Below are positions 1-64,000 of a stretch of 64,000 nucleotides of DNA, piece after piece. The stretch spans positions 4,588,001-4,652,000 of the forward strand of contig NC_085849.1 of the NCBI RefSeq assembly GCF_020906515.1, read 5' to 3'. How positions within the stretch are numbered: position 1 is the stretch's first letter; the number at the start of each line of letters is the position of its first letter. The position numbers and the translations under genes are program-made. A model generated the notes under the pieces. It was not told the DNA's origin and did no database searches. It saw nothing but the letters and a program-made list of their open reading frames with translations. Source of the stretch: Vanrija pseudolonga. Its lineage: Eukaryota > Basidiomycota > Tremellomycetes > Trichosporonales > Trichosporonaceae.

Positions 1-293
1 ACTGTGGGTGGTACTGGTGTGAGTGTTGCTGACGCCCAGTCGTCCAGGCCGGGCTGGGAGCCCCGCTCATCACCTTCCCCATCCTGCAGGTGGCCACCAA
101 GGAGATCACGGTCTCGGGCGCGTTTCACTACACTGCGCGTTGCTTTGAAGACGGCATCGACCTGCTCGAGCGCGGGCTCGTCGATGTGCGCCCGCTCGTG
201 ACCAAGACGTTTGGCCTCACGCAGTCGGAGGAGGCGTTCAAGGCTGTTCGGAGTGGGCACGAGATCAAGGTGGTCATTCGGAACCAGGAGTGA
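1..293 (+). CDS. Medium-chain (MDR) polyol/xylitol dehydrogenase-like, C-terminal part
   Basis: Only the 3' end of the gene is in the window. The last exon runs from 40 to the TGA at 291-293; an intron (about 4-39, GTGGGT...CTGACGCCCAG) precedes it. The exon reads FVQAGLGAPLITFP, then VATKEITVSGAFHY, then a helix ending KVVIRNQE. This is the C-terminal part of zinc-dependent medium-chain alcohol dehydrogenases of the sorbitol/xylitol dehydrogenase branch: the last Rossmann strand, the KE(I/L)TV.G.F.Y strand, and the DLVxRGLVDVRPLVT segment. Family members oxidise polyols with NAD+ in the cytosol. The zinc-binding half lies outside the window, so the substrate cannot be judged. The donor position is less certain than the acceptor. 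Confidence 0.75.
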
Positions 294-558
294 GGAGCTC
301 TTAAGTTGCCGCCGGTTCAGTCCGATGTTGGATAGATAGAGTTGATTCCCATGCAGCCTGGACAATGTTCACGTCATCGGCCAGCACGGGAACCAGCCTG
401 CTGCCTCCACCTGACCTGTCCACCTTGCTCACACGTCGCTCTTCCGTGGGGACGTCATCGGATGCGTGTGGGTATGCGTGTGGGAGTCCAGACGCCTGTT
501 GCCTATTGAACATCCGACACCCAGCATAGCATTTCTTGATGTCGCCCACTCACTCACC

Positions 559-1756
559 ATGAAGCCAATGACAATGACCTCGCCCGTCAGGCTCGCCCTG
601 GCCGCTCGCGTGAGGAACAACAGCACCTGTGCCCACTGACGACCCAGCGACCAGCGACCACACGACTTGCGCTACTCGGTACCCACGCTCAGCCTTTACG
701 CTTCAACTCGACGCAGAGTGGCAAAGACAAGGAAGGGTGGGAGGAGGTCCGCGAGGAGAAACTCGGCGAGGAGCACAAGAAGCACCACTGGATGAAGGAC
801 ACGCGCAACTTTATCCTCGTCGGCGGCGTGGTGGTCGCCGCGGCCGGGCTCTACTTCTACTATCGCAACGAGGAGCGCGGCGTCGAGGCGCTCGGTGACC
901 TGGCCCAGCTGGCGCAGAGGGCACGCGCGGCGTCCAATGCGACGGCTGGTGCGTCGCACATCCACCCCAGCCTCGCGGACACAGTGCTGGCCACACGCGC
1001 GTTCGAGCCGTGGGCACCAGCGCCCGTGGTGCAGGTGTACGCCGAGGCTCTGCCCAACATCATCTCTGGCCCGGCTGGCGTATTCCCGCACCTGTCCAAG
1101 GAGGACGCCGACGCCGCCGTCAAGGAGCTCAAGCAGTTTGGCGATGACGTCAAGACTGTTACCGACCGGATCGGCAAGGAGCTCGAGAAGGCTGATCCGT
1201 CCAAGGTCAACTGGCAGAAGGTGTCCACCGATCTGAGGAAGCAGATCGGCGAGGACCGTTCTCAGGTTGTGGACGTGAGTCACATTCTCCACGCGCACAC
1301 CGCTGACCGCAGTTCCTCGTAGGCCGCGCGCCGTCCAAGGCCGACGTCGACAAGGTGCTCAAGGCGCTCGCAGAGATCGACCAGGCCGAGCTGAAGGAGC
1401 TCGAGGCCATCGCGTCCAAGGTATGGCAGGATATCCAGGCGCACGACGACGGCGGGGACGCCGAGGACGTCGCCAAGAACTTTAACAAGGCGTACGACGG
1501 CGACCGGCACAAGCTGGTCACCAAGGTTAAGCGCGTTGCCCGTGCGTCGGGAGTCCCCGCCGCCAACGTCGAGTACTGGGCCCACAAGGAGGGCCGCGTG
1601 TCCACCGACAAGTCGGCGCAGGAGGTCGTCCAGCAGCTCCGCGACCTCGACGACTGGCTGCCCGACTCGGATGCCGTGCACGCCAGCGTTAGCAAGGCTT
1701 CGCCTAGCTGCGGGAAGATCTATGACCGGTCGGTTGACACCAAGGGGAGCAAGTAG
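559..1756 (+). CDS. Predicted mitochondrial inner-membrane protein of unknown function
   Basis: Three exons: 559-609, 648-1274 and 1313-1756, with two 38-bp introns of the local type (GTGAG...CTGAC...CAG). They join in frame to 373 aa. The N-terminus (MKPMTMTSPVRLALAARRPATTRLA...) is rich in Arg, Ser, Thr and Ala with no acid, as in a mitochondrial presequence. A Lys/Glu-rich stretch (GKDKEGWEEVREEK) follows, then one membrane helix at about residues 61-78 (FILVGGVVVAAAGLYFYY). The rest is a charged, probably alpha-helical tail with many Lys/Glu/Ala heptad-like runs. A presequence, one helix and a soluble helical domain suggest a protein anchored in the inner membrane. I do not recognise a named family. 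It converges on the F-box-like gene, with 68 bp between the two stops. Confidence 0.75.
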
Positions 1757-1824
1757 AACAAACTACGTGCAGCTGCAGCCGTAACAGATGTATCATCATG
1801 CATCCCCAGTGACTATGGGTAACC

Positions 1825-2861
1825 CTACCAGGCATTCTCCTTCTGAATCTCGTCCAATTTGCCACCCCATTCTGAAAGGCATAGAAATGTTTCGCCTGCG
1901 GCGGGTCAGAGGTGCCCGGGACACGCAGCGTCTCAAATTCACCGCAAACGTCGCATGACGGCGGTAATCTCTTGCTGTCTGCAACATACACCGAGAGCTT
2001 GATCACGGAAGTCGGCGTGGTCCTCGCCTCAATTTCTGCGTGCGCCGCCATGGACTGTGCCATCCGGTGACCAGGGCACACCTCCTTGTCGTAGTACTCG
2101 AAGTATTCAACTGGCGGCAGTCCAGGTCGACGGGCATTGAGACGTTGCTCCTGCAAAGTGAACGCGTCGACTGTGTGGGCTATGAAGCCCATTCCCGAGT
2201 CGTCGTAGATCCGGAAACTCGTCCAGTCCGGGGGTACCCATTTGTCTTTGACGATGCTGGTCACACTATTGTCGTTCTCGACCCATTGGATGTCGCAGAA
2301 GAAGCGTGCCGACTCGTGTCCGTGCAACGCAAACGATCGCATTCCCTTCATCGGAAGCCAGTCGAGCTGGTTGCGAGCGCCCCAGTTCCATACGCAGACA
2401 TCCGGGGTATGGAACAGGACGAAGTCTTCTGGTGGTTGATATGGCGGGTTCTTCTCGTAGCACCAGGTGTCATGATCGCTTCTTCCACCCAGTTTGAGCT
2501 TTTCGACGTTCGGGAACAGCGGTGTGTTGGGAAGTGACACATCGACGCATCTCTCCAGAGTTTGAGACTCTATGCCTCCACCGATGCGGAGGTGCCGAAC
2601 AAACGCGAGGGAACGTCGCTTGCGGTCGCTGAGAGGCTGCTGGGCCTCGTTTGATTCGGGAGGGCAATCCAGGAGCCGGTATAGCTCATCGCCATGGAAA
2701 TAAAGGCTGGAATATAGAAGCGGCGCACCCAGTTCCCAGAATTCAGATGAAACCCGTAGGACGCTGGCCAGGGCAGCTTGATCGGCGGGGATGTCGGGGT
2801 CGAGCTTGGCGATGATGAGCACGATCAACTCGTTTGGAAGTGTAGGCGAGATTCGACCCAT
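1825..2861 (-). CDS. F-box-like protein
   Basis: Two exons: 2861-1943 and 1895-1825. The 47-bp intron (1896-1942, GTGAAT donor, CTGACCCGCCGCAG end) joins in frame to 329 aa. The start GRISPTLPNELIVLIIAKLD is an F-box-like N-terminus (LP.EL...I...L). It is followed by a WELGAPLLYSSL segment and a leucine-rich but non-repetitive body, as in the large lineage-specific F-box sets of basidiomycetes. F-box proteins bring substrates to SCF ubiquitin ligases; that role here is from the family only. The spliced C-terminus (CGETFLCLSEWGGKLDEIQ, then KENAW) is preferred over read-through because the neighbouring paralogue ends in the same way (CAQTFVLSPEWGDKYRSYQ...). Unspliced, the frame would run to 1704 and overlap the gene at 559-1756. 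Confidence 0.65.
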
Positions 2862-3058
2862 GTGCGCCGCTGTCGTAGATGGTGACGGACAGGCAAGACG
2901 TATGTACTGTAGACATCGTTCTCAACCACGACCATGCCTTTGAAAAGTGGTGGCCACAGCATTCACGTGCCTGGAGCGGGGACACAGCACCTTTCCGGAA
3001 CCGACATGAAGGAGCTGGACAACAAGTGGTATCCATTGCATGCAAGACAGTACTTGTG

Positions 3059-3949
3059 CTATGGGTTGTACGCAGCCTCCTCTTGGTAGCTCCTGTACTT
3101 GTCACCCCATTCCGGTGAAAGCACAAACGTCTGGGCTGGCGAAACGGATCAGCAGTTGTTGTGTCCTCGACGTAGTTCACCTACCACATACTCCACAGGG
3201 TGGGGCTTGCGAAACGTTGTCGTCATTGTACGTTGAGATTGTGATCATTGCATGGGTGGTGGAAACCACCTCGGTCTCGCGGAAGTCCGGCTTGGGACCG
3301 GAGTATGCATACCCAGTGAGGGTGCAGTGGGCGTCCTTGCCGCCATACTCGAGGTACTCGATCGGGGGAAGCCCAGGTCGACAGCTTCCGAGTCTTTGCA
3401 GCCAATCGAGCTGATTAAACGCACTCCACATGGATACACAGAGGTCGGGGCTGTTGAATAGGACGAATTCTGGCGGTGGCGGGGACTGTGGGCGGCACGA
3501 CGGGCCGAAGCAGAAGTAATCGAGGTCATTTGGGCCAGCGAGACACAGCTTGTGGACACTGGGAAACGTTGGCGTGTTGGGAAGGGACAGTTCCACGAGC
3601 CGCTGAAATGCGTCCTCTGGGACTTGGCCCTCAAGACGGAGGGAGTGGACGAAGGTAAACGCGCGCCGTTGGCGCTCGCTGAGGGCTGATACTGGGGGTG
3701 GTGCCGTCCACGGATAGTCTGGATGTTCCCGATCCTCACTCAGGCCGTCGAAGAGCGATATGAGCTCGTCAGCTTCGAACGAGAGACTGCGGTAAAGCGC
3801 AGGGGCCGCCAGTTCCCAGAATGCCGACGACGTGCACAGGAGCTGGCCAGTGCTTCACGACCAGCCGAAGACTTGGGGTCGAGCTCGGCAACTATGAGCT
3901 GGATCAACTCGTTAGGGAGTGCTGGCGAGATGCGACCGGGGTGGGGCAT
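3059..3949 (-). pseudogene. Broken tandem paralogue of the F-box-like gene
   Basis: It is homologous to the gene at 1825-2861 from start (GRISPALPNELIQLIVAELD) to end (PEWGDKYRSYQEEAAYNP, after an intron at 3136-3184). Two defects are visible. Near codon 35 one base is missing relative to the paralogue (GCCAGC-TCC against GCCAGCGTCC), so EALAS and the following ...FWELAAPALYRSLSFEADEL lie in different frames. In addition about 90 codons present in the paralogue are gone between NQLDWL and RPGLPP; the junction (LQRL here, LQEQRL there) suggests loss between short similar sequences. A sequencing error could explain the frameshift but not the internal deletion. It may still be transcribed. Confidence 0.65.
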
Positions 3950-5029
3950 TGGGACCGAGGAGTGGGTTAGGCTTCAAGATGTGTGGGTGGTCAGGAGCAT
4001 GAGCGATGGAGACGGAGTGGTCTCTCGGGTAAGCGGATCCGAGGCCGATGTGTGTGACCCGAGTGCCGTACCTTAGGGGACGTCGTGTCAACGCCGCTCG
4101 TGTGTCTTGTCACCACACATTCAGACATGACCGACACCAACCGCGACCAGCTTCGAGACACCCCGCACGAGATCAAGATGCAAGCAATCTGTGTCCATAT
4201 TCCACACCGTAAGCATAGCACGCGGTTCCAGATCGGACCGAGGTGGGCAGAGGAGGCGGTGCGGACGGGAGGGTGTGAAGGACCAGTAGCCACGCGACCA
4301 GGCACTGGGAACATGGATGCCGAGAGCGAGCTGGAGGGTGATGGGGGATCCGGGGAGTGACCAGTGACGCCGTGTCCCCCTTCCACGCTGCTCGCGTTTG
4401 ATACTTCTGTTGCTGCGCCGCACCCGGGGTGACGGCGTCAAGAGCGACGGGCAGGTGTGGGGTGAGGGATGCCCGAGTGGCCGCCCCCTGACCTTGAGTT
4501 GGGCCGGCCACCAACTTCGGTATGCGGCCTTACCCCAACCTGCAGGACGCCGTCCGAACTCCCAATTGTGCGCCGTGGTGTGCACAGTGCATAGGTCCAC
4601 AGTCGCTTCTTCCAGCTATCCTGCGATCTCCAGCCGGGGTGAGTGAGATTCGTCCCACAGAATGGGGGTCATTAGACTGTGGGGAAGCCCACTGTGAGTC
4701 ATCCCGACAGGCACGGAAACCTCAGAACGTCCACCCTCGCATCGTCGTCTTGAACATGCACGAGTCCAGATGATCACGCTGGCGCACCCACCTCACCGCC
4801 AAGACATGCCCACTCAGATGCTGTGTCGTGCCGGTCCCGTAGGTCACCGGACCAGTATCGGCTACGTAACTTCACAAGTTGTTTCTGATGATACGCGCGC
4901 CGGATGTTAATGACCTTCTCAAGTCATGGTGGGGCGCTTCACAACGTCTTGAGCCGTCTTGACGACGGAGGAGGTTCCCACTGAGACCTGCGGAGAGGCA
5001 CTCATCCCGAACCAACCACACCTAACAAC
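3950..5029. other. Intergenic region before the GGX array
   Basis: No coding signal that I can support. The short open frames on both strands lack homology, splice signals or a compositional trend. The last ~75 bp hold the leader of the first array gene; at 4956-4985 there is a TTGACGACGGAGGAGGTTCC stretch resembling the GACGGTTCC element found upstream of later array members. Confidence 0.5.
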
Positions 5030-5363
5030 ATGAAGACCTTCTCCATCCTCGCCATGGGCCTGCTCGCCCTCCAATGTGAGTCCTTCCCCCAACCGGCACT
5101 GACCCCCAGCCTTCGCCTTCGGGCTCACCATGGCCCCCGAGCACACACCATCGTCTGTGGCCGGCGGTGGCCGCGGCGGTAACGGCGGCAAGGGAGGCAA
5201 CGGCGGTGCTGGAGGTGCCGGCGGCGGCTCCGGTGGCAAGGGGGGAAATGGTGGCGCTGGGGGCAAGGGTGGTGATGGTGGCCCCGGGGGCGTCGGCGGC
5301 GCTGGCGGAGACGGGGGTGCTGGTGGTGCTGGTGGAGCAGGTGGGACCGACCCTTGTGCCTAG
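5030..5363 (+). CDS. GGX array gene A: secreted glycine-rich protein without C-terminal domain
   Basis: Exons 5030-5075 and 5110-5363 (34-bp intron, phase 1) give 99 aa. The signal peptide (MKTFSILAMGLLALQSFAFG) is split by the intron after its fifteenth codon, as in all seven members. The mature protein is almost entirely Gly-Gly-X: GRGGNGGKGGNGGAGG, a GGG break, then GSGGKGGNGG and further K, D, P, V and A triplets, ending AGGTDPCA. There is no barrel domain, and the single Cys is three residues from the end region. (GGX)n runs of this kind can form polyglycine-II helices in other proteins (snow-flea antifreeze protein, some phage adhesin tips), so a packed helical bundle is possible. This is the first and shortest member. 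It may be a truncated copy or a minimal functional form. Function unknown. Confidence 0.8.
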
Positions 5364-5725
5364 TGATGGCCCACTCGCCCATATATGTAGTGAGGCTCGC
5401 TTTGCGGTGTGTCGAAGGATGGACGGCAGTCACGTGAAATGGATGAGAGTTCTCCAGTCGCCGTGCCAGTGAACTGTGAGCAGTCAGGGTGTCACCGTGA
5501 ACGGCACTCCGGGCGGAACCGCGATATTGAGGCGATGACCGTAAACTGAATACCTTGCGCTGCGCTTTGCACCGTGTTAGAGAGCATTAATCTTAAGAGC
5601 TTCGCTTCAGCGCTGACGACGTGTTGAAGGTGTGATCCACCAATGTGCCGGCACCTTGGAGTTTGGCCTGAACGGTCACTGCCCTCGCGGGCTGGAGCTG
5701 CGCTCGGTAAGAGAGAAACAGAGTG

Positions 5726-5818
5726 CGTTAACCTTCGAACGTTTCAGGTGAGTAATCGGGAACAACACGTCAGAGGCGCGGATCACACACTCGCCTTGTA
5801 ATCTAGTGAGGTACCCGG
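5726..5818 (+). repeat. Spacer module copy 1
   Basis: Ordered shared words: GTTAACCTT (about 5728), CGTCAGAGGCGC (about 5768-5779), then GTGAGGTACCCGG (5806-5818). The same order and similar spacing recur at 7745-7818, 9650-9718 and 12450-12539, so these are diverged copies of one duplicated spacer segment. Confidence 0.55.
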
Positions 5819-6790
5819 CAGCCCAGCCTCCCCGTGATCGTCGCAAGTCAAGGCCCAGACAAGCTGGGCTCAACGACGTCTGATCCTGGGGTTGTGAGCT
5901 TAAAGCTGTTAGGCGGTAACACCGGGTGCGATGGCCAATGCCCTCGCCAACGGACGTGATGACTGACGGGTGGAGGCGGTACTGGGGAGTACATGTTGTT
6001 GTCGTGACCACGCTCCCTCTGTCAGCTTTGCACAATCTCCACCCAGGTCGCTGGACGTGCAAAGGGTCACCAGACTGTGTGGTTACGTCCCGCGCTGGCG
6101 CCACACTCTGAGAGCAAGGTTTAAGCATGATGTCGAGTCTCCGGAGCTTTTCCTGCGGGGGAGGTGGGGACAAAAGTGGGCCAGCCACAACCCCTGCCTC
6201 CAGACCTGCACTCCTCGTCCTGTCTCTGGTCATTCTTGATTGATGTAATTTCTCCTGAACGCAGGACCTGAATTTCTTGTGTGGGAAGTGGGTCGTGGTC
6301 GCGAATGCGGGGATGAAGACCGGTCCATGAAGAACACAGGGTCGAGTCTATGACGATCGTTGGGTAGGGTTTCATTTCCCCGTCATCACCGCTTCCGACT
6401 GTGGCCAACCGGAGACGCACACAAACAGGACTGGAGGCACCTCCCCGAGGAGCGAGGTACAGAAACAATGTGTGCGACGAGCCTCGCCAAGCCAACGCTG
6501 CACACTACAAGACGTCCCGATGCGACATCAAGCGCGGCTGGAGTCGTGTCGAGGGAAAGGTCGCGAAACGTTGCACATGATGCTGCTTCAGGCGGCAGTG
6601 CTCGGATGCTTTCTTGAATGATGGGACCCAGTCAGCGGGACGTACCTGTCCCACTTCCGCGTCCGCGTATGTCACTGACGACACTTCATCGCAATGTCTT
6701 GCAGCAGGAGCCTGAGAGTACACATGTGTGGGCGATGCCTGCCAAGACTTCGAGGCGGCATCGAGGAGGCCATCGAGCTTGACGCCGACA

Positions 6791-6798
6791 TATTTAAG
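6791..6798 (+). promoter_or_regulatory. TATA-like box of gene B
   Basis: TATTTAAG lies 60 bp before the gene B start codon, matching the position of the TATA-like boxes of C, E, F and G. Confidence 0.4.
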
Positions 6799-6857
6799 CA
6801 GGTCCGGAGTGTGGGCATCCCTCCCATCACAACACCTTTCTCCAACAATCCAGCAAC

Positions 6858-7578
6858 ATGAACACTTGGTCTTCTCTCGCGGTAGTCCTCATTACCCTCC
6901 AATGTAGGTTCCGCCTTTTTGCACATCTAACGCCAAGCGCTGGCCTCTGGCCTCACCATCTCGCCCTCGGCGTCGGCCACGGCGCTGGCCGGTGCCGGCG
7001 GTGAGGGAGGCAGTGGCGGCAACGGAGGCGACAATGGTGGCGGCGCAGGAGGCGACGGTGGCAATGGCGGTGAGGGAGGCGAGGGACCTGGCGGTGGAGC
7101 CGGCGGCGGCGGAGGCAGCGGTGGCAGCGGCGGCTCCGACCCCGGCGGCGGTGCGGGCGGCAAGGGCGGTAGCGGCGGCAAGGGCGGGGCTGGTGGCCAA
7201 GCTGGCACCTCGAGCGGCATTTCCAGCAGCACCACCGCCAGCGCGCCTACCACCTCCCCGACGTCTGAGCCGGTATGGGAGCAGTACGGCCACGCCCTCA
7301 AGTGGAACGCACCGTACACCGACCTAAACCTCTGTGGGCCGGCCCATGGGCCAGATGAGTTGCTGGTCCAGACGCCCATCGGTCAGAAGCGCGCGAAGTG
7401 CAACGGGACTGTCTCTATCAAGGGCGCCGTCTTTGGCGTTATCATGAAGGGACGCATTACGGGCACCTGCTTCGAGTGCGGCGGGTCGGACATCCAAGTT
7501 TCCCTCCCTATTTGGGAGAAGATCTCGCCCGAGTTCGACGAATCCGCCATCGCCGCGTACTGGAGCTTTGATGACTAG
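6858..7578 (+). CDS. GGX array gene B: secreted GGX-stalk protein with RlpA-like DPBB domain
   Basis: Exons 6858-6903 and 6938-7578 (34-bp intron, phase 1) give 228 aa. Order: signal peptide (MNTWSSLAVVLITLQSLASG), a short Ser/Ala/Thr stretch, a GGX domain (about residues 32-105), a Ser/Thr-rich linker (SGISSSTTASAPTTSPTSEP), then a C-terminal domain of ~95 aa. That domain has the cysteine pattern of RlpA/expansin-like double-psi beta-barrels: LCGP, KCNGT, and TCFECG before DIQVSLPIWEKISPEF and a final YWSF strand. DPBB proteins of this type bind or loosen wall polysaccharides in other systems; no catalytic activity can be inferred here. The GGX block is atypical for the array: acidic/polar triplets (GGE, GGS, GGD) come first and Lys triplets last, opposite to A, C, E and G. 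Confidence 0.85.
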
Positions 7579-7744
7579 GAGGTTAGATGCAACGGTGTGA
7601 ACCCCTCGCTTTGGAGCTGTACACATAGCTACCCGCCAGCACCGAAAGGTCTGATGACGCTGTAAGACTTTCGGTTCGACATCCGCTCCCCAGCCCCTCA
7701 CCGGTACCTCGTCGTCGCTACGGCTAACGGACCGCGGCAATAGC

Positions 7745-7818
7745 TGTAACCTTGTTGTTCCAGCAACAGAGAGCGCGTCAGAGGCGCTCTCACGCACGCG
7801 TGGTGAGGTACCCGGTTG
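7745..7818 (+). repeat. Spacer module copy 2
   Basis: GTAACCTTG, then GCGTCAGAGGCGCTC (7775-7789), then GAGGTACCCGGTTG (7805-7818). Same order as the other three copies. Confidence 0.6.
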
Positions 7819-8430
7819 CGAGGTGCACTCATCATCGTAGCAAGTTCGGCTCGGTATGGAGTCGTCGCTCGCGTCGGGACGGCCTTCTGGTTGTCATGCA
7901 ACGTTGCCATCCCCTCGCGGTTTGGGGGAAGGATCTGCGATGACGACGATGAGGGTGTGGGCCGCACTGTCCAAACAAACATCGGCTCTACACACAGCAT
8001 ATTCAGAGAGGTCTCAATTAACTTCAAATCAGAACCGAGAAACGCGGAAATGTGTGCCCGGATGCCTGCCGCTCATTCTCGTTTCTGAGGGGCACTACCT
8101 CATTACCGCACTATAAAGTTGCGGTCTCTCATGTTCGTCGCGAACTGTAAATGACTTCCGGCACAGCCTCGTCGACATTGCCATGCAAAGAACCCAAACC
8201 TAAAACGTTTCCGACCGGAACTTACGGACGTCTCGGACCGCGGCTCCCGGACCAAAGTGGCAGGCTCACCCCCCCCCCCCCCTGGTGCTCATCATACTCC
8301 ACGCCAGACATGTTGAATGGTCGCGCTCCGGGCCAACCTTCCTCCTCATTGCCGCGCATTGGGGTCTTCTTCTTACTTGGACCCCCCAGCCCGGCGCAGC
8401 AGGGTGCGGGAGAGACCAAGTGGTCGCCGC

Positions 8431-8453
8431 TTGACGACGGTTCCTTTCGCGGG
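8431..8453 (+). promoter_or_regulatory. Shared upstream element, gene C copy
   Basis: TTGACGACGGTTCC followed by TTTCGCGGG, about 140 bp before gene C. It matches TGGCGACGGTTCCTTCGGG before gene D and TGGCGACCGTTCCTTCGGG before gene E. It may be a transcription-factor site or simply duplicated promoter sequence. Confidence 0.45.
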
Positions 8454-8536
8454 TAGGAGCCGCGCGCCAAGATCAATGATGCATGAGTCTCAATGATGCT
8501 TCCAGTTTGGCGGGCAATACAACTCGGCGTGAAAGG

Positions 8537-8544
8537 TATATAAC
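8537..8544 (+). promoter_or_regulatory. TATA box of gene C
   Basis: TATATAAC about 46 bp before the gene C start codon. Confidence 0.5.
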
Positions 8545-8589
8545 GGCGTGGTCGAAGAGCCTTCCAGTTCCAACACAAGTCAAACAACA

Positions 8590-9303
8590 TGAAGCTTTCC
8601 ATCGCCCTTCTCTTCATCTCCCTCCAGAGTAAGTTTGGTCCACGCGGCGTTACTAACATACCCAGCGCTCGCCCTCAGCCTCACCGTCTCGCCTGCGGCG
8701 CACAGCAGTGCCCTCGCCTCGGTCGGGGGTAAGGGTGGCAAGGGTGGCAAGGGTGGTAACGGCGGTGCCGGTGGTGCTGGCGGTGGCGCCGGTGGTGCTG
8801 GTGGTGCTGGCGGTGCTGGCGGTGCTGGCGGTGCCGGTGGCGCTGGAGGCGGCGAGGGAGGTGAAGGTGGTGAGGGTGGAGAGGGTGGCCCCGGCGGTGC
8901 GCTTCCCAGCTCGACGACCACCTCTTTGCCCACGACCCCGAGCTGCCGTACCGAGTGGGATTTCAAGACCGACTTGGCCTTTGTGAAGGAGGTCGACACG
9001 GCCAGTACCTTCTGTGGCAATGTCTCGGTCACTTCGGAGTCGCGGGTTGTCGGCCTCAACCGCGAGTTTTTCCTTAACGGTGACAAGAGCAGATGCGGCG
9101 AGAAGGTGACTGTGCGCATCGGCGACAAGGAGGCCGAGGCGGTCGTCTACGCCGAAGCATTCTTCCAGGCCTTCATTTCGGCGCCCCTCTACAAGGACCT
9201 CACGGGCAAGGACTACGTGCCTTTCACGGAGTATGGTGAAGGCGTCACCCCAGCCAAAGTCCGCTTCGGCGTCAACCCACCCGAGTGCCCGAAGACCGAT
9301 TAG
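8590..9303 (+). CDS. GGX array gene C: secreted GGX-stalk protein, DPBB-like domain lacking CxxC
   Basis: Exons 8590-8629 and 8666-9303 (36-bp intron with a perfect TACTAAC branch site) give 225 aa. The signal peptide is MKLSIALLFISLQTLALS. The GGX domain is strongly zoned: three GGK triplets and GGN, then an Ala block, a GGG break, a longer Ala block, a second GGG break, then four GGE triplets. A Ser/Thr linker leads to a ~125-aa domain aligning with the DPBB of F and G (FCGN, SRVVGLNREFFLNG, RCGEKVTVRIGDKEAEAVV, SAPLYKDLTG). The later CxxC pair of B, F and G is absent (YAEAFFQAF in its place), so two of the four core cysteines are gone together. Expected to be secreted; function unknown. 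Confidence 0.85.
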
Positions 9304-9649
9304 GGCAAAGGGTTGTGATCGCGACACCTTCTACGTCGGGACTACATGCACGAGCAGCCTGGCGATGATGCCCCTTCTCCAATGAGCGAAGTCGTTTCCC
9401 GACCTCGACCAGGTGAAGAGCAGAATTAGCCACCTTGAAATGAACTGTTATTGAAGGCTCGCATTAGAGTCATCCATCTGGGGCAGGAGTCTGACGAACT
9501 GGCACATCAATACGCCATGTGCAAGGCAGGGATATGCAGAGAGAGGGGATAACCTTGAAATGCTTCTGGCTAGCTGGTCGACCAGAGAGGCAAACGCAGC
9601 AACGGAGTAAGGCGGTTCGGGCCCGTCTGGTGCCTCAACCCACCCGAGC

Positions 9650-9718
9650 AAGCAACCTTAAAACCGACGTGCGCGCGTGTCTTCGACCTCTTCCCACATC
9701 CACGCGAGCAGGTACCCG
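9650..9718 (+). repeat. Spacer module copy 3
   Basis: CAACCTTAAAACCGACG, then CTCTTCCCACATCCACGCG, then GAGCAGGTACCCG (9706-9718). It is closest to copy 4, which reads CTTCTCCCACACCCATGTG, GAGCAGGTACCCGG. Confidence 0.55.
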
Positions 9719-9880
9719 CCTTTGAGGTGGCTCCAACCAACATGGACCGAGGCATGCTGTCACCGTCGCGTCCGCGGCAACGTGGGGGGAGGTTGCGACT
9801 CCCATCTCGGCATATTCGACTTCGTGTCATTTTCATTGTGGGTGCCAGCCCCCAATGAGTCTTCTTACCATGATGCTGCT

Positions 9881-9900
9881 TGGCGACGGTTCCTTCGGGA
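9881..9900 (+). promoter_or_regulatory. Shared upstream element, gene D copy
   Basis: TGGCGACGGTTCCTTCGGGA, about 200 bp before gene D, differs from the gene E copy (11197-11216) by one base over 19. Confidence 0.45.
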
Positions 9901-10097
9901 GTGCGCAGTACATCACAGAGGTTCCAAGCTGCCCTACCCTCGTTAGTAATAGGAATGACGCCCGAAGGGAGGGCGGCCTTTGAAGCAGAGGGGGTGCTGA
10001 CGACAAGCAACTCTGCAACAAGAATAACCGCAGCAATGCAAAGGGTAAGCCTGTTTTCGCAACAGTCTCCAACTCCGCCCTAGCTCGCAGCAACATC

Positions 10098-10801
10098 ATG
10101 AAGCTCTCCCTCGTCGTGCTGTTCACCGCGGTCAATTGTGAGCGACCTCCATGCAGCAGCACTGACATCGAGACTTCGCCCTCGGGCTCACTGTTCCGCC
10201 CCACGCCCCACACAGCCCCCTCGTCTCCGTCCCGGGTCGCGGTGGGCGTGGTGGTAAGGGCGGGAAGGGTGGTAGCGGCGGCACCGGAGGTACTTGTGGC
10301 AAAGGTGGTGCTGGTGGAGCGGGTGGCAGTGGTGGTCACCGGGTTGGAGGTGTCGACAACATGACTAGCTCTTCCAGCCCAGAGGGGACCACGATCTTCG
10401 ACTACCTCACAACCACCTCGACCTCATCCGCCCGTGACCCGGCGGAGACGGAGCGATGGCTTCGCCCCGTGTTCACCAATATCGGCAAGGTGAACACGCA
10501 GAACCCATTCTGCGGGGCAGGGTCGAACATCACCACGACCTCGCGCGTCGTCGCCTTGCCCAACGATTACTTCCGCAAAGGCAACCGCTACGACGACATA
10601 TCCAACTGCGGCCGCGAGGTGGTTGTGAGCTGGCAAGGGCACGAAGTAACAGCGACATTGTACGACGTTCTCAGCCGGGGGGACCTCTGGCTCTCGGAGC
10701 AGGTTTATCGCGACCTCACGGGCCGCCAGTACAACGTCGACGCACCTGATGGTGAAGGAGTCCTGGCGGATGTTTCGTATCGCCTTGTTGATCAGGCCTG
10801 A
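10098..10801 (+). CDS. GGX array gene D: secreted GGX-stalk protein, DPBB-like domain lacking CxxC
   Basis: Exons 10098-10137 and 10173-10801 (35-bp intron ending CTGACATCGAG) give 222 aa. The signal peptide is MKLSLVVLFTAVNYFALG. The GGX part is short (about 40 aa, GRGGRGGKGGKGGSGG... with a TCG interruption). It is followed by one EGTTIFDYLTTTS unit, the motif that gene E repeats five times. The C-terminal domain keeps FCGA, SRVVALPNDYFRKG, NCGREVVVSWQGHEVTATL and LWLSEQVYRDLTG, so it is DPBB-like. As in gene C the CxxC pair is missing (YDVLSRGD). D and E are probably sister duplicates, judged by this motif and by their shared upstream element. Confidence 0.85.
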
Positions 10802-11196
10802 TGCACTCTGCTGTCTGAATGGGCCGTGAACGGAGGAACTGACCCTTGGGTTCTACAAGTCTGCTTAGCTCGACAGAACCTGTATCCAAGCGGGTGGGCC
10901 GGGGCCAAGGCCCAGTTCGGCGTTGGCTGGTCGGCGACTAACCATGGGTGCCTTGCAGCACCAATATTCACCTCGCGGGAGCCGTAGTTACTTCAAACTC
11001 TTCAGCCCAGCAACCGTGGACGCATTGCCAGCTCCTCGCCATCACTCACAACCATAAACACCGCTTCGTGGGTGCCCCCATTGCATCCCGGACGACCGGG
11101 GTGAGGTTGGAAGCCCCCTCTCGTCATGTTCAACGGCCAGGCAATGTTTTCATTAGCGTTGTGGCGCTGGCCCCAGAAACCAATGTCGTCGTTGCC

Positions 11197-11216
11197 TGGC
11201 GACCGTTCCTTCGGGG
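11197..11216 (+). promoter_or_regulatory. Shared upstream element, gene E copy
   Basis: TGGCGACCGTTCCTTCGGGG, about 200 bp before gene E, nearly identical to the gene D copy and at the same distance from the start codon. Confidence 0.45.
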
Positions 11217-11360
11217 AGCGGTGATCTTCAGTTGTCGGTTGCTATCAACTCGATGTCAGCAACTGAGTTGCGACGGTGTCGTGCTTGCTGTTACTGCTCT
11301 CTCCGTGCTGAGGTTCACGTTGGCGGGGAATGAGTTTTGGACGAGCCCAACGAAGAGACA

Positions 11361-11367
11361 TATAAAG
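11361..11367 (+). promoter_or_regulatory. TATA box of gene E
   Basis: TATAAAG about 52 bp before the gene E start codon. Confidence 0.55.
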
Positions 11368-11418
11368 GCCGCAGTGGCACAGTTGTCGGCACCCGCACCC
11401 AAGTCAAACAACAACACC

Positions 11419-12103
11419 ATGAAGCTCTCCCTCGCAGTACTCTTCATCTCCCTGCAGTGTAAGTCCCCTCCGCTGACAAAGCTGACACCCAGCCCTCGCC
11501 TTCGGGATGACCATCCACCCGGATGCCCAGCCGCCCCACAGCGTCCTCATCCACGCCCCCGGCGGCGGCGGACGTGGCGGTAACGGCGGCAAGGGTGGCA
11601 ACGGCGGTGCCGGCGGCGCGGGCGGTGGTGCCGGTGGCGCAGGGGGCGCAGGCGGTGCGGGTGGTGCTGGCGGCGCTGGTGGCGGCCAGGGAGGTGCCGG
11701 CGGCGACGGCGGCGAGGGTGGCGCTGGTGGTGACGCCGGTGAGCCGACGCCCACCACGTCTGCCAGCCGCTCCGGGACCACCATCTTCGACTACATCTCG
11801 ACCTCGTCGCCCAAGGAGGGCACCACCATCTTCGACTATGTCACCACCTCTTCGAGGTCGTCGTCGACCAAGGAGGGTACCACCATCTTCGACTACATGA
11901 CCACCACGCCGACGGCCTCGCTTACGGAGGAGTTCGGCATCGGCTGTGGGCGCACTTCATCGGCCAAGGAGGGCACTACCATCTTCGACTACTTCGGGTC
12001 CTCGCCGTCGGCTGAGAGCTCCACCTCGTCTGAGGGTGCGACGACCATCTTCGACTGGTTTGGCTCGTCGCCCTCGGCCGAATACAAGACCCAGGTGGCG
12101 TAA
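11419..12103 (+). CDS. GGX array gene E: secreted GGX protein with five GTTIFDY repeats
   Basis: Exons 11419-11458 and 11493-12103 (34-bp intron) give 216 aa. The signal peptide is MKLSLAVLFISLQSLAFG. The GGX domain is zoned like that of gene C: GRGGNGGKGGNGG, an Ala block with a GGG break, a second break (GGGQGG), then GGD and GGE triplets. The DPBB is absent. In its place are five units of the form (K/S)(E/R)-G-x-T-I-F-D-(Y/W) separated by Ser/Thr-rich linkers of 5-30 residues; the last reads ATTIFDWFGSSPSAE. Each unit is a short aromatic/beta-branched strand, the kind of sequence that can form intermolecular beta-sheets. That is inference. The only cysteine is in FGIGCG between units 3 and 4. 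Confidence 0.85.
11774..12061 (+). repeat. Five GTTIFDY coding repeats
   Basis: Five imperfect copies of GG(G/C)ACCACCATCTTCGACTA-type sequence, in frame, within gene E. One further copy lies in gene D (about 10386-10403). The DNA of the units is as conserved as the protein, while the linkers vary in length, which suggests recent in-gene duplication. Confidence 0.75.
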
Positions 12104-12449
12104 CGGCCATCCTCGACTCCCTCACCCCCAGCTCGACGGCATCCACTCGGCGCCTGAAGGAGTCCGGCGTGTGGCAGCACTACTGTAGCCACCCGGTTAT
12201 GCGGATTGTAGAATGAACTCTGAATGCAAAACCCTATTGAGATTTTGCCTGTTGCGAGGCGGTCAGCACTGAAACCGGATACTGGTACAGCACAGCCTGT
12301 CGCTGTGTCGTGCGTGGAGTAGGCAGCGGCGCGTGCATTGCATCCAAGCACACGCGTTGGTGATCTTCCCGCAAACGGCCACGAGTTATTACCCCCACGT
12401 GCCTGCCTCGACAGCGGTGCACTCGTCCATGCAGTGGGAGAAATGCGGC

Positions 12450-12539
12450 GTACATTAACCTTAAGAGCTTCCGTCCGGTAACCACGGACGACGCGTCTGT
12501 GGCGCTTCTCCCACACCCATGTGAGCAGGTACCCGGTTG
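12450..12539 (+). repeat. Spacer module copy 4
   Basis: CATTAACCTTAAGAGCTTC (12453-12471), then GACGCGTCTGTGGCGCTTC, then GTGAGCAGGTACCCGGTTG (12521-12539). Same order of words as copies 1-3. Confidence 0.6.
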
Positions 12540-12924
12540 TCATGTTCGTCGTACACGGTCTCTCATGAACAAATGTCGCGAGAGCCCGGACCGGGCCTGC
12601 TGGGATCAACCGCGTCCCGTCGCAACCTTGTGCGCGTCAAGCAGTGCTGCGGACCGCCAAGGCTCCCCCATTCACAGGGTCGTTGACAACAACGTTACGA
12701 TGCTTACCGGGGTGTTGCCGACGGAGGGCATGGCGATACATTACCTTGCTGGAGCTCATGTCGTCTGGACGACGGGACGCTCCGTTGGATTCGGGAGGAC
12801 GGTGCCAGCGCATCCCGTCTTCGTACCGTTGTCTACTCCATCTTGCTCGTCTCGAAGGCCATCCCGGTAACAGCGACCTATGTCCCCGTCAACTTGACCG
12901 GGAGACATCCAGAGTCGATGACGA

Positions 12925-12930
12925 TATAAA
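12925..12930 (+). promoter_or_regulatory. TATA box of gene F
   Basis: GTCGATGACGATATAAAG followed by GGAGTCGCCAGCAGCCCA. The same context (GTCAATGAAGATATAAG, GACTCGCCGGCCGCCCA) precedes gene G, so F and G share a duplicated core promoter. Confidence 0.55.
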
Positions 12931-13004
12931 GCGGAGTCGCCAGCAGCCCAAATCCCCCTTCATCGACAAAGTCAACTCGAAACGAATCAACAAGTCCAAT
13001 CGAC

Positions 13005-13747
13005 ATGAAGCTCTCTATCGCCGTGGCGCTCATCTCCCTCCAGTGTAAGTTTGCCCGCTCAAGCAGTCGCTGAACCCAGCCCTCGCCCTGGGATTCACCG
13101 TCCTGCCCCAGTCCTCAAGCAGCACGGCCGCGGAGTCCAGCAGCACGCTCATCTCTTCGGGTGGGCGCGGCGGCAAGGGCGGTAACGGCGGCAAGGGTGG
13201 CAACGGCGGCAACGGCGGCGTGCAGGGCGGCGCTGGAGGCAACGGCGGTGCTGGCGGCGCGGGTGGTGATGCGCCCCCCGGCGGCGTGGCTGGTGCCGGC
13301 GGCGCTGGCGGCGAGGGCGGTGAGGGTGGCAAGGCCGGCGTGTACACCACGACCGCCCCCATCGTCACGCAGAGCAAGGGCCCTCCCTACCAGCCCCAGC
13401 CTAGCGACATCGTGCTCCCCCCGATCCCCTGGGAGCAGGCGCAGGGCATTGCCCTCAATGCCCCGAGCATCGACCACGTCGGCGCGTGGTGCGGCGGCGG
13501 TGCCGACCTCGCCGACGACGCCAAGGTCATCGCCCTCCCCGACAAGTACTTCGACAAGGAGAACAAGGTGTGCGACCGCAAGGTCACGCTTTGGTGGTAC
13601 GGCAAGTACATCACCGCCCCCGTCTACAACAAGTGCGACGTCTGCGACGACAAGACCATCAGCCTCTCGCCCGCCCTTTTCAAGGAGCTTACCGGCACCG
13701 ATGACCGCTCGTCGCCTATTGCGTGGGCCTTTACCGACAAGATCTAG
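13005..13747 (+). CDS. GGX array gene F: secreted GGX-stalk protein with RlpA-like DPBB domain
   Basis: Exons 13005-13044 and 13080-13747 (35-bp intron) give 235 aa. The signal peptide is MKLSIAVALISLQSLALG, followed by a Ser-rich stretch. The GGX domain is less regular (GGNGGVQGGAGG, GGDAPPGGVAGAGG, ending GGEGGEGGKAG). A Pro/Thr/Gln linker leads to the best-preserved barrel of the array: WCGGGADL, DAKVIALPDKYFDKE, VCDRKVTLWWYGKYITAPVY, NKCDVCDD, ISLSPALFKELTG, final IAWAFTDKI. This matches the fungal RlpA/expansin-like DPBB layout (CG, V.AL...F, CG..V.V...G....V.V.D.C..C, .dLSp..F..L, G...v.W.f), with four cysteines expected to form two disulfides. It is the reference copy for judging decay in C and D. 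Confidence 0.88.
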
Positions 13748-14559
13748 GTCGGGATTGTATGTTGTCGTGATGAATACACGCTTGATGATGCTGTGTGACA
13801 TAACGGTGCATGACTGTGGCAGAGCTGGAGCATGCTTTGGGGCCATGTCAAACTCCGTGAAAGTTCTTCAAACGCCCCGGCCGATGATATGCCGCCACAC
13901 TGTCCTCCAATCCACCTGTCTATCCCTCATCCCCGACCTCAAGCTCAGTACGTGCACTTGACACACCCACGAAGGGGCCCACATGCGAAGCTGAACGCGA
14001 CGCTTGTATACTGGAAACAGTCGCCCCGGATCCAAACCTTGTCAGCGCCAAGCATAACTGGCATGGCATAGCCTCCCCTCGTTTCCAGGCAGGCGGGGTA
14101 GCACCCACCGCCTCCTTCATGGGGGAGACACTGCATTCGATCATGTCAGTTACATACTCCCGGCTCATTTTGTCGCCAGGCCCATACCAGGTCGACAAGG
14201 TTCGGGGACACACGCTCACGCGGTGCCGGGTGCCTGCTCATCCCGTCCCCGCATCGTCGTACATACGCTCCGCAGACAGTCGCCTGTTCGCGACATCCCC
14301 CGCGCCGTCTCCGCAAAGTGAGCGACGACAACAGTGCTCTCGATCATCTCCGTGCGCGTCGTATGTTCATATCGCCTGCTGCAGAAGCCATCGACTGGGT
14401 GTTGCGAGTTGGGGTACCAGCCAGCAGTTCGCTTGGCTTGGCATTCCCCACGTCAATGAAGATATAAGACGACTCGCCGGCCGCCCAGCACCAACTCCCA
14501 CCTCAACTCCGCCGACTTTAGTCCAAGTCAAGCCACAGACCACACCCAACAGCAGCATC
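13748..14559. other. Spacer F-G of the GGX array
   Basis: No gene. Apart from the F/G-type core promoter just before gene G I recognise no shared module. Confidence 0.5.
14463..14468 (+). promoter_or_regulatory. TATA box of gene G
   Basis: TATAAG in the same sequence context as the gene F box, about 97 bp before the gene G start codon. Confidence 0.45.
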
Positions 14560-15218
14560 ATGAAGCTCTCACTCACTGTCGCGCTCATCTCCCTCCAGTG
14601 TAAGTTGTCTCCACAAGTCACTGCTAAGCCCCAGCCCTCGCCCTGGGGTTGACCGTCCAGCCGTCGGCCACCACCACAGTCGTAGCCGGCGGCGGTCAAG
14701 GCGGCAAGGGCGGTAACGGTGGCAAGGGCGGCAATGGTGGCGCGGGGGGCGGTGCGGGTGGTGCCGGAGGCAGCGGAGGCGCTGGCGGTGCTGGTGGTGC
14801 TGGTGGCGGCCAGGGTGGTGCCGGTGGTGAGGGCGGTTCTGGCGGTGCGGCGGGTGCCGTGACGCCGACCTCGTCGGCCAAGGTGCCCAGTGGATCCGAC
14901 TACCTGCAGTTCTTCAAGGGGTATGCGCTCAAGGCGCCCATCGACCACTTCGGGCTCCGATGCAGTGATGTCTCCGACGATGCCAAGGTCGTCTCCATCC
15001 CGAGACAGTACTGGGAGGGAGTGGAGGAGCAGCCGTGTGGACGCACCGTCACGCTCTGGTTCAACGGCACCTATGCACAGGCACCCGTCTACAACGAATG
15101 TGCCGTGTGCAGCACGTACGGCGTCGCCATCTCCGCTGCCCTCTTCGAGGAGCTTACCGGCGGGCCGGCAGACCGCTTGGAGCAGGACGAGGTGTGGTGG
15201 ACCGTTGACCCCAAGTGA
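14560..15218 (+). CDS. GGX array gene G: secreted GGX-stalk protein with RlpA-like DPBB domain
   Basis: Exons 14560-14599 and 14635-15218 (35-bp intron ending CTGCTAAGCCCCAG) give 207 aa. The signal peptide is MKLSLTVALISLQSLALG. The GGX domain is zoned: GQGGKGGNGGKGGNGG, Ala/Ser block with a GGG break, a second break (GGGQGG), then GGE and GGS. The linker is very short (TPTSSAKVPSG). The barrel reads RCSD, DAKVVSIPRQYWEG, PCGRTVTLWFNGTYAQAPVY, NECAVCSTYG, VAISAALFEELTG and a final VWWTVDPK strand, i.e. all four core cysteines. It is most similar to gene F, with which it shares promoter sequence, so these are probably the most recent duplicates with an intact barrel. Confidence 0.87.
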
Positions 15219-15889
15219 ATCGTAGCGGGTAAAGAATGAATCCACAAATGATGGTGCCACTGAGGTGCTAGGTTGCCGTGCATCGGGTCCTTGAGCTACT
15301 CATCCAGAATGCAGCTTTCGGTCACTACACGGCGTCGGTCCGGGCCGATATCAATCCCTCCACTGCCCTGCGGAACACGTCCGCGGAAGCTGGAAATGAG
15401 GCGGGCAAGCAAGCGCCGAGCAACCGCCAGGACACTCCGGCCCGGACATACCATATACGTGCTGTATTGGCCGTGAATCGGCCCCTCGGTGTCCACCCCG
15501 GTATCTCGGTGCATGCGCTTGACCACATGCCCAGGGTGAAGTCGCGGATCTTGGCCGGACGCGGCTGGTATCGGCTCAGCCCTGCGGGGGAGTGTGGCGG
15601 CGTGCCTGGTCAGTGGACTGGCACGTCGGTCCGTCCTCGGAGTATAGCGTGCTTGCAGCTGGCGCTTGCATTGGCTGCCTTAAGGCTTGCTGACCGAGAA
15701 TCTTTCGCGTAGCACTCCCAACCGAAGAGCCGAGAGCGCTACTGCCCCGCATAAGAGTGGGTGGGGCCGTGTACCGAGACGCGGTGGCCCGGAGTGGAGG
15801 TGGGGGTCTCGGTGAGGAGTGGGTCGGCTTGGTATATGTATGATTCCCTTGCTGCCAGCGAGCAGGTCCGTGCCCCCGTACACATCACA
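15219..15889. other. Intergenic region after the GGX array
   Basis: No supported gene. The last ~150 bp are the likely promoter/leader of the permease gene (TATATGTATGATTCCC at about 15834). Confidence 0.45.
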
Positions 15890-17510
15890 ATGGCTACGAA
15901 CAACACCGGTACTGGGCCACCACCGCCCATCGACGCCGAGAAGGCGTCCATCGCCTACGCCGAGAGCATCGACGAGAAGAAGCCCGACACCAGCGGCCTG
16001 GCCGCCCACGAGGTCCCCATCGTCGAATACACCCCGGCCGAAGAACGCGCTGTCGTGCGCAAGCTCGACTTTGTCATCGTGACCTTTGGCATGTTGATCT
16101 ACCTCTCTGCGTACCTCGACCGCGGGAATTTGGGCAACGCGCGGTTGATGGGCCTGCAGGAAGAGGCACTTGGCGGCAGTGACAAGGCGTTCAGCATCGC
16201 GCTGGCCTGCTTCTTCATCACGTACACCACCTGGGGCGTGCCGGGTACCATGGCCGCCAAGTGGATGCTACCGTCGCGCTCTCTGGCCACTGGTTGCGCG
16301 CTGTGGTCCATCGGCGCCACTCTCATGGCCGCGTGCTCGTCCCCTGGGCCTATTTACTTCCTCCGTTTGATGATCGGCGTTGGCGAGGCAATGTTCGGCC
16401 AGGCGCTCCCTCTCCTGTGTACGTTCTGGTATACCAAACGCGAGATGGCCGTCCGCATGGGCGTGTTCATTTCGGCTGGTTCCCTCGCTGGAGCATTCGG
16501 TGGTCTCATTGCCTGGGGCGTAAACTCGATGCACAATGCCAAGATTTCGCAGTGGCGGGTCTTGTTCCTCAGTAAGTCGGCCGCGAGGACTTCCCGCTCC
16601 GCTCACACCCCCAGTTGAGGGCCTCCCGGGCCTCATTCTCGCCGTGGCACTATGGTTCTTAATGCCCACGTACCCCGAGGACAAGCAGTGGTTCTTGTCG
16701 CAGCGCGAGTCGGACATCTGCCTCGCGCGAAAGGCGAAGGAATCGGGCAATGAGGGCAACCGCGGTATCGACAAGCGCGCCGTCAAACGCGCTTTCACCG
16801 ACTGGAAGGTCTACGCGATGCCCATAATCTATTTCGCGTTCAACGTGAATGCTTCCAGTGTGAGCGGTTTCCTTCCGACAATTGTGAAAAATCTCGGGAA
16901 GACCGCGGCTACAGCTCAACTCTTCACGGTGCCGCCGTACGCTGTGGCCTTGGTGACCACGGTGATTGTGGCGCACGTTTCCGACCACCTTCAGTCAAGA
17001 GGGTAAGAGGGGGCGAAAGTGCCACAAGCTGACGCCAGATTCTTCCTTGCGGGGTCGTATGTCCTCGGCGCAGTCGGCTGGATTCTCCTTCGTGTGCTCG
17101 ACGCGGCGTCGAAGGACAAGGCCATCCTGTCGGGTCGGTACTTTGGCTGTATCCTGCTGGTATCAGCAGCCTACATTGTCATCCCGCTCCATCTGTCGTG
17201 GGCAGCGTCCAACAACCCGTCGCAGACGCAGCGTGCCGTAGCCATGGGCATGCTCAACCTCATCGGGCAGCAGGGGTCGATCCTTGGTTCGTTCAGCTTT
17301 CCCTCGGCCCACGCACCGCACTACTACCGCGGCGTGTATGTCAACCTCGGCATGCAGTGCTTCGGCGCGCTGGGAAGCGTGCTCTTGAGCCTGTGGTTCC
17401 GGTGGGAGAACAAGCGGAGGGACGAGGTGGAAGGGAAGCCGGACCCAGAGGCGAGGTTGAACGTGCTGGAGGACTTTGACAGGGCTGTGGGGTTCAGGTA
17501 TGTGCCGTGA
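15890..17510 (+). CDS. MFS anion:cation symporter (Dal5/Tna1-type: allantoate/nicotinate family)
   Basis: Three exons: 15890-16571, 16615-17002 and 17039-17510, joining to 513 aa. A ~65-aa cytosolic N-terminus precedes a typical 12-helix MFS fold. The first helix ends YLSAYLDRGNLGNARLMGL, the signature of the ACS/Dal5 family (SYLDR.N.GNA...G). Helix 2 has FFITYTTWGVPGTMAAKW. The central loop (TYPEDKQWFLSQRESDICL) is the usual P.....WL...E...... segment. The C-terminal half includes SWAASNNPSQTQRAVAMGML and a PHYYRG segment, both typical of the family. Members import allantoate, nicotinate, pantothenate or related anions with protons at the plasma membrane; the substrate cannot be told from sequence. 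The two introns (43 and 36 bp) are of the local type. Confidence 0.85.
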
Positions 17511-17919
17511 GGGGGTGAGGGGGTGAGGGGTGAGAGGTGTGAAGGAGGTGTTAGGGGGGCGTAAAGGGCTTCGAAGAGACTGTAAGCGAGTGGGTAGTAA
17601 TGTTATTGCTGGTCGTGTTGGTCGCCGAGGAAGACGACGGCAGGGAGGTATGGGCGACTGGGGTCGCTTGAGGCACGCATCGATACGTCGGGCATGGTAG
17701 TATTGAATGATCTACGATGGAGCATAGGAAGCCCAAGCACGAACAAGCGTCGTGAGAGAAGAATGCGAGGTGATAAGAGTGAATGGAAGACGTCAACAAG
17801 AAGAGAACCAGTTTCCCCACCTAAATACCCGCCCGCCCAGTGCGCCCGGCACCCTCCACACCAACGATGACGCGCATATCTTTGGCCACCCAACCACCCT
17901 GTCAACTCAACATCACACC
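17511..17919. other. Intergenic region between permease and AP-4 epsilon-like gene
   Basis: No gene; 3' flank of the permease (GGGGTGAG repeats at 17508-17535) and leader of the next gene. Confidence 0.4.
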
Positions 17920-20834
17920 ATGCCCCTCGGGCCCTACCTTTCCTCCTCGGCGTCCTCGCGCGCGCACCACGCGCTGCTGGTAAAGCTCGACAAGGCCGCG
18001 TCGGCGCAGGCCGAGGATGCGGCTGTTGGCGATGAGGTCGAGCGGTGTCGTGTGCTCTTGGGGGGCGGAGTGAGCCAGGTGAGTCGGGGTGCGGGTGATG
18101 GTGACGGCGAGGGCCTGGCACATGAGGTCTCCAACCTTATGGCCGTGACGATCGAGCGTCGCGTCGCGTCGCGCACGCCGACCCCGCTGACACCACCGCC
18201 CAGTCAAAGGTCGCCGATACCCTCATCATCCTGCTACACTGCGCGACAATCTCCCACACCCCGCTCGACCTCGACTTTGCGCTCGTCCACGCGCTGCATC
18301 TCGCCGAGGGGGGCAAGTCGATGCGGGAGAGGCGGTTGGGTGAGTCTCTCAGCGTGGGTGACGGCGTCGTCTTCCGCGAGGGGAGCAGCTTGGCTCTTCA
18401 CCCCATCGCGGCGACGGCCCGGTGTCGACGACCTCGCTCACACCCCAGGTTACCTCTACCTCTCCGAGCGCCTCCCACCAGGGCATGAACTGCACCTTCT
18501 CCTCGTCAACACCATCCGCAAGGTGCGTCGTAATCCTCCTTGGACCCAGCTAACGCGCAGGACCTGGCATCAGACAACGTTGCCCACGTCCTCGCCGCTC
18601 TGCACGCGATAGCACACCTCCCCGGACCGGACCTCGCGCCGGCCGTTGTTCCCCTGCTCACGTCGAAGCGGCTGCTAGAGCACGAAGTGTGCGTGTTGGT
18701 TTTGTTGTTGCTCCGGCCGGCCGATCGATCTGACAATCTAGCCCGTCTGTCCGCCAGCGCACACTGCAGGCTTTGTCGGCGCTCGTGGCCGGCGCTCCGT
18801 TGTCCCTGCGTGATTTGGCGAGGAGAATACGGCACGAGGACGACGCGCCGGTGCTCGCGACGGTTCTGAAGGCGTTTGCGCATGCGTTGGATGTAAGCTG
18901 GGGTGTTGGGCACGCTGACGCCCAGGCTGGGTCACGCGAGGAGGATCCTGCCCGCAGGAGAAAGCAGTTCGACTCGGTGTTCAGTGCTTCTGCACGCCAT
19001 CTCAGCGCCGGCGAGCAGGTATCGATCGTGCTGGCTATCACCAAGGTGCTCACGGCGATTGTTCGTACTCTGCCCCGGCGCGAGGTGGCGGATCTGGAGG
19101 AAAAGGCGCCAGACCCGCTCGTCGCCCATGTCCTCGGGCAGGTCGAGGCGCTCCTCGCCGAGATTGTGGACAGGATAACGGCCAAACCAAGTGGTGCCAA
19201 GGGTGAGCTTTGAGTTCGAACGAGGAGCTGACCCCAGCGTACCTCTACGACGTCGCAATCCTCGCAGTCGCGACGTACGAAGTCGAGGGCATCATCAGCG
19301 GCCCAGTGGACCAGCTGCTAGAGTATCTCCGCTCGCTCCTCGTCCCGCCAGTAGAGAAGGGCAAGGGCAAGGCTCCGCGCTCGCACTCGTCGTCGCATTC
19401 ACGCTCCAACTCGCGGTCCCTGTCGCGGACGTCGAGCCAGCAGTCGGTCCCGACGAGACCAGCCGAGTCGCCCAACGACCGTATCGTCGCCTTGCGATGC
19501 TTTGGGGTGCTCCCGCCGTCTGTTTGGCAGTCGGGCTTGGAGGAGAAGCACATGGCGGCGCTGATGGGCGGGGTGGACAGCTACGACTCGACTGTGCGGC
19601 AGGAGGTGAGCTAAACTCACCCTGCACGAGCTGACACCAGACCCTGCGACTGCTCTGCCGCGCCGACCGCAACCTGCCTACGCTGACGCTCGAGTCGCAT
19701 CTCGAGGCGATACGTACCGGCAAGGGCGTGCCGCTACCCGTTGACCTACCGTCCAGTGCTACGCGGTCGCAGGCCCTGGCAGAAGGACGGGCCGAGGCGG
19801 CCGGTCGCGCACTCGAGGCTGTACAGATCATCGGCGAGGGGCTGGACGATACGGCGCGCGGGACGCAGTTCGCCGAAGGCGTCGCCAAGATCACCAAGGC
19901 GCTGCGTACCGGCGGCGACAATGCCATCTGGCTCAAGGGGGTACAGAGTGTTCTGGCGACACTTCATGCCAGTGAGCTACACGGACCTCCAGTACAGCTG
20001 ACACCAGGCCACACGGACTTCCGCAAGGCCTTCATCTTAGCAACGAGCGCCGAGCTCGCCCGCGACCCAGAGGACGTGACGGCCGCGCTGCTGCTAACCA
20101 CCGCGGCCTGCGAGTACCCGATCCCCGAGCCGCTGGGCACGATTCAGGCGATTGTCGAGGCGCTGCCGAGCGCCCCTGCGTCAGTGCAGGAGTTGTCCGC
20201 GATCGCGCTCGTGCCCCTGCTCGCGTCGGCGCCGACGGCAGAGCAGCGCGAGGTGCTCGTGCCTGCCATCCTTGCTGGCCTCGAGACGCTCAAGGCGAGC
20301 GAGGTGAAGCACATCGCTAAACGGGGACAGCAGGTCGCTGTGATCGTGGAGCGGGACCTCGTCGACAAGGTCGTGTTCGCGTCCAAGTCGCGCTCGGTGG
20401 GTATGCCGACCGTGTCTGCGCTGACCCGCCAGCTGAATGACGTCCTCGATGCCATTCTGGTGCTGTACACTGACGCGACGCGCCCTGTGCAGTTGCCGTC
20501 GCCCCACGACGACGAGGAGGTGCACTGGGGCCGGCTGCAGTCGGCGAGTGTTGCCGACAGCAGGCTGCGATACGACGCGTACCCCGACCAGCAGCAACCT
20601 CGCGGGCGGTCGCGCCGCTCCCCGCGCCTCTCGCACGACCGCGGTGCCGAGCTGCACCGTAACAGCAGCGAGTGGCGCGCCATGGGCCGCAGCACGCTCG
20701 TCGAGGCCGACGACGAGGACCGAGACGGGTCGCTCGCCCTCGACGACCTTAGCATTTCGCGACAACAGCGCGGCGGCGTGGCCACGCCGACGGACCGCAC
20801 GCCGCGCCTCCGCCCGCTCGACAGCGAGTTTTAG
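17920..20834 (+). CDS. AP-4 epsilon-like large adaptin
   Basis: Nine exons (17920-18078, 18204-18339, 18449-18522, 18561-18688, 18742-18892, 18926-19202, 19238-19605, 19641-19971, 20008-20834) join to 816 aa. The N-terminal half is an adaptin armadillo-like solenoid. The segment GYLYLSERLPPGHELHLLLV, then NTIRKDLASDNVAHVLAALH, is closest in my memory to AP-4 epsilon (GYLAVSLFLHESHELLLLLV, NTVVKDLQSTN) rather than to alpha, gamma or delta chains. PAVVPLLTSKRLLEHEVPSV, then RQRTLQALSAL, continues the match. Adaptins coat trans-Golgi/endosome vesicles. A Ser/Arg-rich insert (SHSSSHSRSNSRSLSRTSSQ) and a charged tail replace the usual hinge, and I see no C-terminal appendage domain. The intron at 19972-20007 is 36 bp and stop-free, so it can be missed. 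Confidence 0.7.
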
Positions 20835-20899
20835 TGTACTGGTGTGCATGTAGTTCTATGTTGTAGAGACGTATACAACTCGTGATGCCTACTTCCCCC

Positions 20900-22475
20900 T
20901 TATGCCTTCTCGGCGCCCGCCACGCGCCGGCCCTGTACCCACACCGTCGCAATGTCGCGGTCGTCCCCCGTGAAGAGCCACTTCTCAAACACGCTTTCGA
21001 CTGCCTCGCCGTCCTCGACCCACATGCCGGGGCTGCGGGGCTTCACCCAGAGCGCGTCAAACTGGGCCCCAGGGGCAAAGTTACCCACGTCGTCGAACCC
21101 GCACAGGCTCGCGCCGCCGAGGGTAGCCATGTGGAACAGCTCGGCAATGCTGAGCCCGCGCTCCGCGAGCCCCTCGAACGCGAGGCTGCGCGAGACGGTC
21201 CGCGCGTCCCGGATCTGCGGCAGGATGCCGAGGCTGCACCCGCCCGAGCAGTCGCTCCCCAGCCCGACCTTGATGCCGTGCGCGAGCATGTCGAGCACGC
21301 GCGCCGCGCCAGAGTTGAGGTTGGTGTTGGACGCGGGGCAGTGCGAGATGCCTGCGCCGTGCGAGGCGATCACATCGCGCTCCGCGTCGTCGAGGTGCAC
21401 GGCGTGCGCGAGGATCGTGCGCGGCGTCAGCAGCCCGTGGGCGGCGTACACGCCTGCATAGGTCGCAGAAGCGGGGAACAGGCGGCGGATCTCGGCACAC
21501 TCGGACGTGTTCTCCGCGATGTGGGTCTGGATCGGCAGGCCCGTCTGCGCGGCCAGCTCGCCGAGCGCCGAGAGGAGGTCGGGCGTGCAGCTGATAGCGA
21601 AGCGCGGGGTGAGGATCGGCTTGACGATGGAGGGGAGCGAGGACACCTGCGCGAGGAACGCCTTGGTGCTCGCCATCGAGGAGGCGGTGGACGCCTCGAC
21701 GTAGTCGTCCGAGCAGAAGCGGTTCATACTGCACCGCCCGACGAACGCGCGCTGCCCCGCCTCGGCGCACAGCTGCGCCAGGAGAACGCTGGCGTCGACG
21801 TGTAGCGTCGAGTAGTAGCACGACGTTGTGGTGCCTGCGGCCAGTGTGCGGTCGATGACCTGCGAGAAGATGCGCCGCGCGAGCGTCAGGTCGGAGAAGC
21901 GCGTCTCGAGCGGGAAGGTGAGCGTCTGGAGCCAGGGGAGGAGCTCGAGCGACCCGCCGAGGCCGTTGTTGGGGTACTGGGGTGCGTGCTGGCGCAGTCA
22001 GCTTCGATGTCCAAGGGAATCCGGCACACCACCCACGGTATGTGTGTCTATCAGCCCGGGGCAGAGGAACCCCTCGTCGACGTGCACGATGTCCGCGCTG
22101 ACGCCTCGCGAGGCGAGCAAGTGCGACACATCGGCGCGCGCGACATCCTTGTCGAGCGAAACGACGCGGCCGTCGGAGACGACGAGTAAAGCGCTGGGCA
22201 GGACCTCGAGCTGCGTCAGGCTGAGACTGTGTACCACGGGGCCGTGGTATGCTGTTGCTTTGTGCTGTCAGCGGCGTCGCTCGGAGGAGAAGGGGAGGGG
22301 GAGCAAGGGGGACGTCGCGCTCAGAGAAAATGTTGATTAGCAGCTGGCATGTCTCCACGATAAACGTCAGAGCCCCAGCGTTCTCATCACGGCGCGGAAG
22401 GGATGTCGGAGGTGACTTACCAGTGCTCGTGCCCCTGCTGCTGCTACTCGCGTCGAGCAACCCGTTCTGCGTCAT
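20900..22475 (-). CDS. GUD1: Guanine deaminase
   Basis: Three exons on the minus strand: 22475-22421, 22257-22037 and 21988-20900, 454 aa. It is an amidohydrolase with the guanine deaminase order of motifs: GFLCPGLIDTHTHAPQYP (the zinc HTH pair, split by the intron at 21989-22036), LPWLQTLTFPLETRFSD, LAAGTTTSCYYSTLHVDASV, PILTPRFAISC, THIAENTSE (zinc His), ISHCPASN, and VGLGSDCSGG (catalytic Asp). It converts guanine to xanthine in purine salvage/nitrogen use. The first exon (MTQNGLLDASSSSRGTST) and its 163-bp intron are the least certain part; two acceptors (after 22258, or 6 nt downstream) keep the frame. Confidence 0.85.
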
Positions 22476-22972
22476 GGTGAGAGGAGCAACGCGCACATCG
22501 GCGTGCGTGAGGGTTGCACTACTTGTACTTTGCTTGTCCGATATCGTCGGAGCAACAGCGGGCGGAACAAGGATAAGTGTGTGATGCGTGTTGTCACCTC
22601 GATAACAAGCGCCTTCAGCGCCGATAGCACCAGCCATCACGGCACCACGTGGAGGCGAGGCGGCATTCGGCGGCAGCGACGGGATGCGAGGGCGGGGGGC
22701 CGTGGCGCGTAGCGCGTCGGCGTCGAGCAAGTATGCATAGGTTGCGAAGCGTAAGGTGAGGTACATTGTCGCTCGCGTCGGCTGCGTCTCGGCAGAGACA
22801 GCGCGTGCATAGGGCGCGGCGCGGCGTTGGCAACGAGCCAGCGACGCCGAAGCCGAGCGACCTCCGACCGATTGGCCCCCTCCTCGCTCGGCCCGCCGTC
22901 CCCCGCGCCGGCCCCGCCGTGCCAATGATACATGCAGCGCTACAGATCATTCTCCTATACACGCCCGCCCGC
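22476..22972. other. Intergenic region upstream of guanine deaminase
   Basis: No supported gene. Long minus-strand open frames here are GC-rich antisense/promoter artefacts. It serves as the promoter of guanine deaminase and the 3' flank of the YeeE gene. Confidence 0.4.
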
Positions 22973-24334
22973 CTAGTGGTCGACCTTCTTGTCGACGTCG
23001 CGGTCGTCGTCCTTCTTGGGGTGGACGTGCGGTCCCGCGGCGACGATGGCCTTGTCGAGCCCCTTGGCCGCGGCCATGCCGAGCACGAGGAGGTCTGCGA
23101 ATGCCGCCCAGCCGAGCAACGCCTGGCCGTCGACGCCGAACACTGCGTCGGGGCCCTTGGTGGCCACGCTGGACAGCAGGTTCCAGCTGAGCTGGCCGCC
23201 TGCGACGACGGCAGGGCCGGGACACACGCCCGCGAGCCCCCAGCCCAGGCCGAACAAAAGACTGCCGAGCACCAGGCGCCAGTCGATATCGGTGCGGCTG
23301 GGTACACGCCACTTCTCCCACGGCAGCGTGGGCACCGGGACGACGCCGCGCCAGTGCACCGCGTTAGGCACGACGCCGCCGAGGAACACGAGCGCGAGCG
23401 ACGGGTCGAAGCCTGCCATCGGGGGCGGGAAGCGCAGGAAGCCGATGACCTTGAGCGGGGACACCATGCCGCTGAGGATCAGGCCGAGGGAGAAGGTCAC
23501 CCCTGTGAGGAGGTACGGCGCGAGCTGGAGCGCCGTGTAGCTGTGCGGCGTGGTGCGGGAGCCCACGCCGAGGGGGTAGCTCGGCGGCGGGGGCGGGGGC
23601 ACGACGCGGTTGCCGTCCTTGTCGTTATCCAGCGCGGGGATGTAGTCGTCTACGACGTCGGGATGGTCCCCTGCGGCGAGGACACGCGCCGTCACGCGCC
23701 TGTTGGCCACGGCCGTGCCGAGCACGAGCACGAGCAGGATCGGGACGTGCCATGCCGCTGGCCACACCGGCTTGCTTGCGTCCACGCCCGCTGGCTCGCC
23801 GATCGGCGCGGGGAGGACGCGCGCAGTCACCACCGCGGTGGAGAAGAAGACGGCCGTCGCGATCAGCGAGCGTGGCGAGAGGCGCGAGGCGCCGCAGAGG
23901 AAGTGGCCACTGGCGAGGGTCAGCGTGAGCTCTGTCATTACTCTTGTCCCATCTCCTGCTGCTCACCTGGTACATCCTGAGCCGAGCTGCGTGTGTCAGC
24001 AAGCACGCGCCCCACCGCTGGCGCAACTCACCCTGCTGCCAAACCCGACCAGCAGGCCAGCAATCGCAAGCCGCACCAGCCCAAGCTCAGCCCACAGCGC
24101 CGCGCCCGAGCCGGGCACGGCGGTGATCGAGTCCAACCCGCTCGCGGCGATGAGCAACGGGCCAACAAACAAGCCGAGCACGACGGCATGTCGCCAAGCG
24201 GCGTTATCCCCCAACAGCGACCCGTCGAGGATGCCGCTGATGCCCAGGACGCGGCCGGTGCTCGTCAGCAGGGACGACGTGGAGAGGTGCAGGATTGCCC
24301 CGCCGGCTAGTGTTTCTAGCGGGGTGAATGGCAT
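22973..24334 (-). CDS. YeeE/YedE (TsuA-like) sulphur-compound transporter
   Basis: Three exons: 24334-24032, a 20-nt micro-exon at 23986-23967, and 23909-22973, 419 aa. The micro-exon restores the family motif: GSR + LGSGCTS + GHFLCGASRLSPRSL. GSGC.SGH..CG.SR.S.RS is the conserved cysteine loop of the YeeE/DUF395 family, whose bacterial member TsuA takes up thiosulfate by relaying it along conserved cysteines. A second copy of the motif lies in the C-terminal half (GLGWGLAGVCPGPAVVAGGQ). About nine hydrophobic helices are visible. The exon 1/2 intron is 45 bp and the exon 2/3 intron 57 bp, both with CTGAC branch sites. Substrate in this fungus is unproven; thiosulfate or a related sulphur anion is the family expectation. 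Confidence 0.85.
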
Positions 24335-25050
24335 CGTTCGAGCACTGGGGGGAAGGAGGAGGAGGGAGTGTGATGGATGGGGTTCTGTAGTGCCCAGGAG
24401 ATGAAGGTGAAGGAGGGTATCGAGGTCGGTCTGTCGTGTTCGCCGCCGTCGTCGTCTCGTCGTCGTCGATGTAGTAGTTGTTGTGCTGCTGAAGTCGCCG
24501 CCGTCGCGAGCTATATAACCCGGTGCGCGTTGCTGACCTCATTGACGACATTTGGCGCCACAAAAATGTCACATTTCGGGGGCGGCCATGGCGAGGAGCC
24601 ATGCCTCTGGGCTCGTCCTCTCCTCCAACGCGACGCAAGCAAGGCCTGCTGCACAACTCCCCGCATGCACATTAGGAGGTTTCAGCGCGCACCGAGGAGG
24701 AGTCACCTCGACGACACCGGGCCCGTCGTCAAGACTTTTGCTCGACCGAGGTGATATTACGATAGGATCTGGCCGTGCCTGCACCCGCAACCCTGCCGCG
24801 CCCTGCGATTCCGAACCTTACTTCGGCGACAGCCCCATTCGTACTCCGATACGATCAATCGTCCATTGATCTTATACTACTGTTGATGATACTGATGCAA
24901 GTACTACATAGGCCGACGGCCGGCCGCGGGTGAGTGGTGCGTGCGCGTAGTGGTGCTTTTCGGGTTGAGCGAGTCGTCTCGGGTCTAGCTCGGCGCAGGG
25001 TTGGGTTGATGCTTGGCCCGTCATATGCTCGGCAGGCCGAAGTCCCCGCC
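24335..25050. other. Intergenic region between YeeE gene start and P450 stop
   Basis: No supported gene. GCTATATAACC at 24510-24520 may be a core promoter element of the YeeE gene, about 180 bp before its start. Short (CGTCGT)-type repeats at 24450-24470. Confidence 0.4.
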
Positions 25051-26979
25051 CTACTCCGCCACGCTGACCAGCAGAGGCATCTGCAGTCCGGCGTCCTCCT
25101 CGCCCACGACGCGGGGGCGCATGACAATCCTGCGGAGCGGGTCAGCAATGTTCGTTCGGGCAAGGGCGAGCTTGGCCCGAAGGCCAAGCTCAGCCACCTG
25201 GCCACCTCGCATGCGCTTCGCGCGCGTTCGGCACACTCACTGTGCCTTCCTCTCATACTCCGGGTTCGACTTCAACAGGTCAAACTTGAACGACCTGATC
25301 AACACATAGAGAATAACCTTCATCTCGGCGAGGGCAAACCTGTACCCGATGCAGTTGCGCGCGCCGCCGATAAAGGTCAGCAAGTTGCCGTAGGTCACGC
25401 CGGGGATCTGCTCCTTGGGGATGCCCTCGCGCGAGTAACGGTCCGGGTTGAACTCTGCCGCGTCGGCACCCCAGATGTCGGTGGCGTGGTTGGTCGTGAG
25501 AATGGCTGGGGTTGAATTAGCAGGGTCCCAGCCTGCGCCTACCGACTTACGCATAAACACATGCACGCCCTTCTTCAACAGCACACTGTCAATCATCTTG
25601 CCGTCGCGGCCCTGCACCGGCGTGCCGAACGGCACCACCATGTCCTTGTTCGCCATGCGGATCGTGCCGGGCACCGGCGAGTCGAGGCGCAGGCTCTCGT
25701 GCACAATCTTGTCGAGGAACGGCAGCGCGTTGACCACCGCCTCGGACGGCTGCTCCTCGCCCACGGCGCGGATCTCGTCGCGCAGCCGGTCCTGGTAGTG
25801 CTGGTACTGCGCGAGGCGGTACAGGCACCACGTGAGGGCCGTCGACGTGGTTTCGTTGCCGGCGAGCATAAAGGTCGTGATTTGGGCCAGAACCTCGGCG
25901 TCGGTGAGCTTCTGCTCTGGGCGGAGGTCGGGCGCCATGTTGGCCTTCATCAGACGTCCGAGGAGGTCATTGCCGAGGTCAGAGTCCTTCTCGACCGAGC
26001 CGAGCTCGCGGATGGCCTTCTTCTTCTCGTCGACAATCTCGTTGCCGATCTGGATAGTCTTGTCGCGGGACGCCTTGACGACGCGGGTCTGCTTGGTTTT
26101 CTGGGCGCGGGCGTCAGTGGGGTGAAGCCAATGCAACCTGGCTTCACTCACAATAAAGTCGAGGATGGGGAAGAAGTTCTGAAGAATGCCGAGCGCCGTG
26201 ATCCGAGTGCCGCTCTGGAACATGGCGTTGAACGCCTCGGCCAGCGGGTTACGCCTCTCGCTGAGCGTCTTGAAGTCATAGTTGAACCCGGCGACACCGA
26301 TCACGTCAAGTGTCGTCTGGCCCAGGTATCGCATGATGTCAATCTTGCGTGCGCCCGGCACCCTGTCGACGTCCTTGGCGGGGGTGGGCGAAGTCACGTC
26401 GGCATCCGCCGCCGCCTCGTCCTCGATGAACGTGTTAAACTTGCGCTGGAGCTCGTACGCCTTGTCGTAGAACACGGGGCTCATGTCGCGGATGGCGGCG
26501 GGGCCGAAGGCGGGGTTCAGCACACGGCGCTGGCGGCGGTGCACCTCGCCCTCGGCGGTGAGCACGCCGTTGCCGAGCATGCGCTCGAGGAACTGGTTGG
26601 TGCGCTCGGGCTTGATAAAGTCGTAAGAGTGCTGCAGGATAAAGCCGAGCGCCACGGGGTCGGTAGTGACGATACGGCTCTCGCCAAACATCATGGTGTA
26701 GCGGATCGTGTGGCCGTACTCTGCGATCCACTCGTCGTGCTTGCCGCACGGGGGCGCCTTGATGATCTCGCCCAGGTTGCCCCATACCAGCGAGGTGCGG
26801 GCGGGTCCGCGCAGGTTGCGGAAGGTGAGCGTCGCCTCGCGGTACGGGAACAGGTAGATGTATACGCCGAGGACGAGGAGGGCGATCGCGCCGACCGTCT
26901 TGGCGATGGTGGGGTGTGCCGCCACGAGGGCCGGCAGCACGGGGATGCTGTCGAGGTAGCTGGCTACTGTCGACGACAT
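25051..26979 (-). CDS. Cytochrome P450 monooxygenase
   Basis: Four exons: 26979-26152, 26100-25551, 25505-25241 and 25129-25051, 573 aa. An N-terminal membrane anchor (about residues 22-45) is followed by the P450 fold: helix C WxxxR-like HRRQRRVLNPAF, I-helix AGNETTSTALTW, K-helix ESLR, the PERF-like FNPDRY, and the haem loop FIGGARNCIG with the thiolate Cys. The start is the ATG at 26979; an in-frame non-ATG extension exists. The last exon was recovered because ERKA + QIVMRPRVVGEEDAGLQMPLL is the standard P450 C-terminus; without the 111-bp intron the protein would end early at 25237. Two internal introns (51 and 45 bp) are stop-free and in frame. Family and substrate not assignable. Confidence 0.88.
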
Positions 26980-28719
26980 GGTGGGGAGTGTGGTGTTGGC
27001 AAAAGTCAATTGTCGTCGATGGCACGTTTAAAGAAGCCGGCGTGGAGTGACGAGGCGCTGTTAATCCGCGGCGCAGCAACAGATCTCTCGCTGAAGCGAC
27101 GGCACCCGCGGCAATTAGTGAGCGTCCACGCCGGCGGCTACGACCTGGACAAGGCTGGGGAGTGCGGGGTTTAGGAGAGCAAGAAAGATCAAGATAGCCT
27201 TGGCGAGCAGAGTCAAAGTGGTCAACAGTGACCGCGTCGAACTCCAAGATCCACCGGAAATCCCGTGCCGAATGACAATGCCCGAATTGCAAACCTAATG
27301 ATGATCAGGAATTGGTCCGATTCCACGTGGCATCCCATAAGGATCCTTTCTAATCCAACTACACTTCCCCGCCCCGATGTTCTACGCCGCGGCCGATGCC
27401 CGAGCAACGGCGTCGTCCGACATTCAAATTGACGTCACAAACAACGTGCAGCCACGCCGCCGGCAGGACGCGTGTCGCGTTGCGGTTAGCGAGGTAGAGC
27501 AGTACCTCGGCGCCGAGGTGGGGGCGTGGCGTAGTCATCGCCGACGGGGGGCACGGTGATGGTCAGGCCGTGTCGGCTGGGCGTGGCCGCTGTCGACGGT
27601 GACGACAGCGCGTCGACTGGTGCTAGCCAGCGCTGTATGGGCTCGCGTGGCCTGTCGTGGGTTGCCATGGGTGGGTCTATTTGCTGCCACCGAGGCCGAA
27701 GTCGATCGTTACTACTCCGCAGCGTGGGCTATCTTGGGCCGGCGTGGGGCGTCGTGGGTGTGTGGCATGTGGCATGTCCGCACACTTCCTCAAGCTAGCG
27801 GGCGGCCTGATGAATACAAGCGTAGGAGAATACTGCTACAGTACCTCTGGGGATGCGCCCCGGGCTGTCTGTGTACGCGGCGAGTCTGACTGGTGGTTGA
27901 GCGGCCGTGGGGGATCCGAGTCGGTCGTCGGTGCCGGCTAGGGCTTCGGCGGTCAAACAACTCGGTGGATCACGGCACTGACCTGGCTGCCAGCCATACT
28001 GAGCCCCTCTCAACATCACAGGCCCGCTCACCGCTCGACACTGTTGCGCACAACGTCTTCAGACGTGTCAATGTACCAGATCAGTGCCACACCTTGCCAC
28101 GTGACTCCCATGTGCCAAGCACGCGGGAATACTCCCGCTGCTCTATGACGTCGTTCTGCGGCGGGATCAAATTCGGGTGTGTTGACGTTGAAGGCCAAAC
28201 ATTCAACAGTGACATTGACGACGACAACCACAACGATGATGATGATGGCGAGAGCATGCAAAGAGATGGGCAGCAGCGTGAGCAGTGCAAGGGGGTGGGA
28301 CGATCTGCGGTGTGGAGGCAGTGCATGCGCCGCCCCGCGCCCCGGTGGTACCATGTGCAGTGTCCGCCAAGCCGTGGGTTGTGAGTGGGCCTGGCGGGAG
28401 GGGAGCTGGGTGGAACTGGGGCACCCAATGACACGATGGGGGGCAGGCAGTGGGCGGGCTGCTCGACGTCCATCTCGCTTGCAACAACTTGTCCACTTCA
28501 CTGGCTGTTTATATCATTCTCGACGCGACTTAACTCGAGCAGTCAAGTGCATCTCTCTGCTCCCCCCTAAGCAAGCAACAACTCGACGGCCGTATCCCAC
28601 GCACTTGTCCGACCCGCCGACCCGCCCGCCCGACAACGAGCGACGTATCCACCCCCCCACCCCCACAACTCGCCCACCCCCGCGCAGCCCGCAGCAGTCG
28701 CACACCCCACCGTAACACA
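26980..28719. other. Divergent intergenic region, P450 / KES1
   Basis: 1.7 kb between divergent start codons. Open frames up to 163 aa exist but none shows homology, splice signals or a sensible start. A GATGATGATGATGG microsatellite is at about 28232. Confidence 0.45.
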
Positions 28720-31136
28720 ATGTCCGCGACTCCCAAGGAAGAAGGTATGTCCGACGGTGTTGGGTCGCGGCGGGCGTGTCCGAAGGCGGTGCGATGCATT
28801 GGCGCCGGCGCTTGGGGCGTGTCCGACGCCGGCGCGGCGGCGGCGTAGCCAAGACGAGGAGGCGTTCTTGGCTTGTTGCTGTTGGCGGCTGTTTGCGAGT
28901 GACGAGCGACGAGTGCTCGTTGCCGTTGCACGCACGCGACTGCCTCGTGCTGCATGCTGTCCTCTGTGCTGCGTCGTGCGAGGTCGTGCGCGTACGTGCC
29001 TCGGCCGGCCGCAATGACTGCATGCTGTCTGCTTGCAAGATTGTCCCCCCTCGCTCGTCCTGTCCATCCTCGATGATCATTTGTTGACACTGTCCGTGTG
29101 TCTCTCTGTCCGTCTTGTCCTCGTCGCTCCTCACACACGCCGTCTCGTCGTCGTCTGGCTTGCTCGCTCGCACCTCGTCCCTCGTCTCTCTCAACTCGCC
29201 ATTTAATCCTCGTCGCATCCTATTCTCATCTGCACACTCTACTCTCACCTCACCATGGGTCGCTCGTCAAAACCCGCAACCCACCACGCCCATGCCCATG
29301 CCCACGCCCACTCGGTCCCCACCACGCCGCGGGAAACTAATCTCTCGGCCTACCCCCTCTCGCTGTCGCGCACCCCGTCGCTCCGCAATACGTCGTCACC
29401 ATCGACACCTACAGGCGCCGACGTCCCCCAGGACCAGAAGGCCGGATGGACCAGCTTCATCAAGTCGCTCGCCCACATGACGGGCGACCTGTCGTCGATG
29501 ACCGCGCCGCCTTGTAAGCGACACTGTCCTGCAGCCCGCTCACACCCGCAGTCATCCTCTCGCCCGTCTCGCTCACCGAGTTCCCCGCCTACTGGTGCGA
29601 GCACCCCGAGCAGTTTGCCGAGATCTCGCAGGGCAGCACCGAGGAGGAGCGCATGGAGCGTGTCCTCCGCTGGTTCATTGCGACCCTCAAGGGCCAGTAC
29701 ACTGTGAGTAGGGGGTGAGAGCGTGGGCGCGCGCAAGCGAGCGAGCGAGGGTGTGTGTTGTGGGCGACACACACACGCCGCGCGCAAGGGTACTGGCACG
29801 CGCAGTGGGCGGCGCCGCCCGCCGCGCCGCCGCCGCGGTCGCGTGTAGACGGCGCGTGCTCCACGCACAGGCAATGGCGCCACTCCCCAAAGTTCGAGCT
29901 CACACCCCCCAGACGCGTAACGAGAAGATGGGATCGGAGAAGAAGGTGGGTGCTGGGTTTGCGGGGTAGCCTTGCCTGACGCCGCCAGCCTCTCAACCCC
30001 GTCCTCGGCGAGCTCTTCTACGGCACCTGGCCCGACACCAACGGCCGCGGCGAGACCGAGCTCATTGTCGAGCAGGTCTCGCACCACCCTCCTATTGTGA
30101 GTGTGAGAAACGGGAGCCACATGCTGACCAACACCCCAGACTGCCTAGTACGTTTGCGGGGCTTGAAATAATTTGCGGCATTGGCATGGCATGGGCACTA
30201 ACACATGCCGCGCAGCTACATTGAGAACAAGAAGGCGGGTGTCGCTCTTCAGGGCCACTCTGGCCAGAAGACGTCATTCACTGGAACGTCCATCTATGTC
30301 AAGCAGTCGGGTCACGCCCTCCTCAAGGTCGCCCTCAAGGCCGGTGGCGAGGAGACGTACTTGATTACTCTTCGTAAGTCCGAACCGGAGTGAGCAAGGG
30401 TGTCGTCCGACATGGTCGGGTCGCGCAGCACCCCCACTCATGCCCCACTTGACCCCCGCCGCCACCCCCACTCACACCCCCTCCCAGCCAAGCTCCGCAT
30501 CGAGGGCATCATCTGGGGCTCGCCCTACATTGAGCTCACCGAGACCTCGGCCATCGTCTCGAGCACCGGCTACTCTGCCCACATCGAGTACAAGGGCAAG
30601 GGCTACTTCTCGGGCAAGGCGCACTCGTACAAGGCTGTCCTGTCGCGCGGCAGCAAGACTGTCCAGACGTACGAGGGCCAGTGGACTGGCGTGTCGACCA
30701 TTGGCGGCCACAAGGGCCCCGTGTTCTACGACGCCGACGCGGTTCCCAAGCAGGAGGTGACGGTCAAGCCTATCGAGGAGCAGGGCGAGTGGGAGAGCAG
30801 GCGGCTGTGGCAGAAGGTGGCCGACGGTATCCGTGGTGGTGACTACGAGGCGGCGGGCAAGGAGAAGTCGATCATTGAGGTAAGTAGGGGCCGCGGCGCG
30901 CAGCGGCGCGGCGGCTGCATTATCACTCGAGCGTCCACTGATCCACCCAGAACGAGCAGAGGCAACGGCGCAAGGACGAGGCCGCGGCCAACACTACCTG
31001 GCCCCTCCGCCGCTTCACGCACATCGAGGAGGACCCCGAGTATGAGCAGCTCGCGGCTGTCATCCACGACAAGACACAGCCTACCACCGAGGACGCATAC
31101 GTCTTCAACGGCCACGAGGAGAAGGTTGCGGCCTAA
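28720..31136 (+). CDS. KES1: Oxysterol-binding protein homologue (Kes1/Osh4 type)
   Basis: Nine exons: 28720-28744, 29415-29513, 29552-29703, 29913-29945, 29989-30096, an 8-nt micro-exon 30140-30147, 30216-30373, 30488-30879, 30951-31136; 386 aa. It is a short OSBP-related protein with no PH or ankyrin domain, the size of yeast Kes1. Family landmarks: [20 protein letters not shown] (lid region), [15 protein letters not shown], the OSBP signature [10 protein letters not shown], and [15 protein letters not shown]. Such proteins exchange sterol for PI4P between membranes. The micro-exon supplies TA(Y) between HHPPI and YIEN. A second start codon at 29255 lies in the 670-bp first intron, in frame with exon 2, and would give a longer His/Ala-rich N-terminus. 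Confidence 0.9.
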
Positions 31137-31324
31137 ATATAGGGTGATACTGGCTGGCACGCGCGCGCTTGAGAGACACGAGCTGGACGCTGCCACTGCT
31201 CCTGCTGCCTAGTGGATAGGCTAGACGACTACACCGACGATGCGACTCTGCTGTTCGATACACCTTTGCATCTGGCTGGCCGTACAACTGTTCTCTCCTT
31301 CTGACTACGTCGTTGCCATCGTTA

Positions 31325-32559
31325 TTAAAGCTTGTCAAGCGTCGCCTTGACGCCGTCCTTGAAGCCATTGTAAGACTCCTCGGTGCCGAACACGGGCGCA
31401 AAGACGGCCGCGTCGTGGAGGGCGTCCTCGTCGTCCCAGACGGTGACATCGGCGCCGTCGCCGCGGAGGTTGCGCGCAAGGGCGCGGACCTCGTCCTCGA
31501 GCGTCTCCTCGGTACCGACAGAGAGGAACACGGGCGTGCCCTTGAGGTGGGCGAACGCGCCGGCGGGCGCGAGCGCAGGCGAGAGGATGGCGCCGCGCAC
31601 CGCGTCGGGGGTGTAGAAGCGCGTGATGGAGCTGATCGAGTTGCGGATCCACGCGGGCGAGAGGTAGTCGTATCCCTTGGTACGCCACGAATTGCTGGAC
31701 ACGGTGTAGTCGGTCCAGGGCGAGCACAGCGCCAGGCCGCCCGGGCCGGGGTGGCCCTGCGCGCCGAGCGTGCTCGACACGGCGAGGGACAGGTGCCCGC
31801 CGGCACTGTCGCCGACCAGCACGACGTTGCCCGGCTCAAAGCCCAGCTCGGAGGTCACGTACGACCACGCGCCGAGCGCGTCGAGCAGCGGCGCGGGCCA
31901 TGCAGACGTCTTGTCCACTGCCTTGCGGTACTGTGCGGCGTACACGCGCACGCCCGTGTCGCGCGCGAGCTTGACGCCAAAGGGCGTCCAGAGGGGGTGG
32001 CCGACGACGTAGGCGCTAAAGGAAAGGAGCAGCGCGTCAGCGCTGCGACGCTGCTTGGCAAGAACACGCCTACTCACCCGCCGTGGTAGTAGATCACAAT
32101 CTTCTCGCCCTTTGCCGCCTTGTCGCTGCCCTTGCCCAGCGCTTCCTTGGGCGTGAGGATGAACCCCGGCGCCGGCTGGGCCTCGACACCGGCCGGCTTG
32201 GGCACCTTGTCCTGGAAGGCGGGCGCGAGCGGCGCGGTGACTTTCGTGAGGGTGACGCTCGCCCACTGCTCCGCGCTGGCCGGGATGAGCGGCTTGGCGG
32301 GCACGTCCGCCGACTCTGCCGCCGACTCGCGCGCAATCAGCCCGGGGTTGATGGTCGTCGCGATGCGGAAGATCTTGGCCATGAGGTAGATCTTGAAGGG
32401 GATGCGCGGGCGCGTGACGAGGTACGTGAGTGCCCACACCGGGATGGTGAGCGCCGCCGTGAGCTGCGCGCCGACGGTCAGCAGCGCCGCGAGGCCGCGG
32501 CTGCGGCCGTTGGCTGCGTGCGGGGACGGGGCGGTACGCAGCGTCGAGATGTTGGCCAT
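31325..32559 (-). CDS. Alpha/beta hydrolase (HSL/HGGA-type esterase)
   Basis: Two exons, 32559-32078 and 32015-31325, 390 aa. An N-terminal hydrophobic segment (LAALLTVGAQLTAALTIPVW) suggests a membrane anchor. The oxyanion motif HGG is completed across the 62-bp intron (YYHGG + AYVVGHPLW). The nucleophile elbow is GDSAGG, and the C-terminal LHDAAVF holds the likely catalytic His, with an acidic residue in TEETLEDE. This is the hormone-sensitive-lipase-like family, common in fungi as steryl-acetyl or short-chain ester hydrolases. Substrate unknown. The start is the ATG at 32559; the frame extends further upstream only through a non-ATG codon. Confidence 0.82.
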
Positions 32560-33148
32560 GGTGTGGGGGGTGGCGGTGGGGGGAGAAGGGAATGAGGGGC
32601 CCAATGCTGGTTATATACCGCCGGTTCGCACGGTCGAAGCACGTCACTAGTAGCGAGGTTGCAGCAAGGCGAGGGACGGAGGCGGGACGGGAGGGAGGCG
32701 AGGCAGGCAGGCAGGCGAGGCGTCGAGGCAAAGTGCCACACGTGAGCCGGGCCACGGCTAAGATACCCGGAGCGTCGAGGCGACTCCTCGGCTGCAGGCG
32801 ACACAACTCGGCAGTTGGACACTGACGACGATTGTGTCAATTGCAGCGTGTCAGCCGCAGCAGCATCCACCTCGGGGAGTGCATCGGCGAGTGCAGCAGT
32901 ACTTGCGGAATGCATACATCGTGTCCACCACTACACGCGGCAGTGGCGGCGGCAGGCCGGCGTCCGCCAGTGTCGGGCCGTCGCCGCTGCCGACAGTGAC
33001 GTTTGGTCGTCATCCCCATTCGCCGCCGCGCTCGATATCTCTTATCGCATGGTGCTCCACAAGCCAAGCCACAGACTGGCCGAGGGCCGTGCAACAGAGC
33101 CAGGTTACCAAGTCGCTAGCTATGACTGGCTGCTACGTGACATGTGTT
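32560..33148. other. Intergenic region upstream of the HSL-type esterase
   Basis: No supported gene; contains (GGCAGGC)-rich sequence at 32700-32720 on the esterase promoter side. Confidence 0.4.
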
Positions 33149-34513
33149 TCACTTTGCCGTGGCCTCCTCGAGCACGTCGAGCACCCCGTCGATAGACGCA
33201 GGCCACACGCCGCGCGCAAAGGCGCCCCAAGCCTGCCTGACGACCTTGCCCTTCGCATCCACCTCGTCCCAGCTCTCGCTCCCGAGCATCGGCGTGCCGG
33301 CCCACGCCTCCTGCGTGCCGAGGAGCAGCGGCACATCGATCGTGTGCACGGCGCCAAAAGCGCTCCCTGCCGGGCGCCACACCCACTCGGCGAGGCTGAC
33401 GGCGTGCCCTCTCTGGCGGAGGAAGTGGGCATAGTCGACCGACGCGGCCGCCCAGCCGGGGTTACTCCGCAGCGCGGTGGGAGGGAGCGCGTCGATCTCG
33501 GCGTCGCTCAGGCCTGCCTGGGACGCCATGCGGCGGAACACGTCCCCGTCGTTGGCAGTGTACGTGACGAACACGGGCACGCGGCGCGGGTCGCTCGCGC
33601 CCGGAACGTCGGGGTTGTGGTTTGGCCTGCCGCCGCCGGGACCGGCGGACGGCGGGAGCACAGGGAAGAAGGGCATGCCGAGGCCAAAGTCGAGGTTGTG
33701 TGCTGGCAGCGCGCCGGCCGTCTGGGAGTGCACGGCGATCGCCTGCTCGGGCGACATTGTGTCGAACGTCGCGCCTGATGGGAGGAAGGTAGCGGCCAGC
33801 GCGCGGATGGCGAGCGCGTCGTCTACGCTCGCGAGGACGCTCGCCGTGCTCGACTGGATGATAGCGCGCGCGACGAGCTGGGGACGGAGCACAAGGAGCT
33901 CGGCGCAGAGGAACCCGCCCGCGCTCTGCCCGAACGCGGTGATATTGCCGCTGTCGCCCCCGAGCGCGGCGGCATGGCTCGCGACCCACTCGAGCGCAGC
34001 GACGAGGTCGAGCGTGCCAAAGCTCTCGGCCGGGCGGGGCTGGTGCCGCGTGTCCGGGTCGTAGAGGAACCCCAGCGCCCCCAGCCGATAGTTGACCGCC
34101 ACGACGACGGCGTTGGCGTCCCGCGCGAGGCGCGACCCGTCGTAGAATGAGCTCTGGGAGCTGCCGGACACGAACGCGCCGCCGTGGATCCAGAAGAAGA
34201 TGGGCAGCGCCGCGGCGCCGGGGGGACGATAGACGGAGAGCACGGCGCTGTGCTCCTCGCTCTGGGGGCCCGAGTCGCGGTCGGCGCCCATGACCATGGA
34301 CAGGCGGCTGGGCGGCGCGATGGGTGTCGGGCCTTGCTGCCTCGCGTCGATCGGCGACGGGCGGGGGTCGACCGTGAGCCTCGTCGGCGGGCGGAAGCGC
34401 TGCACGCCGCCGGCGTACGGCACGCCGCGGAAGTACTCGGCGCCGTAGTGCTGCCCGCCGGCGTACGTGCCCTGCGGGAGGGTGAGGGTGGGTGTCGGCG
34501 TGGACGTGGGCAT
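33149..34513 (-). CDS. Type-B carboxylesterase-like protein
   Basis: One open exon of 454 codons from the ATG at 34513 (MPTSTPTPTLTLPQGTY). Family order is clear: YFRGVPYAGGVQRFRPP, PIFFWIHGGAFVSGSS (oxyanion), AVNYRLGALGFLY, SFGTLDLVAALEWV, nucleophile elbow FGQSAGGF, YTANDGDVF (likely acid residue; the family usually has Glu), and GAVHTIDVPLLLG (catalytic His). No signal peptide is evident. The open frame continues upstream to an ATG at 34762; the sequence there contains a GTGAGTATGG donor-like site, so an upstream exon is possible and the N-terminus is uncertain. Substrate unknown. Confidence 0.78.
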   Translation of the reverse strand: MPTSTPTPTLTLPQGTYAGGQHYGAEYFRGVPYAGGVQRFRPPTRLTVDPRPSPIDARQQGPTPIAPPSRLSMVMGADRDSGPQSEEHSAVLSVYRPPGAAALPIFFWIHGGAFVSGSSQSSFYDGSRLARDANAVVVAVNYRLGALGFLYDPDTRHQPRPAESFGTLDLVAALEWVASHAAALGGDSGNITAFGQSAGGFLCAELLVLRPQLVARAIIQSSTASVLASVDDALAIRALAATFLPSGATFDTMSPEQAIAVHSQTAGALPAHNLDFGLGMPFFPVLPPSAGPGGGRPNHNPDVPGASDPRRVPVFVTYTANDGDVFRRMASQAGLSDAEIDALPPTALRSNPGWAAASVDYAHFLRQRGHAVSLAEWVWRPAGSAFGAVHTIDVPLLLGTQEAWAGTPMLGSESWDEVDAKGKVVRQAWGAFARGVWPASIDGVLDVLEEATAK

Positions 34514-34911
34514 GGTACCGAGCTCTGCGTGTGACTCTGGAAGGTCCATCTTGCCATCGACGCCATCGACGCCATGCACGCCGCTTGATAAGTACTCGCG
34601 GAATCCTGCTGGTGCTACCTTCGGCCCGGCCGACCCATACTCACCTGACGACGCATGCCGCACTAAGTGGTCGCCGCGGCGGTGCCGCTGCTGAGCCGCG
34701 GATACGCCGCGTCCCGCTGGCTTGCTCGCGCTCCGCAGGTGCGGGGATCCCGAGTTGCTCACAGTGGGGCAAGGGTGGGTGTGAGAGCTGAGGCCTCGTC
34801 GCGATCAAGAACAACAATACATGGTAAACGTCTATACTACGAGTCTGATGCCTCTGCCGCCTCCTCTCCGGCCCGGGAGGCTCGCGCTACGCGCTCGCTC
34901 GCCGCCCGCGC

Positions 34912-35937
34912 CTACTCAAAGTCGATAATCACCTTGCCCTTCGACCGCCCGCTCTCGAGCTTCTCAAACGCCTTCTCCCACTCGGGCAGCTTGTACGTCG
35001 AGTCGATGACGACGTCGAGCTTGCCCTCTGCCACGAGGTCCGAGAGCTCCTGGAGCTGCTTGCCGTCTGGGCGCATGAAGAAGAACTCGTACTCGATGTC
35101 CTTGGCCTTGGCGGCGTTGATGGTCGCGCGCGACGTCCACCCGACAGCCGTGGACACGATCCAGTTCTTCCACCACGGAAGGCCGGCAGCCTCGAACACG
35201 CTCGGCGTGGGCGGGCCCGACACGGTCAGCACCTTGCCGCCCTTCTTGACGGCCGCAAACGTCTCCTGCATCTCGGCATCGCTGTGCGCGGCGAGGTCGA
35301 AGACCTTGTCAAACGTCGGGCCGAGGGACGACAGCTTGGTCTCGCGGTAGTTGATCACCTCGTCCGCGCCCGCCTTCTTGACGTAGCTCTCGCCTGCGGG
35401 CGACGCCGTCGTGGCGACCGTCGCGCCGCGCAGCTTGGCGAGCTGGATGGCGAGGAGGCCGACGCCGCCCGCGCCGGCGGTGATGAGCACGTGGTCGCCC
35501 TTCTTGACGTCGAGCTTGTCGAGCGCCTGGAGAGCCGTCAAACCGGCGAGGGGCAGGCCAGCGGCGTCCACGAGCGGGATGTTGGCCGGTGCCTTGGCGA
35601 TGAGCGACGCGCTGATGGCGCTGTACTCTGCGAACGCGTTCATCTCCGACTTGTCGCTGCGCGCGACAATCTTGTCGCCGACGGCGAAGCCGGTGACCCC
35701 GTCGCCCACGGCAGTGATCACGCCCGAGAACTCGTTGCCCGCGATCTGGGGGAACTTGTACGCGTAGATCGCCTTGAAGGTGCCGTTGCGCTGCAGAGCG
35801 TCGACGGGGTTCAGGCCGCCGCCAGATACCTTGACGAGGACTCTGCCGGGGGTCGCGGTCGGCACGGGCAAGGGCAGAAGCTTGGTGACGTTCGGGCCGC
35901 CGTAGGCCGTGTAGGCGATGGCCTGCATCGTGGTCAT
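34912..35937 (-). CDS. Zinc-free MDR oxidoreductase (quinone oxidoreductase-like)
   Basis: A single uninterrupted exon of 341 codons, unusual among its multi-exon neighbours. It is a GroES-like plus Rossmann-fold protein of the quinone oxidoreductase/zinc-free MDR branch: VKVSGGGLNPVDALQRNG, AGNEFSGVITAVGDGV, LPLAGLTALQAL, the NADPH loop ITAGAGGVGLLAIQLAK, and C-terminal GRSKGKVIIDF. The zinc-binding cysteines of alcohol dehydrogenases are absent. Family members reduce quinones or enones with NADPH in the cytosol; the actual substrate is not predictable. Confidence 0.9.
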   Translation of the reverse strand: MTTMQAIAYTAYGGPNVTKLLPLPVPTATPGRVLVKVSGGGLNPVDALQRNGTFKAIYAYKFPQIAGNEFSGVITAVGDGVTGFAVGDKIVARSDKSEMNAFAEYSAISASLIAKAPANIPLVDAAGLPLAGLTALQALDKLDVKKGDHVLITAGAGGVGLLAIQLAKLRGATVATTASPAGESYVKKAGADEVINYRETKLSSLGPTFDKVFDLAAHSDAEMQETFAAVKKGGKVLTVSGPPTPSVFEAAGLPWWKNWIVSTAVGWTSRATINAAKAKDIEYEFFFMRPDGKQLQELSDLVAEGKLDVVIDSTYKLPEWEKAFEKLESGRSKGKVIIDFE

Positions 35938-36996
35938 TGTGGAGTCGGGGTTGGGTTGGAGTTGGGCTGCGTCGAGTGGCGACGAGTTGCGTTGCGGTGG
36001 CTGTGGTGCTGCTACTGCTGTTGCTTTCTGTGGGAAGCCCTCTCGTCACGCCGCGATACGTGCTTTATACTTTATTGGCCAGCAGCCAGCAACGATTACA
36101 GCTCGATTACCAGACACAGAAAATGCCAGCGGAAAGCGCCATGTCGTCACCGCGTCATGGAGCCAGTGACCGTCTCGTCGGCGTCTTGAGCCCGCGCGCG
36201 CGAGGGCAGGCTGTCTCCCCTGCCTGGCGCATCTAACCCTCGCTTAATCGCCGACTCTTCGGGCCACACCGAGGACCCCACCGAGCGTTTGTTCATTTCT
36301 GACAAAGGCCCTCGCTGCACGTCAGCCCGGTACCAATGGCGCGCTCGGTGACAATCGCCTGAGCTCCTAGATACAGTCAGATCTGCGACTCAGCGGCGCC
36401 CTTGATCGCCTGGGCGTGTGTGTATGTACGCGTTATCCGTGATATGGCGATAGCCGCGTGAATCAGTAAGCAGCAGCGAGCCGATCGCCTCGGCGCCTCG
36501 GTGTGTCGGTTCGTGGGCCGGATGGGCCGAGGCAATGACACGATGCCGGAGGTGGTGAGCATGGGAGAGTGTTCGAGATGCATCGTGCAAGCTGGGTCGC
36601 GTGTGCGAACAATAAAACGAGTGCGTGTCGTGTTGGAAGCCGAGGGTGTCTCACTCTGGCGAGCAGACGGCTGGGCGGGCGGCCATGTCATCCATCTCAC
36701 AACCACAACCCTCATCCCCATCCCCTCAAAGTATACTCGAACGTGCCCATGAACTCATGAACAGCAGCTGGCCGTAGTTGCGGCGAGGTCGCCGTACCCA
36801 TGTAGACACCAACCACGCCCACCCCGACACCACCGCCGCACCTCGCTCCGAGACGCCGCGGATCCGAGATAGGCCGCGTCAGTGGCACCGGCGTCACATG
36901 GTACCACAAGTAGCACCACCATGGGGCAAAGTCGACGAGCACTTATCTCGAGGCTCGTGACAGCGTGCCCAGGTCCTCCAACACGCAACACGCACA
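35938..36996. other. Intergenic region, divergent oxidoreductase / GH28-like gene
   Basis: No supported gene. Scattered short frames only. A TGCTTTATACTTTATTGG stretch near 36061 is the only AT-rich element. Confidence 0.4.
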
Positions 36997-38231
36997 ATGC
37001 GCACCATCCCACTCCTCGCCCTCGCCAGCAGTTCCGCGGCCCTCGCCCTCCCCTACGCCGCCGTGCAGGACGCGCTCCTCGCCGCGCTCGACTGGGCCGC
37101 CCCAACAGCCCCCAACACCCTGCCGGGCTTCTGCACCGTCACGTCGAATGGGCACGACGATACGCAGGCGCTCGCGGACATCTCGAAGCGATGCGGCAAG
37201 AACGGGGTCATCACCCTCCCGAGCAAGGAGTAGTGAGTCGGCTCGGCTCGGCGTTGGCGTTGGCGCCACCTCCCCTCCTCGCATCGCATCGCTGACCACG
37301 CCCCGCCCAGCATCATCACCAAGCCCGTTACCCTCTCCCTGTCCAACGGATACCTCTCCCTCAAGGGATGGATCACATACACCGGCGACCACTTGCCTTC
37401 GGGCACAGCGGCACTCACCCTCGCGGGCTCCAACCTCGCCCTCACGAGCAAGGACGGCGGTGTGCGTGTGACCGGCGACGCAGTTGAGGGCTATGCGCTG
37501 CACGTCAAGGCTACCAACTCGGCCGTGACGGGTTTCGGTGTCGATTCGTCTGGCCCGTGAGTCGACCTGAGCCCACTGTGCGCGCACGCGCTGACGCCGA
37601 CGCCAGCGGCATCCTCGTCGCGGACGTGTCCAACACGGACATCTCGGGCGGGACCATCACCGCCGCGTCCGGCGTGGTCGTCACCCGCGCGTCCAACATG
37701 GCCATCAATGGCATAACCTACACCGGGGTAGGCGACTGCGTGTCCGTGCAGGCCGGGACTGCGAACGTCGCTGTGTCCGACACGGAGTGCCGCGGCGCCG
37801 GGGTGGTCATCGACGCGGCGGGAGAGGACGTGCAGATCCGCAACGTCGCCATTGGAGGTGTACGTGTTCTCCCTCTCGACGGCGCGCCCCCGGCGAGCGG
37901 GGTGCGATTCCAGTCGACCGAGGACGCGTGGGGCCAGGCGGCCAACATCTCCATTGGCGTCCTGGAGGTCGAGGGCGCCACCATCCCCATCGCGTTGGAC
38001 GGCGCCAACAGCGCCTTCAGCTTCCACCACGTCAACGTCACAGACGTGAGCGGGACGGCGGGCGGCGCCAAGGTCGTCCAGCTGCACTGCTCGCCTGCGG
38101 CGCCGTGCCACCACTGGCGGTTCAAGCACGTCGACGTCAAGGTCGAGGCCGCGCGCGAGAACTATGTGTGCGACAATGTGCCCGGGCTGCATGTGCACCA
38201 TGCGGCGTGGGAGTGTCTCCCGAGTCAGTAG
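36997..38231 (+). CDS. Secreted GH28-fold (polygalacturonase-like) protein, probably inactive
   Basis: Exons 36997-37232, 37311-37556 and 37607-38231, 368 aa. Signal peptide MRTIPLLALASSSAALALP. The N-terminus has the GH28 entry (NGHDDTQALADISKRCGKNG, LPSKEYIITKP). The rest is a right-handed beta-helix with the spacing of exo-polygalacturonases: the GVGDCVSVQAG turn aligns with N.DDC....G, CRGAGVVIDAAG with C...HG.SIG, and SGVRFQS with .GvRIKt. At each place the catalytic residues differ: one Asp of the DD pair is Gly, the His of GHG is gone, and RIK is RFQ. The NTD Asp also seems missing. I infer a carbohydrate-binding or non-catalytic role, or another chemistry. Even cysteine spacing near the C-terminus suggests it is secreted and disulfide-bonded. 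Confidence 0.72.
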
Positions 38232-38297
38232 GCGGGCGGGTCGTCCGCACCGTCGTGATGCAGCAACAGTAACAAGATACAACAGCGCCTCTGAACT

Positions 38298-39459
38298 CTA
38301 CTCCTGTAAATTTCCCACAATCCATGCGTGCTCCGGCACGCTGGCAAGCGGCATCCGCTCGTCCGGCCTGAGGCGGAGCAGCTAGTGCGGACGTCAGCAG
38401 AGCACTGCCACGCACCCTCGCCCCCACTCACCGCCATTATAAAGTCCTGTGCCTCGGGGGAGACGTGGGACGGAAACCTGACGTCGCACTTACATATCCG
38501 CATGTGAACGACTGCGGGGGGTCAGCACTGCGTAGCGTGGTGCATAGCGGGGTGCTCACGTCTCGGCCCTGCCCTCGTATCCGCCTCGAACGGCTCACGC
38601 CCCACGACAAGCTCGTAGGCCAGCACGCCAAGCGCCTCGGCGTGAGCGCGTGTCAGACGGCGTCCTCTTACCCAGACATCCACGCCACGACCGTGCGGCT
38701 GCCCGAGCACCATCTCAGGCGAGACGTAGCTGAGCGTGCCGCACAGTGTCCGCTGCGCCCCGTGGGGGGAGTACACGCTCCAACCAAAGTCGCCGACCTT
38801 GACCTCGCCATCGAGCCCGATGAGTAGGTTCTCGGGCTTGATGTCCCGGTGGATGACGTTCTTGGCGTGGAGGTAGGCGAGGGCAGCTGCGACCTGCGCG
38901 ACGATCTGCAGCATGTCAGCGGGCCTGCCCTGCGGGGTAGGCAACGCAGCGTACTTTGGCCGCACGCCTTTCGCTGAACCGCCCCCGCTTCGCGAGCTGC
39001 TTGTACAGCTCGCCCTGGCCTGCAAACTCGAGCATGAGGTACAGGTTTTGCTGGTCGGAGAAGTAGTCGTACAGGCGGATAATGTTTGGGTGTCTGGGTG
39101 CGGCGTCAGCCACAGCCATAGCCAACGTCGGCTTACCTCAACTCGGACATGATCTCAATCTCGCGCATGACCTGCCGCTCGACGCCCGCGTCGCCCTCGA
39201 CAGACTTGCGGTCGAGGCATTTCAGCGCGACAATGTACCCCTGCGCCTTGTGCTTTGCGAGGTAAACTTTGCCAAAATGTCCCTTGCCGAGTGGGCGGCC
39301 GATCTCAAAGTCGCGCAGCGAGCGCGGGGCGCCAGTGCTGCTCGAGGCGCCGAATGGGGCTGGGCGCGTCTTGCCTCTTGGGCTGAGGATATCCCTGGCG
39401 TCAGCTCGAGTCGATAGGGTTGCTCACTCTACCCTGCTGTCGTCGCCGTCAATGTCCAT
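38298..39459 (-). CDS. IPL1: Aurora kinase (Ipl1-type)
   Basis: Seven exons (39459-39428, 39394-39137, 39093-38955, 38905-38672, 38635-38560, 38511-38432, 38381-38298), exactly 300 aa. Short N-terminus, then a kinase domain: glycine loop [17 protein letters not shown], the lysine of [55 protein letters not shown] (DFGWSV is Aurora-specific), and activation segment [15 protein letters not shown] with the usual Thr. The C-lobe runs [47 protein letters not shown]. Aurora kinases phosphorylate kinetochore and chromatin targets in mitosis, with INCENP. Smallest intron is 33 bp. The substitution [15 protein letters not shown] for the usual TYxxIxK segment is somewhat diverged. Confidence 0.92.
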
Positions 39460-40154
39460 GGGCTATTCAAGTTGAGTGAGAGAGACAAAGTGCGATGCCG
39501 CATGTTGTTGTTGTTGATCCGAGCGGGAAGGTCAGGCGCGAAGATGGGCTCCGGGAGAGGTCCACGTGGTCCACGTGGCTCCAGCTCGTGTAGACCTGCT
39601 GTCATTCTGGGGAGACGATAAGCCAGACCGCATGTTGAAGCATGCTTGCGACGGGGTGTTGTGCCGTTGCAAGGAGCACAGGGCCACTGCGGCGCCAGTG
39701 ACGTTGAAGGTCATGAGCATAGAGGGACGCAAGATACCCGGGACAAGAGACTTGGCGGTGGGCTTCGGCCTTCGCGCCACCCAGTCCCAGTCGGCCCCTT
39801 GTTCCACTGACCCTTCTTGCCCCGCTCGCCATGCTCGTAACCACGCACGACAACGACATGTTCCTGCTGCGCGCCGCCGCCGGCATGCATCACATGGCGT
39901 GGAGCATATCCCGAGATTGTGCGCAAACCCGAGGCAAGGGGCAAGTGACACCCAGCCGCATGCCCCGACGTCATCGTGACGCAAAGGTGGTGGTGGTGGC
40001 GGGCGGCTCCACCCCGACGAGTTTGCCGACTGACTCTCTGTCCTGATGTTGAGCGTGGCGAACGGCGGGCGCACACAAGCTGTCCTGGAGATATATAGGC
40101 AGCGCGTGGTGCATGCCCCTCACTCCCCAGCACGAACCCCCCAAACACGACATC
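39460..40154. other. Divergent intergenic region, IPL1 / cysteine-rich gene
   Basis: No supported gene. TATATAGGC at about 40092 lies 60 bp before the start codon of the cysteine-rich protein and is its likely TATA box. TTGTTGTTGTTG at about 39505. Confidence 0.45.
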
Positions 40155-40483
40155 ATGCCCGCGACAACATACCCCCCACAGCAGCCCACAATCGACCAGC
40201 AGCCCGCGCCGTCCCGCATGATGGGTACGTTGTAGCCTCTCGCCCACAACGCTGACCCCCAGACGCCGCCAACCCGCCGCCTGACAAGACGACCGAGGAG
40301 ACGCTGCGTCTCCGCGGCGGATGCGGAGTGTCGTGCTGTAACCCGTGCGCTATCAAGATCCTGGGCTTCGGCTTCTCGTGCCCCCGCCCGTGTAACATCG
40401 AGTGCTGCTGCATCACTTGTGGTGAGAAGGGGTGAGTCGTGCGGTGGGTGTGTGGGTGACAGCACTGACGGCCCAGTATTTGA
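40155..40483 (+). CDS. Small cysteine-rich protein (81 aa), unknown
   Basis: Exons 40155-40224, 40263-40431 and 40477-40483; the last carries only four coding bases and the stop (...CGEKG + I, TGA). The protein has a Pro/Gln-rich N-terminal half (MPATTYPPQQPTIDQQPAPS...) and a compact C-terminal half with ten cysteines: GCGVSCCNPCAIKILGFGF, then SCPRPCNIECCCITCGEK. There is no signal peptide. A hydrophobic core (AIKILGFGF) sits between two Cys clusters. A TATA box upstream and a short intron-rich gene suggest it is expressed. A Pro-rich lead and Cys-dense tail recall CYSTM-type membrane-associated stress proteins and metallothioneins, but the spacing matches neither clearly. I do not recognise the family. 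Confidence 0.7.
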
Positions 40484-40771
40484 GAGGCGTGATGCAGCCT
40501 TGGTGAAGAGACTAATGAAGCCGGTCGTTGTATCCTGCCGGAATGTATCCATGCCATGGACGATGAAGAGTCAGTCAGTCGAGCAGTTCAGTTGCCATGC
40601 CATAGCTGCGAGCTACCGTTCTGCACACATGTCTCCCCTACACTGCTCCTCGTCGTCGCACCGGGCGGCTGACGCCGCCCTCTCCGCTTCACCTCCACGC
40701 CAATCTAATCTACATGCCAATGCCAGTGCGCGATGGTACAATAATGCTGCTGCCGACCTACCGCACCCACA

Positions 40772-42526
40772 CTAGCGCTTGAACAGCGTGATGATGTCCT
40801 CGTCCTCGAGGATGTGGTCCAGTCCCACCTTTTGGCCAGCCGCGTGCTTGGCTGACTTGCCGTACACCATGGCGTACTTGAACTGCTTCTTGATCTCCTT
40901 GTGGATAGCGTCACAGAAGTTGCCGACGTTCGACCGTCCGCGGCGCAGCACGACGGGCATGGTGAAGTCGGGCGCACGACCCTTGGGCTTGGTGTACACG
41001 CGCACCAGCTCGAGACGGTTCCACGTCTCCTCGAGGAGCTCGTCAATGTTGAGCCAGGTGGCCGACGAGATGGGGACCGAGTTGGGGACTGGGGTGTTAG
41101 GGGTTGATACTAGAGTTCTGTCACGTCCCACTCACTCTTGTACAACAGATCCAGCTCCTCGATAGAGATGGCGTCGATCTTGTTGAGAACGTAGATGCAC
41201 GGCACGTACATGCGGTTGCCCTCAACCACGTCGATAAAGTCCTCGATCGTGCAGTCGGGCTCGTGGATGGTGACCGAGCACGAGGTCATGCGGTACTCGG
41301 AGAGCACGGCCTTGATCTCCTGGGCGTCAATCTTGGTGAGGGGCACCGTGTTGGTGATGGCGATACCACCCGTCTCCTTCTTCTTGACGATAATGTTGGG
41401 CGGCTTCTTGTTGAGGCGAATACCAAAGCCCTCGAGTTCGTTTTGCAGGATGGCCAAGTCGTTCAGCGGCTTGAGCACGTCGAGCACAATGTAGATGAGG
41501 TTGCAGGTACGCGCGACGGCAATGACCTGCTTACCACGACCCTTGCCGTCCTTGGCGCCCTGGATGATACCGGGCAAGTCGAGGATCTGGAGACGCGCGC
41601 CGTTGTACATCATTGTGCCGGGGACGGTCGTGAGGGTCGTGAACTCGTACGAGGCGGCCTCGGAGTGGGTGCCCGTGAGCTTGGACATGAGGGTGGATTT
41701 TCCCTGCGTGTGTTAGGACTAGTTCGAGTGATCACGCCCAAGGTGCGTCTCGCTTCGCTCCTCATGTTGTCCTTGCACCTGATCTTTTCCTTCTTCCCTC
41801 GCTTCGTCCTCTCGACTCCCCGCCTTCCATCCCAGTTGCGCGAGCAAAGACGTTCGCCCACCCACCCACCCTCGAGCAGGCTCGCAAGGCAAGTCTCCCA
41901 CCCACCCACCCTGCTGGCGCGAGCGAGATGTCGCCCGCCCACCCACCCCTATGATCGCGAAGCGATCAAGAAGTATGCCACCACCCACCCCTCCACCGCT
42001 CCTCCTCCCCGAGGTTTGCACCCACCCCTCCACCTGCTCCGCTGCCCCCAAGTCGCACCCACCCACCACCTGCTCCGCTGCCCCAACGTCGCACCCACCC
42101 ACCACCACCGCTCCGTACCCTGCACTCACCACCGAGGGGAATCCCACGAATCCTACACTGGCTACACCTGTCCTGGCCACGTCGAAACCGATACCCGGAC
42201 CACCACCTCCACCTCCAGGCGGGTTGATGAGTTCACGGCGGAGCTTGGCGAGCTTGGCTGTGGGTGTGAGCACGGCACCGTTGACATGAAAGCGGGCTGA
42301 GCGGCGTCTCTGCGAGCTCCGTCGTCGCCTACTCACCCTTGAGCTGTCCAAGATGGTACCTGGGGGATTAGCGAGCTGCGTTTGCGAGGTTTGGTCAGCT
42401 CACTCTGTCGCCTTGTTCTTCTGCGTCTTGGCCATCTCATCCTCGATATCCTTGATCTGTGGCGGTGTGAGCTATGAGGCTTGGGCACACGACCGCGTCT
42501 CGACGCACCTTTTGCGCCGTCGTCAT
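40772..42526 (-). CDS. RBG1: DRG1/Rbg1 family GTPase
   Basis: Six exons (42526-42509, 42456-42404, 42359-42337, 42257-42130, 41703-41136, 41088-40772), 368 aa, the usual DRG length. N-terminus [20 protein letters not shown], then [21 protein letters not shown], is diagnostic. The P-loop GFPSVGKST is split after Val by a 426-bp intron; [19 protein letters not shown] (G3/switch II), NKID (G4), and a C-terminal TGS domain ([37 protein letters not shown]) follow. DRG1 binds polysomes with its partner Dfrp1/Tma46 and helps stalled translation. The third exon is 23 nt. The long intron (41704-42129) is G-rich on the coding strand and internally repetitive. Confidence 0.95.
41850..42115 (-). repeat. 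G-rich intronic minisatellite in RBG1
   Basis: On the coding (minus) strand the intron holds repeated GGTGGGTGGG blocks (at least five). The clearest unit is about 33-35 bp: GGTGGGTGGGTGCGAC, then TTGGGGCAGCGGAGCAGGTG, present in two near-identical copies (about 42039-42105) with a third partial one. Such tracts can fold into G-quadruplexes in the transcript. Confidence 0.65.
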
Positions 42527-43071
42527 TGTTGCTGCTTAGCCTTTTGGATTGGTCTTTCGCTGTTATAGGTTCCTCTGGATCACGCTGTCCCAGGTGCGTT
42601 TCGTTTTGCGTCTCTCGGTGTCGATTCTAGGCCGAGTCGAGCTGTAGGCGAGATGTAGAAGATGCTGTTGAAGAAGTCTCGAAGGTGAAAGAGTGAGATG
42701 TGGCTCGGCGTTGGTGGTTTTGCGGGTGAGAATTAATACCACGTCATTACATTTGCCACGTGGCGTTATCAATTCACCCTCCTGCCCTCCCGCGCCAAGC
42801 TGCGAGCTGCGAGCAACTCGCAATCCTTTCAATCAACTTCAACAACTACTTTAATCACCTTCAACTCGACGTTTCTCTTCGCTTTTGCCTTGTACCATCA
42901 CCTAGTCGAGCAGCGGACAGCCCCAGAGGCGCGCACACGCACGACGAACTCGCCAAACCCGCCCAACAACGACCCACAACCCCTCTCACCCATCCCCCAA
43001 CCATTAGTCTTACCAAACGAGGCAACTCGTAATCCTCTTCAACCCACCACCAAACACCCACCACCACCATC
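42527..43071. other. Divergent promoter region, RBG1 / STS1
   Basis: No gene. Contains CCACGT near 42735 and 42757 and a C/A-rich pyrimidine leader (CACCAAACACCC ACCACC) directly before the STS1 start. Confidence 0.4.
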
Positions 43072-44436
43072 ATGGCCCACCCGCTCACCCAGCACCCGCC
43101 AAACATGATCGGCTTTGGCGCGCCGGCAACCATGAGCCCGCTCGGCTTCGGCTTCGGCCAGCCAGCACACTTGGTGGCGGCGAGATCACCTGGCTTCGGT
43201 GGCGCAAGCGCAAGCGGCAGCGGGTTTGGGTCGCCCGGCCCATCGTCGAGCGGGTCACCGCTCAAGCCGTTCCCCGTCAACACGCGCCTCGTGCCCGCGC
43301 GCATCAGCGGCTCGGCGTCGGCCCCGCCTTCCCCATCACCACATCAACACCATCAGCATCACCACCACCACTCGACGGCACAGAAGCGCACACGCCGCAC
43401 GTCGTCCCTCTCGCCCTCGCCCTCGAGCTCGCCAAGCCCGCTCGGGTCCCCTCGGCTAACATTACGCCGCCGCCATGTCGACGACGACGACGAGATTGAG
43501 GACAGGTCGGAGCGGAGGCTCGCAAAGGTCAAGCGTATTCGCAAGGAGGCACAGGAGACTGTGCAGGAGGACAGGCCCGACGTCGGGCTCTTGCTTGGTG
43601 AGTGTGAGGGATCCTCGGTGATGACTTTGCCATGTTGTGACGGTGCGACAAGCTTGCGCTGCCCATCTGGCCATCATCGCACCCTCCCATTATGTGCCGC
43701 GCACCTGCTAACACCCCCGCCAGCATCCATGCCGCCCACATCACACCTGCCGATCCTCCTCGAGCTCCTGCAGGAGAACCCGGCCCTCGCACCCCGCGTG
43801 CTGCGCAGCATGCCGACGCCACCCCTTTCCAACGTCCTCGAGACCCTCGAGCGCATCGTTGCTAAAATTGGCAAGGCCGCCGGCTCGTGGGAGCAACAGT
43901 CCGGATACGTGGCGACCCGACGATGGAACAGGGTCGACGAGCACGTGCAAGCATGGACCAAGAGCGCGAGCACGTACCTGAAATTCTTCACAACGAGCAA
44001 CTCGACATCGACGCCGACCGAGCCGCAGACAATCTACCACCTGCTGCACGCGCTCACGACGACGATTGTGCAGATTCTGGCAATCGTGCCGGCTGGCCCG
44101 CCGCCCAACGCCAAGGAGTTCCTCGACCTCGCCAACAGCGTCCTGTCGGCGTGGTCGGACTGGGTCTCGGCGCTCAGCGACGAGGTCAATCAGCGCGGTG
44201 GCATGTTCCCGCAGTCGACGGTGCAGAACTGGGCCGACGGCATCAACGCGCTGGCCGCAGAGACGCTGTCAACGCCCGCCGCCGCCGCGCCGGTCTTCTC
44301 GTCATGGTCGACGCCAATGTCGTTGCCAAGTGCACCAGTCGAGCCGAACCCGTACATTGAGGGGTTCCGCATTGCTCTTCAGCCGCTCCGTGAGCGCTTT
44401 GTCAATGAGCTTGGTTGGCTCGTTGCCAGGCCATAG
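43072..44436 (+). CDS. STS1: Cut8/Sts1 nuclear proteasome tether
   Basis: Exons 43072-43597 and 43724-44436, 412 aa. A long low-complexity N-terminus (Gly/Phe, Ser/Pro and a QHHQHHHHH run) contains a basic stretch (RRTSS, LTLRRRH) that may act as a nuclear signal. The C-terminal half has the Cut8 fold: LPILLELLQENPALAPRVLR, MPTPPLSNVLETLERI, WNRVDEHVQAWTKSASTYLK and IYHLLHALTTTIVQI, matching the IL..L....P.l...V....P.P....L...L and helical bundle of Cut8. Cut8/Sts1 holds proteasomes at the nucleus and is itself short-lived. The 126-bp intron is a multiple of three and stop-free, so its retention would add 42 residues. Confidence 0.8.
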   Translation: MAHPLTQHPPNMIGFGAPATMSPLGFGFGQPAHLVAARSPGFGGASASGSGFGSPGPSSSGSPLKPFPVNTRLVPARISGSASAPPSPSPHQHHQHHHHHSTAQKRTRRTSSLSPSPSSSPSPLGSPRLTLRRRHVDDDDEIEDRSERRLAKVKRIRKEAQETVQEDRPDVGLLLGECEGSSVMTLPCCDGATSLRCPSGHHRTLPLCAAHLLTPPPASMPPTSHLPILLELLQENPALAPRVLRSMPTPPLSNVLETLERIVAKIGKAAGSWEQQSGYVATRRWNRVDEHVQAWTKSASTYLKFFTTSNSTSTPTEPQTIYHLLHALTTTIVQILAIVPAGPPPNAKEFLDLANSVLSAWSDWVSALSDEVNQRGGMFPQSTVQNWADGINALAAETLSTPAAAAPVFSSWSTPMSLPSAPVEPNPYIEGFRIALQPLRERFVNELGWLVARP

Positions 44437-45039
44437 TACGGCGGCGCCGCCGACTAGAATACACGCCGCCGCCGCCGCCGCCGCCGACGCAATGTCTCAC
44501 CATCATCATCATGGGCTCATGGACGAGGCTTGCTGCAAACGCCGTAGCCTGTGTGCTATTGCGAGCGAGCGAGCGACCTCGACCCATTGCGACCCTCCCA
44601 TCCATTGCCGCTCGTCCCATCCCAGTCCCACGTCTCCACGACCTTTGCAAACAAGCACGCACGCACACTTTAGTAGAAATCAATGTTCCCGACGTCAAGC
44701 CACCCGCGGGCAGCCTCCCTCCCTCCCTGTTGTGACTATCCCACGCCTCTACGCATCATCTTCCAGTGGCCCACCCTCTCTGGGCCCTCCCTCTCACTGT
44801 TTAATACACACTGTCCATGTCATGCATCCAGTCCATGTTGGTGCAAAGTTGCCTTGGCGTTGTCGCAACTGTCGTTCGGCGACTCGTGCCCGGGCCGGCG
44901 TCTGGCTTGACGATTGCGCGCCGCCGTGCCGCCCACTTTCAAGTCGCCCCGCCCCGCTGCCCCCACTTTGACTTTGCTACATCATCCACACCGTCACACC
45001 ATCACTCTACATCAAGCAGCGAGCGGGCCAGCAGCAACA
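44437..45039. other. Intergenic region between STS1 and a Zn2Cys6 gene
   Basis: No gene. A (GCC)n microsatellite lies at about 44466-44488, just after the STS1 stop. Confidence 0.4.
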
Positions 45040-47176
45040 ATGGCAAGACCATCATGGCACACTGACGACGTGAGCAGCGACAGCATTGCTGGCATGCACG
45101 CACACACGCTGACCCAGTGTTCAAGGCGGTACCCCCAGCCGCCAAGCGCCAGAAGCTGTTCCGCGCATGTGCGGCCTGCGTCTCGTCCAAGACGCGGTGC
45201 GAGGACGTCACGCCAGACGGGTGCAGCCTGTGCCGGCGGCGCGGCAAGCCGTGCTCGCTGTCCGGCGTCGCCGCCGCCGTGGTAGAGCAGGCCGCCGTGG
45301 GCATGAGCAGCTCGCACACGCACACCACGCACAGCCAGCTGCCGAGCCCTTCGTCGGCGCCCCACCCGGTCCAGCACCGCTCAAGCAGCAGCAGCGTGTC
45401 GTGGGCGTCTCCCTCGGCCGCGGCTGGGCCCTCGTCGCGCCCAGCAGCAGTGCCGCCGCCAGTAGCCACCTCGCCCCTGCACGCACATGCGCATCCAAGC
45501 CCTTCCGAGGTCGACGAGCTGCGGGGCCGAGTCGCCGACGCCGAGCGGCGCGTAGCCCGCACAGAGGCTGCGCTCGCCGAGCTCGAGGCGAGGGTCAAGG
45601 CCGGCGGCACTGGCAGCACCAGCAGCAACTACGGCGGCGCGAACGGCGGCGCCCCCTCCGACGACGCGTATCGCCGCCCGCCGCCGAACGGCCGCCTCGG
45701 CGACGAACCGTTCGTCGACCTCCCCCGCGAAGGGCCGTTCAGACTCGCCACGTCGTCGCTGCTCATCCCGCTCGACGAGACCATCTTCTCCGTGTCCGCG
45801 ACGAGAGCGTACCCCAACCCCGTGGACCGTGGGGTGATATCGCCGTCGACGGTCGAGCTGGCCTGGCACGGGTTCAAGGCCAAGATAAGCGCTCTGCTGC
45901 CGCTGCCTCCGTTCTTGGCTGTGTCGACGCCCGTCCCGGCACACGGGTTCGTGGTCACAGCCGCGCTGCACCACGTGCCGAGCGCCCACTCGCCAGGCCT
46001 CGCGGGACTCACGGCAGAGTGCTTGCTGATGGCCATGTCGGGCAACGCGAGCGTCGACGTTGTGCTCGCGCTGCTGATCCTCAGCCTGGCCCCCGAACGC
46101 CCAGACGACGAAGAAAAGCACGACAGCAAGAGAACGCGCGCGCCGCGCCCACCCTCGCCCTACCGCCTCATCTCGCTCGCGTACTCCATGGGCCAGAACC
46201 TCGGCCTCGAGAGCGTCGCCGAGGCGGCGCTGCGGCGCGGCGCCGACCTCAACCACGAGACGTGGAACGAGACACTCTGGCGCCTGCAGCTTTGGGCGGC
46301 GGTCGTGAACCGCTTTGCACTCCTGTCGCTCATGTACGGCCAGACGATCCCGCCAGCGCTCGTCGCCCCGCGTCTCCCGCCACTGGCCCGCGATAGCGTC
46401 GAGGCGTGTAATCGCCACTTGCGGGCCGAGGCGCGCGTCGTCGAGATCTTCCGCCCCGTCGCGGTGCTGCTTTGCTCGCTCGAGCACCGCGACGACGAGT
46501 ACCCGCTTCCCCTGATCAACGACCTGTTTGACCGCAGTCGCGGGTCGTTCGACCAGGCGGATGCGTTTATCCGCAACGGCCAGCCGCGTGAGTAGGGTCG
46601 CGGCACTGTGAGCTCCAGCTGACCCACTCTCCAGCCTCACTGTGCAACGACGCCAAATGCATCGAGTTTGCCCTCTGCCTACGAATGGGCTCGCTCACCT
46701 TCTGGATCCCCTCGCCGCTGCGCGACGCGCGCGAGGCCGTGCTGCGCTGCCTCAACGGGTTCGGGCAGACGATGCGGAGCATGCTCGACGTCATGCTCGG
46801 GCCCGGCGGGCTCGAGCCGACCCACCTGCCGGCGTACGCGGTCCACCTGCTGTCTACGGCGCAGCTGTGTTTCCGCCGCGCAGTGCGCTACGTGCTCACG
46901 CAGTACCCGCAGGCCAACCCGCCCCTAATCGAGGTCAGCCGCCTCGACGAGGCCGAGCAGACGCTCCGCACGCTCGGCGCGTCCCCGCGCTTCCTGTTCA
47001 CCCACGCCAAGCCGATGGGCAACCTCAACCCCGCGCCGGCCGACGCGGTCGCCAACGGCGGCGACCCCTCTGGCGCGCCCGGCACGGCGCTCTTCGACTT
47101 TGACATTATGAACTGGGACCTGAGCTTCTTGTACCCGGATCTGTCGGCCGCGGCGACGTTCCCGATTCAGATGTAA
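45040..47176 (+). CDS. Zn2Cys6 fungal transcription factor
   Basis: Exons 45040-45069, 45126-46587 and 46635-47176, 677 aa. The zinc cluster is near the N-terminus: FRACAACVSSKTRC, then EDVTPDGCSLCRRRGKPC, i.e. C-x2-C-x6-C-x7-C-x2-C-x6-C. A Ser/His/Pro-rich linker, a short coiled coil (VDELRGRVADAERRVARTEA, then ALAELEARVKAG) and a fungal-specific regulatory domain follow (LAYSMGQNLGLE, WRLQLWAAVVNRFALLSLMYG, and a C-terminal DLSFLYPDL). It should bind CGG-type sites as a dimer. The first exon (MARPSWHTDD) is the weakest part: the only phase-consistent junction uses an AAG acceptor at 45123-45125 rather than the CAG eight bases earlier. Confidence 0.8.
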
Positions 47177-47393
47177 CCCGAGTGCGCAGCGCGAGGGCTG
47201 GCCAAGGGCCGAGGGCCGAGGGCCGAGAATGCAGCGCGTAGCTTGTACACTTAGTCGGATGTAATTGGCACCTGGCCGCCGCCGCCGTGATCACAACAAT
47301 GCGTATTCCTATTAATGTACTGAGTGTTTCGACTCTACACCGCGCCTCGCCCGCCGTAGCGCGCGCCCGCCCACTCGCTGCGCTCGTGGACGC

Positions 47394-48646
47394 CTAGACC
47401 TTGACCTCGGCGATGAGCGGCTGGCCGGTGGCACCAGCAATCGCGTTGCTGACACACAGATCGGCCATGGCATTGCGCGTGTCGTAGTCTGCCGAGCCCA
47501 TGTGGGGGATGACGACACACTTGGGGTGCTTGACCAGGGGATGGTCGGCGTACACCTTGGGCTCGCCCGTGATGACATCCAGGCCGGCGCCGAAGATCTC
47601 TCCGGCGTCGAGGGCAGCGGCGAGGTCCTCGGAGTTGACAATCGGCCCGCGCGCGGCGTTGACGAGCACGGCCGTCTTCTTCATCTTCTTGAGGAAGTCG
47701 GCGTTGACGAGGTAGATGGTTGCAGGGCTCTGCGAGCAGAGAACAATCACAATGTCGCTCTTGGCCGCCACGTCGTCCTTGTCCGCACGCGCGACCTTGA
47801 CCCCGAACCTGCTCGAGAACTCGGCGTCGATCGCGGCCTGGTTGTCGCGCGCACGCGAGTTGGAGTACAGGATGGTCGGGGGCGCGGTTTTGCTGGTGAA
47901 CGAGAGCAGGCGCTCGACGACACACTCGCTAATGCGGCCAAAGCCCAGGAAGCCGATGGTGAGGTTCGGGTGCCCGATCGCAGGCCCGCACATGACGAAC
48001 GGCGCCCACGGCAGGTTGGGCCACTCGTTGTCCTTGATCAGGCGGATGCCCTCTTCCACGCGGCGCATCGTCATGAGCACGAGCATGACGGTCGTGTCCG
48101 CCACCGCGTTGGAGAGGACGCCGGGCGTGTGCCCGATCTTGATGCCCTTCGAGTTGGCGTACGGCACGTCGATGTGGTCTGCAGCGCGCGCGCGTCAGCG
48201 CGTGCGCGGTAGAGAGGGCGAGATCGCGCCCGGGCGGAGCATCCATGACTACGTGCTCGAGGCTCCGCCTCTCGCTCTCGCTACTACTCACCAAAGCCGA
48301 CCGAGAACGTGCTGACCACCTTGAGGTTGGGGCTCGCCGCGTCCAGAAACTCGCGGTCAACCTTGTCGCTAGGCTGCCCGTGCATGATGCACGCGGCGAT
48401 CACCTCGGGGTCGGCGACCTTCTCGAGCACCCACGCGCGGGTAGGCTCCCCGTCGACGGGGTTGACGATGAGCTCAAAGTCGGTCGCTTCGAGCTTGGCC
48501 ATGGCCTCGGGGCCGACGTTGCGGGTGCTGTCGTCGGCGTCAGCGCGTCCGAGCGGAGCGAGCGCGAGGCTGGCGCGGACAGCGCACATGCCCGGTGTTG
48601 GCACCACCGCGCACACGCCCACTTACATGAGAATCTTGGGTGCCAT
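47394..48646 (-). CDS. D-2-hydroxyacid dehydrogenase (glyoxylate/hydroxypyruvate reductase-like)
   Basis: Exons 48646-48627 (20 nt), 48527-48292 and 48178-47394, 346 aa. N-terminus MAPKILITRNVGPEAMAKLE, then DHIDVPYANSKGIKIGHTPG, SNAVADTTVMLVL (the usual substrate-side loop), NAD-binding TIGFLGFGRI, NAARGPIVN (catalytic Arg), GLDVITGEP (catalytic Glu) and IPHMGSAD (catalytic His). All three catalytic residues are present. Family members reduce glyoxylate or hydroxypyruvate with NAD(P)H. NSRAR after the second strand could favour NADPH (a basic pair where NADH enzymes carry Asp), which is inference. Confidence 0.88.
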
Positions 48647-49145
48647 TGTTGTGGATTTTGTTGTTGGGGGAGACAGTGGGGGAGAAGCAGAGGAGCGACC
48701 TACGCCGCCGTATTTAAAGAGGCCTGAGGGCCGCGGCGCTGTCCCGGGCCGGCCGGGATGGTACTGGCGCGCTGGCGAGCGAGCACGGCCGTCGACCCGC
48801 CCACAGTGCGCGCGCGCTATACCCATATCCCCTCGTCCTGCATGCTCCTCCTCGCGTTGCTCCTCCCCAGCCGCCCCCGGCACTCGACGGCAATTGTTCC
48901 AGGGTACGGCAGCTTCGGACCGGCCTTCCGTCCTGCCGCGCCACGTGAAAGTCGTCGAAGCCTTGGGTCTTGTGCCTTTGCTCGTGTCGTGTCGAGATAG
49001 CGCCGGCAAGCGCAGCCGCGAACCGTGTTGACTCTCGAACCGTGTCTTCGTCCACCGCGTGTACAATACAATGCAAAGCTCGCTCGTCTACAGGATTGAT
49101 TGGCCGAGCGGACACACCCCCGCTACCGCCGCGCCGCGCCGCACA
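48647..49145. other. Intergenic region upstream of the hydroxyacid dehydrogenase
   Basis: No supported gene. CCGTATTTAAAGAGG at about 48709-48723 is a likely TATA-type element of the dehydrogenase (about 65 bp before its start on the minus strand). Confidence 0.4.
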
Positions 49146-51598
49146 CTACACACGCCACACCTCGCTCCGTGCACGCTCCCACACGCTGTGCTCGGCCACA
49201 CCGCCATCCATCTCCACGTCGCCGTCGCCCAGCACCTCCGGTGGCGTAGGGTGGATCGTCAGCTTGGCAAATGTGCCGCCGGCGTGGGGCTTGGACAAGT
49301 GTCCGGGGTTGACCACAAGCGACGAGTCGATCACCTGGCGGGTTAGCGCTGATGAGGCACCCATCACCCACCTTTGAGAAGTGCTTCAGCTTGCTGGGCA
49401 GGATGAGCACATCTGGCGCCGACTCGGGCAGCCGCAGCAGGTTCCAGTGCGTCACGTCGAGGTTGACTTCGTGCGAAACGTTCTCTGGCGCCGGGAACAG
49501 GGGGTAGAAGTGTCGCTGGCCAAGTACATGCCGGACAGCGTTGGCGATCGCGTCGCCCTGCGGGTTGCCGCCGGCTGGCACGCTCGGATCGGGGTCGGCT
49601 TCCTCGGCGCGCTGGAACACCTCCTCTCGGCGGAGATGGAACAGCACGTCGGTGGACGCGAGCGCGATAGAAATCTCGTTGATCGAGAAGGTGCAGGGGT
49701 TGGGGAGGAGCTTGACTTTCTGCAGAGGTTAGCAGGTAGCTTGTGGGAGGTGAACCTGCCTTGCTCAGACCTAAGCCCTCGCGCTCCAGCATCGCCTGCG
49801 GGTACGCCACATGCCTGCTGATGAGGTCCTTGACGCTGGGGATGAGAATGACGATCGTGGCAGGCGACACCTCGTTGATGCGTGCAATGCGCGACGCAAT
49901 CTGCTCGCGGAAGATTTCTGTGGGCGAGGACGTGATCTTGCCGTTGAGAATGTGCGGGTGGGACGCGTCGACGAAGGGGCCGAGCTGGAGTCAGACGTGT
50001 TGGGGGCGGGAGTACGTACCAGAATCACAACATCAGGTCTCTCGTCGCACGCCACGTCTACCAATGCGTCGAGGGGCTCGTAGTCGAGGTTGTCTTCGAG
50101 CGTGTACGGGCCAGCAGCGACGTGAACGGAGATGGGCAGGCCGCCCAACCGGTCGCTCTGCTGGAACTCAACCAGCTCAGACTTCAGCGATTGCAGGGGC
50201 TGCAGTGCGGCGGGCTGGTGGGTTAGAAAACCAACAGCATGTTCCACCCACCATGAGCACCTCCTCGACCACAAACGCGTCACCACCGCCGTTCTTGCCC
50301 TTGACGCAGACAATCGCGCCAGGGTAGACGCCGAAGCCGCGCACACCCGGCGCACCACCGCGCACCTTGAGCACGCCTGGCGGGGCAAAGGTCAGCTGGA
50401 CGAGCTTGCCGCCACCAATCATGCGGCTGGGCTGGAGGTACAAGCTCGCGGCCGTCGCCTTGTTATTGTCTGTCGGCGGGGACAGGATACGGCCAACAGT
50501 GTAGATGACGTCGTCGGACACCAGGCTCGGGTCGCCAAAGTCGGTGAGGCCGTAGTCCTGGATCATGTTCTCGGCATACTGGTCAATCTGCTCGTCGAGC
50601 GCCTCGGACCGCGCGCTAATCTTTTCAAACATGTAGCGGTAGTCCCAGTCTTTTGGGTCCTCGGTGGCAGAGAGCTTGACGCGGGCGCGGGTGGTGTGCT
50701 CTGGAACCCCAGTGCTGGCCGACAGCTGGCCGTTGAGGGTTTCGACGAGCGAGTGGGGGTTGGCGCGGTGCGCGAACGGCTGGGGAGGCTGGGCGGTCAG
50801 GCTGGAGGTGTGAGTGGATGCTTTACAAAGACGTCTCGACAGCCACTCACAGACTAGGTCCTTCGCCGCCGCTGACGGGCGAGGAAGGAGCGCTGCCCGA
50901 CTTGCCGACTGGCGTGACGGCCGGCGCGGTGAGGCGGCTCGGGCCAGCACCGGCGCGGTAGCTGCTCGTAGTGGGGTTGGGGATGAGGAGCGAGCGCGAC
51001 GGCGTCGCGAACCCACCAGGCGAGGGGAGGTTGGCGTTGGTGCCGACGTTGGAAAGGCGCGAGGTGGCAGATGTCTTTGGCCTCACGGGCGTCGAGTGGA
51101 GATCACTGCGGGTGTCAGCTGGGGCTGCTCCCGCCGAGGAAGGTCGGGTGGTAGTTGACGACGCGTCGGTCGCCTCGGCGTCGTTCCACCACCTCCTGCA
51201 CACTACTCACAAGGGCAACCCGTCCATCCCGCTCGCCGCCTTGCGCCTCACACCGGCCGACTTCTCGGCGATGGGCGTGGCCTGCGCCGCAGCAGCCTTG
51301 GCCTGGCTCTCGCGCTGGATCTCCTTGCGCAGCTCGCGCGCAACGTCAATGTTGAACTTGGACAGCTTGGCGCGCAGCCCTGCGGGGCGGGAAAGGAGGA
51401 AGGCCTCGTACTTGAACCACAGGTCCTGGGCACTCAGGCCAAAGACACGGAGGATGGACAGGCCTGGAAGTGTGAGCTGGGTCTCGGTCGGCGCTTTGGA
51501 CGCGACTTACACTCTGCCATGACGTCTGGGTGCTCTTGCACTGCATCTTTGAAGAGAGATGCTAGTTGCTGCTGGGATGCAGCCTCTGGTGTTGCCAT
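49146..51598 (-). CDS. POL12: DNA polymerase alpha subunit B
   Basis: Eight exons (51598-51511, 51463-51211, 51105-50851, 50801-50252, 50214-50021, 49985-49760, 49719-49372, 49334-49146), exactly 700 aa. An N-terminal helical domain (QQQLASLFKDAVQEH, LSILRVFGLSAQDLWFKYEA) and a Ser/Pro-rich linker precede an OB fold (YRYMFEKISARSEALDEQID, GFGVYPGAIVCVKGKN) and an inactive calcineurin-like phosphatase domain (LPISVHVAAGPYT, RPDVVILLGPFVDASHP, IVILIPSVKDLIS, LLPNPCTFSINEI, SAPDVLILPSKLKHF). Pol12 tethers the catalytic subunit of primase-polymerase at origins. The 40-bp intron at 49720-49759 has a GC donor (AAG/GCAGGT); only this junction keeps frame and the LGLSK + KVKLLPNPC match. Confidence 0.92.
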
Positions 51599-51915
51599 GT
51601 CGTCGAGCTCGCTGTCGCTGTCGTCGTTGTCGTCGATGTCGAGGATGGAACAAGAACAATGCGAGTTGACTGTTTTTGTGCTTTCCTGTCGCGTCTCGAA
51701 AGCGCGTCGCGCGTTTCATTGCACCCAGTTAGTCGCGTCAACTAGGGCGTGTGTAATTTATGTCACCCACTTTAGCACATGGAATGCACGTTGTGACCAC
51801 GTGTCACATCTTCAAATCTTCCGGCCCTACTCGGACCGGGGCGAGATGCAAGCAGCAATCAACTCGCGTGCACTTTGGACTCTCTCTCCTCAACTCTCTA
51901 CTCGCTGCAACAGCC
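51599..51915. other. Divergent promoter, POL12 / Zn2Cys6 gene
   Basis: No gene. ACGCGTCGCGCG-like sequence at about 51705 contains ACGCGTC-type words, as in MCB sites of S-phase genes (AAAGCGCGTCGCGCGT), which would fit POL12; this is a weak inference. Confidence 0.35.
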
Positions 51916-54900
51916 ATGGACGACGACGACAAGACATCTTCGCCGCAAGATGATCGTGATGGCGATGACGACTCGAGGAAGCAGAGTAACCGTGAGTAAC
52001 TTTCTCCCGGCACCTCGGTCGACGTTGCGTTGGCAACTGGCTCGCAAAGCGGCAAAGCGGTTTATTGCTCCACTCTGAGACGTCGGCGCCGGAGGCCGGA
52101 ACATGGAGATGGGATGATTGTTGACGCTTTATCTTTGCAATCGCGATGATACAGGAGCATGCGTGAGTTTCCTGGTGTTGCTAGACCGCCAGCTCACCCC
52201 CGCAGGACTTTTGCCACCGCATGAAGATGAAGTGTATCGGAAAGGAGAACCCCCCGTGCAACCGCTGCAGGCAGTCGGGTCACCAGTGCACATTTGACGG
52301 CCCGCGCAAGTCCAAGGCATCCAAAGTGGAGGAGTTAGTCGCTTTACCTTCAGCTTGCTGACCCGCCCAGCCGGCTCAAGGTCGTCGAGGAGCAGATGAG
52401 CGTCGTGCAGTCTTCCCTCTCCGAGCTCATCTCGCTCCAACGGGCGAGTCTGCAGCACCAGCAGGAGCATAGTGGATCGCGCCATGGGTCGCACGAACCG
52501 ATTTCAAGAGGTGGGTAGAGCTTCCAGCAACTTGGCTGACCCATTCAGACCGCCGCCGCGACGACCCCTACCCCGTCCCGCAACCCATCTTGAACGTCTA
52601 CGAAGGAAGGCACTCGTCGAGCTCCTTCCAGCCGGCTGCCACATCCTCCCATCCTCCTCCGACGCAGGGTTACAACCCCTCGCCTCTCCGTGGAGAGTGG
52701 TCAGCTGACGGCCGCCCGTCTTCCCGCTCTGGCGTCCACCGTCCGCCCTCACAAGCCGAGGACAATTCCGGTGTGCCTTCCGACGAGGACGAAGACGAGC
52801 CGCTCGAGCCCTCGGCTGTCATCTTCAACAACATGCTCTCCTTAGCTGAGGCTGCGCGTCTCAAGGCCGATGGCCACTACGAGAAGGACAGCGACCTCAC
52901 ACCCGAAGAGGTCAAGCGCCAGAGCTTGGCCAAGAGCCGGACGCACCTCTTCGACTACACCGTCGAGGGGGATGAGCGCAGTCGCAAACGCGCAAGGTTG
53001 TCTGGCGACGCTGGGTCAGCACACGCCAAGGTCATGCACCTCCAGCGACCTGACTACATCCATCCGTTCCCCGACCCGGTCGAGAAGGGCATTGTGACGG
53101 AAGACGAGGGCCGCGAGTTGTTCCAAACGTAGGTGTACCGGGCCCTCTACCCAGTCCCTACCTACTCACGCCCCCAGGTTCATGGAAGGCGGTCTCGTCT
53201 ACGTCCCTATCCTGCAGGAGGACTATGACACCTGGGACAGTGTCCGCCGTCGATCGCCATTCCTCCTCAGTGCAATGATTGGCATTGGCTGCAAGATTCG
53301 TGACTCGGGCAAGCCCCCCAGCGATCTGCAGAAGAAGCTGAAGGGACATGCCGAGTCGATCGGTGGGTAGCCCGCATGGTTCGAAGCTGACCCATTCAGG
53401 TATGAACACACTCTTCACGCCTGTGGCACAGATCGAGGTGCTCCAGGGGATGAGTGAGGTTTCATTGTCTGGTATTCGCTAACCTTACCAGTCTTGCTTG
53501 CATCCTGGGGCGATACCAGCTGGCGTCCTGGAGGTCACGCCGTCCGCATGGGGTGAGTTGGAAAGCGAGTTTCAGCGGCTAACTCTGAAAGCATGGACAT
53601 GGGACTCTATCGCTGCCTTCCTTACCTCGCCCAGTGCGGGATGGGCGGCGGCAAGCCTGCTTCCGAGCTTCAGGAGGAGCGCCCGCTCGTGGTTGGTGCA
53701 AGGTGCTGGCTCTCGGTAAGTGGTGTCGACAACGCATACTTGCACCACTGACGTTCACCAGCTGTACAAGACAGAGTTTGAAATGGCGTTCAACCTGGGC
53801 AGACCAGCCTTGTTCGCCGCCGAAGACACAATCAAGCACTGCCGCTGGTTCCTCGAGCACCCCCTCTCGATCCAGTCGGATGTGCGGCTCGTCTCCACGT
53901 GTGAACTGCTCACACTGCGAAGTGGGTCACCTGTTCTTGACGGACGCATCTGACCCATTCAGTTCCGATGCACCAGCCATTCTCCATCTGGCCAAGTGCG
54001 ACACGGATTCCCGACATCGACGACAGAATCCAGGAGGCCAATGATAGCTTTGTAACGTGGTTCAAGCATTGGGATGAGCATTTCAGTGAGTTGGCTTCGA
54101 GATCACCGTGAACCACAAGCTGACTTCTCAGCAAAAATCGGTGTTGAGAAAACGACCTTTATGCGTGAAAGCCGTACGTCGCTACTAAGTCCGGCCACTG
54201 ACCACAACAGTGTTGACCCAGTACTCCCATGCGGTGCTGCACACCAACTGTCGCATTCTCCACGGAGTACGATCACGCCGTGACCTGTCTCTCCTCTCGG
54301 AGCGCAGAGTCGACCAGCTGAAGCATGCCTTGCACTGCGCGGAGACCCTTGTCAGCATGCCTCTCCGCAGCGTCGGCTACAAGGCAAACTTCACGAAGGG
54401 TAGGTCCCTGGCTCCCGCACTTGACCTAACGCCCCAGCCAACCACTACACCCACGTCGGTGTCGCCTTCGCGGCCCGCCTCATGATCCGCCTTGCGTCTC
54501 TGATGCCTGAGGCTGTTGGCGACCTTGCCCAGATCGCCGATGACCTGGAGGCCGTAACCGATCTCTTGGCTGCTGGTGGGTCGCTTTGCTGGAAGTACTG
54601 CTAACCCGCCCAGTCCCTGGCTATCAGTTTGCTCAGCAGATCCGCGACCTGATCCAGCGCGCGCGACGCAAGCACATCCTGCCCCCCGCGTCCAAGCGAT
54701 CGACATCGCCCGCCTCGGGTTCTGCTCAACAAGGTGGGGTCGCGGCATCAGAGGCCCTGCGGTCGCCCGGTGGTGGTCCTGGAAAAGGCCGTGTGAAGGA
54801 ACTCGCGAGCAACGCTCCGTCCACCGCTGGCGACTCTGTCACGGCATTCACTCCCCCCGAAGGGTTCCCTCTCGACTTCTTCTACGCCGAGCAGTTATTC

Positions 54901-55149
54901 AGCACAGTGCCGGATCTCGCAACTGTGGGTGCTTGGCTTTGACCTCCTCACTGACCTACACAGAACTTTGAAATGCCCCAACTGACCGCCACGCCTGGCG
55001 GCGCCATCGAGCCAGTGTACAACCTCGACTCGTGGTTCCCGTACCCGGCTCTCGACTCGGACGGTTCAATGAACATTGGCATCCAGAGTGGCCAGCCGGG
55101 CACGCAGCTCAACCAGGACCTGGCAAGTGGAGGCAGGATGATCTGGTAA
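51916..55149 (+). CDS. Zn2Cys6 transcription factor with fungal-specific domain, 16 exons
   Basis: Sixteen exons from 51916 to the TAA at 55147-55149 join to 834 aa. The acidic start (MDDDDKTSSPQDDRDGDDDS) leads to the zinc cluster RACDFCHRMKMKC, then IGKENPPCNRCRQSGHQC (C-x2-C-x6-C-x7-C-x2-C-x6-C). The first ligand is encoded by an 8-nt exon (52155-52162). A coiled coil follows (RLKVVEEQMSVVQSSLSELI). The middle domain has ELFQTFMEGGLVYVPILQED, SWGDTSWRPGGHAVRMG and MDMGLYRCLPYL, i.e. the fungal_trans pattern of Tea1/War1-like factors. Further exons give helices (LTQYSHAVLHTNCRIL) and a C-terminal activation-like tail. Most introns are 36-48 bp; intron 1 is 163 bp. Target genes unknown. Confidence 0.85.
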
Positions 55150-55379
55150 TGGCGACATTGCCGAGATTGGGGTGGCGGCCCCGGTGCCGACATATCGGAC
55201 CGCGGGGCGATAGGTTTTGTTTTCCTGTCCATGCATGACGTGTATCCGCCAAGATACTGGGCATGGGCATGCATTAGTGGCTTGGTAGATCCGAGTGCGT
55301 GTCGCGGCCGCCGGCGGCATGCACGCCGCCGATATCACTGCTGCGGATGAGTACAAAAGGTGGCCAGTGACCATGGACA

Positions 55380-56477
55380 ATGTCGACATCACCCGTCACC
55401 ATGACCACCGACACCCCCACCCACGCCAAGCCCCAGCTGACACTGCTGACTGGAGCATGCGGCCTCGTCGGCTCGCGCACGCTGCAGCACCTGCACGCAA
55501 AGGGCTTCAACCTTGTCGCGACCGACATTGTCCCGCCCAAGGAAGGCACGCTGCCGCCCGGCATCCCGTTCATCCAAGCCGACCTCACCAAGCCCGAGGA
55601 CGTCGACAAGCTCTTCGACTACCCCGGACCCACTCCTTCAGCGAACGCCCCACCACCGGCCTACGACTTTGCAATGTCGCACACCTCGAACGCCGAGCAC
55701 CGGCCCACGGCGTTCGACGCGGTCGTGCACATCTCGGCCATTGCGTGGCTTCCCGCCGGCAAGACGCTCGACGCGCGCACATGGCACGCGAACAACGTCG
55801 TCGGGAGCTACAATGTCGTCCGGACCGCCGCGGAGCGCGGCGTGCGTAACATCGTGCAGGCTAGTAGTATGAACGCGCAGGGCGTGAGCTACACCATTCC
55901 CGGACGGAACACGTTTGACGGGTTCCCGATGAGCGAGGGAACGACGAGGCGACCGGTGAGTGCCATGGCCGTCGCAGTTTAGGTCCAGGAAGCACGCTGA
56001 CGCCCGCGCCAGATGGACCCGTACGGGCTCAGCAAGCACGAAGCCGAGATCCAAGCCGACTCGGTCGCGTTCCTGTGCCCGTGGACGCGGATCGCGACAC
56101 TGCGGTACCACTTCGTGACGGAGAGCTACGAGACGGCCTGGCCGCTGATCACGGCGCGTGATGTCTTCTCCTGGGTGTCGTATGACGCGTGTGCGCGCGC
56201 CGCCGAGTGTGCCCTCACGGCGCCGCCTGGCGCGTTCACCGGGCACGAGATCTTCCATATCGTCGCGCCTGAGATTGCGTGGGAGGGAGGGTTGGAGGAG
56301 GTGGAGAGGCGCAAGGTTGGCGACGCGGTCGGGGAGAGGCCGGGCACGGTCGATCTGCTGCGCCGGTACTGGCCTGGCATTCGCATTGACGAGGCGTACT
56401 GGGCCTCCAACCCGCGCCGCGCGGTCTGGATGAGCGACAAGGCAGAGCGCGTGCTAGGGTGGAAGCATGACGGCTAG
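55380..56477 (+). CDS. NAD-dependent epimerase/dehydratase (extended SDR)
   Basis: Exons 55380-55955 and 56013-56477, 346 aa. The nucleotide loop is TLLTGACGLVGSRTLQHL (GxxGxxG), with an acidic residue at the end of strand 2 (VATDIV), favouring NAD. AVVHISAIAW, NNVVGSYNVVRTAAERGV and SSMNAQG follow, and the catalytic pair YGLSKHEAE (YxxxK). The C-terminal half has RYHFVTES and FHIVAPEIAW. This is an extended short-chain dehydrogenase of the sugar-nucleotide epimerase/uronate dehydrogenase-like type. Substrate unknown. A second in-frame ATG at 55401 (MTTDTPTHAK) is an equally good start. Confidence 0.85.
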
Positions 56478-56480
56478 AAT

Positions 56481-56851
56481 CTATGCATCGTGTGGTAGGG
56501 TCACCCTGTCCGAGGGGAAGAAGACGTACAGCCCAACGCTGGCGAGGGCCGCGCCGAGGATGAAGAGCAGGCCGGCCAAGAGGAACACGCCCTCGCCGGC
56601 CTTGATCCCGCCCCACACGAACAGGGCCGCGCAGACGCCGATGAGGAAGACCTTGCGCTCGTAGTTGCCCCATGTCCAGGTACTGAACGGGTTGATGTCG
56701 TCGGTGAACGCTGAAGCGTTGGGGAGGTACGCCTCGGGGATCCACGAGCTGATGCGGCCTCAGCCGTGCTGGCCGCCACTGAGACTCACCGATCACCGAC
56801 CTCCGCCTCCACGGCCACGGCGATCTCGGGGTCCTGCGTGCGCTTGGGCAT
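56481..56851 (-). CDS. Small two-helix membrane protein, paralogue 1
   Basis: Exons 56851-56790 and 56748-56481, 109 aa. N-terminal soluble stretch (MPKRTQDPEIAVAVEAEVGD), then SWIPEAYLPNASAFTDDINP and FSTWTWGNYERK, followed by two hydrophobic helices: VFLIGVCAALFVWGGIK and GVFLLAGLLFILGAALASVG, ending LYVFFPSDR. It is homologous to the two genes that follow (NPF.TWT..N...K, GG/AG-rich second helix, GLY at the membrane exit). Its stop is 4 bp from the convergent epimerase stop, leaving essentially no 3' spacer. No known family recognised. Confidence 0.75.
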
Positions 56852-57050
56852 GGTGGGTGGAGCGGACGAAGCAGTTTGTTGACTGGTGAGATGTACGAGA
56901 CGAGCTCGAGACGGCGAGGGGAGGCAATAACACAGCATGGCGGCCGCGCGGGGAGAGGTCACGTGCCAAGACGCGGCGACACGCCACTAGCAGCACCGCA
57001 CGGTCGAGGGGCAAACACGTCCACTTTCCTATCTATGTAGAACAAGACCC

Positions 57051-57412
57051 CTATGCTTCGTTCTCCTCGGGGGTAACGTGGTTCAAGGGGATGCGGGCGT
57101 ACAGACCGGCGCCGACGAGGAGACCGCCAAGAACCAAGCCGATCGCGGCGAAGAGATACTGCCCCAAGTCGACCTGCACCGCGCCCCAGAAGCACACAAA
57201 GTTGCCGCCTATGAGTAGAATGGCCTGGTGTTAGTCGTGCAGCGAGAGAGAGAGAGCGATACCTTGGCCTTGGCGTTGTGCTTTGTCCACGTGGCGAACG
57301 GGTTGAGGGGGTGGCGCGGAGGCGGGACCTCGGGGTCGCTGACCAGCAGCGGGGTGGACGCGCTGGGGTCAGCTTCGGTGCTGACTTCGGGCCTCAGTGC
57401 TGATTTAGACAT
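57051..57412 (-). CDS. Small two-helix membrane protein, paralogue 2
   Basis: Exons 57412-57263 and 57224-57051 (38-bp intron), 107 aa. MSKSALRPEVSTEADPSAST, PLLVSDPEVPPPRHPLNPFA, TWTKHNAKAK, then helices AILLIGGNFVCFWGAV and YLFAAIGLVLGGLLVGAGLY, ending ARIPLNHVTPEENEA. The PLL...EVPPPR...LNPFATWTK segment is shared with paralogue 3 almost position for position. The PLL plus acidic run could be a sorting signal (dileucine-like), which is inference. Confidence 0.78.
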
Positions 57413-57561
57413 GATGAGTGGGTGAAGAAGCCAAGTTGGTCGCCACTCGCGCTGCGTGAAGTAGTCTCGGTCATATGTATCATGGTACATTCCGCCCTAG
57501 CCAGTGATGGCACCACCTGCGACTACAGCTCAGGAGCAACCACTTCCCTCCCCGGTAATCC

Positions 57562-57923
57562 TTATACATTACTGCTCTGGATAGGTACGCTGCGGTCAGA
57601 CGGAATCGGCGCGTAAAGCCCGCCGCCGACGAGAGCGCCGCCAATGATAAACCAGAGCGCAGCGAGGGCGTACTTGCCCTCGTCGGCCTTACCCGCGCTC
57701 CAGATGACGAGGACATAGGTACCGAAGAGGAGGAGCACGAGCTGAAATCAGCGCCAGGGCGGTAGAGCCTCGTTACCTTAGGCTTGGAGTTGTCCTTTGT
57801 CCAGCTCGCCCAGGGGTTGAGGAGTCTAAGCCGCGGGGGGACCTCAGCCTCATCAAGTAGCGGCGTGGATGTGGTGGGGTCGGAGTCCGTGCCGACTTCG
57901 TGGGGCGGCGGTGCTTTCGACAT
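57562..57923 (-). CDS. Small two-helix membrane protein, paralogue 3
   Basis: Exons 57923-57777 and 57741-57562 (35-bp intron), 108 aa. MSKAPPPHEVGTDSDPTTST, PLLDEAEVPPRLRLLNPWAS, WTKDNSKPK, then helices LVLLLFGTYVLVIWSAG and YALAALWFIIGGALVGGGLY, ending APIPSDRSVPIQSSNV. Intron position (after KPK/KAK) is the same as in paralogue 2. The 40 bp before the start codons of 2 and 3 also match (CACTCATC directly before ATG; GTGGCGAC further up), so the duplication included the promoter. Confidence 0.78.
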
Positions 57924-58279
57924 GATGAGTGGATGAAGCCAGGTTTCGTCGCCACTGGCGATGTCTAAAGTAGCCTCGGAGCATATCACACCTGCATCAG
58001 TAGTGCTTCTGGTCACGTCATTGAGGCGCGCAGCTCTTCTGTCCCAGTCGTGTCATGTAGGTGGTTGGTGTGAAGCTAGTGGCAACTTTGGTGATGGTGG
58101 CACCCCCAGCTGCTGATGCAAACCCGAGCTCGTCTGGAATGATGCGCTGCAGACAAACATTGACATCCCCACTACTTGATAATTTCATCCCTTTCACATC
58201 GGTGTGCACTTCCTTGCACTGGTCTCGTCTCCTCCCTGTGCCCCAGACCCCTCACGCTCCTTGCAGCCCCAACCCCTCC
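57924..58279. other. Intergenic region, small membrane protein / Atg22-like gene
   Basis: No gene; promoter of paralogue 3 and 3' flank of the Atg22-like gene. Confidence 0.4.
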
Positions 58280-60247
58280 TTAGCTCTTCTCAATCACAGC
58301 AACAGTCTCCAGCTCGACGCGTTGCGCCTGCTCGGCACGCTGGCGGTCCGAGTAAAGCTCCTTGGCCTCGCGCTCCAGGACTGCGGGTCAACACTGCCAC
58401 TAGCCACTAGCGGTGCACTTACATTTCGCGTTGTCAATCTTGGCCTGCTCGACGTTGACAAGGCAGGCGAAGAAGACGCCGAGGGCGCCAAGGCCGACGA
58501 GGAACCAGTACGCCACGCGGCTGTTGCCGTTGGCGCGGGCGATGATGGCCGAGCAGATGAACGGTCCGGTGAAGCCCGAAGTGCGCGAGATGGTGTTGAA
58601 AAGAGCGAAGAAGAGGTAGACCTTTGGCGCGGGGACCACCTCGGAGATCATGGTGATGGCATACGAGCCCCAGGCGGCGGTGAGAAGGTTCCAGCACGGG
58701 AGAACGTAAAATTCCCAAGCTGACATGGTCAGTTGGTGCATGTGGCTCACACTCACTGTTGTGGAAACCAATCTTGGTCGTCCAGAGGCCGAGACCGCCC
58801 CAGATGATGCTGCCTGGTCAGTCGTGGCGAATCATACCACTCACGGTCCAATCGCAGCACATCCGCCAAAGATCATGAAGGAGCGGATCTTGATCTTGAA
58901 GCGCTTCTGGAGGAGCAGAACAATGACCGTGCCAGTGCCTCCCGCGACATCGCCGAGGAGGTTGAACGCCGAGTTCTTGACCGGGTCAAAGTTGATGTGC
59001 TCGGCTTGGAGGAGGGAGGTGATGCCCCACTGTGTGCCCGCAGCCTCGGAGATGAGAGCGTACGCGATAAGGTAAAGAAGCGCATGCTTGAGGTGACGAA
59101 TGTCCTTGACAGCCCGCCAGACCTGGGTCGGGCCGACCTGCCAGAGCTTCTGGCCTTCGGGAAGTTCTTGGCCGGGGCGGAAGCGCTGGACCAGGAAGAA
59201 GGGGACGCAGCAGAGGAGGATGAGGGCGCCAAAGTATCCGAGGAGGACCTGGTACGCCTTGATCACAACGTCGTCGGCCGTGCTGTTCTTGGTCACGCCC
59301 CATGAGATGCCGATGGCGACAGCGTAGAAGATGACGACGAGCGCCGAGCCGGTGATGTTGGACAAGTTGTACAGCTTGGACCGCTCGTACTGATCCAGGA
59401 AGTCATGTTCCTCCGGCCTGGCGTCAGCGTGGGTTTGGGGTGGTGGCCCTTACGTCTTGGTTCCCAGCAACACCTCCTGCTCCGACTTGAGGACCTCTGG
59501 CAGGTTGCGAGCGAGGGAGGGGAACGTCGCCTGGTAGAAGGTGACTGAGAGGTTGTAACCGAGCGAGCCGACCACGACGAGGCCGTTGGCAACCTGCCAC
59601 AGGTGTGGCTGGGTGATGCCGATGAGCGCAAAGGTGGCGATCGTGGCCAAGGCAGTTCCGCCTAGGGTGAGTTGCGTTCACACAGACTACACTCACCCAT
59701 GAGGATCATGGGACGCCAGGTACCGTAGTCGGCACACGCACCCATGACGAGCATCATGACGAGGTTGACGGCGAAGATGATGCCGTTGATGTCGAGCAGG
59801 TACGAGTTGACTGGTGGTGTGAGTGATGAAACTTTACATACACTTACTCGGCATCCTCCTGCCACCCCAGTGGAGGAAGCCATCGGGGAAGGCCATGGTC
59901 ATGAGCTTCATGCGGAGACTGCCGCCCTGGCTGCCCACGGCTGCGATCATCAGTGCATGTCCCTCATGTCTTGGCTTGTTATTCCACTTACGCGACCCAT
60001 TGATCTGGAAGTCTAGTAATGTCAGCAAATGGCACCACCCGCGCATTCACGCACAAAAGATAAGGAAAGTCAAATACTCCCACTTGCTCGTCGGAATACG
60101 GTCACCCGTGAGCGGGATGACGGTCTGCTGCTCGATAATGGCGAGACCGGCCGTGTCGTGTCCGACCGTGCGGATCGCCTTGTCGGCGTCATTGTCAACT
60201 ATCGACTCGACGTGGGTGATTTCAAGGTCCTTGTCGTTGCCCGCCAT
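58280..60247 (-). CDS. Atg22-like major facilitator
   Basis: Nine exons from the ATG at 60247 to the TAA at 58280-58282. The N-terminal 70 aa are soluble and acidic (MAGNDKDLEITHVESIVDND). About twelve hydrophobic helices follow. The C-terminal half has the Atg22 layout: IWGGLGLWTTKIGFHN, WEFYVLPCWNLLTAAWGSYA, ISEVVPAPKVYLFFALFNTI, SRTSGFTGPFICSAIIARAN, then GNSRVAYWFLVGL. The tail is a charged helix (EREAKELYSDRQRAEQAQRV). Yeast Atg22 exports amino acids from the vacuole after autophagy. Basidiomycetes carry several Atg22-like proteins, so orthology is not claimed. Exon 2 is a 21-nt micro-exon (59992-60012) encoding YFQINGS. Confidence 0.78.
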
Positions 60248-61373
60248 GATGTTGCCCGATTGCGTTGTCGTGAGGTGGTTGGAGTCCCCAGCTGCCCCGC
60301 GAACTGGTCGCTTTAGTACTGTCCACCTCTTTGCGATCGTACAGCAAAGGCCGTTAAACCGGCGATCTTTTGCTTGGCCAATGTGTTCAGAAATGAGTAA
60401 CGACAAGTGTTCCGAGTTGAGTGAACTCCTTCTCTCCACACCGTTCCCGAGAGGTACCCCGCAACGGCGCCGAGCTGGCACGCGGCATTGCCCAGGCCAC
60501 TCGGTCGCCCTCGCCGTTATCGGGCCGTCTGGCGCCCCAGTCGGTCCGCGATGGGCACCAGAAGCGAGCCGCCACGGGGAGCTGTGTCCCGAGACGAGGG
60601 AAGCGAGGTGGGGGGGCCCATCTAGGCGGGCAAGACGAGGCATGGCGTGCCCGGCGGTCAGCAGAATCGTCGAGGCGGAGAGCTGTCCGCCACTTGTCCG
60701 GGCGTTTGGTGGCACCCTTGACCCGACCCTTCCCCCACCCACAAATCCCACCGCTCTACGCCCACCCCTGGGCAGGGCCAAAGTTGGCACTCTGACAAAC
60801 GTTGGCAGGCGTAAGCGACCGGTACGCAGTACGCGACACCGAACACCATGGCGCCAAGGAGCATATCCGGCGGTCTGGATCTAGGACACGCCCCGGATGG
60901 ACGGGTAAAGCGGTCGGTTCTCGTCCGGAGTCCCTGCGGGAGCGTATCTCATCAGCTGCCGGGGCAAGGTTGCCCGTGGCCTCTTGCCCGTGGCGGGCGT
61001 GGCGGACTCGTCCGAAGACGCACGCACCCGCGGCCGTCCATGTGCTCTGCTCGCTTACCTATTCTTGTCCGACGTCAATGTTGTGCTTCTATTACGTCCA
61101 AGGTCGTCTGTGGTCCGTCAAGGACCGATTTATCGCAGTTGTAGTCACATGTTGCCCCAGCTGACCCGGTCAATACGCCTATCGTCGCGGCCCGACTCGC
61201 CGACCAACATCCGCGTGCGACCTCACGGGGGTCTGACGTCCGTGGTGAGTTCGGTACTCTCGGCCAGGGATTCGGGGACAGTTCGGCATCCCGCGAGGCT
61301 TAGGACGACGTATAACTCGGTGTGACTCCGCTGTTTGGCTTGTTGTCGCACTTTCAAGACTGAATCAGCCGTC
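60248..61373. other. Divergent intergenic region, Atg22-like / AMS1
   Basis: 1.1 kb between divergent starts, no supported gene. GTATAACTCGG at about 61311 is 60 bp before the AMS1 start. CGGACCGACTGG-type and CCCCACCC words are present but not clearly repeated. Confidence 0.4.
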
Positions 61374-64000
61374 ATGAGCCCAGCGAACGGCATGCCGAAT
61401 GGCCACTCGGCCAACGGAGGACAGTTTACCGCCAAGACATACCCCGTCAAGTCTACCGACGCGCGGTACAAGTTCTTACTCAAGCAGACGGAGAGGAGGT
61501 TGCGGGAAGGCTTCATTGTGAGTTGAGTTTGTCAGCCGCGTGACTGACGATGACAGGGCGGGTACTACGAGGACTACAACCTATCTGCCCTCCTGACAGC
61601 ACACCGACTTGATGACGAGGCACATGTCAAGCTGGAGTACTGGGCCGCCCCAAATGGGTCCAAGGCTTCGTTCGACGAAGCCAAGAACCAAGTATACAAG
61701 CCCGTCAAGAAAGGTATCCGCCTCGGGCCCAACTGGTCCAACCACTGGTTCAAGGTCGAGGTGAACATTCCACCCGAGTATGCCAACTATGAGCGAGTGC
61801 AGCGTGAGTGTCTACGACTGACTCACACTCACACGCAGTCGAGTTTGACTTTGCTGGTGAAGGCCTGGTGTATGGTGAAGACGGTTTCGCGTACCAAGGC
61901 CTCACAGGTGGCGACTACAATGAGCGCCGTGTCGACTTCATCATCCCCGACAACCACCGTGCAGCAGGAGTTGGTCGATACTACATTGAGGCGAGCTGCA
62001 ACGGCGTGTTTGGGATCAACGACGACATGTTCGGACCGAAGAATAATCACTTTGTGCGTCAGGCGCTGGTGCACTGCTGACGCCAGGTCGAGCAAACTTG
62101 GGAACTCATCACGGCCGACCTCGTTGTGCCCAACATGGACGCATGGCGCCTGAAGTGGGATTACGAGTTCCTCGTGCAGCTGTGGCAGCAACTGCCTGAC
62201 GAGTCGTCACTGTCCCAGGTGGCGCGGTACACTGCCAACGAGATGATCAACCACTTCCGACGGGGAGACTTGGCGAGCTGTGCCGCGTCGCGCAAGGTTG
62301 CAGAGAAGGTGCTTGGGGACAACTGGGAGCGGGATGTCGACGCCGAGTGCCAGCAGACCGTCACTGACGGTACGCTGTGGGCAATTGGCCACTGGTAAGT
62401 CCACCAGTCAACGTTGCATTCGCTGACGACCTCCAGCCACATTGACACGGGATGGCTGTGGCCCTACTCGGTCACACAGCAAAAGTCGGCACGGTCATGG
62501 TCCACGCAGCTGGACCTCATGGATCGATACCCCGAGTACGTCTTCTCGGCGACCCAGCCCCAGCAGTTCCAGTGGCTGCAGGACCTCTACCCCGAGTTGT
62601 TTGCACGCATTGTTGAGAAATCTCATGAGGGCAAGTTTGAGCCGCTCGGCGCGACCTGGGTCGAGATGGACACCAACCTCCCGTCTGGTGAAGCCCTCGC
62701 CCGCCAGTTCCTCTACGGCCAGCGATACTTTAAGCGCGAGTTTGGGGCCTACAGCTCCACATTTGTGCTTCCCGACACATTCGGGTACTCGTCCCAATTG
62801 CCACAGATCTCGCGCCTGTCGCATGCTCCCAATTTCTTCACGCAGAAGATCTCGTGGAACGACACGTGAGTGCAGCTTGTGGGCATTGCTGACCGCAGCA
62901 ACCCGTTCCCGCACACGACGTTCAACTGGGTCGGGCTCGATGGCACACAGGTGCTCGCACACATGACGCCAGTGGGGACCTACACGGCGCAGTGCAAGGT
63001 TGAGGACTTCCGCAAAGCCGTCACTGAGCATCGTAACCTCGAGGTCAGCAAGCATACGTTGCTGCTGTTCGGTAACGGTGATGGAGGCGGTGGACCCAAC
63101 GCGCCCATGCTTGAGTCGCTCCGCCGCGCGCGCGCGCTCGTGACCAACCGGGACGATGCACCGGGCCACATCCCCAAGATCAAGTACGGCGGCAACTTTG
63201 GCGATTTCTTTGACGCCGTGCGCGACGAGACGGCCAACGGCGCCACGCTGCCCATCTGGCGAGGCGAGCTGTACCTTGAGATCCATCGCGCGACGTACAC
63301 GTCGGGCGCGTTTGTCAAGAAGGGCAACAGGGAAAGCGAGATCCTGATGCGCGAGGCCGAGTACGCGGCGACGATGGCAAGCGTGTACCGCGACTACAGC
63401 TACCCCAAGGCCCGGCTCGACAAGGTGTGGCAGGACCTGCTGCTCAACCAGTTCCACGACGTGCTGCCAGGCTCGTCGATCAACAAGGTCTACGGCGAGG
63501 TGCGGGAGATGTACGACAGCATTCGGGCCAGTGCGCTCGAGGTTATCAAGGAAGCGTATGACGTGCTGTATGGAACCGACAAGGGTGCCAACGGCCTGGT
63601 AGGCATCAACACGCTGCCTGGTGTCGCTCGCGAGGAGGTGGTCCAGGTGCCGAGTGGGTGGGGAAGCCAGGGCGAGTATGTCCTCCTTGCGAGTGACGGA
63701 GTGAGCGACGTCGCAGTGTCAGTCGAACCGACGGCTGCAGCGCCGACCGCGCGCCAAGTCGCTCCCGGGGTGTACGTGCTGGCCAACGCGGCCGTGGTCC
63801 TCCGCATCGAGGGCGGACGGATCACGAGCATTCTCGACCTTGCCGAGGAGTAAGTTGTCCACCGTCGCCAGCTCGGCTGACGTGCAGGAAAGAGCTCATC
63901 CCCGAGGGAGAGACCGCCGGCTTCGTCGTGTACGAAGACCAGCCCAACTACTGGGACGCGTGGGACGTCGAGGCGTTCCATCTCGAGAAGGCCGACCAGC
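61374..64000 (+). CDS. AMS1: GH38 alpha-mannosidase (Ams1 type), 5' part
   Basis: Exons 61374-61517, 61557-61803, 61839-62053, 62087-62394, 62437-62865, 62899-63849 and 63888 to beyond the window end. The N-terminal jelly-roll-like part (GPNWSNHWFKVEVNIP, GVFGINDDMFGP) precedes the catalytic domain: GHCHIDTGWLWPY supplies zinc-binding His and Asp (C/H split by the 42-bp intron), LPDTFGYSSQLPQI supplies the nucleophile Asp, GNGDGGGGP is the family loop, and LLNQFHDVLPGSSI has the second zinc His. Class-II alpha-mannosidases of this type trim free oligosaccharides in the cytosol and are delivered to the vacuole by the Cvt route in yeast. About 760 codons are in the window; the C-terminal beta domains continue outside. 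Confidence 0.92.

Follow-up and report, generated by a model that had tools for sequence, protein, structure and literature searches.

A tandem array of predicted secreted GGX-repeat proteins with diverging barrel-type domains in Vanrija pseudolonga

Seven two-exon genes with a common plan

The window analysed is a stretch of 64,000 nucleotides of the Vanrija pseudolonga genome (NC_085849.1), and its positions 5030-15218 hold seven tandem two-exon genes, A-G, all on the + strand (Table 1). Each predicted product begins with a signal peptide, as judged by eye, followed by a (GGX)n domain, to which a C-terminal domain is added in B, C, D, F and G. The first exon is 46 nt long in A and B and 40 nt long in C-G. 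The introns are phase-1 in all seven genes, have GT...AG ends throughout (7/7), and carry a CTRAN-type stretch resembling a branch site shortly 5' of the AG, while the first codons of exon 2 complete the signal peptide (LALGLTVQPS-type, again judged by eye) and lead into the GGX tract.

Table 1. Positions and predicted products of the array genes and associated features within the window
Feature	Positions	Strand	Exon 1	Intron	Exon 2	Predicted product or content
Gene A	5030..5363	+	5030-5075	5076-5109 (34 nt)	5110-5363	99 aa; signal peptide and GGX only, C-terminal end ...GGTDPCA
GGX domain of A	5166..5348	+				61 aa; 6 triplets, one extra Gly, 13 triplets, GGT
Gene B	6858..7578	+	6858-6903	6904-6937 (34 nt)	6938-7578	228 aa; GGX and loosenin-like barrel (7261-7575)
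Gene C	8589..9303	+	8589-8628	8629-8665 (37 nt)	8666-9303	225 aa; GGX (basic, Ala, acidic blocks) and degenerate barrel without CxxC
GGX domain of C	8725..8898	+				18-residue block (basic start), extra Gly, 21-residue Ala block, extra Gly, 15-residue acidic block
Gene D	10098..10801	+	10098-10137	10138-10172 (35 nt)	10173-10801	222 aa; short GGX, single EGTTIFDY, degenerate barrel
Gene E	11419..12103	+	11419-11458	11459-11492 (34 nt)	11493-12103	216 aa; GGX and five GTTIFDY-type repeats (last, GATTIFDW), without barrel
Out-of-frame stretch 3' of E stop	12104..12200	+				Resembles D linker and barrel start
Gene F	13005..13747	+	13005-13044	13045-13079 (35 nt)	13080-13747	235 aa; GGX and barrel (13406-13744)
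Gene G	14560..15218	+	14560-14599	14600-14634 (35 nt)	14635-15218	207 aa; GGX and barrel (from about 14859)

Since the two-exon models are consistent across all seven genes, chance reading frames were ruled out, and the tandem array, common plan and probable secretion described in the initial annotation held up, with seven working models that include a signal peptide. The intron length given there, 34-36 bp, is right for six genes and wrong for C; its GGX length of 40-75 residues fails for D (33 residues), the tracts measuring 33 to 68 residues by the boundaries used here. A hydrophobic GPI-type tail was seen in none of the seven proteins (C-terminal ends judged by eye), so that attachment to the wall is left without explanation.

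The public model of gene D, LOC62_01G001714, has 178 aa and is probably wrong: its intron of 167 nt (10138-10304) cuts into the GGX tract and takes away the last residues of the signal peptide. When the five barrel genes were sought in the protein collection, D alone was recovered, its repeat partly spliced away; without a Pfam domain, and with D as the sole barrel gene recovered, the family was almost missed by current annotation.

The C-terminal domain and its active centre

No barrel match was obtained with Pfam for the exon-2 translations of A-G (0/7 at E up to 1), nor any other Pfam domain, and the five trimmed barrel domains gave none at E up to 10. The genome has three matches to DPBB_1 (PF03330), two of them over the cut-off, and all lie outside the array. 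Pfam was nevertheless rejected as arbiter of the barrel, because PDB sequence profiles do match: the F barrel matches the Streptomyces papain inhibitor 5NTB (E = 9.7e-4) and loosenin 9CE9 (0.0079), the B barrel by itself matches 9CE9 (0.0046), and a five-row barrel profile, with F and B among its rows, reaches 5NTB at 6e-7. C had no PDB or NCBIfam match on its own, and D no relevant direct PDB match. The best NCBIfam family was Papain_Inhib (NF041659), with F at 9.6e-7 (28.8 bits), G at 0.0019 (18.2) and D at 0.03 (14.3), none of which reaches the curated cut-off of 150 bits, and with B and C unmatched; F also matches expansin_EXLX1 weakly (0.049).

The barrels are tied to one another by tblastn (D-F 6e-11, C-D 2e-9, C-G 2e-5), B having no match to the other array barrels at E up to 1. 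A fold model, used for F only, falls in the double-psi beta-barrel group, with 5NTB as the best match, kiwellin KWL1 (6FPG) next, and loosenin and expansins near; the comparison covered residues 115-207 of the model and is therefore silent on GGX. All five barrels are full-length open frames with a common Cys pair, and CxxC is present in F and G and absent from C and D. These sequence comparisons support assignment of the C-terminal domain of B, C, D, F and G to the double-psi beta-barrel type, by direct match for F and B, by a weak family match together with F for G, and by paralogy for D and C. The DPBB-type domain initially read in these five genes is thus upheld by PDB profiles, NCBIfam, tblastn paralogy and the fold model of F; the profile check proposed for F and G came out negative with Pfam DPBB_1 and positive with PDB and NCBIfam profiles and, for F, with the fold comparison.

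The active-centre Asp (Asp82 of BsEXLX1) is absent from all five barrels, being replaced by S in F, A in G, W in D, F in C and Q in B, with alignments of C and D that are gapped near this column. The column was fixed with reference to a Clavibacter expansin (wild type HLDLS, D78N mutant HLNLS), and the Asp is retained by all three genes outside the array that match DPBB_1. Absence of the Asp from all five barrels argues against wall loosening and ruled out a plain expansin or loosenin; the initial proposal of a glucan-binding, expansin-like barrel is accordingly not sustained.

The out-of-frame stretch 3' of the E stop matches D in DNA better than any of 500 shuffles (C 22/500; B, F and G no better than shuffles), and its best protein match is also D (2/500 shuffles, among 15 frame-target tests). 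This suggests that E is a truncated, D-like member that lost a barrel. A barrel remnant 3' of A was rejected, as tblastn found no match in the A 3' flank.

Constraint and charge order in the GGX tract

The GGX tracts of A-G contain 60-69% Gly. A single extra Gly sets off the first block at a position common to A, C, E and G, the middle block is all-Ala in C and E, and irregular stretches occur in B, D and F. Over the first 38 GGX residues of A, C, E and G (six pairs), no Gly was missing from either member of a pair at any of 26 positions, of which 14-17 differ in the third base. The dN/dS of this region was 0.05-0.17 (calculated among A, C, E and G, since the blocks of the other three are irregular), where positions were paired without gaps inside the repeat and divergence may therefore be understated. 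In the barrel, dN/dS was 0.47-1.24 on 4 of the 10 possible pairs, with 1.24 in one of the four; the pair C-G gave 0.06 in GGX versus 0.47 in the barrel. Synonymous divergence was similar (dS 0.98-1.40 in GGX and 0.78-1.65 in the barrel), values near or above 1 being close to saturation. Constraint falls on the glycine lattice and divergence on the barrels. The rapid divergence of the array initially noted is thereby borne out, and is located in the barrel.

The charge of the X residues runs from basic to acidic, N to C, in six of the seven proteins (one-sided shuffle p <=0.037 each), and in the opposite order in B (p 0.989). The array genes are paralogues and not independent, and the agreement is therefore worth less than six times a single case.

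Gly-rich triplet repeats like those of the array form polyglycine-II bundles in snow flea antifreeze protein and phage tip adhesins, whereas the array bears no sign of an ice or phage function. Triplets with every Gly kept, the pattern taken to mark polyglycine-II, were found at the 26 positions in all six pairs, and the repeat spacing together with the codon-level constraint would fit polyglycine-II folding of the GGX tract, a folding to which two AlphaFold2 runs lent no support. A related arrangement is that of the mycobacterial PE_PGRS, multigene surface proteins whose GGX tracts are proposed to form polyglycine-II sandwiches joined to another domain in the accessible part of PMC10216338, which also mentions the snow flea protein. 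The array differs in having a eukaryotic-type signal peptide and mostly much shorter GGX tracts, and the likeness is one without demonstrated homology; the N-terminal PE domain is absent, GGX being preceded by a short signal peptide and linker, with no Pfam match in the exon-2 translations.

GGX tracts beyond the array and possible roles

GGX tracts also precede other domains in the same genome. On C3, a GGX-like tract and a GH5 exo-beta-1,3-glucanase-like domain lie within one open frame, and on C4 GGX is joined to a PL14 lyase if a 48-nt intron is spliced. A giant Ser/Thr-rich protein on C6 has GGX tracts as repeated Cys-framed modules with regular GPG-turn spacing; the start of its main exon had no Pfam match. 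A second two-domain GGX protein, H1, is 50% identical to its V. albida homologue Q8F55_001582, the one match among 8000 candidates scored, and the two have one extra-Gly slip each, 39 residues before the tract end. The H1 C-terminal domains had no Pfam or PDB match, and their tie to the array barrels consists of a CGKKV-type core and weak BLAST similarity (best E 0.046), so that 'barrel' is a guess for H1. Charge order is not significant in H1 (p 0.12) and is absent from a GGX-only protein encoded at C1:116.8 kb (p 0.61), which has regular turns, as do the C6 modules. Not counted as GGX genes were C5:2516585 (stops), C7:592440 (GN-rich) and C3:1906441 (poly-Gly), nor C6:545406, C4:772124 and C5:154987. 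The GGX likeness between different genes may reflect composition or convergence rather than descent.

We hypothesize, with confidence that is about evenly balanced, that these genes form a Vanrija family whose small secreted products consist of a GGX scaffold, at the surface or in the matrix, and a variable barrel head without catalytic activity. Under strong purifying selection, the GGX domain at the N-terminal end would be the surface or extracellular-matrix scaffold and would pack as short polyglycine-II-type rods, whose basic, neutral and acidic stretches may pair in one molecule or across several. The double-psi barrel at the C-terminal end would bind without catalysing, as a head whose sequence diverged once the genes had duplicated and which E, and probably A, has lost. 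We infer a surface or wall role for these proteins, helped by the GGX tracts that elsewhere in this genome stand ahead of domains active on walls and polysaccharides.

It is unlikely, though worth weighing, that the barrels are instead putative secreted protease inhibitors of the Streptomyces papain-inhibitor (SPI) or RsRlpA sort, with GGX as tether or spacer only. SPI resembles the F barrel in sequence and fold, since both F and the profile match 5NTB best by sequence, and shares CxxC with F and G; Papain_Inhib is the best family for F, G and D. The accessible parts of PMC11820871 and PMC7662947 describe DPBB effectors (Pst-DPBB, RsRlpA) as small secreted barrels that bind proteins, the basidiomycete RsRlpA inhibiting papain in vitro (PMC7662947). 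However, even the best scorer, F, falls far below the family cut-off, B and C lack a match, and SPI has no GGX in its chain and keeps both acidic positions (D of RDKC, D of IDLS), neither of which F retains; for kiwellin and DPBB effectors no GGX is reported in these sources, and the setting is plant or plant-pathogen. A GGX more conserved than its barrel would also be odd in a mere tether. Wall-loosening proteins of the loosenin or expansin sort are a very unlikely reading. Loosenin 9CE9 (PcaLOOL12) and expansins are among the closest folds of F, F matches expansin_EXLX1 weakly, the secreted, barrel-only fungal loosenins have the same core (expansin D1, as in BsEXLX1) and are the direct match of B, and the accessible part of PMC9888185 reports chitin binding by loosenins; yet the 9CE9 chain has no GGX, and all five array barrels lack the Asp that, according to the available text of PMC12779228, is kept throughout the fungal expansin-related sequences of that study.

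Rather improbable, too, is a GGX that serves as a disordered spacer of low complexity, maintained by its composition, beside barrels that are decaying relics. AlphaFold2 predicts no order in the GGX part (pLDDT about 39-46 in a first run, mean 49 and pTM 0.20 in a second, both from alignments of only seven rows), E and A have no barrel, C and D lack the CxxC pair, and one of the four barrel pairs reaches a dN/dS of 1.24. Disorder alone would leave unexplained the Gly kept at 26/26 positions, the kept block lengths and phase slips, and the regular GPG-turn spacing of the C6 protein, and five full-length open frames with a common Cys pair speak against relics. Ice binding, as in snow flea antifreeze protein, is hardly credible: GGX repeats with the all-Ala middle block of C and E could form a flat face, but binding to ice does not call for a barrel head.

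Extending the scaffold-and-head reading, we tentatively suggest, as a possibility on the doubtful side, that the Vanrija outer wall or matrix is built with a general GGX cassette, in which short, charge-graded or Cys-framed polyglycine-II rods would carry barrels, glucanases, lyases or mucin-like spacers. Such a cassette would be the fungal analogue, reached by convergence, of mycobacterial PGRS proteins, with a repeat that is conserved and does the work and a folded head that is disposable and variable. If true, the use of polyglycine-II rods as a structural material would extend from springtails, phages and mycobacteria to some fungal surfaces, and a barrel fold that in other settings loosens walls or inhibits proteases would have become a variable, acid-less head. 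New here are the loss of Asp in five barrels, the constrained GGX set against a diverging barrel, the basic-to-acidic X order, E as a probable truncated D-like member, and the GGX tracts before other domains.

None of the titles and abstracts retrieved named the GGX-barrel architecture, and no curated family name was found for it; in keeping with the initial annotation, the genes look like an undescribed family. The homologue searches favour close relatives, and neither A nor E nor the GGX tract served as a query. Of 17 candidates for the F barrel region, none matched at E up to 0.1. A profile search of 1386 candidates gave two matches: gene D and, from source lgn (3897-base contig), a protein of 108 aa in which 53 of 65 aligned residues are identical to D.

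Gene models of the array

The seven genes of the array (A–G) follow one common plan, as the initial annotation had proposed, and lie on contig 1 (4,733,269 bases; genome 24.9 Mb), ~130 kb from the contig end. Exon 1 comprises 40 or 46 nt and is followed by a phase-1 intron of 34–37 nt, short and in the phase originally described, the longest (C, 37 nt) exceeding the original upper limit (34–36 nt); exon 2 encodes the end of the signal peptide (assigned by eye) and then a (Gly-Gly-X)n (GGX) tract. The C-terminal domain was found in the five members for which it had been described (B, C, D, F and G), where about 105–125 residues follow the tract. The gene A product has nothing beyond GGX, and that of gene E continues with five GTTIFDY-type repeats (final copy GATTIFDW), a motif (window 11750–12100) that also occurs once in D.

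Gene D is publicly annotated as LOC62_01G001714 ('uncharacterized protein'), with an intron of 167 nt (window 10138–10304) whose removal deletes the last residues of the signal peptide together with some of GGX. When F, G, C and B were used as queries against the protein collection, none of these four was returned, and they are therefore probably absent from the annotation in the two-exon form described here. The pattern that located the TATA-box-like sites (see table) gave none upstream of A and D. Four copies of the sequence AGGTACCCG lie within the first 15.3 kb of the window, one in each of four intergenic array gaps; it is either a common element or a duplicated spacer. Pfam matches were obtained in 4 of the 10 open frames scanned around the array.

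Constraint and charge in the GGX tract

The constrained part of the array proteins is the GGX lattice. When A, C, E and G are compared in pairs over their first 38 GGX residues, none of the 26 glycine positions is lost in any of the six pairs; 14 to 17 of these positions have different third bases, and 2 to 10 of the 12 X residues differ. The dN/dS ratio (Nei–Gojobori) is 0.05–0.17 for this stretch and 0.47–1.24 for the barrel in four pairs (F–G 0.62, C–D 0.75, D–F 1.24, C–G 0.47). Since the GGX values are low at dS ranges that overlap those of the barrels, the sameness of the repeats does not stem from recent copying.

In C, E and G, single extra glycines divide the tract into a block of 18 residues, a second of 18 or 21 and a third of 15; the first block of A is the same, and the blocks of B, D and F are irregular. 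In most array tracts the X residues pass from K/R/N through Ala to D/E/Q. Net charge drops along GGX in six of the seven proteins (one-sided shuffle, p of 0.037 or less each, the paralogues not being independent), whereas in B it climbs. For H1, a GGX protein with two further domains encoded elsewhere in the genome, the drop is not significant (p = 0.12); its V. albida homologue (Q8F55_001582) also shows a drop (p = 0.02), and a GGX-only protein on contig 1 shows none (p = 0.61).

The PGRS tracts of mycobacterial PE_PGRS surface proteins are described as sandwiches of polyglycine-II helices, each of which spans three to five triplets in PE_PGRS33 (accessible text of PMC10216338). The spacing of the V. 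pseudolonga repeats is compatible with a polyglycine-II fold, most clearly in the GGX proteins outside the array; AlphaFold2 gave no order for the GGX part of F (pLDDT about 39–46) or for E modelled alone (mean pLDDT 49, pTM 0.20).

The barrel and its possible role

The barrels, of the double-psi beta-barrel (DPBB) group, had been called expansin-like, a description that is not supported at the active centre. The column of the active-centre Asp was fixed by the Clavibacter expansin, whose wild type reads HLDLS in the alignment and whose second chain, from an entry titled D78N mutant, reads HLNLS. This column holds Ser in F, Ala in G, Trp in D, Phe in C and Gln in B, the residues of C and D being placed by an alignment that has gaps close by. 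Outside the array, the genome has three DPBB_1 matches (two above cut-off), and all of them keep Asp. In the accessible text of the respective sources, Asp82 of the reference expansin BsEXLX1 is essential and kept in every fungal sequence of the study (PMC12779228), and the same Asp is conserved among expansin-related proteins, including loosenin LOOS1 (PMC9888185). Given that all five array barrels lack it, the action proposed for expansins is unlikely for them. A CxxC pair lies close to the site in B, F and G and is absent from C and D.

DPBB proteins and GGX proteins are each already known; no paper naming their union was found in the accessible open-licence literature. We propose, with about even confidence, that the array proteins join a scaffold to a head: GGX would keep the protein within the wall or extracellular matrix, perhaps arranged as charge-paired rods, and the barrel, devoid of the active-centre acid, would display a variable binding face. 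The leading alternative, which we regard as improbable, is a protease inhibitor on a tether; in its favour, the best match of the barrel is a Streptomyces papain inhibitor structure (5NTB) and the basidiomycete RsRlpA inhibits papain (accessible text of PMC7662947). Next after it, and also unlikely, GGX would be a disordered spacer and the barrels would be decaying.

Family history and GGX tracts elsewhere in the genome

Gene E looks truncated, judging from an out-of-frame stretch 3' of its stop that resembles the linker and barrel start of D (DNA score 37 against D, beating 500 of 500 shuffles, maximum 28). Tracts outside the array were taken from four single-protein queries of the genome, and their counts are lower bounds; the likeness among GGX tracts of different genes could be due to convergence.

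Features of the array, its surroundings and other GGX loci
Feature	Location	Strand	Description
Seven-gene array	window 5030–15218	+	genes A–G
TATA-box-like sites	window 8537, 11361, 12925, 14463		genes C, E, F, G; 52–97 nt 5' of ATG
TATTTAA	window 6791		gene B, at -67
AGGTACCCG	window 5809, 7806, 9710, 12527		array gaps
MFS transporter, cytochrome P450, two alpha/beta-hydrolase or carboxylesterase genes	window 15755–16615; 25240–27027; 31328–34804		array neighbours (Pfam)
Second GGX locus	contig 1:108–118 kb; within-extract 3460–5106 and 8793–9404		H1 and GGX-only protein
H1	contig 1:111.5–113.1 kb		549 aa; GGX tract of 67 residues between a signal peptide (by eye) and a Ser/Thr/Pro linker; two related domains
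GGX-only protein	contig 1, ~4 kb past H1		203 aa; turns of a few residues
GGX-like + GH5 exo-beta-1,3-glucanase-like	contig 3:453 kb		571-aa single open frame; shorter Gly-rich tract N-terminal of domain
GGX + PL14 polysaccharide lyase domain	contig 4:1101 kb		GGX first; PL14 match 9e-68
Giant secreted-looking GGX protein	contig 6:85526–94990	-	3154-aa open frame

The two C-terminal domains of H1 share a CGKKV core and matched nothing in Pfam or the PDB; we think that they are barrel-like, and if they are barrels, the ancestor probably carried both GGX and barrel. The V. albida homologue is 50% identical and has its own GGX tract. The enzyme domain on contig 3 is nearest to fungal exo-beta-1,3-glucanases (1EQP, 4.5e-37). 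On contig 4 a stop codon separates GGX from PL14, and a 48-nt GT...AG stretch would excise it in frame; the fusion therefore requires that intron.

The first 2663 residues of the giant protein include nine GGX modules, each with a PC...CC frame, and apart from these modules are 71% Ser/Thr. Its segments from one GPG/GPA turn to the next are exactly 15 residues long in 11 of 21 cases, and 6 more have 23 residues with the same turn inside; a signal peptide seems to be located in an upstream exon (by eye). A GGX protein at contig 7:1402 kb ends in three tandem DEEPQRLGAMGF units separated by KR and has the look of a precursor that Kex2 would process into repeat peptides. At contig 3:680.9 kb, a Ser/Thr-rich open frame has a Gly-rich, GGX-like C-terminal part.
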